A stretch of 35,554 nt of DNA. Origin: Candidatus Nomurabacteria bacterium GW2011_GWA2_40_9. Lineage in GTDB: Bacteria > Patescibacteriota > Minisyncoccia > Phycocordibacterales > UBA9973. Positions 1-35,554 of this stretch are shown here, piece by piece. Below the pieces are notes generated by a model. The model made no database searches, was not told the DNA's origin, and saw only the letters and a list, made by a program, of their open reading frames with translations. The first letter of the stretch is position 1, and every line of letters begins with the position of its first letter. Both the position numbers and the translations under genes were made by a program. The stretch lies in NCBI GenBank assembly GCA_000993955.1, contig LBZW01000002.1:1-35554 (forward strand), read 5' to 3'.

Positions 1-726
1 CTGGCAGCTGGCAAAGGCAAAAGGATGGGTGGAGATGAGCCAAAAGCCCTAGCTATGCTTCGTGACAAGCCTTTTTTGAGGCATATTTTGGACACTTTGG
101 AGACACTGGATATATCTATAAAGCCTGTCATAGTAGTCGGCCACAAAAAAGAATGCGTGCAAGAGATAATAGGCTCTCATCATACATACGCAGTCCAACA
201 CGAACAGCTGGGCACTGGCCACGCTGTCAGCTCTGCAAAGACAGTATTGCACTCAGACTATCAGACACTCCTAGTGCTCTCTACAGACCAGCCCCTAGTA
301 TCAAAAGAGACCATAGAGAACCTAATAAAAGTTCATAACGAAACAAAAGCCACTATCACCTTGGCCACTGTAGTGTTGCCAGATTTTGCAGAATGGCGAG
401 CAGGGCTCAAAAATTTCGGCAGAATAGTGCGAGGTAGAGATGGCTCTGTAGAGAGCATAGTAGAATTCAAAGATGCAAACGATGAAGAAAAAGAAATCAA
501 AGAAGTAAATCCTGCATTGTATGCATTTGATGCAGATTGGCTTTGGAGAAATATTGATAAAATCAAAAATGAAAATGCTCAGGGTGAATATTATCTCACC
601 TCTCTCATACATATGGCTTTTGAACAAGGAGAAAAGGTGCAAGCTGTCCCTGTGACAAACATCCTAGAAGGACTGCAACCAAACACAAAAGAAGAGCTTG
701 AGGTATTAGAGAAACTTGTTATCTAG
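1..726 (+). CDS. Sugar-1-phosphate nucleotidyltransferase, GlmU N-terminal type (5' end outside window)
   Basis: The frame is open from base 1 and begins inside the family signature LAAGKGKRM, so only the first few codons are missing. This GT-A fold domain transfers a nucleotidyl group from an NTP to a sugar 1-phosphate; in GlmU it makes UDP-GlcNAc for peptidoglycan. Other matching segments are GTGHAVSSAK (the GT-A/H nucleotide-binding strand), LVLSTDQPL (acidic metal-binding turn, D in place of the usual GD) and NAQGEYYLT near the C terminus. The protein stops after about 242 visible residues without the left-handed beta-helix acetyltransferase domain of full GlmU, so it is a single-domain uridylyltransferase-like enzyme. 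The sugar specificity cannot be read from sequence alone. tRNA-Val follows on the same strand. Confidence 0.85.
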   Translation: MAAGKGKRMGGDEPKALAMLRDKPFLRHILDTLETLDISIKPVIVVGHKKECVQEIIGSHHTYAVQHEQLGTGHAVSSAKTVLHSDYQTLLVLSTDQPLVSKETIENLIKVHNETKATITLATVVLPDFAEWRAGLKNFGRIVRGRDGSVESIVEFKDANDEEKEIKEVNPALYAFDADWLWRNIDKIKNENAQGEYYLTSLIHMAFEQGEKVQAVPVTNILEGLQPNTKEELEVLEKLVI

Positions 727-731
727 TGTAC

Positions 732-761
732 TTGAAAATAGTAGTTTAAAAATGTTATAAC
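732..761 (+). promoter_or_regulatory. Candidate promoter of tRNA-Val
   Basis: TTGAAA (732-737) and TATAAC (756-761) are separated by 18 bases and end 10 bases before the tRNA 5' end. This resembles a sigma-70 promoter with a very short 5' leader. It is a pattern match only. Confidence 0.5.
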
Positions 762-771
762 TAGTTTGTGA

Positions 772-844
772 GAGCGACTAGCTCATTTGGTAGAGCGACT
801 CTTTGACGTAGAGTAGGTGACAGGTTCGATTCCTGTGTCGCTCA
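772..844 (+). tRNA. tRNA-Val(GAC)
   Basis: A full cloverleaf is visible. The acceptor arms GAGCGAC (772-778) and GTCGCTC (837-843) pair perfectly, with discriminator A at 844. The D arm is GCTC/GAGC with a GG-containing loop. The anticodon stem is ACTCT/AGAGT around a seven-base loop with anticodon GAC at 805-807, and the T arm is ACAGG/CCTGT around TTCGATT. CCA is not encoded. Confidence 0.95.
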
Positions 845-872
845 CAAAATTGCAAAATTACTAAGTTAAGAA

Positions 873-878
873 TAGAAT
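873..878 (+). promoter_or_regulatory. -10-like hexamer, probable leaderless start
   Basis: TAGAAT lies exactly six bases before the ATG of the SIMPL-domain gene at 885, and no Shine-Dalgarno sequence is present. A transcript started from this hexamer would begin at or near the A of the ATG. Confidence 0.45.
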
Positions 879-884
879 ATAAAT

Positions 885-1607
885 ATGGATAATAATAAAA
901 ACTACATGGCGTTTGGATTGATTTTAGGACTGGCACTGGTCGTCAGTGCGGGGATAGGGTCTTTTACTTTTTATAAACTGCGTTCTATAGACTACATCTC
1001 TACTACAGGCTCTGCAAAAAAACCTGTGGTATCTGACAAAGTAAAATGGACTTCTAGTATCACACGCCCCACTACCCTCTCTACCATAAAAAACGGTTAT
1101 ACTTCTATGAACACTGATCTAAAAGAAGTTAAAAACTTTTTAATATTAAATGGTGTCCCACCCGAATCTATCTCTATCTCTCCTGTCTTTATGAATGAAA
1201 TATACGAACAATACCCAGGCCCAGAAAAAAAATACAATCTAGTTCAAAATATCGAAGTAAATTCTAAAGATGTAAAAAAAATAGATGAACTTTCTAAAAA
1301 CACAGCTCCACTTATCACAAACAAAGGCATGCTCTTCTCTACAAATTCTCTGGAATATTATTATTCAAAATTGCCTGAAGTGCGAGTAGAACTGCTCGCA
1401 AGTGCTGTCGGAGATGCAAAAGCTCGTGCAGAGCAACTCGCAATAGCCGGAGGCAAAACTATCGGCGCACTCCAGTCTGCATCCTCTGGCGTAGTCCAAG
1501 TCATGTCCGCAAACTCAGTCGAAGTCTCCGACTACGGCATGTACGACACATCAAAAATAGACAAAGAGATCATGGTCACGGTGAAAGCTAGTTTTGAGAT
1601 ACGCTAA
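885..1607 (+). CDS. SIMPL (DUF541) domain protein, membrane anchored
   Basis: 240 residues. One N-terminal membrane helix (about residues 8-31) acts as a signal anchor and is followed by an extracytoplasmic SIMPL/DUF541 domain. Typical family features are the opening strand STTGSAKKPVVSDK, the central LNGVPPESISISPV segment, and the late helix VGDAKARAEQLAIAGGKTIG followed by alternating strands to the C terminus. SIMPL proteins form oligomeric periplasmic or surface assemblies and their biochemical function is not settled. The ATG at 885 is preceded by a -10-like box and no ribosome binding site. The gene converges on the RAYT gene, with a REP-like palindrome in the 31-base gap. Confidence 0.85.
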   Translation: MDNNKNYMAFGLILGLALVVSAGIGSFTFYKLRSIDYISTTGSAKKPVVSDKVKWTSSITRPTTLSTIKNGYTSMNTDLKEVKNFLILNGVPPESISISPVFMNEIYEQYPGPEKKYNLVQNIEVNSKDVKKIDELSKNTAPLITNKGMLFSTNSLEYYYSKLPEVRVELLASAVGDAKARAEQLAIAGGKTIGALQSASSGVVQVMSANSVEVSDYGMYDTSKIDKEIMVTVKASFEIR

Positions 1608-1612
1608 CTATC

Positions 1613-1634
1613 CCACACATGTCTGACATGTGGA
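1613..1634. repeat. REP-like palindrome, copy 1
   Basis: CACATGTC (1616-1623), a central T, then GACATGTG (1625-1632): an eight-base-pair stem with imperfect outer pairs. It lies between two convergent genes and could also serve as a bidirectional terminator hairpin. Confidence 0.7.
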
Positions 1635-1638
1635 GAAT

Positions 1639-2343
1639 TTAGAACTTCTTATCACTGTCATTTTTATATTTTAGCCAATCCAAAATATCTGTATTAAAAT
1701 CTTTTATATTAAAGAAATATTTTGGGAAAGCTTTCAGATCAAGAATTTTATTCTCTTTTCTGTTTTCGCCTGTATGATCTTTGTAACTACTCCAACTATA
1801 TTTAGTTAAAAATTCTAATGATTTTTTTATATCTTTAATTCCATTCTCTTTCCATTTTGGGTCTAACAACCTTATTGGATTTAAATGTATATAAGAAAAA
1901 AGATATTTAGCTTGATTATCTGTCTTTAAATGAGTAGATTTAAACGGTCCCTCAAAAAGAGATCCGGTGCGTTTATATTTTTCATTAAAGTATTTAACAT
2001 AAGCAGTCAATAATTTCCTCATGAATTCAGAAATAGCATTCTTCTCTCCCCACATGTCTGACATGTGGGGATTTATAGTTATATAAATATGAAAATGATT
2101 TGGCATTAAAACCCAAGCGCCAATAGACACAACATGATTCCCTCTTTCAAAATCAAAAGCATCTATCCCTACTTCAACAATATCATCTCTAAATTTGAAG
2201 TTATTTTTAGAGTTACAAACAAAAAGACATTTTATAAAATGATTGTAATCAGTTTCATCTAAAAATATTTTTTGTTTACTGTTCCCTCTACTGTAGATAT
2301 GATAATATTCTCCTTTCACAAAAGGAACTTTTCTAGTTGCCAT
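1639..2343 (-). CDS. REP-associated tyrosine transposase (RAYT, Y1/HUH family)
   Basis: 234 residues. The N terminus has the family opening YYHIYSRGNSKQKIF. The HUH-type metal motif is HFH at residues 83-85 within LMPNHFHIYI. The helix carrying the nucleophile is LLTAYVKYFNEKYKRTGSLF, with Tyr114 or Tyr117 as candidate catalytic residue, followed by the conserved YIHLNPIRL. RAYTs cleave and rejoin single-stranded DNA at REP hairpins and are usually domesticated single-copy relatives of the IS200/IS605 transposases. An oddity: residues 92-99, directly after the catalytic HFH strand, are encoded by a perfect copy of the flanking palindrome, so the gene carries its own putative substrate. All motifs are intact and no frameshift is seen. 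Confidence 0.9.
   Translation of the reverse strand: MATRKVPFVKGEYYHIYSRGNSKQKIFLDETDYNHFIKCLFVCNSKNNFKFRDDIVEVGIDAFDFERGNHVVSIGAWVLMPNHFHIYITINPHMSDMWGEKNAISEFMRKLLTAYVKYFNEKYKRTGSLFEGPFKSTHLKTDNQAKYLFSYIHLNPIRLLDPKWKENGIKDIKKSLEFLTKYSWSSYKDHTGENRKENKILDLKAFPKYFFNIKDFNTDILDWLKYKNDSDKKF
2048..2070. repeat. REP-like palindrome, copy 2, inside the RAYT gene
   Basis: CCCCACATGTC (2048-2058), a central T, GACATGTGGGG (2060-2070): a perfect 11-base-pair stem. It is read through in frame, adding about eight residues (PHMSDMWG) just after the HFH strand. Confidence 0.85.
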
Positions 2344-2364
2344 ATAAACATTGTAACACGGAAA

Positions 2365-2952
2365 CTATACTTTCTCCACATGTCTGACGTGTGGGAAATA
2401 AAAGTAATTTACCAAATAAGCTACACCACTTCCCAATACAAACCCTCCGAATATATCTATAGGAAAATGCACTCCGGCTGTGATACGAGCTAGGCCTATC
2501 AAAAACGCAAAAGTTATAAAAACATATCCTGCTTTTTTGTGTGATAAGTATATGGCAACAGCTAAGGCCATAAAAAAAGTAGCGTGGCCTGAAGGAAATG
2601 CGTAACCAGACTCTATCCAAAGAGGTGTCACATCAGGTAATACTAAAAAAGGCCGACTCGTGTGAAAAAGAATTTTCAATACATACGCCAAAACCCACGC
2701 AGAAATACTAGAGAAAAAAACCAGAACTATTTCTCTCCACTTTTGCTTAAAATTTAAAAAAGCTTTTTTAAACACCCCAAAGCCCCCAAAGCCTTGCTTT
2801 GGGGTGAAAATATCGTGATGAAATAAGACGAAAATAATAGCAGAAACTATCACAAAGTACGCCAAAGGTTCAGCTATAAAAATAATCACTTTGTCTAAAA
2901 AGACTGACTTATGTGCTAAATTATAAAAAAAATAAAATATATTATTATTCAT
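2365..2952 (-). CDS. PAP2-family membrane phosphatase
   Basis: About 195 residues with several membrane helices. The three PAP2 motifs are clear: KILFHTSRP (KxxxxxxRP), PSGH in YAFPSGHATF, and ARITAGVHFPID (SRxxxxxHxxxD with A replacing S). Members hydrolyse lipid-linked phosphates or pyrophosphates; with rodA nearby, undecaprenyl-pyrophosphate recycling (BcrC type) is the likeliest role, though this is inferred. I prefer the ATG at 2952 to one at 2979, because the earlier start would lie in the palindromic repeat that ends folD. Two palindromic elements are read in frame: one encoding the Gly/Phe-rich loop TPKQGFGGFG (2774-2806) and the REP copy forming the C terminus. Minus-strand group with folD and rodA. 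Confidence 0.85.
   Translation of the reverse strand: MNNNIFYFFYNLAHKSVFLDKVIIFIAEPLAYFVIVSAIIFVLFHHDIFTPKQGFGGFGVFKKAFLNFKQKWREIVLVFFSSISAWVLAYVLKILFHTSRPFLVLPDVTPLWIESGYAFPSGHATFFMALAVAIYLSHKKAGYVFITFAFLIGLARITAGVHFPIDIFGGFVLGSGVAYLVNYFYFPHVRHVEKV
2374..2396. repeat. REP-like palindrome, copy 3
   Basis: CCACATGTC (2376-2384), T, GACGTGTGG (2386-2394): a nine-base-pair stem with one T-G pair on the plus strand. It is read in frame as the C-terminal residues PHVRHVEK of the PAP2 protein. Confidence 0.75.
2774..2806. repeat. Dispersed palindrome CCAAAGC-n3-GCTTTGG, copy 1
   Basis: CCCCAAAGC (2784-2792), CTT, GCTTTGGGG (2796-2804), preceded by a duplicated CCCCAAAGC. It lies inside the PAP2 gene and is in inverse orientation to the copies at 17607 and 26080. 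Confidence 0.75.
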
Positions 2953-2968
2953 ACTATTTAATATTGTT

Positions 2969-3015
2969 CCCCTCTCCATTACTATGGAGAGGGGCTAGGG
3001 GTGAGGGGTGAAGGG
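2969..3015. repeat. GC-rich palindromic repeat between folD and PAP2
   Basis: CCCCTCTCC (2969-2977) pairs with GGAGAGGGG (2986-2994) and is followed by a G-rich GGGTGAGG-type tail. The same stem-plus-tail layout occurs at 19548 and 28853. It supplies the Pro/Ser-rich C-terminal tail of FolD (SPLTPSPSP). Confidence 0.7.
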
Positions 3016-3848
3016 TGAAGGTGCTTTGCTATTTGCAATACATTTCTAAAAAGCATCGCCACAGTCACAGGCCCCACTCCGCCTGGCACTGGAGAAATAA
3101 AAGACACTTTATCTTTTACGGAATCAAAATCTACATCCCCCACTATCGAGCCCGAAGATTCTGAAGTTCCTGCGTCTATTATAATAACTCCTTCTTTTAT
3201 CATGTCGCTTTTTATATACCCACCAACTCCTATACCAGATATTATAACATCTGCATTTTTTATTAATTTTTCTTTATTTTTGCTTTCAGTTTTTCTATCA
3301 ATCACATTATGCGGTAAATTTCTCGAATCAAGCATCCGAGAAACGGGCTTGCCTACCAGATCTCCAGCTCCAAACACAACGATATTTTTATTTTTCAAAT
3401 CTATTTTTAGAGAATCAAGCAGATACATGCACGCTCCTGCTGTCGGTGGTATAGTCATTGGCTTTTCTTTATAAAAAATATTACTCGCATTTTCTCCTAA
3501 ACAATCCACATCGATATGTGTGTCTATATGAGCCAAAACTTTTTTTGTATCTATATATTCTGGTAGAGGCAACTGCACTATCAATCCACACATATTTTCC
3601 AGCTTGTTTAATTTTTCTACTTCTGTTATCAATTCTTCTGTTGTTATATTTTCTTCAAAATATGCATCTTGAAATTTTATACCCAAAAACAGTGCAATCT
3701 TTTTCTTTAAGTTTACATATTGGACAGATGACGAATCAGACCCAACCAACACATCACAAAAAACTGGAACAAAAGAAAGTCTTGAAACTTCTTTTTTTAT
3801 TTCCTCTAGCATCTCTTTACTCAATTTTTTTCCATCAACTATAGTCAT
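2982..3848 (-). CDS. folD: Methylenetetrahydrofolate dehydrogenase / cyclohydrolase
   Basis: 288 residues, the usual family length. The enzyme interconverts 5,10-methylene-THF, methenyl-THF and 10-formyl-THF for purine and formyl-Met-tRNA synthesis. Visible features: the catalytic segment SVQYVNLKKK (Tyr and Lys), GLIVQLPLP, KVLAHIDTHIDVDCLGENA, the Rossmann segment VVFGAGDLVGKP (usual VGRS becomes GAGD), DVIISGIGVGG, GDVDFDSV and the closing PVPGGVGPVTVAMLFRN. The last residues come from the neighbouring GC-rich repeat and are not family sequence. The start has TATAAA seven bases upstream and no ribosome binding site, so it may have its own leaderless transcript besides read-through from rodA, 24 bases away. 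Confidence 0.95.
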   Translation of the reverse strand: MTIVDGKKLSKEMLEEIKKEVSRLSFVPVFCDVLVGSDSSSVQYVNLKKKIALFLGIKFQDAYFEENITTEELITEVEKLNKLENMCGLIVQLPLPEYIDTKKVLAHIDTHIDVDCLGENASNIFYKEKPMTIPPTAGACMYLLDSLKIDLKNKNIVVFGAGDLVGKPVSRMLDSRNLPHNVIDRKTESKNKEKLIKNADVIISGIGVGGYIKSDMIKEGVIIIDAGTSESSGSIVGDVDFDSVKDKVSFISPVPGGVGPVTVAMLFRNVLQIAKHLHPSPLTPSPSP

Positions 3849-3872
3849 AATTTTATTTATAAAATTTTCCCG

Positions 3873-5003
3873 CTACACCCCGAAAAATTCATTCTTCATA
3901 TCATCTCTATGTGCTGGGCGTTCATACCTGCGCATACTCATTAGTATTCCAAGTCCTGCGAATTCTGTCAACAAGTGCGAGCCACCATAACTCATAAATG
4001 GCAGTGGTATCCCTGTCACAGGGAAAATTCCTAAATTCATTCCTATATTTATGAGTATGTGACTCATAAAATATATAGCTATCCCCATACCAAAAAGCAT
4101 TTCAAAATTCGTTGCCCCTAGTGACGCACTATATAAAATACGCCAAATAACAAAACCATAAAGTAGGATTATAAGTGTGGAACCAACAAATCCCCATTCT
4201 TCAGCAAAGGCGGCGAAAATAAAATCCGCCTGTGGCTCGGGCAAGAATTGCAAACGTGACTGCGTTCCAAAGCCAAGCCCCTTGCCCAAAAGTTGTCCAC
4301 TACCCACAGCGATAGTGGACTGATACACATTGTAACCAGAATCATGAATATCTGCCAATGGATTTAAGAAATTAGAAATTCTATCTTTTTGATATGGAGC
4401 AAATGCAAAGAACCATAGTGTTGCAAAGATAACTGCTGTAGAGGTGAATACTAATAACAAGTGTGTTTTAGAGATACCAGACACAAATACCATACCTATC
4501 CAAATAAAAAATATTATCATCGCTCCACCAAAATCTGGCTGTAAAAGGATAAGAGTAAAAGGAATAAGAGCATAGAATCCAGAGATAAAAATATGTTTAA
4601 AATTTCTGATTTCTACATGACGCCGAGAAAAATATTTAGCTAATACTATGACCAGCACGAGTTTCATCATGTCTGCTGGTTGAAAAGAAAATCCTCCGAA
4701 ATCAAACCAACTCTGTGCTCCATGAGAAACTTTTCCCAAAACAAAAAGTGCTAATAAAATAGTGCAGAAACCAAGAAAAATAAAAACTAAAATATTAGTC
4801 CTTTTTAAAAATCTGAAATCTATGAAAGAAAAAGAAAAAAATACAGCAAAAGAAAGAATGATCCATATGATTTGTTTACCGAAAAAACTACTCCCCCCAT
4901 TCGCCACACCAAAGGACTTCATGGTAAACAGCCCCGCCAAAATAATAGGAATGATAAATGCGACCAAAAGCCAGTCTATTCTTTTTAGAGCTATTTGAAC
5001 CAT
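3873..5003 (-). CDS. rodA: Rod-shape SEDS peptidoglycan glycosyltransferase RodA
   Basis: 376 residues with about ten membrane helices. RodA polymerises lipid II into glycan strands with a class B PBP during elongation. SEDS signatures: GAQSWFDFGGFSFQPADMMK, LLQPDFGGA (with the functionally important Asp), the long extracellular loop GYNVYQSTIAVGSGQLLGKG, PEPQADFIFAAFAEEWGF, and GIPLPFMSYGGSHLL near the C terminus. The GLGFGTQSRLQFLPE form fits RodA better than FtsW. It starts two bases after the stop of the upstream membrane protein, consistent with translational coupling, and precedes folD. No PBP2 gene is visible in the window. Confidence 0.95.
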   Translation of the reverse strand: MVQIALKRIDWLLVAFIIPIILAGLFTMKSFGVANGGSSFFGKQIIWIILSFAVFFSFSFIDFRFLKRTNILVFIFLGFCTILLALFVLGKVSHGAQSWFDFGGFSFQPADMMKLVLVIVLAKYFSRRHVEIRNFKHIFISGFYALIPFTLILLQPDFGGAMIIFFIWIGMVFVSGISKTHLLLVFTSTAVIFATLWFFAFAPYQKDRISNFLNPLADIHDSGYNVYQSTIAVGSGQLLGKGLGFGTQSRLQFLPEPQADFIFAAFAEEWGFVGSTLIILLYGFVIWRILYSASLGATNFEMLFGMGIAIYFMSHILINIGMNLGIFPVTGIPLPFMSYGGSHLLTEFAGLGILMSMRRYERPAHRDDMKNEFFGV

Positions 5004-5005
5004 TA

Positions 5006-5788
5006 TTATTTCAACTTAACATCAAAAATATTATACATAGGTATGATTTCTTTGGTTATCACTTTCCGATCAAAAGCTTCTGGCCAAGTGAAATTTATAT
5101 TTACACTCTCTTCTCCCTTGAGGAGTTCTATATATGTACGAGAAGCTGAGATAGCGTTACCTAAATTATCATAAAGAATAGTGACTACATTTAGATCTGG
5201 GACCAGAAAGATAGATTTATTCTTTATGACAGCGCTCAATTTTGGACTAGTGTCTTCATTTTCTAATTTTATATCTTCTACGGAAATATTTAGTTCACTT
5301 GTTTTTTCTGATGGTACTTTTACCCAAGTAGGAACTTCGGTAAATTCAAAAGAAGTATATACAGGCACAGAATTGCCCATATCTATAGCTGATTCAAAGA
5401 TAGCAAATTTACCTGCTGGCGGAATAGAGACTTCTCCTTCTCTTTTGCCTATATAGATATTGTTTGCATCGGCAAAACGGAATTTATATTTTATTTTATA
5501 AATAGCTGTGTCTATATTTTGATTTTCAAGATACGCCACTGTATTGTATCGCCCCGGAACCACACGAAAAGACCGAGCCCAAAGAACAGAGAGCTTGTCT
5601 ACTTCAAATATACAAGCGAGTTGACAAGACCCCCCACAATCCACCCCAGTCTCCGTGCCATTTTGCTTTTTATCACTACAAGTAGCTGGTTTATTTAAAT
5701 ATGGATAACTTACTAAAAACCCTAACACTAGAAAAAATGCGAGTACAATGCTCACATAGAAAATTTGTCTTTTGAAAGCCCATGTCAT
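5006..5788 (-). CDS. Membrane-anchored exported protein with a Cys4 motif
   Basis: About 260 residues. One membrane helix (roughly residues 10-32 from the ATG at 5788) precedes a Cys-rich segment, CSDKKQNGTETGVDCGGSC followed by QLAC, then beta-rich sequence that looks like one or two immunoglobulin-like or FxLD-type domains. Four closely spaced cysteines in an exported protein suggest disulfides. I know similar CPR proteins with an ETGVDCGG motif, but no function is established. I chose ATG 5788 over 5803 because TATAAT ends exactly six bases before it, which would give a leaderless mRNA. The position directly before rodA suggests an envelope-assembly role, by context only. Confidence 0.75.
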   Translation of the reverse strand: MTWAFKRQIFYVSIVLAFFLVLGFLVSYPYLNKPATCSDKKQNGTETGVDCGGSCQLACIFEVDKLSVLWARSFRVVPGRYNTVAYLENQNIDTAIYKIKYKFRFADANNIYIGKREGEVSIPPAGKFAIFESAIDMGNSVPVYTSFEFTEVPTWVKVPSEKTSELNISVEDIKLENEDTSPKLSAVIKNKSIFLVPDLNVVTILYDNLGNAISASRTYIELLKGEESVNINFTWPEAFDRKVITKEIIPMYNIFDVKLK

Positions 5789-5794
5789 AGACCC

Positions 5795-5816
5795 ATTATA
5801 CATTATCTGCTAATAT
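5795..5816. promoter_or_regulatory. Divergent -10 boxes of the Cys-motif gene and tsaD
   Basis: On the minus strand TATAAT (5800-5795) lies six bases before ATG 5788. On the plus strand TAATAT (5811-5816) lies six bases before ATG 5823. No Shine-Dalgarno is seen on either side; both transcripts would be leaderless. Confidence 0.5.
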
Positions 5817-5822
5817 AAATAA

Positions 5823-7064
5823 ATGATTATTTTGAGCATAGAGACTAGTTGCGATGAGACGGGCCTCACTATATTTAAAGCAAAAGGCAACCAAAACAAG
5901 GCTTCTTTTGAGATTCTAGCCACTACCCTATCTTCTCAAGTAAAAATTCATGCACAGTATGGAGGAGTATTCCCCATGATGGCAAAGAGAGAGCACCAGA
6001 AAAATTTACCAATACTTTTCAAAAAAACACTCAAAAAAGCATTTCCTTCCTCCCCTGCCAAGGGGAGGACTGAGGAGGGGTCTGAAGACATTGAACAAAA
6101 AAATCCTGGCATAGATTTGATAGTAGTTACAAGTGGCCCAGGACTCGAACCTGCACTCTGGACTGGGATAGTTTTTGCAAAAGAGCTCGCTCTAAAATAC
6201 AAAATCCCTCTCATTCCCGTGAACCACATGGAGGGACACATACTGTCAGTCTTTGCTAAAAACAAAGGCACATTCACTATTCCCCTCCGTCGCCAAGGCT
6301 CTGGCGGGCAAGCAAAAATTAACTTCCCTATACTGTCTCTACTCGTCTCTGGTGGACACACAGAGCTAGTGCTCATGCGTGACTGGCTGAAATACGAAGT
6401 CATAGGGCAAACACTAGACGACGCAGCCGGTGAAGCATTTGACAAAGTTGCCCGTATGATGGAACTTCCCTATCCTGGAGGACCAGAGATATCTAGATTG
6501 GCGGAAGAATTTAGAAAGAACATTTCTTCCTCCCCTGCCAAGGGGAGGATTGAGGAGGGGTCTGACCCCCTCGCCTTTCAGGCACTCCCCCTTAGCAGGG
6601 GGAGAAAAATCCGTATTCTTCTCCCTCGCCCAATGATGTATTCCAAGAATTTTGATTTCTCTTTCTCTGGACTCAAAACTGCTGTGCTTTATTTGATACG
6701 AGATCTAAAAAAAGAAAATGTGAATATATTAAAAGATGAAAAAATAAAAGCACAGATAGCCTGCGAATTTGAAAATGCAGTTGTAGAAACTTTAGTCTAT
6801 AAGACAAAAAAAGCTATAGAAAAATATGAGGCGAAAACTTTGATAGTAGCAGGTGGTGTATCTGCAAATAAGCACTTGAAAAAAGAAATGCAGAAAATGC
6901 TCAAAGATACAAATTCAAAAACAAAACTTCTCTTCCCTGACAAAAAACTCACCGGAGACAACTCTGTCATGATCGGCGTAGCTGGGTATTTGAAATATAT
7001 AAAAAACAAAATGAAGAATATAAAATTAGATAGTATAAAAGCTGAGGGTAATCTCAAGCTATAA
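5823..7064 (+). CDS. tsaD: tRNA N6-adenosine threonylcarbamoyltransferase TsaD
   Basis: 413 residues, about 70 longer than usual. TsaD with TsaB, TsaE and TsaC makes t6A37 in ANN-decoding tRNAs. All ASKHA motifs are present: SCDETGLTIF, SGPGLEPALWTG, the metal-binding HMEGH (His135 and His139), LLVSGGHTELVLM, DDAAGEAFDKVARM, FDFSFSGLKTAV, VAGGVSANKHL and DNSVMIGVAG. The extra length lies in three insertions (about residues 75-90, 148-165 and 235-264) made of palindromic repeats read in frame; two encode near-identical SSPAKGR(T/I)EEGS segments. The insertions fall between conserved blocks, so function is probably kept. A -10-like TAATAT six bases before the ATG suggests leaderless expression. 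Confidence 0.95.
   Translation: MIILSIETSCDETGLTIFKAKGNQNKASFEILATTLSSQVKIHAQYGGVFPMMAKREHQKNLPILFKKTLKKAFPSSPAKGRTEEGSEDIEQKNPGIDLIVVTSGPGLEPALWTGIVFAKELALKYKIPLIPVNHMEGHILSVFAKNKGTFTIPLRRQGSGGQAKINFPILSLLVSGGHTELVLMRDWLKYEVIGQTLDDAAGEAFDKVARMMELPYPGGPEISRLAEEFRKNISSSPAKGRIEEGSDPLAFQALPLSRGRKIRILLPRPMMYSKNFDFSFSGLKTAVLYLIRDLKKENVNILKDEKIKAQIACEFENAVVETLVYKTKKAIEKYEAKTLIVAGGVSANKHLKKEMQKMLKDTNSKTKLLFPDKKLTGDNSVMIGVAGYLKYIKNKMKNIKLDSIKAEGNLKL
6046..6085. repeat. 40-bp palindromic insertion in tsaD, copy 1
   Basis: Stem TCCTCCCCT/AGGGGAGGA (6048-6056 and 6061-6069) with loop GCCA, followed by a short G-rich tail. Identical to 6526-6565 except at one base (C6070 versus T6550). Confidence 0.85.
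6283..6312. repeat. Short GC-rich palindromic insertion in tsaD
   Basis: The stretch around GCCAAGGCTCTGGC encodes the non-family segment LRRQGSGGQAK just before the conserved LLVSGGH motif. It looks like another in-frame palindromic element, but I see only one copy here. Confidence 0.5.
6526..6565. repeat. 40-bp palindromic insertion in tsaD, copy 2
   Basis: Second copy of the 6046-6085 element, in the same orientation and read in the same frame. It is followed at about 6583-6602 by a further palindrome (CTCCCCCT/AGGGGGAG), giving the largest of the three insertions. Confidence 0.85.
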
Positions 7065-7107
7065 TCTCATGCTTTAAAAAAATACATAGAAATGTTATAT
7101 TTGCTAT

Positions 7108-9294
7108 ATGGAAATAAATGAGAAACTGCTAAAACCATACAATGCAAAAGATACAGAAGACAGGATTTACAAGCTCTGGGAAGAGAGCGGTTTTTTTAAT
7201 CCTGATGTGTGTGTGGAAAAAGGTATTATAGATAAAGACGCAAAACCATTTACTATTATTATGCCTCCGACAAATGCCAATGGCTCACTCCACGCTGGAC
7301 ACGGATTGGTGATGACTATTGAGGATATCATCATACGCTACAAAAGAATGCGTGGATATAAAACATTGTGGCTACCAGGACTCGACCATGCTGGATTTGA
7401 AACACAAATAGTATATGAAAAAAAATTAGAAAAAGAAGGACGAAGTAGATTTGGGATGGATAAAAGAGAATTATATCAAGAAATTCTAGATTTTACTTTA
7501 AATAATTCAAAAAATATAAAAGACCAGATTAAAAAAATTGGGGCATCGTGTGATTGGACTCGAGAAAAATTTACTCTTGACCCTGATATTGTCCAGACTG
7601 TCTATAAAACTTTCAAAAAACTTTACACAGATGATTTAGTATATCGAGGTGAGCGAATAGTATCTTGGTGTTCAAAACATCAAACTTCTTTTTCAGATTT
7701 AGAAATATTAGATGAAGAACGAATAGATAATTTTTATTATTTAAAATATGGTCCTTTTATTATCGCTACTTCCCGCCCAGAAACAAAATTTGGAGATAAA
7801 TATATAGTAATGCATCCTGATGATACACGGTATAGCACATACACACACGGACAAACTATAGATCTAGAATGGATAAACGGCCCTATTACAGCTACTGTGA
7901 TAAAAGATGAACTAGTAGATATGAAATTTGGCACAGGGGTAATGACTATCACACCATGGCATGATGCTACGGATTTTGAAATTGCAGAAAAACATAAATT
8001 AGATAAAGAACAAATAATAGATGAGATGGGCAAACTTCTACCAATAGCAGGAGAATTTGCTGGCATACACATAAACAAAGCTCGCCCTTTAATAATAGAG
8101 AAATTAAAAAATAAAAATCTTGTAGAAAAAATTGAAGAAAATTATAAACATACTGTTCGCACTTGTTACAAATGTAACACTATCATAGAACCACAAATAA
8201 AAAATCAATGGTTTGTAAAGATGAAGCCACTGGCAGAAAAAGTATTAGAAAAAATTAATAATGAAGAAATAACTTATATACCAGAACATTATAAAAAAAT
8301 TACAATAAACTGGCTCAATGATATAAAAGATTGGAATATTTCCAGACAGATAGTATGGGGCATATCGATACCTGCTAAAATTTGCAAAAACTGTGCACAC
8401 GGCATGGCAGATGTTGATAATACAATCACGACATGCTCAAAATGTGGTAGTGAGGTAAAGCAAGATAATGACACCTTTGACACTTGGTTTTCTTCCGGGC
8501 AATGGCCTTTTGCATCACTTGGATATCCTGACAATATAGATTTCAAAAACTTTTATCCGACCAGTGTTATGGAAACTGCTGGGGAAATAATATTTTTTTG
8601 GGTCTCAAGAATGATAATGCTTGGTTTGTATATCACAGACAAATTACCTTTTAAAACAGTTTATTTACACGGCCTTGTCTTGGACGCAAAAGGACTCAAG
8701 ATGAGCAAAAGTAAGGGTAATGTTATAGATCCACTCGTACTGACTGAAAAATACGGTACTGATGCATTTAGGATGGGTATGGTAGTTGGAAATACACCTG
8801 GAACATCGCTCTCGCTTTCTGAAGACAAAATCAGAGCATATAGAAATTTTGCAAATAAGGTATGGAATATAACCAGATTTGTTTTAGATAATACAAAAGA
8901 TATAAAGCACGATGATAACTTTACGAACTATTCTCAATTAGAAAAAGAAAAATTAATACCTGAAATTGATAATTTAATAAGAGAAATTACAAAAGAAATG
9001 GATGAATATAAATTCTACCTTGTTGCAGAAAAGATATACCACTATGTATGGGATAGATTTGCAGATGTTATCATAGAAGAAAGTAAGGTTATTTTTGAAG
9101 GAACAAATGAACAAGAAAAAGAGTCGCGTAAACAATTTCTACTGGGCACACTCGCGAAAATCATAAAGATATTACATCCATTTACACCTTTTGTTACAGA
9201 AGAAATATGGTCTATGCTAGGAAACAATAAAAAATTATTAATGGTTGAAAAATGGCCCTTCGACAAGACTCAGGGTAAACCAAATGATAACTAA
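7108..9294 (+). CDS. valS: Valyl-tRNA synthetase
   Basis: 728 residues, short because the C-terminal coiled-coil arm of the roughly 900-residue bacterial enzymes is missing. It charges tRNA-Val with valine. The class I active site is intact: HAGHG (HIGH equivalent) after PPTNANGSL, and KMSKSKGNVIDP. The CP1 editing domain is kept, shown by ATSRPETKFGD and GTGVMTITPWHDATDFE. Two zinc-type cysteine pairs occur in TCYKCNT and CKNC/CSKCG. The last residues (DKTQGKP) come from a small palindromic repeat at 9257-9276. TATATT lies six bases before the ATG, with no Shine-Dalgarno. The next reading frame overlaps its end. Confidence 0.95.
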   Translation: MEINEKLLKPYNAKDTEDRIYKLWEESGFFNPDVCVEKGIIDKDAKPFTIIMPPTNANGSLHAGHGLVMTIEDIIIRYKRMRGYKTLWLPGLDHAGFETQIVYEKKLEKEGRSRFGMDKRELYQEILDFTLNNSKNIKDQIKKIGASCDWTREKFTLDPDIVQTVYKTFKKLYTDDLVYRGERIVSWCSKHQTSFSDLEILDEERIDNFYYLKYGPFIIATSRPETKFGDKYIVMHPDDTRYSTYTHGQTIDLEWINGPITATVIKDELVDMKFGTGVMTITPWHDATDFEIAEKHKLDKEQIIDEMGKLLPIAGEFAGIHINKARPLIIEKLKNKNLVEKIEENYKHTVRTCYKCNTIIEPQIKNQWFVKMKPLAEKVLEKINNEEITYIPEHYKKITINWLNDIKDWNISRQIVWGISIPAKICKNCAHGMADVDNTITTCSKCGSEVKQDNDTFDTWFSSGQWPFASLGYPDNIDFKNFYPTSVMETAGEIIFFWVSRMIMLGLYITDKLPFKTVYLHGLVLDAKGLKMSKSKGNVIDPLVLTEKYGTDAFRMGMVVGNTPGTSLSLSEDKIRAYRNFANKVWNITRFVLDNTKDIKHDDNFTNYSQLEKEKLIPEIDNLIREITKEMDEYKFYLVAEKIYHYVWDRFADVIIEESKVIFEGTNEQEKESRKQFLLGTLAKIIKILHPFTPFVTEEIWSMLGNNKKLLMVEKWPFDKTQGKPNDN
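9257..9276. repeat. Short palindromic repeat at the end of valS
   Basis: CCCT and AGGG arms enclose TCGACAAGACTC. It resembles a CPR dispersed repeat I recognise, but only one copy is present here. It replaces the family-like C-terminal residues of ValS. Confidence 0.4.
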
Positions 9295-9885
9295 CGATCC
9301 TAAAATCTTAGGGCTTGCATTCTTGGGGGGGATCATCCCCTCTCTGATCTGGCTGTGGTTCTGGCTCAAAGAAGAAGAAAAGAAAAAAGAACCAAAAGGA
9401 GTTCTGACAGGCGTATTTATTTTGGGTATGATAGCAGTTATTATCTTGCAGTCATAATAATACTTTACAAAAGTGCACACATAGACGAGCCAATAGACTG
9501 GCCTATATACCTGATCACTGCTGCACTCGGTTTTGCTGCCCTTGAAAATACTTTGTTTTTAATAAAACCACTCTCTCTAGGGGAAACTACTGTGAGCCTG
9601 CTCACAGGACAGCTTCGGTTCCTGGGTTCTACCCTCCTGCACAGTATATCTAGTGGTATGGTGGGTATAGCTCTCGGATTATCCTTCTACATGAGAGGAT
9701 TTGCAAAAAAAATGTATCTTTTAATGGGTCTTATTTTTGCTATCGCCTTGCATAGTGTCTTTAATTTTTTTATAATAAAGAATAGTGGAAGTGATTTTCT
9801 AAAAGTATTTGCTTTCCTTTGGGTTGTGACAGTTGTCGTAATGTTACTTTTTGAAAAATTAAGAAGAATGAGTGGAAAAAATTAA
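9284..9885 (+). pseudogene. PrsW-like intramembrane metalloprotease, frameshifted and internally deleted
   Basis: Two overlapping frames together form one PrsW-family protein. The first (ATG 9284 to stop 9455-9457) gives LGGIIPSLIWLWFWLKEEEK and a second hydrophobic segment. The second, whose family-like sequence begins near 9451 and ends at 9885, gives LAVIIILYKSAHIDEPID, LGFAALENTLF, HSISSGMVG and HSVFNFF. In the family a stretch of a few dozen residues holding the EExxK motif lies between these parts; here it is absent and the frames do not join. A deletion of a non-multiple of three bases, near the short repeat GCAGTTATTAT/GCAGTCATAAT, explains both defects. The catalytic Glu pair is lost, so the protein is probably inactive. 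The ATG overlaps the end of valS. A sequencing error could explain the frameshift but not the missing motif. Confidence 0.75.
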
Positions 9886-9898
9886 AAATTAATTTAAT

Positions 9899-10019
9899 TA
9901 TAAAATATTTTGTAATATAATTTTTGAGAGACATTGCACAGGCGGGTAGCCGAGCATAGCAAATTTTCAGCAGAAAATTATGCGTGTCTATCAAAAATTG
10001 ATATTACAAAATATTATAA
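9899..10019. repeat. Structured element, copy A: conserved core within long inverted arms
   Basis: Arms 9899-9933 and 9985-10019 are complementary over about 34 base pairs with two single-base bulges and one mismatch. They enclose a core (9934-9984) holding GGCGGGTAGCC, then a hairpin AATTTTC-AGCA-GAAAATT and a closing ATGCG. The core reappears at 18194-18245; the arms do not. It lies between the prsW remnant and hsp20, ending six bases before the hsp20 ATG. Function unknown: a structured RNA, a 5' regulatory hairpin or a mobile palindromic element are all possible. Confidence 0.75.
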
Positions 10020-10024
10020 GATTT

Positions 10025-10504
10025 ATGACACAAAATAAAAAAAGGAGTTTTTTTGAAAGACTAACTGGCAGTATCGAAGCTGAAGAGGAAGAAGAATTGG
10101 AAGCAGAAACTAAAAAAGCTGGAATAAAAACAGATAAAAAAGGTGCACAAAATTGGATAGAAGAAGAAAATGAAGAAGCAGAACTAGCAGTAGATGTATA
10201 TCAGACCCCTACAGATATAGTAGTGAAAACTATGGTAGCAGGAGTACGAAATGAAGACCTAGAGCTCACCATAGCCCGCGACATGATCACCATCTCTGGT
10301 AAACGCAAAGAAGACCAGAATATAGATGAAGACAATTATTTCACCAAAGAACTCTACTGGGGTAAATTTTCTCGCACTATTCTCTTGCCCCAAGAAGTAG
10401 AACCAGAGCAAGTAGAAGCCACAGAAAAGCACGGCCTACTCACTATCAAACTCCAGAAAGTAGATAAAGAGAAGAAGAATACGGTGAAGATAAAATCTAT
10501 CTAG
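10025..10504 (+). CDS. Hsp20/alpha-crystallin small heat-shock protein
   Basis: 159 residues from ATG 10025. An acidic, low-complexity N-terminal extension (EAEEEEELEAE, residues about 17-30) precedes an alpha-crystallin domain running from ELAVDVYQTPTDIVV to the C terminus. Family features are VAGVRNEDLELTIARDMITISGKR, the SRTILLPQEVE strand and the GLLTIKLQK strand that replaces the canonical A-x-x-x-n-G-v-L motif. It would hold unfolding proteins as an ATP-independent chaperone. I place the start after the structured element rather than at the in-frame ATG 9980, which lies inside that element. The large hairpin directly upstream might act as a thermosensor or 5' stabiliser, by inference only. 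It converges on the PanT-like gene with five bases between stops. Confidence 0.9.
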   Translation: MTQNKKRSFFERLTGSIEAEEEEELEAETKKAGIKTDKKGAQNWIEEENEEAELAVDVYQTPTDIVVKTMVAGVRNEDLELTIARDMITISGKRKEDQNIDEDNYFTKELYWGKFSRTILLPQEVEPEQVEATEKHGLLTIKLQKVDKEKKNTVKIKSI

Positions 10505-10509
10505 ATGAA

Positions 10510-10911
10510 TTATAGTAAATCTTTATATTCTTTATAACTCTCTTTAATCAAGTTCTTCCAGTTTCCAGTTTCACTACCTCCACCTAAATCAGTTTTATAA
10601 TAAACCAATAATACTTTAACTTGGTTTGATTTTTTATGTATAGCTACGATGCATCTATTTCCTGAACCATGACGAGATTCTTGTGTCCCTGCAATCTTAA
10701 ATTCTGTTTTACAAATCACAATATCCGCATCTTTGTTTGTAATATACTCCGCTGTATTTTTAAGAAACAAGGCATCGATAAATTTAAACTCTGCTAGCAA
10801 AAGATCAAGCGTCGTATCCCAAGCTCCTTTATACTTTTTAGCAAAAGTTCTTATAAAATGCCGTTCAGCAAAAAGTTCGATAGTGACTTGATATTCATTA
10901 GTAATATTCAT
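10510..10911 (-). CDS. Putative toxin paired with a Panacea-domain antitoxin
   Basis: 133 residues, no signal peptide or membrane helix. It starts 14 bases inside the upstream HTH-DUF4065 gene, the tight overlap typical of toxin-antitoxin pairs. The second half has conserved-looking polar positions (ADIVICKTEFKIAGTQESRHGSGNR, then KVLLVYYKTD and GNWKNLIKESYKEY), compatible with a small RelE-like alpha/beta toxin, but I cannot assign a family firmly. The toxin call rests mainly on the partner: DUF4065 (Panacea) proteins with an HTH are antitoxins to many unrelated toxins (PanT). A phage-satellite or host-effector role is an alternative. Confidence 0.6.
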   Translation of the reverse strand: MNITNEYQVTIELFAERHFIRTFAKKYKGAWDTTLDLLLAEFKFIDALFLKNTAEYITNKDADIVICKTEFKIAGTQESRHGSGNRCIVAIHKKSNQVKVLLVYYKTDLGGGSETGNWKNLIKESYKEYKDLL

Positions 10912-11572
10912 GCGGATTTTCTTGTGTTATGAGGCCAAGGGTTATAATGTCATTTTCATTTGCACACAAATATGGGAATTGGTTATGAGTAAATTCAACA
11001 ATTTCTTTAGTTTTCTTGCCCTTCCACTTGTTACTTATATTTGTTATCAATTTTGACTCTTCTTTATTTATTTCAGACAAAGCTTTTTTATCGCCAGCAC
11101 GAGTTTGAGAGATAAGCATAGCACCATCTTCGGTTTGGTTTATCTCGATCTGCCCATTTTCATATAATTCATCTATAATACGAAAATAAGAATCCGCTAC
11201 AGGTCCGTATTGTATCTTTCTATATTGCATACCGCTCATACTTTTCAAGTTGTAATAAAACCAGCCAGCGTCAGCCAAGTACACTAATTTTGCCAGTTTT
11301 GTTTTTGGAATATTTTTATCGAGTCGCAAAAATGAAAGTATTATTTGTTTATACTTCTCATAATTTGGAGATTCTCCGGCTTCTACTTCTTCAAAAGATA
11401 CATTTAATACGCCAGAAAGCTTTTCAAACTCTCCCATAGTAAGTTCCCTTTTACCTTGCTCTATAGCAATATACGAAGGTCTAGAAATGCCCAATTTAAT
11501 AGCCAAATCAGCCTGAGAAAACCCTTTTTTAATACGAGCCTCTTTTATAAACTTTGCATATTTTGTAATCAT
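10898..11572 (-). CDS. HTH-Xre plus DUF4065 (Panacea/SocA-like) antitoxin, PanA type
   Basis: About 224 residues from ATG 11572. Residues 1-60 form an Xre-type HTH (ITKYAKFIKEARIKKGFSQ, then LGISRPSYIAIEQGKRELT). Residues about 80-190 carry the Panacea domain, with KTKLAKLVYLADAGWFYY and MQYRKIQYGPVADSYFRIIDEL. In this family the Panacea domain neutralises a neighbouring toxin and the HTH represses the operon. I prefer ATG 11572 over the in-frame alternatives at 11581 and 11635: a good promoter (TTGACT, 17 bases, TATACT) ends at 11582, so the longer start lies upstream of transcription. Two palindromes overlap that promoter, as expected for autoregulation. Confidence 0.85.
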   Translation of the reverse strand: MITKYAKFIKEARIKKGFSQADLAIKLGISRPSYIAIEQGKRELTMGEFEKLSGVLNVSFEEVEAGESPNYEKYKQIILSFLRLDKNIPKTKLAKLVYLADAGWFYYNLKSMSGMQYRKIQYGPVADSYFRIIDELYENGQIEINQTEDGAMLISQTRAGDKKALSEINKEESKLITNISNKWKGKKTKEIVEFTHNQFPYLCANENDIITLGLITQENPHEYY

Positions 11573-11581
11573 AATACCCAT

Positions 11582-11633
11582 AGTATATACTTTTGTGTAA
11601 AAAAAGTCAACATGGGTTGTCGGCAACCTTGAC
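11582..11633 (-). promoter_or_regulatory. Promoter and candidate operators of the PanA-PanT pair
   Basis: Minus strand: -35 TTGACT (11610-11605), 17-base spacer, -10 TATACT (11587-11582). The -10 sits within the perfect palindrome AGTATATACT (11582-11591). The -35 overlaps one arm of an inverted repeat: GTCAA/TTGAC (11606-11610 and 11629-11633) enclosing GGTTG/CAACC (11615-11619 and 11624-11628). Both are plausible binding sites for the HTH protein. Confidence 0.65.
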
Positions 11634-11659
11634 ATACAAAAACAAAGGAGTAAACTATA

Positions 11660-14254
11660 TTATTTTGTAAACTCAATCAATTTATCTTTAAACTGATTTT
11701 CATCTTCATTATTATAAAAAGGCAATCCTAATACCCTGTATTTATTATTTTTGTTTAACTCTATAATTTTTGCTGTATCTTTTATCTGACTTAAAAAATC
11801 ATTTTTCCATTTATCATATTCAGCGAGATGCTTACCTTTTGGTTCAATAAAAAGTTGGTATGTGATATTTTGACCTTTTTTATTTGTGAGAAATAGTAAA
11901 TAATCTGGCTCAAAAGTTGCTCCATCTTTGAAATTATATATTTTTAATTGTCGCTCATTACGCACTAAATATACCTCTTTAAAATCTTTATATAATTCAG
12001 CAACTTGCCTATGTATTAAATTGACCAACTCTTTTTCTTCGCTTGTTCCATAATTTGCATTGAATACATACCACTCTTTGTCTGCGAGATTTTCTTCACC
12101 TCCATTTACTTTTTCACTATCTTTTTGAACTTTTATTTTTTTGTCTTTAAATATTAAGCGAAACTTTGCTGGTGTAAATTCTTTACTACCTATGTATTCT
12201 GTCACATTTGATTTTATTTGTCTTTCTATCTCGCACAATAACTCCAACAAAGCTTCTAATTTGATTTTATTTGTCATATTATCTAAATCGCTTTGCATGC
12301 CTTCAAATGTAATAGCTAGCCCGCCGAAATAATTTTTATCTGCAATAAAATCACGCATTGACTTCAGCTTTGGGAAATAAGTTTTCAAATTACTAAAATC
12401 AAAAAAATCATTCTTTGCCAAAGCATTTTGAATAATATGAAACTCAATATCTTTAATTTTTATATCCTTCGGGGTTTTTATTATCTTTGATTTTAAAATC
12501 TGCTTATCAGTGAATACTCCTGTTTCTTGTCCTAAGCCGGAAATAATAGAAAAAGTTATATTTTTCTTACTAACCCCCAAATCACTTATTGAATTTATAC
12601 CATCAAAACTCCTCTTTTTTCTTTCATTTTTATATACAAGACCAGTTTTATAAAATTGCTTATTCTTGAAACTTTCTTTCAGTTTTAACTCAAGCTCAAT
12701 TTGATTGTCATCCATCATACCCTCTTTGATAAGAGCAGTAGTAATTTCTGCAATATATCTGGATTCATTATGGCTGTGATAGTGCAATTCTTCTAAAATT
12801 CGAAGCTCATGATCTAAATTCTTATCAAATTTTCTTTTATATTTTTCTCCTTCATCGATTTTAAATGGGAAATATCGTGCTCCTCGCCCGATAAGCTGTG
12901 CCTCAGAAATAGTCGTTTTGCCTGGTTTATTGTCTTTTCCATCACGAGTTTCGTATAAACGAACAATGTCAAAAAGATTAAGCACATCCCAGCCCTCATT
13001 TAATTTTTGGACTGCAAAAATAGCTCTAACCTTATTAATCTTTTCTTCTAACGTATTTAGCTCAATTTGTAATTGTTTTATTTGAGTTTCGTCATTTACG
13101 CTTCTGCACTTATTTTCAGCAAAGTTTTCTTTTAATTTTTTAATAAGAATCAAATCAGTAATATCATGTTCTTTATAAAAATCAAAAGCCTTACTGAGTA
13201 TTTCAATATTCGTTTTACTCCTAATTTGTTTTATTTCCTCAATACTAAGATTTTCAATAATCTCATGGAAAAGTTTTTTATTCTCGTCTGATTGAGCAAT
13301 AGTTTTTTGAGCCTTAAATAAAATTACAGGTTTCAATGAAATTTTATATTTATCAGCAACTTCTTGCCTGTATTGGTTTAAAATAATAGCTTGAATTATC
13401 CGTGTTTTTTTATCTGTATCAGTAGAAAAAAGCTGTGGGTCTTTTGAAAATCCATCATTTCTAAATTCTTTCAAGTCATATTTATAAATAACCTTATTTT
13501 TATATTTCTCTGAGATAAATTTATCTAGAAAATCCATAGTAGCAGTAAACTCTAAGAGTAAATTAGCCCCATTCTTTTTTAAAATTTTTTCAACAGTATT
13601 TTCCCAATTTGGCTTTTTGTCGTCAATTTCTTCTGTCAAATTACTAGCAAACAAATCCGCCTGCGGGGCATTACTCCTTGTTTTTACCTGTGAATGATGT
13701 GCTTCATCAGAAAGCAGAACTATTTTTTTATCCTTAAAATCTTCAAAAGTCAGCGCCCCCTCTTTTTCATTATGCAAATCACTATGTAATTTTTGAATAG
13801 TAGTAAAGCATATATTTATCTCATTTTTCCCTATGTCTTCAAAATTATCAACTTTTCTAACAGGAATTATTTTGTTGTTTAAAACAATCTTTTTATTAAA
13901 AAGATATTTACTAGAAAGAGTATTTAAAAAGTTATCTTCTGTTTTTTTAATGATATTGTCTGAGTTCACAAAGAATATAAAATTACTATATCCTTGCTCA
14001 TATAAATACAAAATAAGTCCTGCCATTATCAATGTTTTGCCAGAGCCAGTAGCCATATTGAAAAGAAAATGCAAGGGGCTTTCTTTTCCTTCAAAAGGAT
14101 TATTATAACAATGGAAAAATCTAGCGAATGCTTCTTTTTGATATTCTCGCAATTCAAAATCCGGATTCAAATTGTCAACCATAAAATCTGGCACCTCCGG
14201 CCATTTCATGCCAATCTTCTTTGCTCCATCTAGTTGTTCGTATAAAAATTGCAT
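11660..14254 (-). CDS. Type III restriction endonuclease Res subunit
   Basis: 864 residues. An SF2 helicase/translocase fused to a C-terminal nuclease; with Mod it cuts DNA after ATP-dependent communication between two head-to-head sites. Walker A is MATGSGKT (about residues 67-74), the Walker B box is SDEAHH, EFTATMDF serves as motif III, LNEGWDVLNLFDIV as motif V and QLIGRGARYF as motif VI. The PD-(D/E)XK nuclease is near residues 785-810: FEPDY, then IEPKGKHL, matching PD-x(n)-ExK with E for the first acidic partner. Everything looks intact. It follows the HEPN-like gene by ten bases and lacks a clear ribosome binding site, so it is probably on the mod transcript. Confidence 0.92.
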   Translation of the reverse strand: MQFLYEQLDGAKKIGMKWPEVPDFMVDNLNPDFELREYQKEAFARFFHCYNNPFEGKESPLHFLFNMATGSGKTLIMAGLILYLYEQGYSNFIFFVNSDNIIKKTEDNFLNTLSSKYLFNKKIVLNNKIIPVRKVDNFEDIGKNEINICFTTIQKLHSDLHNEKEGALTFEDFKDKKIVLLSDEAHHSQVKTRSNAPQADLFASNLTEEIDDKKPNWENTVEKILKKNGANLLLEFTATMDFLDKFISEKYKNKVIYKYDLKEFRNDGFSKDPQLFSTDTDKKTRIIQAIILNQYRQEVADKYKISLKPVILFKAQKTIAQSDENKKLFHEIIENLSIEEIKQIRSKTNIEILSKAFDFYKEHDITDLILIKKLKENFAENKCRSVNDETQIKQLQIELNTLEEKINKVRAIFAVQKLNEGWDVLNLFDIVRLYETRDGKDNKPGKTTISEAQLIGRGARYFPFKIDEGEKYKRKFDKNLDHELRILEELHYHSHNESRYIAEITTALIKEGMMDDNQIELELKLKESFKNKQFYKTGLVYKNERKKRSFDGINSISDLGVSKKNITFSIISGLGQETGVFTDKQILKSKIIKTPKDIKIKDIEFHIIQNALAKNDFFDFSNLKTYFPKLKSMRDFIADKNYFGGLAITFEGMQSDLDNMTNKIKLEALLELLCEIERQIKSNVTEYIGSKEFTPAKFRLIFKDKKIKVQKDSEKVNGGEENLADKEWYVFNANYGTSEEKELVNLIHRQVAELYKDFKEVYLVRNERQLKIYNFKDGATFEPDYLLFLTNKKGQNITYQLFIEPKGKHLAEYDKWKNDFLSQIKDTAKIIELNKNNKYRVLGLPFYNNEDENQFKDKLIEFTK

Positions 14255-14264
14255 ATATTTATAA

Positions 14265-14786
14265 TTATTTTTTATTATCTAGGTTTGTTAATCTTTCAGA
14301 AAAATGTTTAGTTAGTAAAAAAACACTAGACAGCGATATGAAAGTATTAAACACCTCTTTTCCTTGCAATTCTCTATTAATTTCCATGCCATTCCACTTG
14401 ATAATTTGATTTTCTTCAATTTTCCATTCTCCTTTTTCATTTTTTAAATTAAAGATGTTGTTATGTGCTGCTCCGTTTCTAATGTGTCTCAAAAATTGAA
14501 ATTCTTCGTCTGTGTTTATATTTGCGTTATAGCTTGAAAGCGATAAAAAATCAAATGTAAGAATCGCCATGGCCTTGCCAATAAAAATCATTTCGTTATG
14601 AATATTGAGTTTAGATGTGACAATATTACCCCTTTTTTCAATGTGTAAATCTGTGGCTTTGTTAAATTTATCTAACATGTAATTAAAACTTAAATAATCT
14701 TCTTGTATACTGTTTTTTGTCCTTAGTATGTTTTGCACATCACAATCAGATAAAGTTCTAATGGAAAGGAGAAAAAGCCAGTACAT
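14265..14786 (-). CDS. HEPN-like protein encoded between mod and res
   Basis: 173 residues from the first ATG. A mostly helical protein with RNGAAH at residues 103-108, which fits the HEPN RNase motif (R-x4-6-H) within FLRHIRNGAAHNN. HEPN proteins are often RNases or structural partners in toxin, abortive-infection and R-M loci. The neighbours are mod (upstream) and res (10 bases downstream), so it looks like a built-in part of the restriction operon. The start is unclear: the frame stays open for about 28 codons upstream, into the end of mod, with protein-like sequence (INFHPVLKDIEN) but no ATG, GTG or TTG, so a near-cognate start (for example ATC at 14837) is possible. The family assignment rests on the motif and helical character only. 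Confidence 0.65.
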   Translation of the reverse strand: MYWLFLLSIRTLSDCDVQNILRTKNSIQEDYLSFNYMLDKFNKATDLHIEKRGNIVTSKLNIHNEMIFIGKAMAILTFDFLSLSSYNANINTDEEFQFLRHIRNGAAHNNIFNLKNEKGEWKIEENQIIKWNGMEINRELQGKEVFNTFISLSSVFLLTKHFSERLTNLDNKK

Positions 14787-14848
14787 ATTTTCTATATCCT
14801 TTAGAACGGGATGAAAATTTATATCACTGACATTGATTAATTCTTCAT

Positions 14849-16669
14849 TTAATTTTTGTTGAGAAGTGAAATTAAAATATCTTTTTGCTTAATAAGAGAT
14901 AATTTTTCAAATTCTTTTATATTTTCCTCAAAAACTTTTAGATCTACTGAATACTCAAAAAACGCCTTATCTTTCATTTCCCTCCAAATTTTCAAAAGCA
15001 CTTTTATATCTTTTGCTTTTTCAATATCTTCCATAAACTGCTCGTTATATTTCATTAATTCGCAATAAATAAAATCTTCTTTATTAGATACAGTTCTGAT
15101 TCTTTTAATGTCAACATCCATATGGGTGTTTAATTGTTCTACCAAAATAAATTTTCTATCTCCTCCATCTTCCTTATTTAATTCAATTGTGGCATGACCA
15201 GTTGTTCCAGAACCAGCAAAGAAATCTAAAATTAAATCTTCGTCAGATGTCATTAGCTTTAATGTATCTAATACTGCATATAATGATTTTGGATAACTAA
15301 ATAGATTTTCACCTAAAATTTTTTTCAATAAATTAGTCCCTTGAAACTCAGGAAAATACTTTTTATCAGTCCAAAGATTTTTTAATACCTGCTGTTCATA
15401 GTATTTATGATATATTTTTATTTCATTATCTTCTTTCTTTGCAACAAAAAATTCATTCGCATTTCTTTTGGCAAAAGTTTCTGATATTGTTTTCCATGTA
15501 AAATCTTTTCCATTCTTTTTTGGAAAGACCTCGTAATAATCTTTTTTATTTTCCAAAGTAATATCTCTTAAATCTTTACTAACATATATTGGATAATAAA
15601 AATCAGGCTTACTTTCTCTTGAAGTACTTGTTCTTACTCTTATCAAAGGCTCCAATCTATAATCACCCTGATTATCAGTAAGGTTAAAAGTTTCTGCAAT
15701 TGCCTCGTCTAGGGTCACTTTATTAAATTTTGCAACAGAAATATCTTTCGCATAGACCAACATGTATTCTGTTGCTGCAGAGAAAAATTTTTCATGTTGT
15801 CTGCCTTTTGGATTTATGTAGATTGTGACAAGACCAACTCTATTTTCTCTGCCAAATATTTCATCCATTAATACTCCTATATAATAAAGTTCTTCATGGT
15901 CAATAGTTAATGCAATAAAACCATCTTCTTTTAAGAGATTTAATGCAATCTCAAGTCTATTTTTCATAAAAGTAAGCCAACTTGAATGCTTGAAATTGTT
16001 GTTATATGTAAATGTTTCTGTGCTACCACCAGTATTATATGGGGGGTCTGTATAGATAAGCTTCACTTGTCCGGCAAATTGTTCTTTTAAGCTGTGAAGT
16101 GCGAGTAAGTTGTTGCCTTTGATTATTAGATTTTCGCGAATTACTCCATCTTTATCTCTCTTTAATTCTTTTACTTTTTCTTCTCCATTTTTTGTATATC
16201 TTTTCCAATTTGTCAAAACTTTTGGAGCCAAGAGTTTATCAATATCGTCTTGTGCGAGAATTTCATTAAAAAATATTTCCTTTCGTTTTTCATCCTCTTT
16301 CGTCATCCCACCTTCAAGCACACAGTCCTTAAATGGCCACACAAGAGAGACTTCTTTTCTTTCATTTAAAAATTTACCACCAATATTAAGCCCAATTTTA
16401 TTTTTAAATTTTGTATAAGAATCATTAAGAAAATTCTTATCTTGAATATAAGATACAAAATCATTTATATTAAAAACATACACATCTTTTATTTTCTTGA
16501 AAAACTTGTCTTTTATTTCTTTGTCACTAATTAAAAGCTCAATTAGTTTGCTATCTGCTTTGTACGCTTTATCAATTATAGTATTTGTTAAAATATCACC
16601 CTCTTGATCAAGAAAATCTGGTTCATTTTTAAGAATTTTATTTAATTTTTCTTCAAATTTATTGACCAT
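14849..16669 (-). CDS. Type III DNA adenine methyltransferase Mod subunit
   Basis: 606 residues. Beta-class N6-adenine methyltransferase that also supplies target recognition for Res. Motif IV is DPPY at residues 208-211 (LIYTDPPYNTGG) and motif I is LDFFAGSGTTGHA near residue 487, the order typical of the beta class. The middle region (about residues 270-450) is the variable target-recognition part. The N-terminal 180 residues are family-like and include NLLALHSLKEQFAG just before motif IV. It is first in a minus-strand operon with the HEPN-like gene and res. A palindrome, ACTTATAAGT, touches the ATG and might be an operator. Confidence 0.93.
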   Translation of the reverse strand: MVNKFEEKLNKILKNEPDFLDQEGDILTNTIIDKAYKADSKLIELLISDKEIKDKFFKKIKDVYVFNINDFVSYIQDKNFLNDSYTKFKNKIGLNIGGKFLNERKEVSLVWPFKDCVLEGGMTKEDEKRKEIFFNEILAQDDIDKLLAPKVLTNWKRYTKNGEEKVKELKRDKDGVIRENLIIKGNNLLALHSLKEQFAGQVKLIYTDPPYNTGGSTETFTYNNNFKHSSWLTFMKNRLEIALNLLKEDGFIALTIDHEELYYIGVLMDEIFGRENRVGLVTIYINPKGRQHEKFFSAATEYMLVYAKDISVAKFNKVTLDEAIAETFNLTDNQGDYRLEPLIRVRTSTSRESKPDFYYPIYVSKDLRDITLENKKDYYEVFPKKNGKDFTWKTISETFAKRNANEFFVAKKEDNEIKIYHKYYEQQVLKNLWTDKKYFPEFQGTNLLKKILGENLFSYPKSLYAVLDTLKLMTSDEDLILDFFAGSGTTGHATIELNKEDGGDRKFILVEQLNTHMDVDIKRIRTVSNKEDFIYCELMKYNEQFMEDIEKAKDIKVLLKIWREMKDKAFFEYSVDLKVFEENIKEFEKLSLIKQKDILISLLNKN

Positions 16670-16679
16670 ACTTATAAGT
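16670..16679. promoter_or_regulatory. Palindrome adjoining the mod start
   Basis: ACTTATAAGT is a perfect ten-base palindrome directly before the mod ATG. It could be a repressor site or include a -10-like TATAAG. It is not the same word as the PanA palindrome, so common control is not indicated. Confidence 0.3.
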
Positions 16680-16727
16680 GTAATACTAACAATTTATCAG
16701 TCAAATTGCTAATGAAAACTTACTTTG

Positions 16728-16799
16728 TGCCGGGGGGCAGAATCGCACTGCCGACCTATCCCTCTTCAGGGGAGAGCTCTACTACTGAGCTACCCCGGC
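16728..16799 (-). tRNA. tRNA-Phe(GAA) with an unusual elbow
   Basis: Acceptor GCCGGGG/CCCCGGC pairs perfectly, with discriminator A. The anticodon loop is CTGAAGA, giving GAA with G37. The D loop is AGTAGTA, lacking the G18-G19 pair, and the T loop is TGCGATT, with G in place of the usual T/pseudouridine at 55. The first anticodon-stem pair (27-43) is a C-T mismatch. The structure is otherwise complete, with a five-base variable loop, so I call it a tRNA gene. Confidence 0.85.
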
Positions 16800-16817
16800 A
16801 TATCTACTTTTCAACAT

Positions 16818-17066
16818 CTACCTCGGCATAAAACTTTTGAATTTTTCTATAGTCACGCCAGCTTCTTTGATAAAACTCTGGAACTGCGTGATATATGGCT
16901 CCAAGAAATACAGTGTCCCGATAGCCACACCTATCACAAATACCCAATGCACAATCTGAAAAAAAGCCTGCTTTTTCTGGACACTTCGTATTTTTCGAAG
17001 CATCTCGTTGTTCTCTTCTACGAGTTCATGGGTCTCTTCTAAGAGTTTTTTGGATTCAGGATCCAT
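16818..17066 (-). CDS. Small coiled-coil membrane protein, conserved-hypothetical type
   Basis: 82 residues. The N-terminal part (ESKKLLEETHELVEENNEML) is a charged coiled coil, followed by one membrane helix (about residues 38-57) and a short amphipathic tail. No enzyme motif is visible. I recognise the type as a short CPR membrane protein of unknown function. It lies alone on the minus strand between tRNA-Phe and tRNA-Arg. Confidence 0.7.
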   Translation of the reverse strand: MDPESKKLLEETHELVEENNEMLRKIRSVQKKQAFFQIVHWVFVIGVAIGTLYFLEPYITQFQSFIKEAGVTIEKFKSFMPR

Positions 17067-17153
17067 AGTAATACTTTAGCATATTTAATAAAAAAAACCA
17101 GTATAAACTTATTTGAGAATAAGCCTTTATATGTTAGATTATAAGAGTTAGCT

Positions 17154-17225
17154 GTCCTCGTAGTTAAATGGATATAACTGCCGCGTCCTAAGTGGTAATT
17201 GCAGGTTCGATTCCTGCCGAGGACA
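17154..17225 (+). tRNA. tRNA-Arg(CCT)
   Basis: Acceptor GTCCTCG (17154-17160) pairs with CGAGGAC (17218-17224), discriminator A. The D arm is GTTA/TAAC with a GG-containing loop. The anticodon stem is GCCGC/GTGGT around GTCCTAA, giving CCT. The T arm GCAGG/CCTGC surrounds TTCGATT. No encoded CCA. Confidence 0.92.
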
Positions 17226-17233
17226 CAACTAAA

Positions 17234-17467
17234 TTACAACCCCAACAATTCTACTATCTTTGGCTTATTGAAGCCTACGATTAGATTGTCACCGATTTGG
17301 ATGACAGGCACACCCATTTGGCCTGATTTTTCTATCATTTCTGCCCTCTTTGCAGTATCTATTGCTACATCGTAGTCAGTAAAAGCTACATTTTTCTCTT
17401 TAAAAAAGTCCTTTGCCATGTGACAAAAGTGACATGAGGGTGTTGAATATATAATTACATTTTGCAT
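17234..17467 (-). CDS. Glutaredoxin / NrdH-like redoxin
   Basis: 77 residues, a minimal thioredoxin fold. The redox site is CHFC at residues 12-15 (STPSCHFCHMAKDFF), the cis-proline loop is MGVPVIQIG, and the closing segment is IVGFNKPKIVELL. It would act as a dithiol reductant in the cytoplasm, for example for ribonucleotide reductase, but no nrd gene is visible nearby. It stands between tRNA-Arg and tRNA-Gly, convergent with tRNA-Arg. A TATAAT about 34 bases upstream of the ATG is a plausible promoter. Confidence 0.9.
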   Translation of the reverse strand: MQNVIIYSTPSCHFCHMAKDFFKEKNVAFTDYDVAIDTAKRAEMIEKSGQMGVPVIQIGDNLIVGFNKPKIVELLGL

Positions 17468-17531
17468 AAATTTTTATCTGTTAACTATTAATTACTTACA
17501 TTATATCATATGAATCAAGTGACACCAACTG

Positions 17532-17602
17532 TGCGGGATGGGATAATCGAAACCCCGTCTAATCCTTGGGAAGGACTCATTCTACCACTAAACTAATCCC
17601 GC
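17532..17602 (-). tRNA. tRNA-Gly(CCC)
   Basis: Acceptor GCGGGAT/ATCCCGC pairs perfectly, discriminator A. D arm GTTT/GAAT with AGTGGTA loop. Anticodon stem AGTCC/GGATT around TTCCCAA, giving CCC. T arm GGGGT/ATCCC around TTCGATT. No encoded CCA. Confidence 0.92.
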
Positions 17603-17606
17603 AAAT

Positions 17607-17631
17607 TTTGCCAAAGCAAGGCTTTGGCAAA
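17607..17631. repeat. Dispersed palindrome CCAAAGC-n3-GCTTTGG, copy 2
   Basis: TTTGCCAAAGC (17607-17617), AAG, GCTTTGGCAAA (17621-17631): a perfect 11-base-pair stem. This intergenic copy lies seven bases past ftsB and beside tRNA-Gly, where it could act as a terminator. Confidence 0.75.
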
Positions 17632-17637
17632 TTATTC

Positions 17638-18012
17638 TTATTTAAACAGATTTTTTAAAAAAGAAAAGAATCCTTTTTTTTCTACTGTTTCATCTGCTAT
17701 TTTTTCTTTATCATCTACTATCACTATCAACCCTTCGCCTGCACGGGCAAGCCCGAAATTTTCTCGAAAAACTCTTTCCTTCCCTTCATCAGTGTTTAGA
17801 TTATTTATATCTTCACCAAGTTTTTCTTTTCTATTTTCCAATTCATTCACCTTGGCCTCAGCTATGTCTTTATTCTCTTTGGTATCCTTCATTTTGTTCA
17901 GCAAATCAAAAACACCATAGGCAAACACTAAAATTACAACAGTTAAAACGACCAAAAAAGGCCATGATTCTAAGATACGCCTTCCACTCTTTTTTTCTTG
18001 AAAATTCCTCAT
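17638..18012 (-). CDS. ftsB: FtsB/DivIC-type septum-formation initiator
   Basis: 124 residues with the family architecture: short cytoplasmic N terminus, one membrane helix (about residues 18-38, LVVLTVVILVFAYGVFDLL), a coiled coil (about 40-75), and the conserved end ERVFRENFGLARAGEGLIVIV. FtsB bridges FtsL and FtsQ in the divisome and helps activate septal peptidoglycan synthesis. A lysine- and phenylalanine-rich tail follows. TATTAT lies six bases before the ATG and no ribosome binding site is seen. A small membrane-peptide gene diverges from it only 19 bases away. Confidence 0.88.
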   Translation of the reverse strand: MRNFQEKKSGRRILESWPFLVVLTVVILVFAYGVFDLLNKMKDTKENKDIAEAKVNELENRKEKLGEDINNLNTDEGKERVFRENFGLARAGEGLIVIVDDKEKIADETVEKKGFFSFLKNLFK

Positions 18013-18018
18013 AATATG

Positions 18019-18025
18019 ATAATAT
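18019..18025. promoter_or_regulatory. Overlapping divergent -10 boxes (ftsB and the 37-residue peptide)
   Basis: ATAATAT is read as TATTAT on the minus strand (18024-18019), six bases before ATG 18012, and as TAATAT on the plus strand (18020-18025), six bases before ATG 18032. The two -10 boxes share five bases, which should make the two promoters mutually exclusive. Confidence 0.5.
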
Positions 18026-18031
18026 CAGTAT

Positions 18032-18145
18032 ATGCTTTTCCATAAAAAACATCAAAAGAAAATACAAGTCATCTGGAGCGTGTTATGCGTACTCATCATC
18101 ATCTCCATGATATTACTTTATTCTCCAATTTTTACACCACAATAA
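18032..18145 (+). CDS. 37-residue single-helix membrane peptide
   Basis: ATG 18032 to TAA 18143-18145. A basic N terminus (HKKHQKKIQ) leads into one membrane helix (VIWSVLCVLIIISMILL) and a short tail ending SPIFTPQ. The positive-inside pattern and coding-like composition support a real small protein. TAATAT lies six bases before the ATG. Its divergence from ftsB suggests, but does not prove, an envelope-related role. The structured element copy B begins four bases after its stop. Confidence 0.6.
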   Translation: MLFHKKHQKKIQVIWSVLCVLIIISMILLYSPIFTPQ

Positions 18146-18148
18146 AAG

Positions 18149-18292
18149 ACTGTGAATTACGAAACTCGTCGCAGGCGTAAGTTTTTGAGAACCTTTGCAC
18201 AGGCGGGTAGCCGAGCAAAGCAATTTTCCAGCAGGAAAATATGCGTGGTGAACAAAAACTTATGCCAAGAAAGAGTTTTGTAATTCACAGTT
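18149..18292. repeat. Structured element, copy B: conserved core within long inverted arms
   Basis: Arms 18149-18193 and 18246-18292 are complementary over about 45 positions with an internal loop near the middle. The core (18194-18245) matches copy A at nearly every base, including GGCGGGTAGCCGAGCA and the AGCA-loop hairpin, here ATTTTCC/GGAAAAT with one more G-C pair than copy A. The right arm contains the lepA stop codon. The arms share no obvious sequence with those of copy A apart from TTTTTGAGA and CAAAAA next to the core. Confidence 0.75.
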
Positions 18293-20171
18293 CACTACGC
18301 ATCATCTTCAAGAATACATCTTGAGAGATATTTACCCTGCCTCTGTCTTTCATCTTTTTCTTGCCTTTTTTCTGTTTATCTAAAAGTTTATTTTTTCTGG
18401 TTATATCTCCTCCATACAGATAGCCTGTCACATCTTTTCGAAAAGCTTGAATAGTGCGAGAAGATATAATCCTGTTGTTGGCCTTGCCTTGAATTTTAGT
18501 GACAAACATTTGCCGAGGTAAAATACTGTGCAGTTTTTCTACTGCTTTTTCAGCTTCTTCTTCTACTCTCTTGGCAGACACCACCCTAGAAAAAGCAGGG
18601 ATGACTTCATCTGCTACTAGTATGTCGAGACGAGTCACATTTGCTTCCCGCATACCTTCTATCTCATAAGATATAGACCCGTATCCAGAAGAAGTACTTT
18701 TCAATTCATCAAAGAAATTACGCATAAGCTCTCGGAGGGGCATCTTTACAGATATTGATGATCTGGTATCACCAAAATTTTCTGTGTCGCCCACTTCTCC
18801 TTCATGGTCAAAGATAAGTTGCATAATATTCCCTAGATATTTTGCTGGAGTTATTATTTTTACATTCACCCAAGGCTCAAATACAGAAACTATATCATTG
18901 TCATCGGGGAAAAAATATGGTGAATAAACTTTTTCTTTTTTACCATTCTTTTTGAGGACTTCATAAGTAATAGAAGGTGTGGTTATAACTAAATTTAAAT
19001 TAAATTCACGGCGAAGTCTCTCTGTTATTATCTCCAAGTGAAGCATACCCAAGAACCCTGAGCGGAAGCCCCTACCGAGCGACCCACTGGATTCTTCTTC
19101 ATAAGAAAATGCCGAATCAGAGAGCTTTAATTTTCCGAGTGCAAGTTTTAATTCTAGAAAGTCATCTGCATCTTCTGGAAAAACAGAAGCCCATACCACA
19201 GGCAGTGGTTTAGCATAGCCTTCTATTGGTGGTACTGGGTTTTTTGACATGGTTATAGTGTCTCCAACAGAAGCTATGCCAGGCTTTTTTATGCCTGTGA
19301 CTATGTAGCCAGTATCCCCTGCTTGGAGTGAATCTCTCGGAGTTTCTTCTGGAGAAAATGTACCGACTTCGAGTGCTGTGAACTTCTCACCAGAAATTGA
19401 AAACTGAATATTGTCTCCTTTTTTTATTTTACCGTCCAAGATTCTGACAAATACGATCACACCTTTGTGATTTGAATATTTAAAATCAAATACTAATGCT
19501 CGCAACACCTCACCCGACCTCTGAGATTCGGGTCCCACCCCAAATCTCCCCTCTCCTTTCAGGAGAGGGGCACAGGGTGAGGTTGGTGAAGGAACTCTCT
19601 TGATAATTTCTTGCAAAAGATTATCCACCCCCTCTCCAGTCTTGCCTGAAACCAATAAAATTTCATCTGGATCACAATCAAGTAAATTCACAACTTCTTC
19701 TTTTACTTCTTCTATGCGGGCGAGCGGTGAGTCTATTTTTGACAATACTGGAATAATTTTGAGTCCTGCATTTCGTGCCATATTGAGTGTAGTCAGTGTC
19801 TGTGCTTGCACACCTTGAGTGCTATCTACGAGTAGTATAGAGCCCTCTACGGCCTTCAAAGCGCGTGATACCTCGTAAGAAAAATCTATGTGGCCGGGGG
19901 TGTCAATCAAATTCAGAATAAATTCTGAATTTGATTGAAGATTTAAATATTTAAATATTTCAATATTGTCCGGATGATAAATCATCCGGACGGGTTGCAT
20001 CTTGATAGTGATTCCACGCTCACGCTCGAGCTCCATAGAGTCTAGAACCTGGTCTCGCATTTTGCGCACCTCTATGGTCTTTGTAATTTCAAGCATTCTA
20101 TCCGCCAAGGTGCTCTTGCCATGGTCTATGTGCGCTATGATTGAAAAATTTCTGATGTGTTTTAAATCCAT
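18285..20171 (-). CDS. lepA: Elongation factor 4 (LepA), back-translocating GTPase
   Basis: 628 residues, about 30 longer than usual. LepA acts on the ribosome as a translational GTPase. G1 is AHIDHGKST, switch I RERGITIKM, G3 DTPGH, G4 SKID (Ser replaces the usual Asn of NKxD), followed by domains II, III and V and the LepA C-terminal domain ending KKGKKKMKDRGRVNISQDVFLKMM. Two insertions are built from palindromes: residues about 66-84 between switch I and G3 (19904-19991), and about 193-221 after the G domain (19508-19582). Both lie in surface positions between motifs, so activity is probably retained. It is last in the leuS-murJ-ABC-lepA run, six bases after the ABC gene. Confidence 0.95.
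   Translation of the reverse strand: MDLKHIRNFSIIAHIDHGKSTLADRMLEITKTIEVRKMRDQVLDSMELERERGITIKMQPVRMIYHPDNIEIFKYLNLQSNSEFILNLIDTPGHIDFSYEVSRALKAVEGSILLVDSTQGVQAQTLTTLNMARNAGLKIIPVLSKIDSPLARIEEVKEEVVNLLDCDPDEILLVSGKTGEGVDNLLQEIIKRVPSPTSPCAPLLKGEGRFGVGPESQRSGEVLRALVFDFKYSNHKGVIVFVRILDGKIKKGDNIQFSISGEKFTALEVGTFSPEETPRDSLQAGDTGYIVTGIKKPGIASVGDTITMSKNPVPPIEGYAKPLPVVWASVFPEDADDFLELKLALGKLKLSDSAFSYEEESSGSLGRGFRSGFLGMLHLEIITERLRREFNLNLVITTPSITYEVLKKNGKKEKVYSPYFFPDDNDIVSVFEPWVNVKIITPAKYLGNIMQLIFDHEGEVGDTENFGDTRSSISVKMPLRELMRNFFDELKSTSSGYGSISYEIEGMREANVTRLDILVADEVIPAFSRVVSAKRVEEEAEKAVEKLHSILPRQMFVTKIQGKANNRIISSRTIQAFRKDVTGYLYGGDITRKNKLLDKQKKGKKKMKDRGRVNISQDVFLKMMRSEL
19508..19582. repeat. Nested GC-rich palindromic insertion in lepA
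   Basis: Inner stem CCCCTCTCCT/AGGAGAGGGG (19548-19557 and 19561-19570, loop TTC) and outer arms CCTCACCC/GGGTGAGG (19508-19515 and 19575-19582). It encodes the non-family segment SPTSPCAPLLKGEG and what follows. Closely similar to 28853-28885. Confidence 0.75.
19904..19991. repeat. Three successive palindromes in the lepA G domain
   Basis: Perfect 16-bp arms at 19904-19919 and 19922-19937, then ATTTAAATATTTAAAT (19941-19956), then perfect 11-bp arms at 19968-19978 and 19981-19991. The first and third each include genuine LepA sequence as one half (ILNLIDTPG side and VRMIYH side) and its inverted copy as the other half. Confidence 0.8.
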
Positions 20172-20177
20172 AAAGTT

Positions 20178-21947
20178 TTAATCTTCTTCTTGCATAAATC
20201 CCCCTGTCTGGTGATTCCAAAGAGACTCGTACATCCCCTTCTTTGCCAAAAGTTCTGCGTGGGTACCCTCTTCTACTATTGTACCCTTATCGAGCACAAT
20301 TATCCTGTCCATCTTCTGTATTGTAGAGAGTCTGTGTGCTATGACAATAGTAGTTTTGCCTTTCATAAGTTCATTGAATGCATCTTGAATATAAGACTCA
20401 CTAATACTGTCTAGTGAACTTGTAGCTTCATCTAGTATGAGTATTGGAGCAGGTTTGAGCATCGCCCTCGCTATAGCCACACGCTGACGTTCCCCACCAG
20501 AGAGTTTTATCCCCCGTTCTCCTACCAATGTATCATAACCGTGAGATAAATTGATTATAAATTCATGTGCATGGGCTTTCTTTGCAGCCTCTATTATTTC
20601 TTCTTTTGAAGCTTCGGGGTTACCATAAGCAATATTTTCACTAATTGTCCTATGAAACAATATTGGTTCTTGAGGGATATAAGATATATTTCTACGCAAA
20701 TCATCTTGTGTAATTTTTTTTATATTTTGACCATCAATAAGTATATTTCCTTTATTTATATCAATGAAACGCATAAGCAATTTTGTAATAGTTGACTTAC
20801 CAGAACCAGAATGTCCAACTAACCCCACCTTTTCTCCTGAAAAAATCTTTAAAGAAAAATCTTGAAATATATCATTTGATACTCCATAATCAAAAAAAAC
20901 ATTTTTCATTTCTATCACGCCTTCTTTTATTTTACACACTTCTGCATTTGGGTCATCTAATACATCTGGAACTTTTTTAAAAATATCCACCATTTCTCTC
21001 ATATCAGAGTAAGCTTTTGTGAATTTAGTCATAGCTCTACCTAGATCCCAAAGAGAATGACCGAGTGTTATAGAATAACTTTGAACTAAAACAAAGACCC
21101 CAGCTGAAATGGTTCCTAAAATCCATAATTTAGCAGTTACAAAAACAACAACAATCTGCATTATTATAATAATTGCTGATTGAATAGCAATTTGTTTATT
21201 ACCAAAATCCCAGGCTGCAGATCTAAATTTATAATCTTCTCTTGTGACTTTTTTAAAGTGTTCAATTTCTCTTTCATTTGCTGCAGAAGATTTTATTGAG
21301 AGAGTGTTAGTTATGGTATCTGCTAAATACCCTGTTACCTTTGAATCGGCAGAAGCTTCTCGTAAATCGTATTCCACTTTTTTTCTTGAAACAAAAAATA
21401 TAATACTTATGTAGAAAATAGACATAAGCAAAAATATAAAAGCTATTTTGGGTGCTTCAATAAAGAAAACTGTAAAAATAGAAATAAAAATAACAATAGA
21501 CGACCAAAAATTATCTATGATAATATCATGCATAACTTCAAATGAACGCACAAATTTTCTTGATTTATTTACCAGTGAACCAGAAAAGTTATCTGCAAAA
21601 AATATATATGAGTGTTTGTGCAACTTGGCAAAAGAAAAATCATGCAAATCTCTTATGACATTGGACTGAAATTTAGACACTAAAAATTGTGTACTTCTTC
21701 CAAAAAACCAAGAAATAGGCAAAAACAAAGCTATCAAAAAAACACTTTTGTATAAAGATTGAGATACGAGAGCTTTATCAATCCCTGTTACAGATATGGT
21801 ATCTAAAATCTTTTTATAAAAAATAGGATTTAAAATACTAGAAAATATTGTGCGTAAAGCATGTAATATAAAAATAGAGAAAAATAGCCACTTATATTTC
21901 ATGACTATAGGTTTAATATAATAAAGAGTTTTCTTAAATTCAAACAT
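20178..21947 (-). CDS. ABC exporter, fused membrane and ATPase domains (MsbA/MDR type)
   Basis: About 589 residues. Six membrane helices (roughly residues 15-320) are followed by one nucleotide-binding domain: Walker A GHSGSGKST, Q loop PQEPILF, signature LSGGERQR, Walker B ILILDEATSSLD, and the H loop IAHRLST. Such half-transporters work as homodimers and export lipids, peptides or drugs; the cargo cannot be read here. I take ATG 21947 as the start; an in-frame TTG at 21959 lies in a small hairpin (21954-21967). It sits between murJ and lepA. Confidence 0.92.
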   Translation of the reverse strand: MFEFKKTLYYIKPIVMKYKWLFFSIFILHALRTIFSSILNPIFYKKILDTISVTGIDKALVSQSLYKSVFLIALFLPISWFFGRSTQFLVSKFQSNVIRDLHDFSFAKLHKHSYIFFADNFSGSLVNKSRKFVRSFEVMHDIIIDNFWSSIVIFISIFTVFFIEAPKIAFIFLLMSIFYISIIFFVSRKKVEYDLREASADSKVTGYLADTITNTLSIKSSAANEREIEHFKKVTREDYKFRSAAWDFGNKQIAIQSAIIIIMQIVVVFVTAKLWILGTISAGVFVLVQSYSITLGHSLWDLGRAMTKFTKAYSDMREMVDIFKKVPDVLDDPNAEVCKIKEGVIEMKNVFFDYGVSNDIFQDFSLKIFSGEKVGLVGHSGSGKSTITKLLMRFIDINKGNILIDGQNIKKITQDDLRRNISYIPQEPILFHRTISENIAYGNPEASKEEIIEAAKKAHAHEFIINLSHGYDTLVGERGIKLSGGERQRVAIARAMLKPAPILILDEATSSLDSISESYIQDAFNELMKGKTTIVIAHRLSTIQKMDRIIVLDKGTIVEEGTHAELLAKKGMYESLWNHQTGGFMQEED

Positions 21948-21953
21948 AAAATT

Positions 21954-21967
21954 GCCCAAAAAGGGGC
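21954..21967 (-). terminator. Small hairpin between murJ and the ABC gene
   Basis: Minus strand GCCC, C-T5 loop, GGGC, followed by AATTTT. A weak terminator or attenuator-like hairpin, short and not followed by a long T run. Confidence 0.25.
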
Positions 21968-22000
21968 TTAATATATAATATAACAGAAAAAGGCTAAATT

Positions 22001-23680
22001 TTAAAGTCCTTCTTGCGGAGGGGCGACAATGCGAGCGCGCCAGAATTTAGTCTTTAGGGTGTGTATGAGGTCTTTGAGTTCAGTGCTACCTAATAGATAC
22101 AATACTAGCATACCTACCAAAATACCAATAATTCCTGAAATTAGACCTTGCAAGAACACTCCCCAAAAAGTAACCGTGCCAAAAATTGGTGAAAAAATAT
22201 TTAAACTGACATAAGACACAGTGCCAATGAAAAAAGAAGCAGAAAGACTCTGGAAAAAAGTTTTTGATATAAATTGTTGTTCTTTCATGAAGTCTATCTT
22301 TAGAGAGATGTACAGAAGAATGAAATTGATAATCGTGCCAAAAGAGTACGCTAACGGAAGCATGAGCACTTCTGTCCCCTTGATGTCTGCCACTTTCAAA
22401 ATAGATTCTATAAAATATTTAAACTGTGGCATATTTTTAAATATATATAAGAAAAAGAAAGAAAAGAAAACTATAGAGACAGATGAAACAAAATTAATTA
22501 TTAGAGGTCTTCTGGTATTCCCGACTGCATAATACGCTCTAGCAAACAAGGCTATGAGTCCCTGTGCCATTATTGACAGAGAAAAGATCGCGAGAGATGC
22601 TGCGACTAGGCGAGTGTTTTCCCAAGAAAAAGACCCCGAACCCAATATCACTCTGACTATTTGTGCACGCAAAACTATAAATAAAAATGTAACTGGAAGT
22701 GACCAAAATATAATCGCCCGAGAAGCTACAGTCAGGTGATTTTTAAATTCATCTATTTTACCAGAAGTGTAAAATTTTGTAAGCATTGGGAAAGCAGCCA
22801 CTGCATAAGAGAGCCCTATGATACCGAGCGGAACAGACTGAAGATTTAAAGAGAGATTAAATATAGAGATAGAGCCACTGGTGAGGTATGTTGCAAAAGA
22901 TATAATCAAGATCAAAGCTATGTTGTTACAAGAAAGTCCCAGAGTTCTCGGTAGTGAAACCAGCACTACTTTTTTTATGTCAGTAAAATTTATATCAAAA
23001 GAAAATCTAGGAGCAAAACCAGAATACAAAGAAGATACTGCTTGGATAACGAAATGTATAAATGCACCGAGCACTATTCCATATGCTAACCCATGTATCC
23101 CAAAAACGGGATAAAAGAACAACACTCCTGTTATAATACTCAAATTGTAAAATATCGGGCTGAGAGCATAGACAAAGAATTTTCTGAATAGCTGTGTGAT
23201 AGATCCAAATAAATTTGAAAGTCCTAAAAATATCGGCGAGAGCAACATAATTCTAGAAAGTTCTATCACCTTTTCTTGCATCTCAAAAGTAAACCCCGGA
23301 GCAATATAGACTACTAGATAAGGCATCAGAATAAATACTAAAACAGAAACACTTATTATCACAGCAAAAAAGACAGTAAAAATATCGTTCAAGAATTTCT
23401 TGGCTTTTTCACTCACCTTGTCTCCGTCCATCTTTTCATATATAAACGGTATGAGCACGGTAATAGAAGCAAGAGATGCAATAGAAATAAATATCAAATC
23501 CGGTATCCGAAATGCTGTATAATAAGCATCTAAAAGTGGAGATGGACCGATAGAATGAGCTATCAGTCTGTCTCTAAACAAGCCTAATATCTGAGAGATA
23601 AGAGCAAATGAACCCAATAAAAGTGCAGCCTGATTTACATTGACATATTCTTTTCTGAAAAATGATAAAATCTTCTGCAT
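22001..23680 (-). CDS. murJ: Lipid II flippase MurJ
   Basis: 559 residues with about 14 membrane helices and MOP-superfamily sequence. Family landmarks: GLFRDRLIAHSIG after the first helix, DAYYTAFRIPDLIF, GLAYGIVLGAFIHFVIQ and ALFARAYYAVGNTRRP. It moves lipid II across the cytoplasmic membrane for peptidoglycan synthesis, matching the SEDS polymerase RodA elsewhere in the window. The ATG has AAAGGA about seven bases upstream, one of the few clear Shine-Dalgarno sequences here. It follows the Wzy-like ligase gene by 23 bases. Confidence 0.93.
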   Translation of the reverse strand: MQKILSFFRKEYVNVNQAALLLGSFALISQILGLFRDRLIAHSIGPSPLLDAYYTAFRIPDLIFISIASLASITVLIPFIYEKMDGDKVSEKAKKFLNDIFTVFFAVIISVSVLVFILMPYLVVYIAPGFTFEMQEKVIELSRIMLLSPIFLGLSNLFGSITQLFRKFFVYALSPIFYNLSIITGVLFFYPVFGIHGLAYGIVLGAFIHFVIQAVSSLYSGFAPRFSFDINFTDIKKVVLVSLPRTLGLSCNNIALILIISFATYLTSGSISIFNLSLNLQSVPLGIIGLSYAVAAFPMLTKFYTSGKIDEFKNHLTVASRAIIFWSLPVTFLFIVLRAQIVRVILGSGSFSWENTRLVAASLAIFSLSIMAQGLIALFARAYYAVGNTRRPLIINFVSSVSIVFFSFFFLYIFKNMPQFKYFIESILKVADIKGTEVLMLPLAYSFGTIINFILLYISLKIDFMKEQQFISKTFFQSLSASFFIGTVSYVSLNIFSPIFGTVTFWGVFLQGLISGIIGILVGMLVLYLLGSTELKDLIHTLKTKFWRARIVAPPQEGL

Positions 23681-23703
23681 TCTTTAATCCTTTATTATTC
23701 TAT

Positions 23704-25815
23704 TTAATTATTTTTAGTTTTTCCAGTTGAACTTGCGTCTTCTTTTGGAACTTCTATAGATGGTGTTTCAGGAGCGACAGCAGTAGTATTGTTCTTCAAG
23801 GAAGTCACATATTGAGCCAGTTCTTTACTACCTGGGTCCACCGCTAGTGCTTTCTCAGCATAAGAGATAGCGAGTGCGGTGTTGCCATCGTTTTTTTCTA
23901 TTTGAGAGAGAGTGATCAATGCGTCAATATAGTCTGGCTTTAGAGCAAGAGCCTCCAAGGCAATAGAGCGAGCTTCTTTTGTGTTTTTATTGGCATAATA
24001 GGTACTAGCGATAGCTAATTTGAATCCTGGATTTAGAGGGCTTAATTCTGAAGCTTTTGTATATGCTTCTATTGCTTTTGTGTAGGCATCTTCGAGTCCT
24101 AGGGTTGCTACATTTCTATACACTGAACCGAGCATCTGGAAATTTAAGTGATTTGTAGGATTGTATTGAGTAGCAAGGATAGCACCATTTACTGCTTGGT
24201 CAAAATTTGATTGAAGTTCTGCCTTTTCTACTTCAGACAAGGCGGACCCTTTGGAAACAAGGACATTTAATTTTGCGAGATACACTTGGGCATAAGTGCG
24301 AAAATACAAATCATTTGCGTGGAGTAAAATAGCTTTTGAAATAGCGGATTCAGCTACTGCTACTTCTTGTGCTCCGACAGCTTGGCTAAAGTAAGACACA
24401 GAGACAAAGCGTTGTATGTACTTGAAAGATACAGCAGCGGAAACCATCATAAGTATGATCAAGAACAATATTGAGAAGAAGCTTTTTCTAGGATCATCCA
24501 AGAATGAAAATTCCATTTCTCCTTTTTCTTTTTGAGAAGAAGAAACACCGATAAACATACCAGTAAAGGCAAATGCGAGTAGAAGCAACACTGCTCCTGT
24601 AGCATAAAAGAAAGAAGCAATAAATAGATAAATAGAAGCTATGAGAAACACTGCCATATCAGAATTCTCTCCTTTTTTAATACTTGCAAACACTGTTTTT
24701 ACTCCAGTGACTACCAACAACACAAGAAATACAAGCCAAGAGAGAATACCGAGGATACCCGTAGTCGCTGCAAATGTAGGCAACATTCCCGAACCACTAG
24801 AGAAAGAAGTATTCCAAAATGCTGTATTGTTTATAACTGCTGGCTTGTGTAGTGCCCAAACTTCTTCAAATCTATTTGGACCGATACCTATGATGGGATC
24901 TGTCATCAAAGCTTTTCGTGTTACTTGCATTGTAGAAGAAAAAGAAGGACTTACTTCTAAGTCTGACAGTCCGAGCTTGCTTGGGATATATCCACCGATA
25001 AACTGCCCTGACATAAAGAAGAGGAGGGAAATCATAACTATAGAGAAAGAAAATACTGGAAAAGGGGCTTTGTGGTCATCGTGTCTCTTGCCAGCAGAAA
25101 AAGATATCTTGTAAACAAAAATAATAAGAGCAAAAATACCAAATAGTTCCCAGACCAAAGCAAAATTCACGATCAAGGCAAGAATTATAGAAAATATAAC
25201 TGAAGCTCCAAGTAGCCATTTTGCTATTTTACTTACATGAAAAAATTCAACCAAGAAAAGTGACAGGATACCAAACAATCCAGCGAGTAGCCCAAAACTA
25301 TTCCAAGATCCAGCCAAATTGTCAGTCTTTCCTCCTAGTATTCCCAGAGACAACAGTTCAGGCATAAATATCCGTGCTAATTGAAAAAGAAAAACAATAC
25401 CTGAAGATAACAGAACTCCCAATAAGACTACTCTAGCATTTTTCTTGTCTCGCAGAACCACAGAAGAAACTATCATTAGGAGAACTGCAGAAAACATAAA
25501 CCAGAAAGTTCCTACATCAAACATGATGCCAAAAAAAGACATCTTTGATGCACTAGAAAATATGGCCGAGATTAAAAATGCCAACACGATACCGAGTCCC
25601 GCACACAAAAGATGCGATTTAGGTAAAATTATCTTTCCATCCGAAAATCTAGCTGCCGCCCAAAAGATGATCGAAATCACCAATCCTACTACGAGCAGTA
25701 GCCCTTTTGAAGTTTCAACTGGAATTTTTACAAAAGGTAAAAAGAAAAGTGGTAATAGTACGACGGTGAGAAAGAGAGACCAAAAAGAAATCCTATCTAA
25801 AATATTTGATAACAT
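23704..25815 (-). CDS. O-antigen ligase/polymerase-like membrane protein with TPR repeats
   Basis: 703 residues. About 12 membrane helices carry a Wzy_C-type large extracellular loop: DPIIGIGPNRFEEVW, an aromatic- and serine-rich stretch to about residue 345, then more helices. The C-terminal part (about residues 510-680) holds three to four tetratricopeptide repeats, such as AIEAYTKASELSPLNPGFKL and ARSIALEALALKPDYIDAL. The tail ends in TPSIEVPKEDASSTGKTKNN. Related proteins polymerise or ligate surface glycans or glycosylate exported proteins. Its place between leuS and murJ, together with RodA, fits envelope glycan assembly, but acceptor and donor are unknown. Confidence 0.85.
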   Translation of the reverse strand: MLSNILDRISFWSLFLTVVLLPLFFLPFVKIPVETSKGLLLVVGLVISIIFWAAARFSDGKIILPKSHLLCAGLGIVLAFLISAIFSSASKMSFFGIMFDVGTFWFMFSAVLLMIVSSVVLRDKKNARVVLLGVLLSSGIVFLFQLARIFMPELLSLGILGGKTDNLAGSWNSFGLLAGLFGILSLFLVEFFHVSKIAKWLLGASVIFSIILALIVNFALVWELFGIFALIIFVYKISFSAGKRHDDHKAPFPVFSFSIVMISLLFFMSGQFIGGYIPSKLGLSDLEVSPSFSSTMQVTRKALMTDPIIGIGPNRFEEVWALHKPAVINNTAFWNTSFSSGSGMLPTFAATTGILGILSWLVFLVLLVVTGVKTVFASIKKGENSDMAVFLIASIYLFIASFFYATGAVLLLLAFAFTGMFIGVSSSQKEKGEMEFSFLDDPRKSFFSILFLIILMMVSAAVSFKYIQRFVSVSYFSQAVGAQEVAVAESAISKAILLHANDLYFRTYAQVYLAKLNVLVSKGSALSEVEKAELQSNFDQAVNGAILATQYNPTNHLNFQMLGSVYRNVATLGLEDAYTKAIEAYTKASELSPLNPGFKLAIASTYYANKNTKEARSIALEALALKPDYIDALITLSQIEKNDGNTALAISYAEKALAVDPGSKELAQYVTSLKNNTTAVAPETPSIEVPKEDASSTGKTKNN

Positions 25816-25826
25816 ATTTTTATAAA

Positions 25827-27782
25827 TTAAATTACAATATTAATAAGTCTGCCTTTGACATAAATTATTTTCTTTATATCTCGAGCTTCTAACAATTTTA
25901 TCACTACTTCGTTACTTAATGCAAGTTTTTCTATTTCTTCTTCTCCCGTCTCAGTATCAACCAACATCTCAGACCTAACTTTTCCGTTTACTTGTATCAT
26001 TATTTTTAATTTTTCTTCTTTTATTAAACCCTCATCCCACACTGGCCAACTAGAAAGATGAATACTTTTAGTGAGAGAACCCAAAGCAAGGCTTTGGGGA
26101 ATCAAAAGTTTCTGCCATAGCTCTTCTGCAATATGTGGTGCAAAAGGAGATAGAAGCTGGAGAAATTTTTTATAATCTTGCTCTGTCACACCAGAACCTC
26201 TCGCAAATGCGGATTCCATTTCACTAGCTAGTATCATCATAGAAGACACAGCAGTGTTAAAATGCATGCCTTCTATATCTTCTGTTACTTTTTTAATTGT
26301 TTTGTGTAAAAATTTTGATAAATGAAATTTCTGATCGGTGTAGGACCCACCCGGTAATCCGGGAAGGGTAAAGCCGGCAGAAATTTTATTTATCAAAATT
26401 TTTTGTCCTATCTTCCATACTTTTTCCAAGAATCTCCTTGGGCCGATTATACTATCTGTACTCCAATTTGCTACTTGGTCAAATGGACCGATAAACATCT
26501 CGTACAACCTCAGAGTATCTGCACCGTATGTTTTTATAATATCATCTGGATTTATTACATTCCCCCATCTTTTACTCATTTTACGCCCATCAGTAGCCAT
26601 AATAAGCCCTTGATTTACAAGTCTAGAAAACGGCTCGGAATAATTCACAACTTTTATATCATATAAAAATTTATGCCAAAACCTAGCATATATCAGGTGT
26701 CTGGTGGCATGTTCCATCCCACCGACATATAGATCCACAGGTGACCAGTATTTTTCTCTTTTTAAATCAACGAGAGCTTTTTTATTCTTAGGGTCTTCAT
26801 ACCTGAGATAATACCAAGAAGACCCTGCCCAAGAAGGCATGGTATTTGTTTCTCTTTTGGCCCTTCCTTTGCAATTCGGACATTTTGTATTTACCCATTT
26901 TGAAATAGTAGCCAGTGGACTCTCCCCTGTATCTGTCGGTTCATAATTTTTAACTTTTGGTAAAACTACAGGTAAATCCTCCTCTCTTACTGGCACGACT
27001 CCACAAGAGTCGCAGTGAATTATGGGTATAGGTTCTCCCCAATACCTCTGCCTTGAAAAGACCCAATCACGCAATTTATATACAGTCTCCCCTTTTTCAT
27101 TTACACTTTTTCCAATCCAATTTCTTTGCGATTCTTTCACAGAATCCGACCAGTCAAGACCGTCTAAATCTTTGATCAATCTATCAGCGTATTTTGTAAT
27201 AGCAAGCACCCATTGACGCATCGGGCGTTTCTCTACTGTTGCTCCACATCTCTCACATTTACCATCTTCTATGTCTTCATTTGCCAGTCCAGTTTTGTCC
27301 ACAGGACACCAATTTATCGGTTCATAAGATTCATAAGCCAGACCTTTTTTATACATTTGCAAAAATATCCATTGAGTCCATTTATAATATTCTGAGTCAG
27401 TAGTATTTACTTCTCGTGACCAGTCATAATCCACTCCCATGATCGAGAGTTGTTCTTTAAATCTTTTGACATTTTTTTTAACTGCAATCTCAGGGTGTAT
27501 TTTATTTTTCAAAGCGTATTGTTCTGCAGGTAGTCCAAAAGCATCAAAACCCATAGGATGAAGTACATTGAAATTATTCATTCTTTTAAAACGAGAATAT
27601 ACATCTGTGCCTATGTATCCTCTAGGGTGCCCCACATGAAGCCCCTCACCAGAGGGGTAAGGGAACATATCCAAAACATACATCTTCTTTTTTTCTGTCT
27701 TGTCTAAAGTTTTATAAGTATTTTTTTTATGCCATTCCTTCTGCCACTTTTTTTCTATTTTTAGATGATTATATTCTTTCAT
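25827..27782 (-). CDS. leuS: Leucyl-tRNA synthetase without CP1 editing domain
   Basis: 651 residues against about 830-860 in most bacteria. Catalytic motifs are intact: HVGH (residues 49-52, in PYPSGEGLHVGHPRGY), the zinc-knuckle cysteines CERCG, SWYYLRYEDP, and KMSKR (GRKMSKRWGNVINPDD), followed by the anticodon-binding domain and a leucine-specific C-terminal end. The expected editing domain between QRNWIGKS and KLRDWVFSRQRYWGEP (residues about 226-236) is reduced to roughly ten residues, so post-transfer editing of mischarged tRNA-Leu should be absent. Two palindromic insertions occur: one in IPQSLALGSLTK (26080-26098), one at the ISAGFTLPGLPGGSYT segment (26308-26403). Part of the 28345-18285 gene run. 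Confidence 0.95.
   Translation of the reverse strand: MKEYNHLKIEKKWQKEWHKKNTYKTLDKTEKKKMYVLDMFPYPSGEGLHVGHPRGYIGTDVYSRFKRMNNFNVLHPMGFDAFGLPAEQYALKNKIHPEIAVKKNVKRFKEQLSIMGVDYDWSREVNTTDSEYYKWTQWIFLQMYKKGLAYESYEPINWCPVDKTGLANEDIEDGKCERCGATVEKRPMRQWVLAITKYADRLIKDLDGLDWSDSVKESQRNWIGKSVNEKGETVYKLRDWVFSRQRYWGEPIPIIHCDSCGVVPVREEDLPVVLPKVKNYEPTDTGESPLATISKWVNTKCPNCKGRAKRETNTMPSWAGSSWYYLRYEDPKNKKALVDLKREKYWSPVDLYVGGMEHATRHLIYARFWHKFLYDIKVVNYSEPFSRLVNQGLIMATDGRKMSKRWGNVINPDDIIKTYGADTLRLYEMFIGPFDQVANWSTDSIIGPRRFLEKVWKIGQKILINKISAGFTLPGLPGGSYTDQKFHLSKFLHKTIKKVTEDIEGMHFNTAVSSMMILASEMESAFARGSGVTEQDYKKFLQLLSPFAPHIAEELWQKLLIPQSLALGSLTKSIHLSSWPVWDEGLIKEEKLKIMIQVNGKVRSEMLVDTETGEEEIEKLALSNEVVIKLLEARDIKKIIYVKGRLINIVI
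26080..26098. repeat. Dispersed palindrome CCAAAGC-n3-GCTTTGG, copy 3, in leuS
   Basis: CCCAAAGC (26080-26087), AAG, GCTTTGGG (26091-26098). It encodes the non-family residues PQSLALG between WQKLL and SIHLSSWP. Confidence 0.75.
26308..26403. repeat. Long inverted duplication around a GC-rich core, in leuS
   Basis: Arms 26308-26333 and 26378-26403 are complementary over 26 bases with one mismatch. The centre holds a second stem, CCCGG/CCGGG (26350-26354 and 26359-26363) within ACCC/GGGT. In the protein the arms encode QKILINKIS and DQKFHLSKF around the insert. Confidence 0.8.
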
Positions 27783-27793
27783 GGTCGAAATTT

Positions 27794-28345
27794 TTAAACT
27801 TTCTTTTTAAATTTTTTAATCGCTAGCCATATGAGTGCGTCTAGAGCAAATCCAAGAATTAAAACTTTAATTAAATTATCAGCCGTTGACCAATATCTAA
27901 TAGAAGCAATAATGAGAGAAATTACTCCGCCCCAAGAAAATCCAATTGTCACAATTTCATTTGAAATAAATGCACCTAAAATAAGTGCTAGTACTCCAAA
28001 TACAACCAACATTATAAAAACATTTCTTTGGTAAATTTTTTGGGCATCATTAAAATCCTGTTGTTTAGTAAAATTTGGATCACAATATCCTTTATATATA
28101 TCTCCACTTGATACTGGTACTGGCATATTTTTCTCATAACGATAATTACCTTCATTCCATTGACCTCCTACTTTTAGACAATCTTCTTTATTATTTATAG
28201 TCTCTACTACTTGTGGTTGTAAAAAATATAAATTATAGTCTGGTTCTTTGTAAAACAAAGAAATTGTATAATTTAGAAATAAATTTAATACTATTATAAT
28301 ACCTATTATAAGCGCCCATTTTAAAACTTTTGGTTGTGTTTCCAT
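27794..28345 (-). CDS. Small multi-pass membrane protein, function unknown
   Basis: 183 residues from ATG 28345. An N-terminal helix (about residues 10-31) is followed by an extracytoplasmic stretch with two cysteines (EDCLKVGGQW and KGYCDPN, possibly a disulfide), then three membrane helices and a basic end (KKFKKKV). I do not recognise a family. A longer reading to 28468 exists, but TATACT seven bases before ATG 28345 favours the shorter, possibly leaderless form. It lies 11 bases before leuS and is probably first in that gene run. Confidence 0.7.
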   Translation of the reverse strand: METQPKVLKWALIIGIIIVLNLFLNYTISLFYKEPDYNLYFLQPQVVETINNKEDCLKVGGQWNEGNYRYEKNMPVPVSSGDIYKGYCDPNFTKQQDFNDAQKIYQRNVFIMLVVFGVLALILGAFISNEIVTIGFSWGGVISLIIASIRYWSTADNLIKVLILGFALDALIWLAIKKFKKKV

Positions 28346-28352
28346 AATATAT

Positions 28353-28358
28353 AGTATA
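28353..28358 (-). promoter_or_regulatory. -10-like TATACT before the leuS-lepA gene run
   Basis: TATACT ends seven bases before ATG 28345 on the minus strand. The genes from here to lepA are separated by 6-53 bases, so this could drive the whole run; internal promoters cannot be excluded. Confidence 0.4.
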
Positions 28359-28393
28359 TCATAATTAACAGATAAATTAATATTTAAATCAAT

Positions 28394-28831
28394 ATGCAAA
28401 AAGGACCAAAAGATTTTCCCCAAAAAATAACTGCTTGGGTCGGCTCTCCTCTGTCCCTCATCATTCATACTATATTCTTTTCTAGTATCTTTGTTTTAGG
28501 TTTTTCAGGTTTAATAAATCCTGATTATGTATTTGCTTTTACTACCAATATCCTTTCTATAGAGGCTATCTATCTTGCCATTTTTATTCAAATGACAGTG
28601 AATAGACATAGTGAAGATCTGGAAGAAGTTTCTGAAGATATAGATGAAATTCAGAAAGATGTGGAAGAGATTTCAGAAGATGTGGAAGAAATTCAGAAAG
28701 ATGTGGAAGAAATATCTGACGAAGATCAAAGTGAAGAAGAAGCAGAAAGAATAGAAATTAATAAATTTAAACACATTGAAGATACCCTCCAAGCTCTTCT
28801 ACAAGAAATCTCTGAATTGAAAAGGAAATAA
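28394..28831 (+). CDS. DUF1003-like membrane protein with acidic repeat tail
   Basis: 145 residues. Two membrane helices (about residues 20-40 and 48-68) end in AIFIQMTVNRHSEDLEE, which resembles the DUF1003 / low-affinity iron permease-like families. The second half is a highly acidic coiled coil containing two 14-residue repeats encoded by a 42-base tandem repeat (28634-28717). No catalytic motif. It is divergent from the membrane-protein gene at 28345 with 48 bases between, and convergent with ychF. Confidence 0.7.
   Translation: MQKGPKDFPQKITAWVGSPLSLIIHTIFFSSIFVLGFSGLINPDYVFAFTTNILSIEAIYLAIFIQMTVNRHSEDLEEVSEDIDEIQKDVEEISEDVEEIQKDVEEISDEDQSEEEAERIEINKFKHIEDTLQALLQEISELKRK
28634..28717 (+). 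repeat. 42-bp tandem repeat, two units, coding
   Basis: Units 28634-28675 and 28676-28717 differ at a few bases and encode acidic coiled-coil heptads (EIQKDVEEI in each). Confidence 0.8.
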
Positions 28832-28852
28832 AATTAAATTTTATTGTATTTT

Positions 28853-28885
28853 CCCCTCTCCTTTCAGGGGAAGGCGGGGGTGAGG
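28853..28885. repeat. GC-rich palindromic repeat between convergent genes
   Basis: CCCCTCTCCTTTCAGGGG followed by a GGGGTGAGG tail. It is the closest relative of the insertion at 19548-19582 in lepA. Position between the ends of two convergent genes would suit a bidirectional terminator. Confidence 0.6.
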
Positions 28886-28886
28886 T

Positions 28887-29705
28887 TTATATCTTAAACT
28901 CAATCACATCTCCGTCTTTGACTATATATTCTTTGCCTTCGGTGCGTACAGAGCCGTGTTCGCGAGCGACGGCGTAGGATCCTGCTTCTAGGAGTTTGTC
29001 ATAGGCCACCACTTCCGCCCTGATAAATTTATCTTTAAAATCAGTGTGTATAGCTGTGCCTGCGATCGGAGCGGTGCTTCCCTTCTTTATAGTCCATGCC
29101 CGTGTCTCGTCTTCTCCTGTGGTAAAGAAAGTTTCTAGATTCAAAAGTTTGTAACTTTCTTTTATCAGGTTATCGAGCCCAGTGCCAAAAAGTGGATCGA
29201 CTTCTAGATACGGACCAGGTAATTTTGAAATGAAGTCTTTATTTATGTTGTCCACCGCTTCTGAAGTATTGAGTACATACAGTGTCGGCTTTTTTATCCC
29301 CGCTTGTTCAAGTTCAAAATTTATCACTTCTATATCAAAAAGCGGGTCCACCTTGTCATGCACATGAATCATATCTTTATCTTCAAAAATTCTCACCACT
29401 TCGATGATTGCGTCCACCTCTCGTATATGAGATAGAAACTTATTACCGAGCCCTGCTCCTTCTGAAGCTCCTGCTACCAATCCTGCAATGTCCACAAACT
29501 CCACGACTGCTGGAATAGTCTTTTTAGATTTTGAAAGTTCTGACAGTTTTTGCACTCGCTCGTCTGGCACAGGCACTATGCCCACAGAAGGGTCTATAGT
29601 ACAAAATGGATAATTCTCTGCAGGCACAGATTTTTTGGTTAGCACATTAAAAAGCGTCGACTTTCCTACATTCGGCAGACCTACAATTCCGATTGATAGT
29701 GACAT
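28887..29705 (-). CDS. ychF: YchF/OLA1-type GTPase/ATPase, helical domain missing
   Basis: 272 residues against about 363 usually. G1 is GLPNVGKST, G3 DIAGLVAGASEGAGLGNKFL, and the NxxE box is NTSE. The TGS domain at the C terminus is typical (TFFTTGEDETRAWTIKKG and GKEYIVKDGDVIEFK). The antiparallel helical arm that normally follows DIEVINFEL is absent: the chain passes within about eight residues to KKPTLYVLNTSE. YchF binds ATP and ribosomes and affects stress responses. The frame is clean, so this looks like an evolved reduction and not a pseudogene. It has a TATAGT-type box just upstream. Confidence 0.92.
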   Translation of the reverse strand: MSLSIGIVGLPNVGKSTLFNVLTKKSVPAENYPFCTIDPSVGIVPVPDERVQKLSELSKSKKTIPAVVEFVDIAGLVAGASEGAGLGNKFLSHIREVDAIIEVVRIFEDKDMIHVHDKVDPLFDIEVINFELEQAGIKKPTLYVLNTSEAVDNINKDFISKLPGPYLEVDPLFGTGLDNLIKESYKLLNLETFFTTGEDETRAWTIKKGSTAPIAGTAIHTDFKDKFIRAEVVAYDKLLEAGSYAVAREHGSVRTEGKEYIVKDGDVIEFKI

Positions 29706-29745
29706 AATATAGATACTATACAGAATTTTTATAAATTAAACAATT

Positions 29746-30450
29746 TTATTTTTCAAATCCTAACCTTAACTTAAGTTGCAAAATTGTTTCAAGTTTTAGT
29801 TTTGATTTCACCCAAGCTTTTTGTTTCTCTGTTAAAAGCTCTCCCATACCACTGAGAATATTATTATCATTCATTCCTTCTAACTCTAGAATACATTTCG
29901 TAAGGAAATCCTTAAAAGACATATTTGTTCGCTCCTCTACAATTTTCTTATTAATTTCCCAATTACTTTTTGAAAAAAACCATACATCAAATATATCACG
30001 ATTTGTTTCTCCAAAACGATCATACATAGCGACGAGCTTATGTGCAAACATATCTTCTTTTACCATTACCAACATTGAAATACCATTGTAAAAACGAACT
30101 TCATATTTTGACCCGAAAATCCTACGATTAATCTCAACTTTTACATTTTGTGTATTCTTTTCTTTGTTTTTATAAGAAAGTAAAAAAAATAAATTAAATC
30201 TCTTTTTCTCTGCATCTTTTACCTCCCCATACTTCCCCACTATTTTCAAAATTTTTTCAAAAATAAAATCTTCTTTTGATTCATCAAGTAAATCAAAATC
30301 TAAATCCACAGAAAAACGAGGGAGTTCATAAAACAAAAGAGCTGCTGTCCCTCCCTTAAAACCCAAATACGGACTGATCGTGGTATCGGAATAAATATCT
30401 ATTAATATTTGTAAAATAATATTCTTGTGTATTTCGGGATTTAAAGTCAT
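29746..30450 (-). CDS. AbiEii/AbiGii nucleotidyltransferase toxin
   Basis: 234 residues. Nucleotidyltransferase fold with the family signature GFKGGTAALLFY followed by RFSVDLDFDLL (the G-G/T and DxD-type catalytic residues), then VKVEINRR and the motif MFAHKLVAMYDR. AbiEii toxins add nucleotides to tRNA or similar targets and stop growth of infected cells. It begins two bases after the AbiEi antitoxin stop, the normal order for this system. No damage is seen. Confidence 0.9.
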   Translation of the reverse strand: MTLNPEIHKNIILQILIDIYSDTTISPYLGFKGGTAALLFYELPRFSVDLDFDLLDESKEDFIFEKILKIVGKYGEVKDAEKKRFNLFFLLSYKNKEKNTQNVKVEINRRIFGSKYEVRFYNGISMLVMVKEDMFAHKLVAMYDRFGETNRDIFDVWFFSKSNWEINKKIVEERTNMSFKDFLTKCILELEGMNDNNILSGMGELLTEKQKAWVKSKLKLETILQLKLRLGFEK

Positions 30451-30452
30451 TT

Positions 30453-31019
30453 TTATTTATTTATTTGGTATTGTTTATAATATTTTTCTACTGTCTTTAC
30501 CATTTTTTTATTATTATATATTGGTAATATTTCAAATACTTTATCCCAGTCCAATTGACGAAGATTATCAAAATAATAATTTTTACTCCTATAAACTATA
30601 TCCAAAAATGCTCTTTCCCTACAAGCTATAGCGTATTGCCCACTTTGGTCTACCCCCATTGGATTAGCTAAAATTGAATCTTTCATCTTTACAAAAGAAT
30701 AAATTTGTCCATCACATTTGATTTCTCTCTTTACATAAGAAGCAACAAAAATATTTCCATAATATTGAAAAGTCATACCAGTCATACCAGAAACAGTTTC
30801 AAAGCTAACATATGAAGGTCTAAAAATCTTAGTAGCAAATTCATACTTATCATAACTTTTATCTTTTGCATAAATACCTCTACGAACTCTAATAAGCTTC
30901 CCAATTTTTACATAATAATTTAATCTTACTTGTGAAGCTGTAGTTTGGGTGTCACGCCAAAGTAAAGCAATATCTTTTGTTGAAAAGACGCTGTTTTTTG
31001 ACCTTAATAAAGTATCCAT
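30453..31019 (-). CDS. AbiEi-family antitoxin
   Basis: About 188 residues from ATG 31019. An N-terminal winged helix (LLRSKNSVFSTKDIALLW, then SQVRLNYYVKIGKLIRVRRGIYA) is followed by the AbiEi C-terminal domain with SYVSFETVSGMTG and CRERAFLDIVYRSK. The protein represses its own operon and neutralises AbiEii. ATG 31019 has AAAAGGCG a few bases upstream and gives the family-like N terminus; in-frame ATGs at 31049 and 31106 would add untypical residues. The region 31107-31252 upstream holds no gene that I can see. Confidence 0.85.
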   Translation of the reverse strand: MDTLLRSKNSVFSTKDIALLWRDTQTTASQVRLNYYVKIGKLIRVRRGIYAKDKSYDKYEFATKIFRPSYVSFETVSGMTGMTFQYYGNIFVASYVKREIKCDGQIYSFVKMKDSILANPMGVDQSGQYAIACRERAFLDIVYRSKNYYFDNLRQLDWDKVFEILPIYNNKKMVKTVEKYYKQYQINK

Positions 31020-31252
31020 ATATTCGCCTTTTTGAACTTTTGTATTCATATATCTACTGGAACTTAGGTTTAAACTAACCTCCAGTTCATATACTAGCAT
31101 AACCACTATGTAAACGCAACCTAACCAGACCTATATTGCAGACTATATATTTTCTACTGTATCAGTAACTTCTGTTATTTCGATCTGTCTTCTCCTCCGC
31201 CATCTTCAGACTGCACACTTGTACTCTGTGTTATTTGTCACACTCCCTAAAA

Positions 31253-31771
31253 TTATCTTTTTTTCTGTATTGTATTTTGACCCATTTCTAGATCTGTTTT
31301 CATAAACTTTTTCCACGACTGCTCTAGACGAAAAATCTTACCACGCACCAGAGTGTAGCGATTTATCAAATCTTCAATCAAATCTGCTTTTACTTTGTCT
31401 CCATAAGTTCCTTTGATATGATCCAGATAAACAGACACCCTATTGCATCCAGACAATGCTTTTTCTATATAGCCAAGTGCTAGCCCAAAATCTGCAAAAC
31501 GCAGTGAGTGACCTTCGCTGATATAAAGTGGAATCGCCATCGCATTTTTCGACAATTCCTCCACTCTGCTATCTTTTACTTTTTCCAAAGCAGGTACGAT
31601 ATCTTTGTCTATGAGTACAGAACATTCTAGAGTTTTTTGATACACTTCTAAATCTCTGAAACTCCTAATTGGTTTCTTGGGTGTGAATTTTGCGCCCCAG
31701 TGCCGATTTTGTCCTACGCCTGCGGCACTCCCCTTGTCCCATTTTCCTGTTATGTATTTTTGATATATCAT
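31253..31771 (-). CDS. Four-helix-bundle protein (S23 / IVP family)
   Basis: 172 residues. From residue about 36 it matches the 23S-rRNA-intervening-sequence four-helix family: RSFRDLEVYQKTLE, KNAMAIPLYISEGHS and LGYIEKALSGCNRVSVYLDHI. The related Avd protein of diversity-generating retroelements has this fold, but no reverse transcriptase is present. The N-terminal residues SAAGVGQNRHWG come from a palindromic repeat (31698-31733), not the family. It starts three bases after the nuclease gene, so the two are probably cotranslated partners. Function of stand-alone members is not known. Confidence 0.8.
   Translation of the reverse strand: MIYQKYITGKWDKGSAAGVGQNRHWGAKFTPKKPIRSFRDLEVYQKTLECSVLIDKDIVPALEKVKDSRVEELSKNAMAIPLYISEGHSLRFADFGLALGYIEKALSGCNRVSVYLDHIKGTYGDKVKADLIEDLINRYTLVRGKIFRLEQSWKKFMKTDLEMGQNTIQKKR
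31698..31733. repeat. Repeat with GTGCCG/CGGCAC ends, copy 1
   Basis: CAGTGCCG at 31698-31705 and CGGCACTCCCC near 31723-31733 form the ends. It resembles 34311-34346 and both copies are read as SA(A/T)GVG. Confidence 0.6.
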
Positions 31772-31774
31772 AAT

Positions 31775-33064
31775 TTATTTTCGCCTTATTATCTTTATCA
31801 CATCATCTTGTGGTATCTCCTCCTTGATTCCGCTTCTAAAATGTGCGTTTCTTTTTTTCTTACTCATAATCTTTTTCACTACATGCAGTGGATAAAATTC
31901 AAAATAATCCGTCTCATCGAACCACGCACACTTGAACTCATATAATCTTAGCCCCGTCAGGCGGGAGAGTGCAAGTGCATACCAAGTCAGTTGTTCTATG
32001 GGTCTTTCCTTCTTGGCTTTCGGTTTATAGTCGAGCAGATGAATTTGGCCGTTGCGAACTTGGACTAGATCAATATGACCAGTGAGAATTTCTGGGATCT
32101 GAAAGGACTCAGTGCCGATTTTGTCTTGTTTGAAATCTTTCCCTTTTGCCGATTTTTTATTTTCCCGTGCCGATCTTTTTCTAAAACTAATCCCCTCTTC
32201 GCCCACAATCTGAAAATTTAATTTATTCTGCATGTATTCTATATCTTCTCTTCTTATATACACTGGCACTTCGGTCGCCACAGTTACTGAGTCATTTGCA
32301 ATCATAAATTTTTGCACACCTTCATGTCGGTCTTTGTTTTTAGATACCCCTCGCAGAGCAAACTCCGCTAGCCGGTTGGCATAATTTGTTTTGGATGTCA
32401 CGATCATGTCTGCAGTGCTAAACATACTTCGCACATCGCTCATACGCTCGCCACTATTAAAAAATTGATGAGGTGTTTCGGTGGCTATGGCATCCAGATA
32501 TTCTTTTAGGGGATAAAAATTTCTATTTTTATAATCTTGCATCATTAATAAAATTTTCGCCTTGTGATATCGGTAACGGTATAGCTGATGATGCGCCATA
32601 GTTACCACATCTAGCACTTCCATCGGGCCAAAAAGTTTTAGTCCATAAGAACGCATTTTGTTGTAAGCACAAAGGCCGGCATATTCTTCCGCCCAGCGAG
32701 AAATAGTTTCTGGCTCGGGGCGGACTTTTTTATGCAATTGATGGATAATTCCGCAAACTTTCTCGCGGGTAAAACCGAGGTTGTAATAGCTAATAGCGTC
32801 GATGATGACTTGGAGGGGATAACGACGGCCCTTGACTGAGCTATCCGTAAAAGTTTTTTTGCATTCTATATTTCCACATTTATACAGCTGTACCACTTCG
32901 TGTTTTTTCTTGCGGGTGCCTCGACGGACAAATTTTACGCTCTCACAAAAAGGACAGGATAACTTTATGTTTTGCTCCACACGCACCCGTGGTACCTTGA
33001 GATCAATATCTGTTAGATTTTCTTTGCCGAGAATAGGGTATTCCTTGTGATTTTTGCTTGACAT
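31775..33064 (-). CDS. Zinc-ribbon and HTH head fused to a RecB-type PD-(D/E)XK nuclease
   Basis: 429 residues. Residues about 37-75 form a transposase-like zinc ribbon (CPFC at 37-40, C63 and C68 before KKTF), and 80-130 a helix-turn-helix like that of IS-type transposases (YPLQVIIDAISYYNLGFT, then ETISRWAEEYA). No DDE catalytic core follows. Instead, the C-terminal half has Cas4/RecB-like motifs: Asp332 in TGHIDLVQV, Asp345 and Lys347 in HLLDYKPKA, and QLTWYA (Q358, Y362). An insertion at about residues 296-320 is built from repeats of a TCGGCA word. The likely activity is nucleolytic, with the head recognising a DNA site; the biological role is unknown. It is followed by the four-helix gene. 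Confidence 0.75.
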   Translation of the reverse strand: MSSKNHKEYPILGKENLTDIDLKVPRVRVEQNIKLSCPFCESVKFVRRGTRKKKHEVVQLYKCGNIECKKTFTDSSVKGRRYPLQVIIDAISYYNLGFTREKVCGIIHQLHKKVRPEPETISRWAEEYAGLCAYNKMRSYGLKLFGPMEVLDVVTMAHHQLYRYRYHKAKILLMMQDYKNRNFYPLKEYLDAIATETPHQFFNSGERMSDVRSMFSTADMIVTSKTNYANRLAEFALRGVSKNKDRHEGVQKFMIANDSVTVATEVPVYIRREDIEYMQNKLNFQIVGEEGISFRKRSARENKKSAKGKDFKQDKIGTESFQIPEILTGHIDLVQVRNGQIHLLDYKPKAKKERPIEQLTWYALALSRLTGLRLYEFKCAWFDETDYFEFYPLHVVKKIMSKKKRNAHFRSGIKEEIPQDDVIKIIRRK

Positions 33065-33108
33065 TGTGTTTTGGGGTTGCTATACTTTAATCATAAACAA
33101 GAAAGAGA

Positions 33109-33136
33109 CCCTTGATATGTTACGGCATATTTGGGG
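33109..33136. terminator. Stem-loop in the gap between the NYN and nuclease genes
   Basis: CCC and ATATG arms pair with CATAT and GGG around TTACGG, with two internal mismatches. CTTTTT follows on the plus strand and a T-rich stretch on the minus strand. It lies downstream of the NYN gene, so termination of that gene is the likely use. Confidence 0.4.
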
Positions 33137-33142
33137 GCTTTT

Positions 33143-33628
33143 TCATTTTTGACGTAAATTATTTATAAATTCATCAAGAATTACTATTGGCACATTTGTT
33201 CTTTTTAATAAAAGCGAAAGATATTTTCTGTTTGGGGAAACTATACTAATGGGTATCTTTTTTTCTTTTAAAAATTCTACAATGCAATGGTAATCACCAT
33301 CTCCGGACACTAGTACAGCACTTTCTAGTTTATTTTCATAAAAATTTTTTGCTATACATAAAATAAGTTCTCCATCCACATTTCCTTTTGTTCTACCCTC
33401 CTTGCTTGTGATAGTAGGTTTAAAAGAAATTTCATAGCCAATATTTTGCAAAAAATTATATAATTCAGCATTATTGGGTATGAGACCCATAAAAAGAATT
33501 GCTCTAGAAACACCAAATTTATCACGAAGCCACGAACGAAATGATTTATAATCAAGTTCCCAACCACTCTGCTTTATGCCAAATTTTAAATTTGAAGCAT
33601 CAATATATGCTGTAGTATTTTTGAGCAT
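33143..33628 (-). CDS. NYN-domain (LabA/DUF88-type) RNase-like protein
   Basis: 161 residues, a single PIN-like NYN domain. The acidic active-site residues are in AYIDASNL (Asp near residue 10), NVDGELIL and LVSGDGDYHCIVEFL. NYN proteins are metal-dependent RNases, often in defence or RNA-decay settings. With AbiE and the RecB-type nuclease nearby it may belong to an accessory defence block, but each gene may be independent. The start ATG 33628 gives the family N terminus. Confidence 0.88.
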   Translation of the reverse strand: MLKNTTAYIDASNLKFGIKQSGWELDYKSFRSWLRDKFGVSRAILFMGLIPNNAELYNFLQNIGYEISFKPTITSKEGRTKGNVDGELILCIAKNFYENKLESAVLVSGDGDYHCIVEFLKEKKIPISIVSPNRKYLSLLLKRTNVPIVILDEFINNLRQK

Positions 33629-33825
33629 AAATTTATTATACCATTTATTTCAAAATATGAAGCGTATCACGGATTATATCACGGAAACCTCGTGGTGAAA
33701 TATCACAAGTGTGTGGCAAAATCGGCCTGTCGATGCCCATCTGTGATATGATTTTGTATAAATTTTTGAAACATCTTTTCTATTTTGTCAATTTTTTTAT
33801 TTTTTTAAATTACCAATTTTTACTT
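33629..33825. other. Intergenic region without a visible gene
   Basis: Contains a direct repeat TATCACGGA spaced by TTA (about 33663-33683), further TATCACA and TGATAT words, and one AAATCGGC word shared with the nuclease gene. No open reading frame or tRNA that I can support. Confidence 0.5.
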
Positions 33826-35554
33826 TTATGGAATTACTTCTTCACTCAAATTTTCCACAGGTAACACTACTTCTTCTATTACTGGTGCAGTAACAGATGT
33901 CGGTAGTTCTACTATTTCTTCCACTGAAATATTTGTTGTTGGTATTTCTTCTCCTGTAACTTCTATGATCTCAATTTCTGGTTCAGTAGGATCACCACCC
34001 CCTGCCCCCTCCTCCACAAGGAGGGGAATAATTTCGATTTCTGATGTTGGAGTTTCTACTGGTTCTGATTTTGTTATTGGCTCCAAAGTATTTTCTGGTG
34101 GTATTATGACAACACATTCACCAGCAATTGTTTTTGTTGCTCCATTGGCAACAGAGAGACAGTACGGCTCGCCTGTGACTTCATCATACAAAGTGACACC
34201 TGTTCTTTTATCTCTACTACCTATCTTCAAAGTATCCACCACTAATCCTTTCATAAACACCACTCCATTTTCTACTTTTTTTACTACATCGCTAAAGAAC
34301 CCTGCTGCTACAGTGCCGAAATTGCCGACGCCTGTGGCACTTTCCCCCTCCATGCCTCCCTCCAGAGCCACTAACCTTTCTTCTATACCTTCAAGTTTTA
34401 AATCAAGCCCATCTATTTTTTTATTTGTAGCTTGTATTCCTAAAACCATATAACCTAGAGTATTAACTGGATTCACTATTGTTCCGTTAAAATGCATTGC
34501 CCACTGTGCTTCGTCTGCCATCACACCTACATATTCTGTAGTGCTATCTCCAGTTCCCATTTTTGGTTTGTAATGGAAGCGATAGATTTTGGTTCCTAGA
34601 ATTTGATCCAAGGCTACATTTGCATCGGTGACCTCTCCAGAAATATCTTTCATACTGCGCAAAGACCCAGCCGCCGCCCAAGAAGTGATACCCGCTCCAT
34701 CCGTCTGAAGTTGTTGTCCAGCGTCACCATCAACATCGGGAAGAGTGAGAGTCCAACTTCCAGCCGCGGCAGCGGGCTGTAATTGCACATACCCTGACGT
34801 GTTTCCTTCGAGACGAAGTGTGCCCAATGTGGTGCCGGCAAGACCAATGTCTAATTTTGCTCCAGGACTCGTCGTCCCGATGCCGACGTTGCCGTTTTTT
34901 AGTGTCACCGTATCGACCAATGTATCGCCAGTTGTCATTGACTGCAAAGTTAAACGAGCCCCAGTAAAACTTGCATCATTAAAAGCCGTATAAATTCTTC
35001 CAGCACGATTAAAGCTATCTGTTCCATAAGGAGCGTAGAAAGTAAATCCCGTTTCTTCACCTTGGTCCCCGACCCCTTGAAGTCGAAGAATCGAATTGCC
35101 AGTTCCTGTGTCCGCCTGATAAATATGCAATTTGCTATTTGGACTCGTCGTCCCGATGCCGACATTGCCTGTGCTTAAAATTCTCATTCGTTCCAAATAT
35201 CCATCTGCTGCTCTGGTTCCAAACGCTATATCCGCATAATGGCTTGTTCTATTAGTTAAAACAGCAGCTATTGTAGCTGAAGCACCGCTTCCACTGGCTG
35301 TATTATCTCCAAAATTTATACCCGCAAGATTACCAGTAGTAGCACTTGTGTTATTTATAGATAGTCCGACTGCATTTGTAATAGTTGTTCCAGCGGAAAC
35401 CCCATCGAACGCTCCAGCATCACCTGTACTTACAACATGTAATGTTCTACTCGGCCCCGTCGTCCCGATGCCGACGTTGCCGTCATTTAATATCGTGACC
35501 TTTTCTGTTGGAGCGTTGTCAGCTGTGCCAGTACTTCCTGCTGTTGCTGTGTAG
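33826..35554 (-). CDS. Repetitive surface or fibre protein with S74-like chaperone region (5' end outside window)
   Basis: The frame is open to the right edge, giving about 575 visible residues. It carries GNVGIGTTSP-type beta repeats (three in view), as found in phage tail fibres and CPR surface proteins, each followed by a (K/R)LxI-type strand. Residues encoded around 34665-34356 (LRSMKDISGEVTDANVALDQI, then VGVMADEAQ) resemble the Peptidase_S74 intramolecular chaperone, followed by a coiled coil. After it comes a beta-like segment (GVTLYDEVTGEPYCLSVAN) and an acidic Thr/Glu/Val-rich tail. The tail includes PLLVEEGAGGG, coded by a palindromic repeat. It is probably exported and trimeric; attachment is the likely role. 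Confidence 0.75.
   Translation of the reverse strand, partial: YTATAGSTGTADNAPTEKVTILNDGNVGIGTTGPSRTLHVVSTGDAGAFDGVSAGTTITNAVGLSINNTSATTGNLAGINFGDNTASGSGASATIAAVLTNRTSHYADIAFGTRAADGYLERMRILSTGNVGIGTTSPNSKLHIYQADTGTGNSILRLQGVGDQGEETGFTFYAPYGTDSFNRAGRIYTAFNDASFTGARLTLQSMTTGDTLVDTVTLKNGNVGIGTTSPGAKLDIGLAGTTLGTLRLEGNTSGYVQLQPAAAAGSWTLTLPDVDGDAGQQLQTDGAGITSWAAAGSLRSMKDISGEVTDANVALDQILGTKIYRFHYKPKMGTGDSTTEYVGVMADEAQWAMHFNGTIVNPVNTLGYMVLGIQATNKKIDGLDLKLEGIEERLVALEGGMEGESATGVGNFGTVAAGFFSDVVKKVENGVVFMKGLVVDTLKIGSRDKRTGVTLYDEVTGEPYCLSVANGATKTIAGECVVIIPPENTLEPITKSEPVETPTSEIEIIPLLVEEGAGGGDPTEPEIEIIEVTGEEIPTTNISVEEIVELPTSVTAPVIEEVVLPVENLSEEVIP
34006..34026. repeat. GC-rich palindrome in the fibre-protein tail
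   Basis: CCCCTCCT (34006-34013) pairs with AGGAGGGG (34019-34026) around CCACA. It encodes part of PLLVEEGAGGG. Confidence 0.65.
34311..34346. repeat. Repeat with GTGCCG/GGCAC ends, copy 2
   Basis: Similar to 31698-31733 over about 36 bases, with small differences in the middle. It is read in frame as SATGVGNFGT in the fibre protein. Confidence 0.55.
34865..35483 (-). repeat. Dispersed direct repeats coding for GNVGIGTT motifs
   Basis: About 30 bases are repeated at 34865-34895, 35141-35169 and 35452-35483, spaced by roughly 276 and 310 bases. They encode the GNVGIGTT(S/G)P modules. Confidence 0.8.

What the first reader, a model, noticed from the sequence alone, without database searches (positions are those of the whole stretch)
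31253..33064. Transposase-like DNA-binding head joined to a RecB/Cas4-like nuclease, with a four-helix partner gene
The first 130 residues have a zinc ribbon and HTH like an IS transposase, but the catalytic part is PD-(D/E)XK (D332, D345, K347, Q358, Y362) and not DDE. Three bases downstream lies an S23-type four-helix-bundle gene, a fold that in Avd works as an accessory of a retroelement. The pair sits in a block with AbiE and a NYN RNase. It may be an undescribed defence or genome-editing module, or a domesticated transposon.
Basis: partly seen in the sequence, partly recalled or inferred. Interest (0 to 1): 0.72.

Follow-up and report, generated by a model that had tools for sequence, protein, structure and literature searches.

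The report
Nuclease pair shadowing tail-fibre-like repeat genes
In tiny uncultured bacteria, a DNA-cutting enzyme with a transposase-like DNA-binding head and a small helical partner almost always sit just behind, or inside a self-splicing insert (intein) within, one kind of tail-fibre-like surface gene, so they look like a gene-hopping module aimed at that gene.

Summary
The 429-aa protein (P1) joins a CPxC…C..C zinc ribbon and HTH to a RecB/Cas4-type PD-(D/E)XK nuclease. All listed active-site residues are invariant in 31 homologues wherever the residue is covered. P2 is predicted, with confidence, to have the S23 four-helix fold. The pair is real: P2 accompanies P1 in 30 of 31 assessable loci and the two co-diverge (r=0.80).

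The neighbourhood reading changes. The constant partner is not AbiE but the gene upstream: a same-strand, tail-fibre-like (S74/NVGIGTT-repeat) gene, in 25 of 27 assessable loci. In eight loci P1-P2 are flanked by halves of an intein that splits this gene (both halves visible in five). The intein-nested state has changed at least five times on the P1 tree, and the same gene context also exists without P1-P2. Complete inteins of the same family sit in such repeat genes, often at a fixed spot.

Best reading: a homing-type mobility module targeting tail-fibre-like repeat genes; free-standing in the window. Cleavage and homing are unproven. Retroelement/Avd and AbiE membership are not supported. 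A separate surprise: the 24-bp DNA word encoding GNVGIGTT is conserved at nucleotide level in Patescibacteria and recurs exactly in many viral contigs.

The parts
31775..33064 (-). P1: zinc-ribbon/HTH head plus RecB/Cas4-type PD-(D/E)XK nuclease, 429 aa
32861..32956 (-). P1 zinc ribbon, aa 37-68 (C37, C40, C63, C68 invariant)
32684..32815 (-). P1 helical HTH-like region, aa 84-127 (W124 invariant)
31916..32338 (-). P1 nuclease core, aa 243-383 (H247, E265, D332, D345, K347, Q358, Y362)
31253..31771 (-). P2: S23/IVP-like four-helix-bundle protein, 172 aa
33143..33628 (-). NYN-domain protein, 161 aa; relatives sit inside split or complete inteins of the same family in other genomes
33663..33750 (-). 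88-bp conserved non-coding element with repeated ATATCAC(R)G motifs in both orientations and TATAAT just downstream (about 33635-33640); probable promoter/operator of the module
33826..35553 (-). 3' part of the tail-fibre-like repeat gene (Peptidase_S74-like, NVGIGTT repeats), the conserved upstream neighbour; runs off the window end
34870..34893 (-). 24-bp word GGCAACGTCGGCATCGGGACGACG (GNVGIGTT), exact; further copies at 35458-35481 (exact) and 35146-35169 (1 mismatch)

Best explanation
P1-P2 is a homing-type mobility module of Patescibacteria whose address is a tail-fibre-like surface repeat gene. P1 would bind DNA through its zinc ribbon/HTH and cut it with the PD-(D/E)XK domain at or near that gene in chromosomes lacking the module; repair from an occupied copy would then carry P1-P2 across, together with a split intein where one flanks it. 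P2 would be a structural or nucleic-acid-binding accessory of P1. In the window the module is free-standing behind the repeat gene with no intein. Shown here: anatomy, conserved catalytic residues, the pairing, linkage to the repeat gene, intein nesting in relatives, loci with and without the module, patchy and cross-phylum spread. Inferred: DNA cleavage, the target site, homing itself, P2's role.
For: A same-strand repeat gene lies upstream within 2.1 kb, or fused to P1, in 25 of 27 loci with enough DNA. Intein halves flank P1-P2 in L021, L024, L065, L067, L069 (both halves), L025 and L032 (C half; contig begins) and L026 (N half; contig ends). In L032 a GIY-YIG domain, a known homing-nuclease family, is fused to P1. 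The intein state changes at least 5 times on starred branches of the P1 tree and is not significantly clustered (82 of 500 shuffles as low), so the repeat gene, not the intein, is the constant. Distribution is patchy: 10 of 60 congeners, 12 of 100 relatives, strong hits in 9 of 380 phylum genomes, one Planctomycetota MAG. The same gene context occurs without the module (L130, L134-L137), with flanking homology resuming close after P2 in occupied relatives. Complete inteins of the same family insert at a fixed point, 18 aa after NVGIGTT, in most junctions seen, and 5 aa before the next repeat where one follows; up to four per ORF. Both genes are under purifying selection (dN/dS at most 0.08 where dS is finite).
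Against: No cleavage site was shown, and loci with and without the module belong to different species, not sister strains. Free copies lie behind the host gene, not in it. RecB/Cas4-type nucleases are usually not sequence-specific (own knowledge), and this class is not among the standard homing families (PMC7765530). Long purifying selection would also fit a host-serving role. Some loci labelled free end at contig edges (L018, L072). The window itself has no intein.
Confidence: 0.55

Rival explanations
1. Host-serving recombination system: P1-P2 cut or guide recombination between NVGIGTT repeats to vary the tail-fibre-like surface protein; split inteins would allow trans-spliced combinations.
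For: Constant neighbour is a repeat-rich surface-type gene; strong purifying selection; the repeat word is constrained at DNA level; several inteins in one host protein.
Against: Most genomes carrying the word lack P1 (word in 35 of the 371 sampled genomes without strong P1), and many viral contigs carry it although none yielded a P1 relative. No within-species variation data.
Confidence: 0.2
2. Anti-phage defence or addiction module: P1 is an effector nuclease regulated by P2, in an island with NYN, AbiE, PemK and HicAB genes.
For: Weak PADLOC hit to a Cas4-like nuclease; toxin/antitoxin-type genes recur around P1.
Against: Neighbouring defence genes vary from locus to locus while the repeat gene and P2 stay; AbiE is not conserved; the intein-nested position is unusual for defence.
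Confidence: 0.1
3. Domesticated transposon remnant: the IS-like head now acts as a regulator of the repeat gene or module, the nuclease being secondary.
For: IS1/IS1595-type zinc ribbon; operator-like repeats upstream of the module in five loci.
Against: Nuclease residues are invariant wherever covered in all homologues, so catalysis is probably retained; no DDE transposase domain was hit.
Confidence: 0.07
4. Polymorphic-toxin-like system: a Hint/intein releases nuclease cargo (NYN, P1) carried by a tail-fibre-like surface protein.
For: Pretoxin-HINT (PF07591) also matches some of these inteins; nuclease cargo is diverse.
Against: A +1 Thr and a continuing C-extein follow the inteins seen, as for splicing rather than release; P1 is usually a separate ORF; S23 is not a known immunity fold (own knowledge).
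Confidence: 0.08

Closest known systems
Fractured genes with split inteins and a free-standing homing endonuclease (Dassa et al. 2009 NAR; title seen as reference B13 in PMC3229294, content from own knowledge)
   Same: Host gene split between intein halves with a nuclease gene in the gap
   Different: Nuclease here is RecB/Cas4-type with an IS-like head plus an S23 partner; hosts are Patescibacterial surface repeat genes; most copies, including the window's, have no intein
23S rRNA intervening-sequence protein / S23 (PF05635, TIGR02436)
   Same: P2 fold and FxDLxVYQ-type motif; IVPs are also linked to insertion elements (in CPR rRNA insertions, PMC11270868)
   Different: P2 is a distinct clade tied to P1; not in rRNA
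RecB/AddAB/Cas4-type PD-(D/E)XK nucleases
   Same: Catalytic motifs and predicted core fold
   Different: No helicase or CRISPR partners seen; has a zinc ribbon/HTH head
IS1/IS1595/IS6 transposases
   Same: Zinc ribbon and HTH-like head
   Different: No DDE transposase domain detected; catalytic part is PD-(D/E)XK
Avd of diversity-generating retroelements
   Same: Four-helix bundle next to a surface-type gene
   Different: No reverse transcriptase near P1

Membership tests
PD-(D/E)XK nuclease, RecB/Cas4 type | D...DxK...QxxxY motifs and core fold | tested here: met
   PF12705 in 14 of 14; residues invariant wherever covered in 31 rows; best PDB matches AddAB/RecB/Cas4, though weak
IS1/IS1595/IS6 transposase | N-terminal zinc ribbon | tested here: inconclusive
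   NF050000 E=3e-5 but below its cut-off; cysteines invariant
IS1/IS1595/IS6 transposase | DDE catalytic domain | tested here: not met
   No DDE family hit in Pfam or NCBIfam beyond the head region
S23 / 23S rRNA IVP family | Four-helix bundle of this fold | tested here: met
   AF2 model; top PDB hits 2rld and 2gsc
S23 / 23S rRNA IVP family | Profile match | tested here: inconclusive
   P0002 none; 7 of 15 relatives match PF05635, best 8e-5
Intein-associated homing endonuclease (fractured gene) | Nuclease gene lies between intein halves | tested here: not met
   Not met in the window; halves seen in 8 related loci
Intein-associated homing endonuclease (fractured gene) | Cuts the uninterrupted allele and promotes its own transfer | not testable with these tools
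   Needs biochemistry; only cross-species loci without the module were found
Diversity-generating retroelement (Avd) | Reverse transcriptase nearby | tested here: not met
   RVT_1 absent from 12 of 19 P1 genomes and never on P1's contig
AbiE defence system | Conserved adjacency to P1-P2 | tested here: not met
   AbiE in the window, an AbiEi-like ORF in one other locus

The most novel reading that the evidence does not exclude
P1-P2 belong to a class of systems that act on a 24-bp coding DNA word (GGCAACGTCGGCATCGGGACGACG, GNVGIGTT) shared by phage and Patescibacterial tail-fibre-like genes, using it as a recombination or homing address, so that a protein repeat is conserved as DNA because it is a mobility/diversification site.
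Probability: 0.15. Interest if true: 0.88.

Novelty: new variant of a known kind. Interest (0 to 1): 0.68.

Why it matters
It would add a nuclease class (RecB/Cas4-type PD-(D/E)XK with an IS-like head) and a helper of the unexplained S23 family to homing elements, giving S23 proteins a testable context. It points to inteins and their cargo as repeated invaders of tail-fibre-like surface genes in Patescibacteria, and to a coding repeat constrained at DNA level across bacteria and viruses.

Tried and rejected
DGR/Avd reading: no RT near P1. Phage or plasmid origin of P1: no match in either collection; in viral contigs 15 pattern matches but no relative. Structured RNA near the module: no Rfam match in 28000-35554. 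P2 as any S23: genomes without P1 carry only distant, stand-alone S23 genes. A genome-wide REP element as source of the 15-mer shared by P1 and P2: exact only in these two genes in the held genome. P2 remnant in L029, the one exception: nothing convincing. An intein in the window: none by profile. The 24-bp word as P1-specific target: it also occurs where P1 is absent. Literature on the word or on inteins in Patescibacterial surface genes: none found in the held library.

Full report
Observation. P1 (31775-33064, minus strand) and P2 (31253-31771) are open frames 3 bases apart. P1 carries a CPxC...C..C zinc ribbon like IS1/IS1595 proteins (NF050000 E=3e-5, below its cut-off), a weak IS6-like HTH region, and a PD-(D/E)XK domain (PF12705 E=3e-5, above the gathering score). 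All 14 aligned homologues hit PF12705. The four cysteines, H247, E265, D332, D345 and K347 are invariant in 31 homologues; Q358 and Y362 in 30, with a gap in the other row. The AF2 model (pLDDT 71, 14 sequences) has AddAB, RecB, Cas4 and MGME1 as best PDB neighbours, at weak E-values. P2 is a confident four-helix bundle closest to S23-family structures 2rld and 2gsc; 7 of 15 relatives, not P2 itself, match the 23S rRNA IVP profile.

The pair. Homologues were found in Patescibacteria of several named phyla and in one Anammoxibacter MAG. P2 is next to P1 on the same strand in 30 of 31 loci with enough downstream DNA; the exception is L029, and L071 has the order reversed. P1 and P2 distances correlate (r=0.80 over 18 representatives, none of 5000 permutations as high). 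In the 380-genome sample, P2 hits below 1e-40 occur only in genomes with P1; other genomes have distant S23 genes among unrelated genes. Both genes are under purifying selection in the window clade: dN/dS is at most 0.08 where dS could be estimated, synonymous sites being otherwise saturated.

The neighbour that matters. Upstream of P1, same strand, lies a tail-fibre-like gene with NVGIGTT repeats and an S74-type region: 25 of 27 near-intact loci with at least 1 kb upstream, counting L019 where it is fused to P1. L018 lacks it; L034 ends in Pro/Ala/Thr-rich coding DNA that may be its tail. AbiE is not part of this.

Inteins. Directly downstream of P2 in L025 and L032 the next repeat-protein frame begins with an intein C-terminal half (PF14890 E 4e-8 and 7e-12; in L032 a BRO-N gene lies between P1 and P2). 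Profiles of both halves show P1-P2 between an intein N half ending the upstream repeat ORF and a C half opening the downstream ORF in L021, L024, L065, L067 and L069; only one half is on the contig in L025, L026 and L032. In L032 a GIY-YIG domain is fused ahead of P1. On the P1 tree the nested state needs 6 changes, at least 5 forced by starred branches; a few free labels (L018, L072) are uncertain because contigs end there. The window has no intein half.

Complete inteins of the same family sit in NVGIGTT repeat ORFs: four in one ORF in G456 (L165), two in G219 (L169), others in G398, G437 and G276. Of the N-junctions listed, eleven lie 18 aa after the NVGIGTT motif, including the P1-P2-bearing split inteins L024 and L026; the remaining junctions lie in S74 or other parts of the host protein. 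Where a repeat follows, the C-junction lies 5 aa before it; +1 is Thr. Three complete inteins carry NYN domains between the splicing halves, 27-35% identical to the window's NYN. So NYN and P1-P2 are alternative or joint cargo of the same kind of site.

With and without. Congeners without P1 at the site carry the repeat gene followed directly by the signal-peptide or TPR gene that in occupied genomes follows P2 (L130, L134-L137 against L031, L033, L037, L038). These are different species, so exact borders are not fixed. Window and L015 share NYN-P1-P2 (77.6% over 2.4 kb) and differ after P2.

Regulation. An 88-bp conserved non-coding element (33663-33750) with repeated ATATCAC(R)G motifs and a TATAAT just before the NYN start occurs in all five window-clade loci; its 22-base signature is found once in the held genome. 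A promoter/operator is the simplest reading (inference).

DNA word. The codons for GNVGIGTT are fixed far beyond codon usage: consensus codons at 72-90% of 126 sites against 17-39% elsewhere in the same genes. The 24-mer occurs in 41 of 380 genomes within 2 mismatches, none for the reversed control in the rows listed, and exactly in at least 120 stretches of viral contigs of 31-66% G+C, always in the GNVGIGTT frame. Six of nine genomes with strong P1 hits have it against 35 of 371 others (p=7e-5), as expected from linkage to the repeat gene. It is not specific to P1.

Mechanism. Homing of a selfish module at the repeat gene explains nuclease, DNA-binding head, intein nesting, patchy spread and sites without the module (0.55). 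A host-serving recombination role for the repeat gene is the main rival (0.2). Defence (0.1), toxin release (0.08) and a domesticated regulator (0.07) fit less well.

Known kinds. Split intein plus free-standing nuclease is a described arrangement (Dassa 2009, cited in PMC3229294; the paper itself is not held). A 2020 intein review lists four homing families: HNH, His-Cys, GIY-YIG, LAGLIDADG (PMC7765530). IVP proteins inside CPR rRNA insertions are known (PMC11270868). A RecB/Cas4-type nuclease with IS-like head and S23 partner in this role was not found in the held literature. Hence: new variant of a known kind. All loci other than the window's come from draft assemblies, several ending in the repeats, and gene calls are plain ORFs.

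Noticed in passing
window 34870-34893, 35146-35169, 35458-35481 (-); viral loci L194 onward: 24-bp word GGCAACGTCGGCATCGGGACGACG encoding GNVGIGTT is conserved at nucleotide level across Patescibacteria and recurs exactly in at least 120 viral-contig stretches. Cause unknown.
   Followed up: partly
L165 (G456:C7, ORF 4493-11338): Four complete inteins in one 2281-aa repeat protein with different cargo (one NYN, others unidentified).
   Followed up: partly
window 31698-31712 and 32110-32124 (-): Identical 15-mer ACAAAATCGGCACTG in the linker regions of P2 and P1, exact only there in the held genome; similar K/NIGTG-coding inserts occur in relatives' P1, P2 and inteins.
   Followed up: partly
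window 33663-33750 (-): Conserved non-coding element with operator-like ATATCAC(R)G repeats ahead of the module.
   Followed up: partly
L031 9721-12783 (-): Leucyl-tRNA synthetase ORF with an in-frame DUF559 nuclease domain, possibly another inserted homing-type nuclease.
   Followed up: no
L164 (G000:C37): Window's own genome has a different intein, by eye LAGLIDADG-like, in an FtsH-like ATPase gene.
   Followed up: no
window 1639-2343 (-): By eye a REP-associated Y1-type transposase-like gene; a similar gene in L035 hits Y1_Tnp.
   Followed up: no
L032 and L037 between P1 and P2; L020, L022 before P1: BRO-N, PemK, HicB-like and IVP genes recur as variable passengers around P1-P2.
   Followed up: partly
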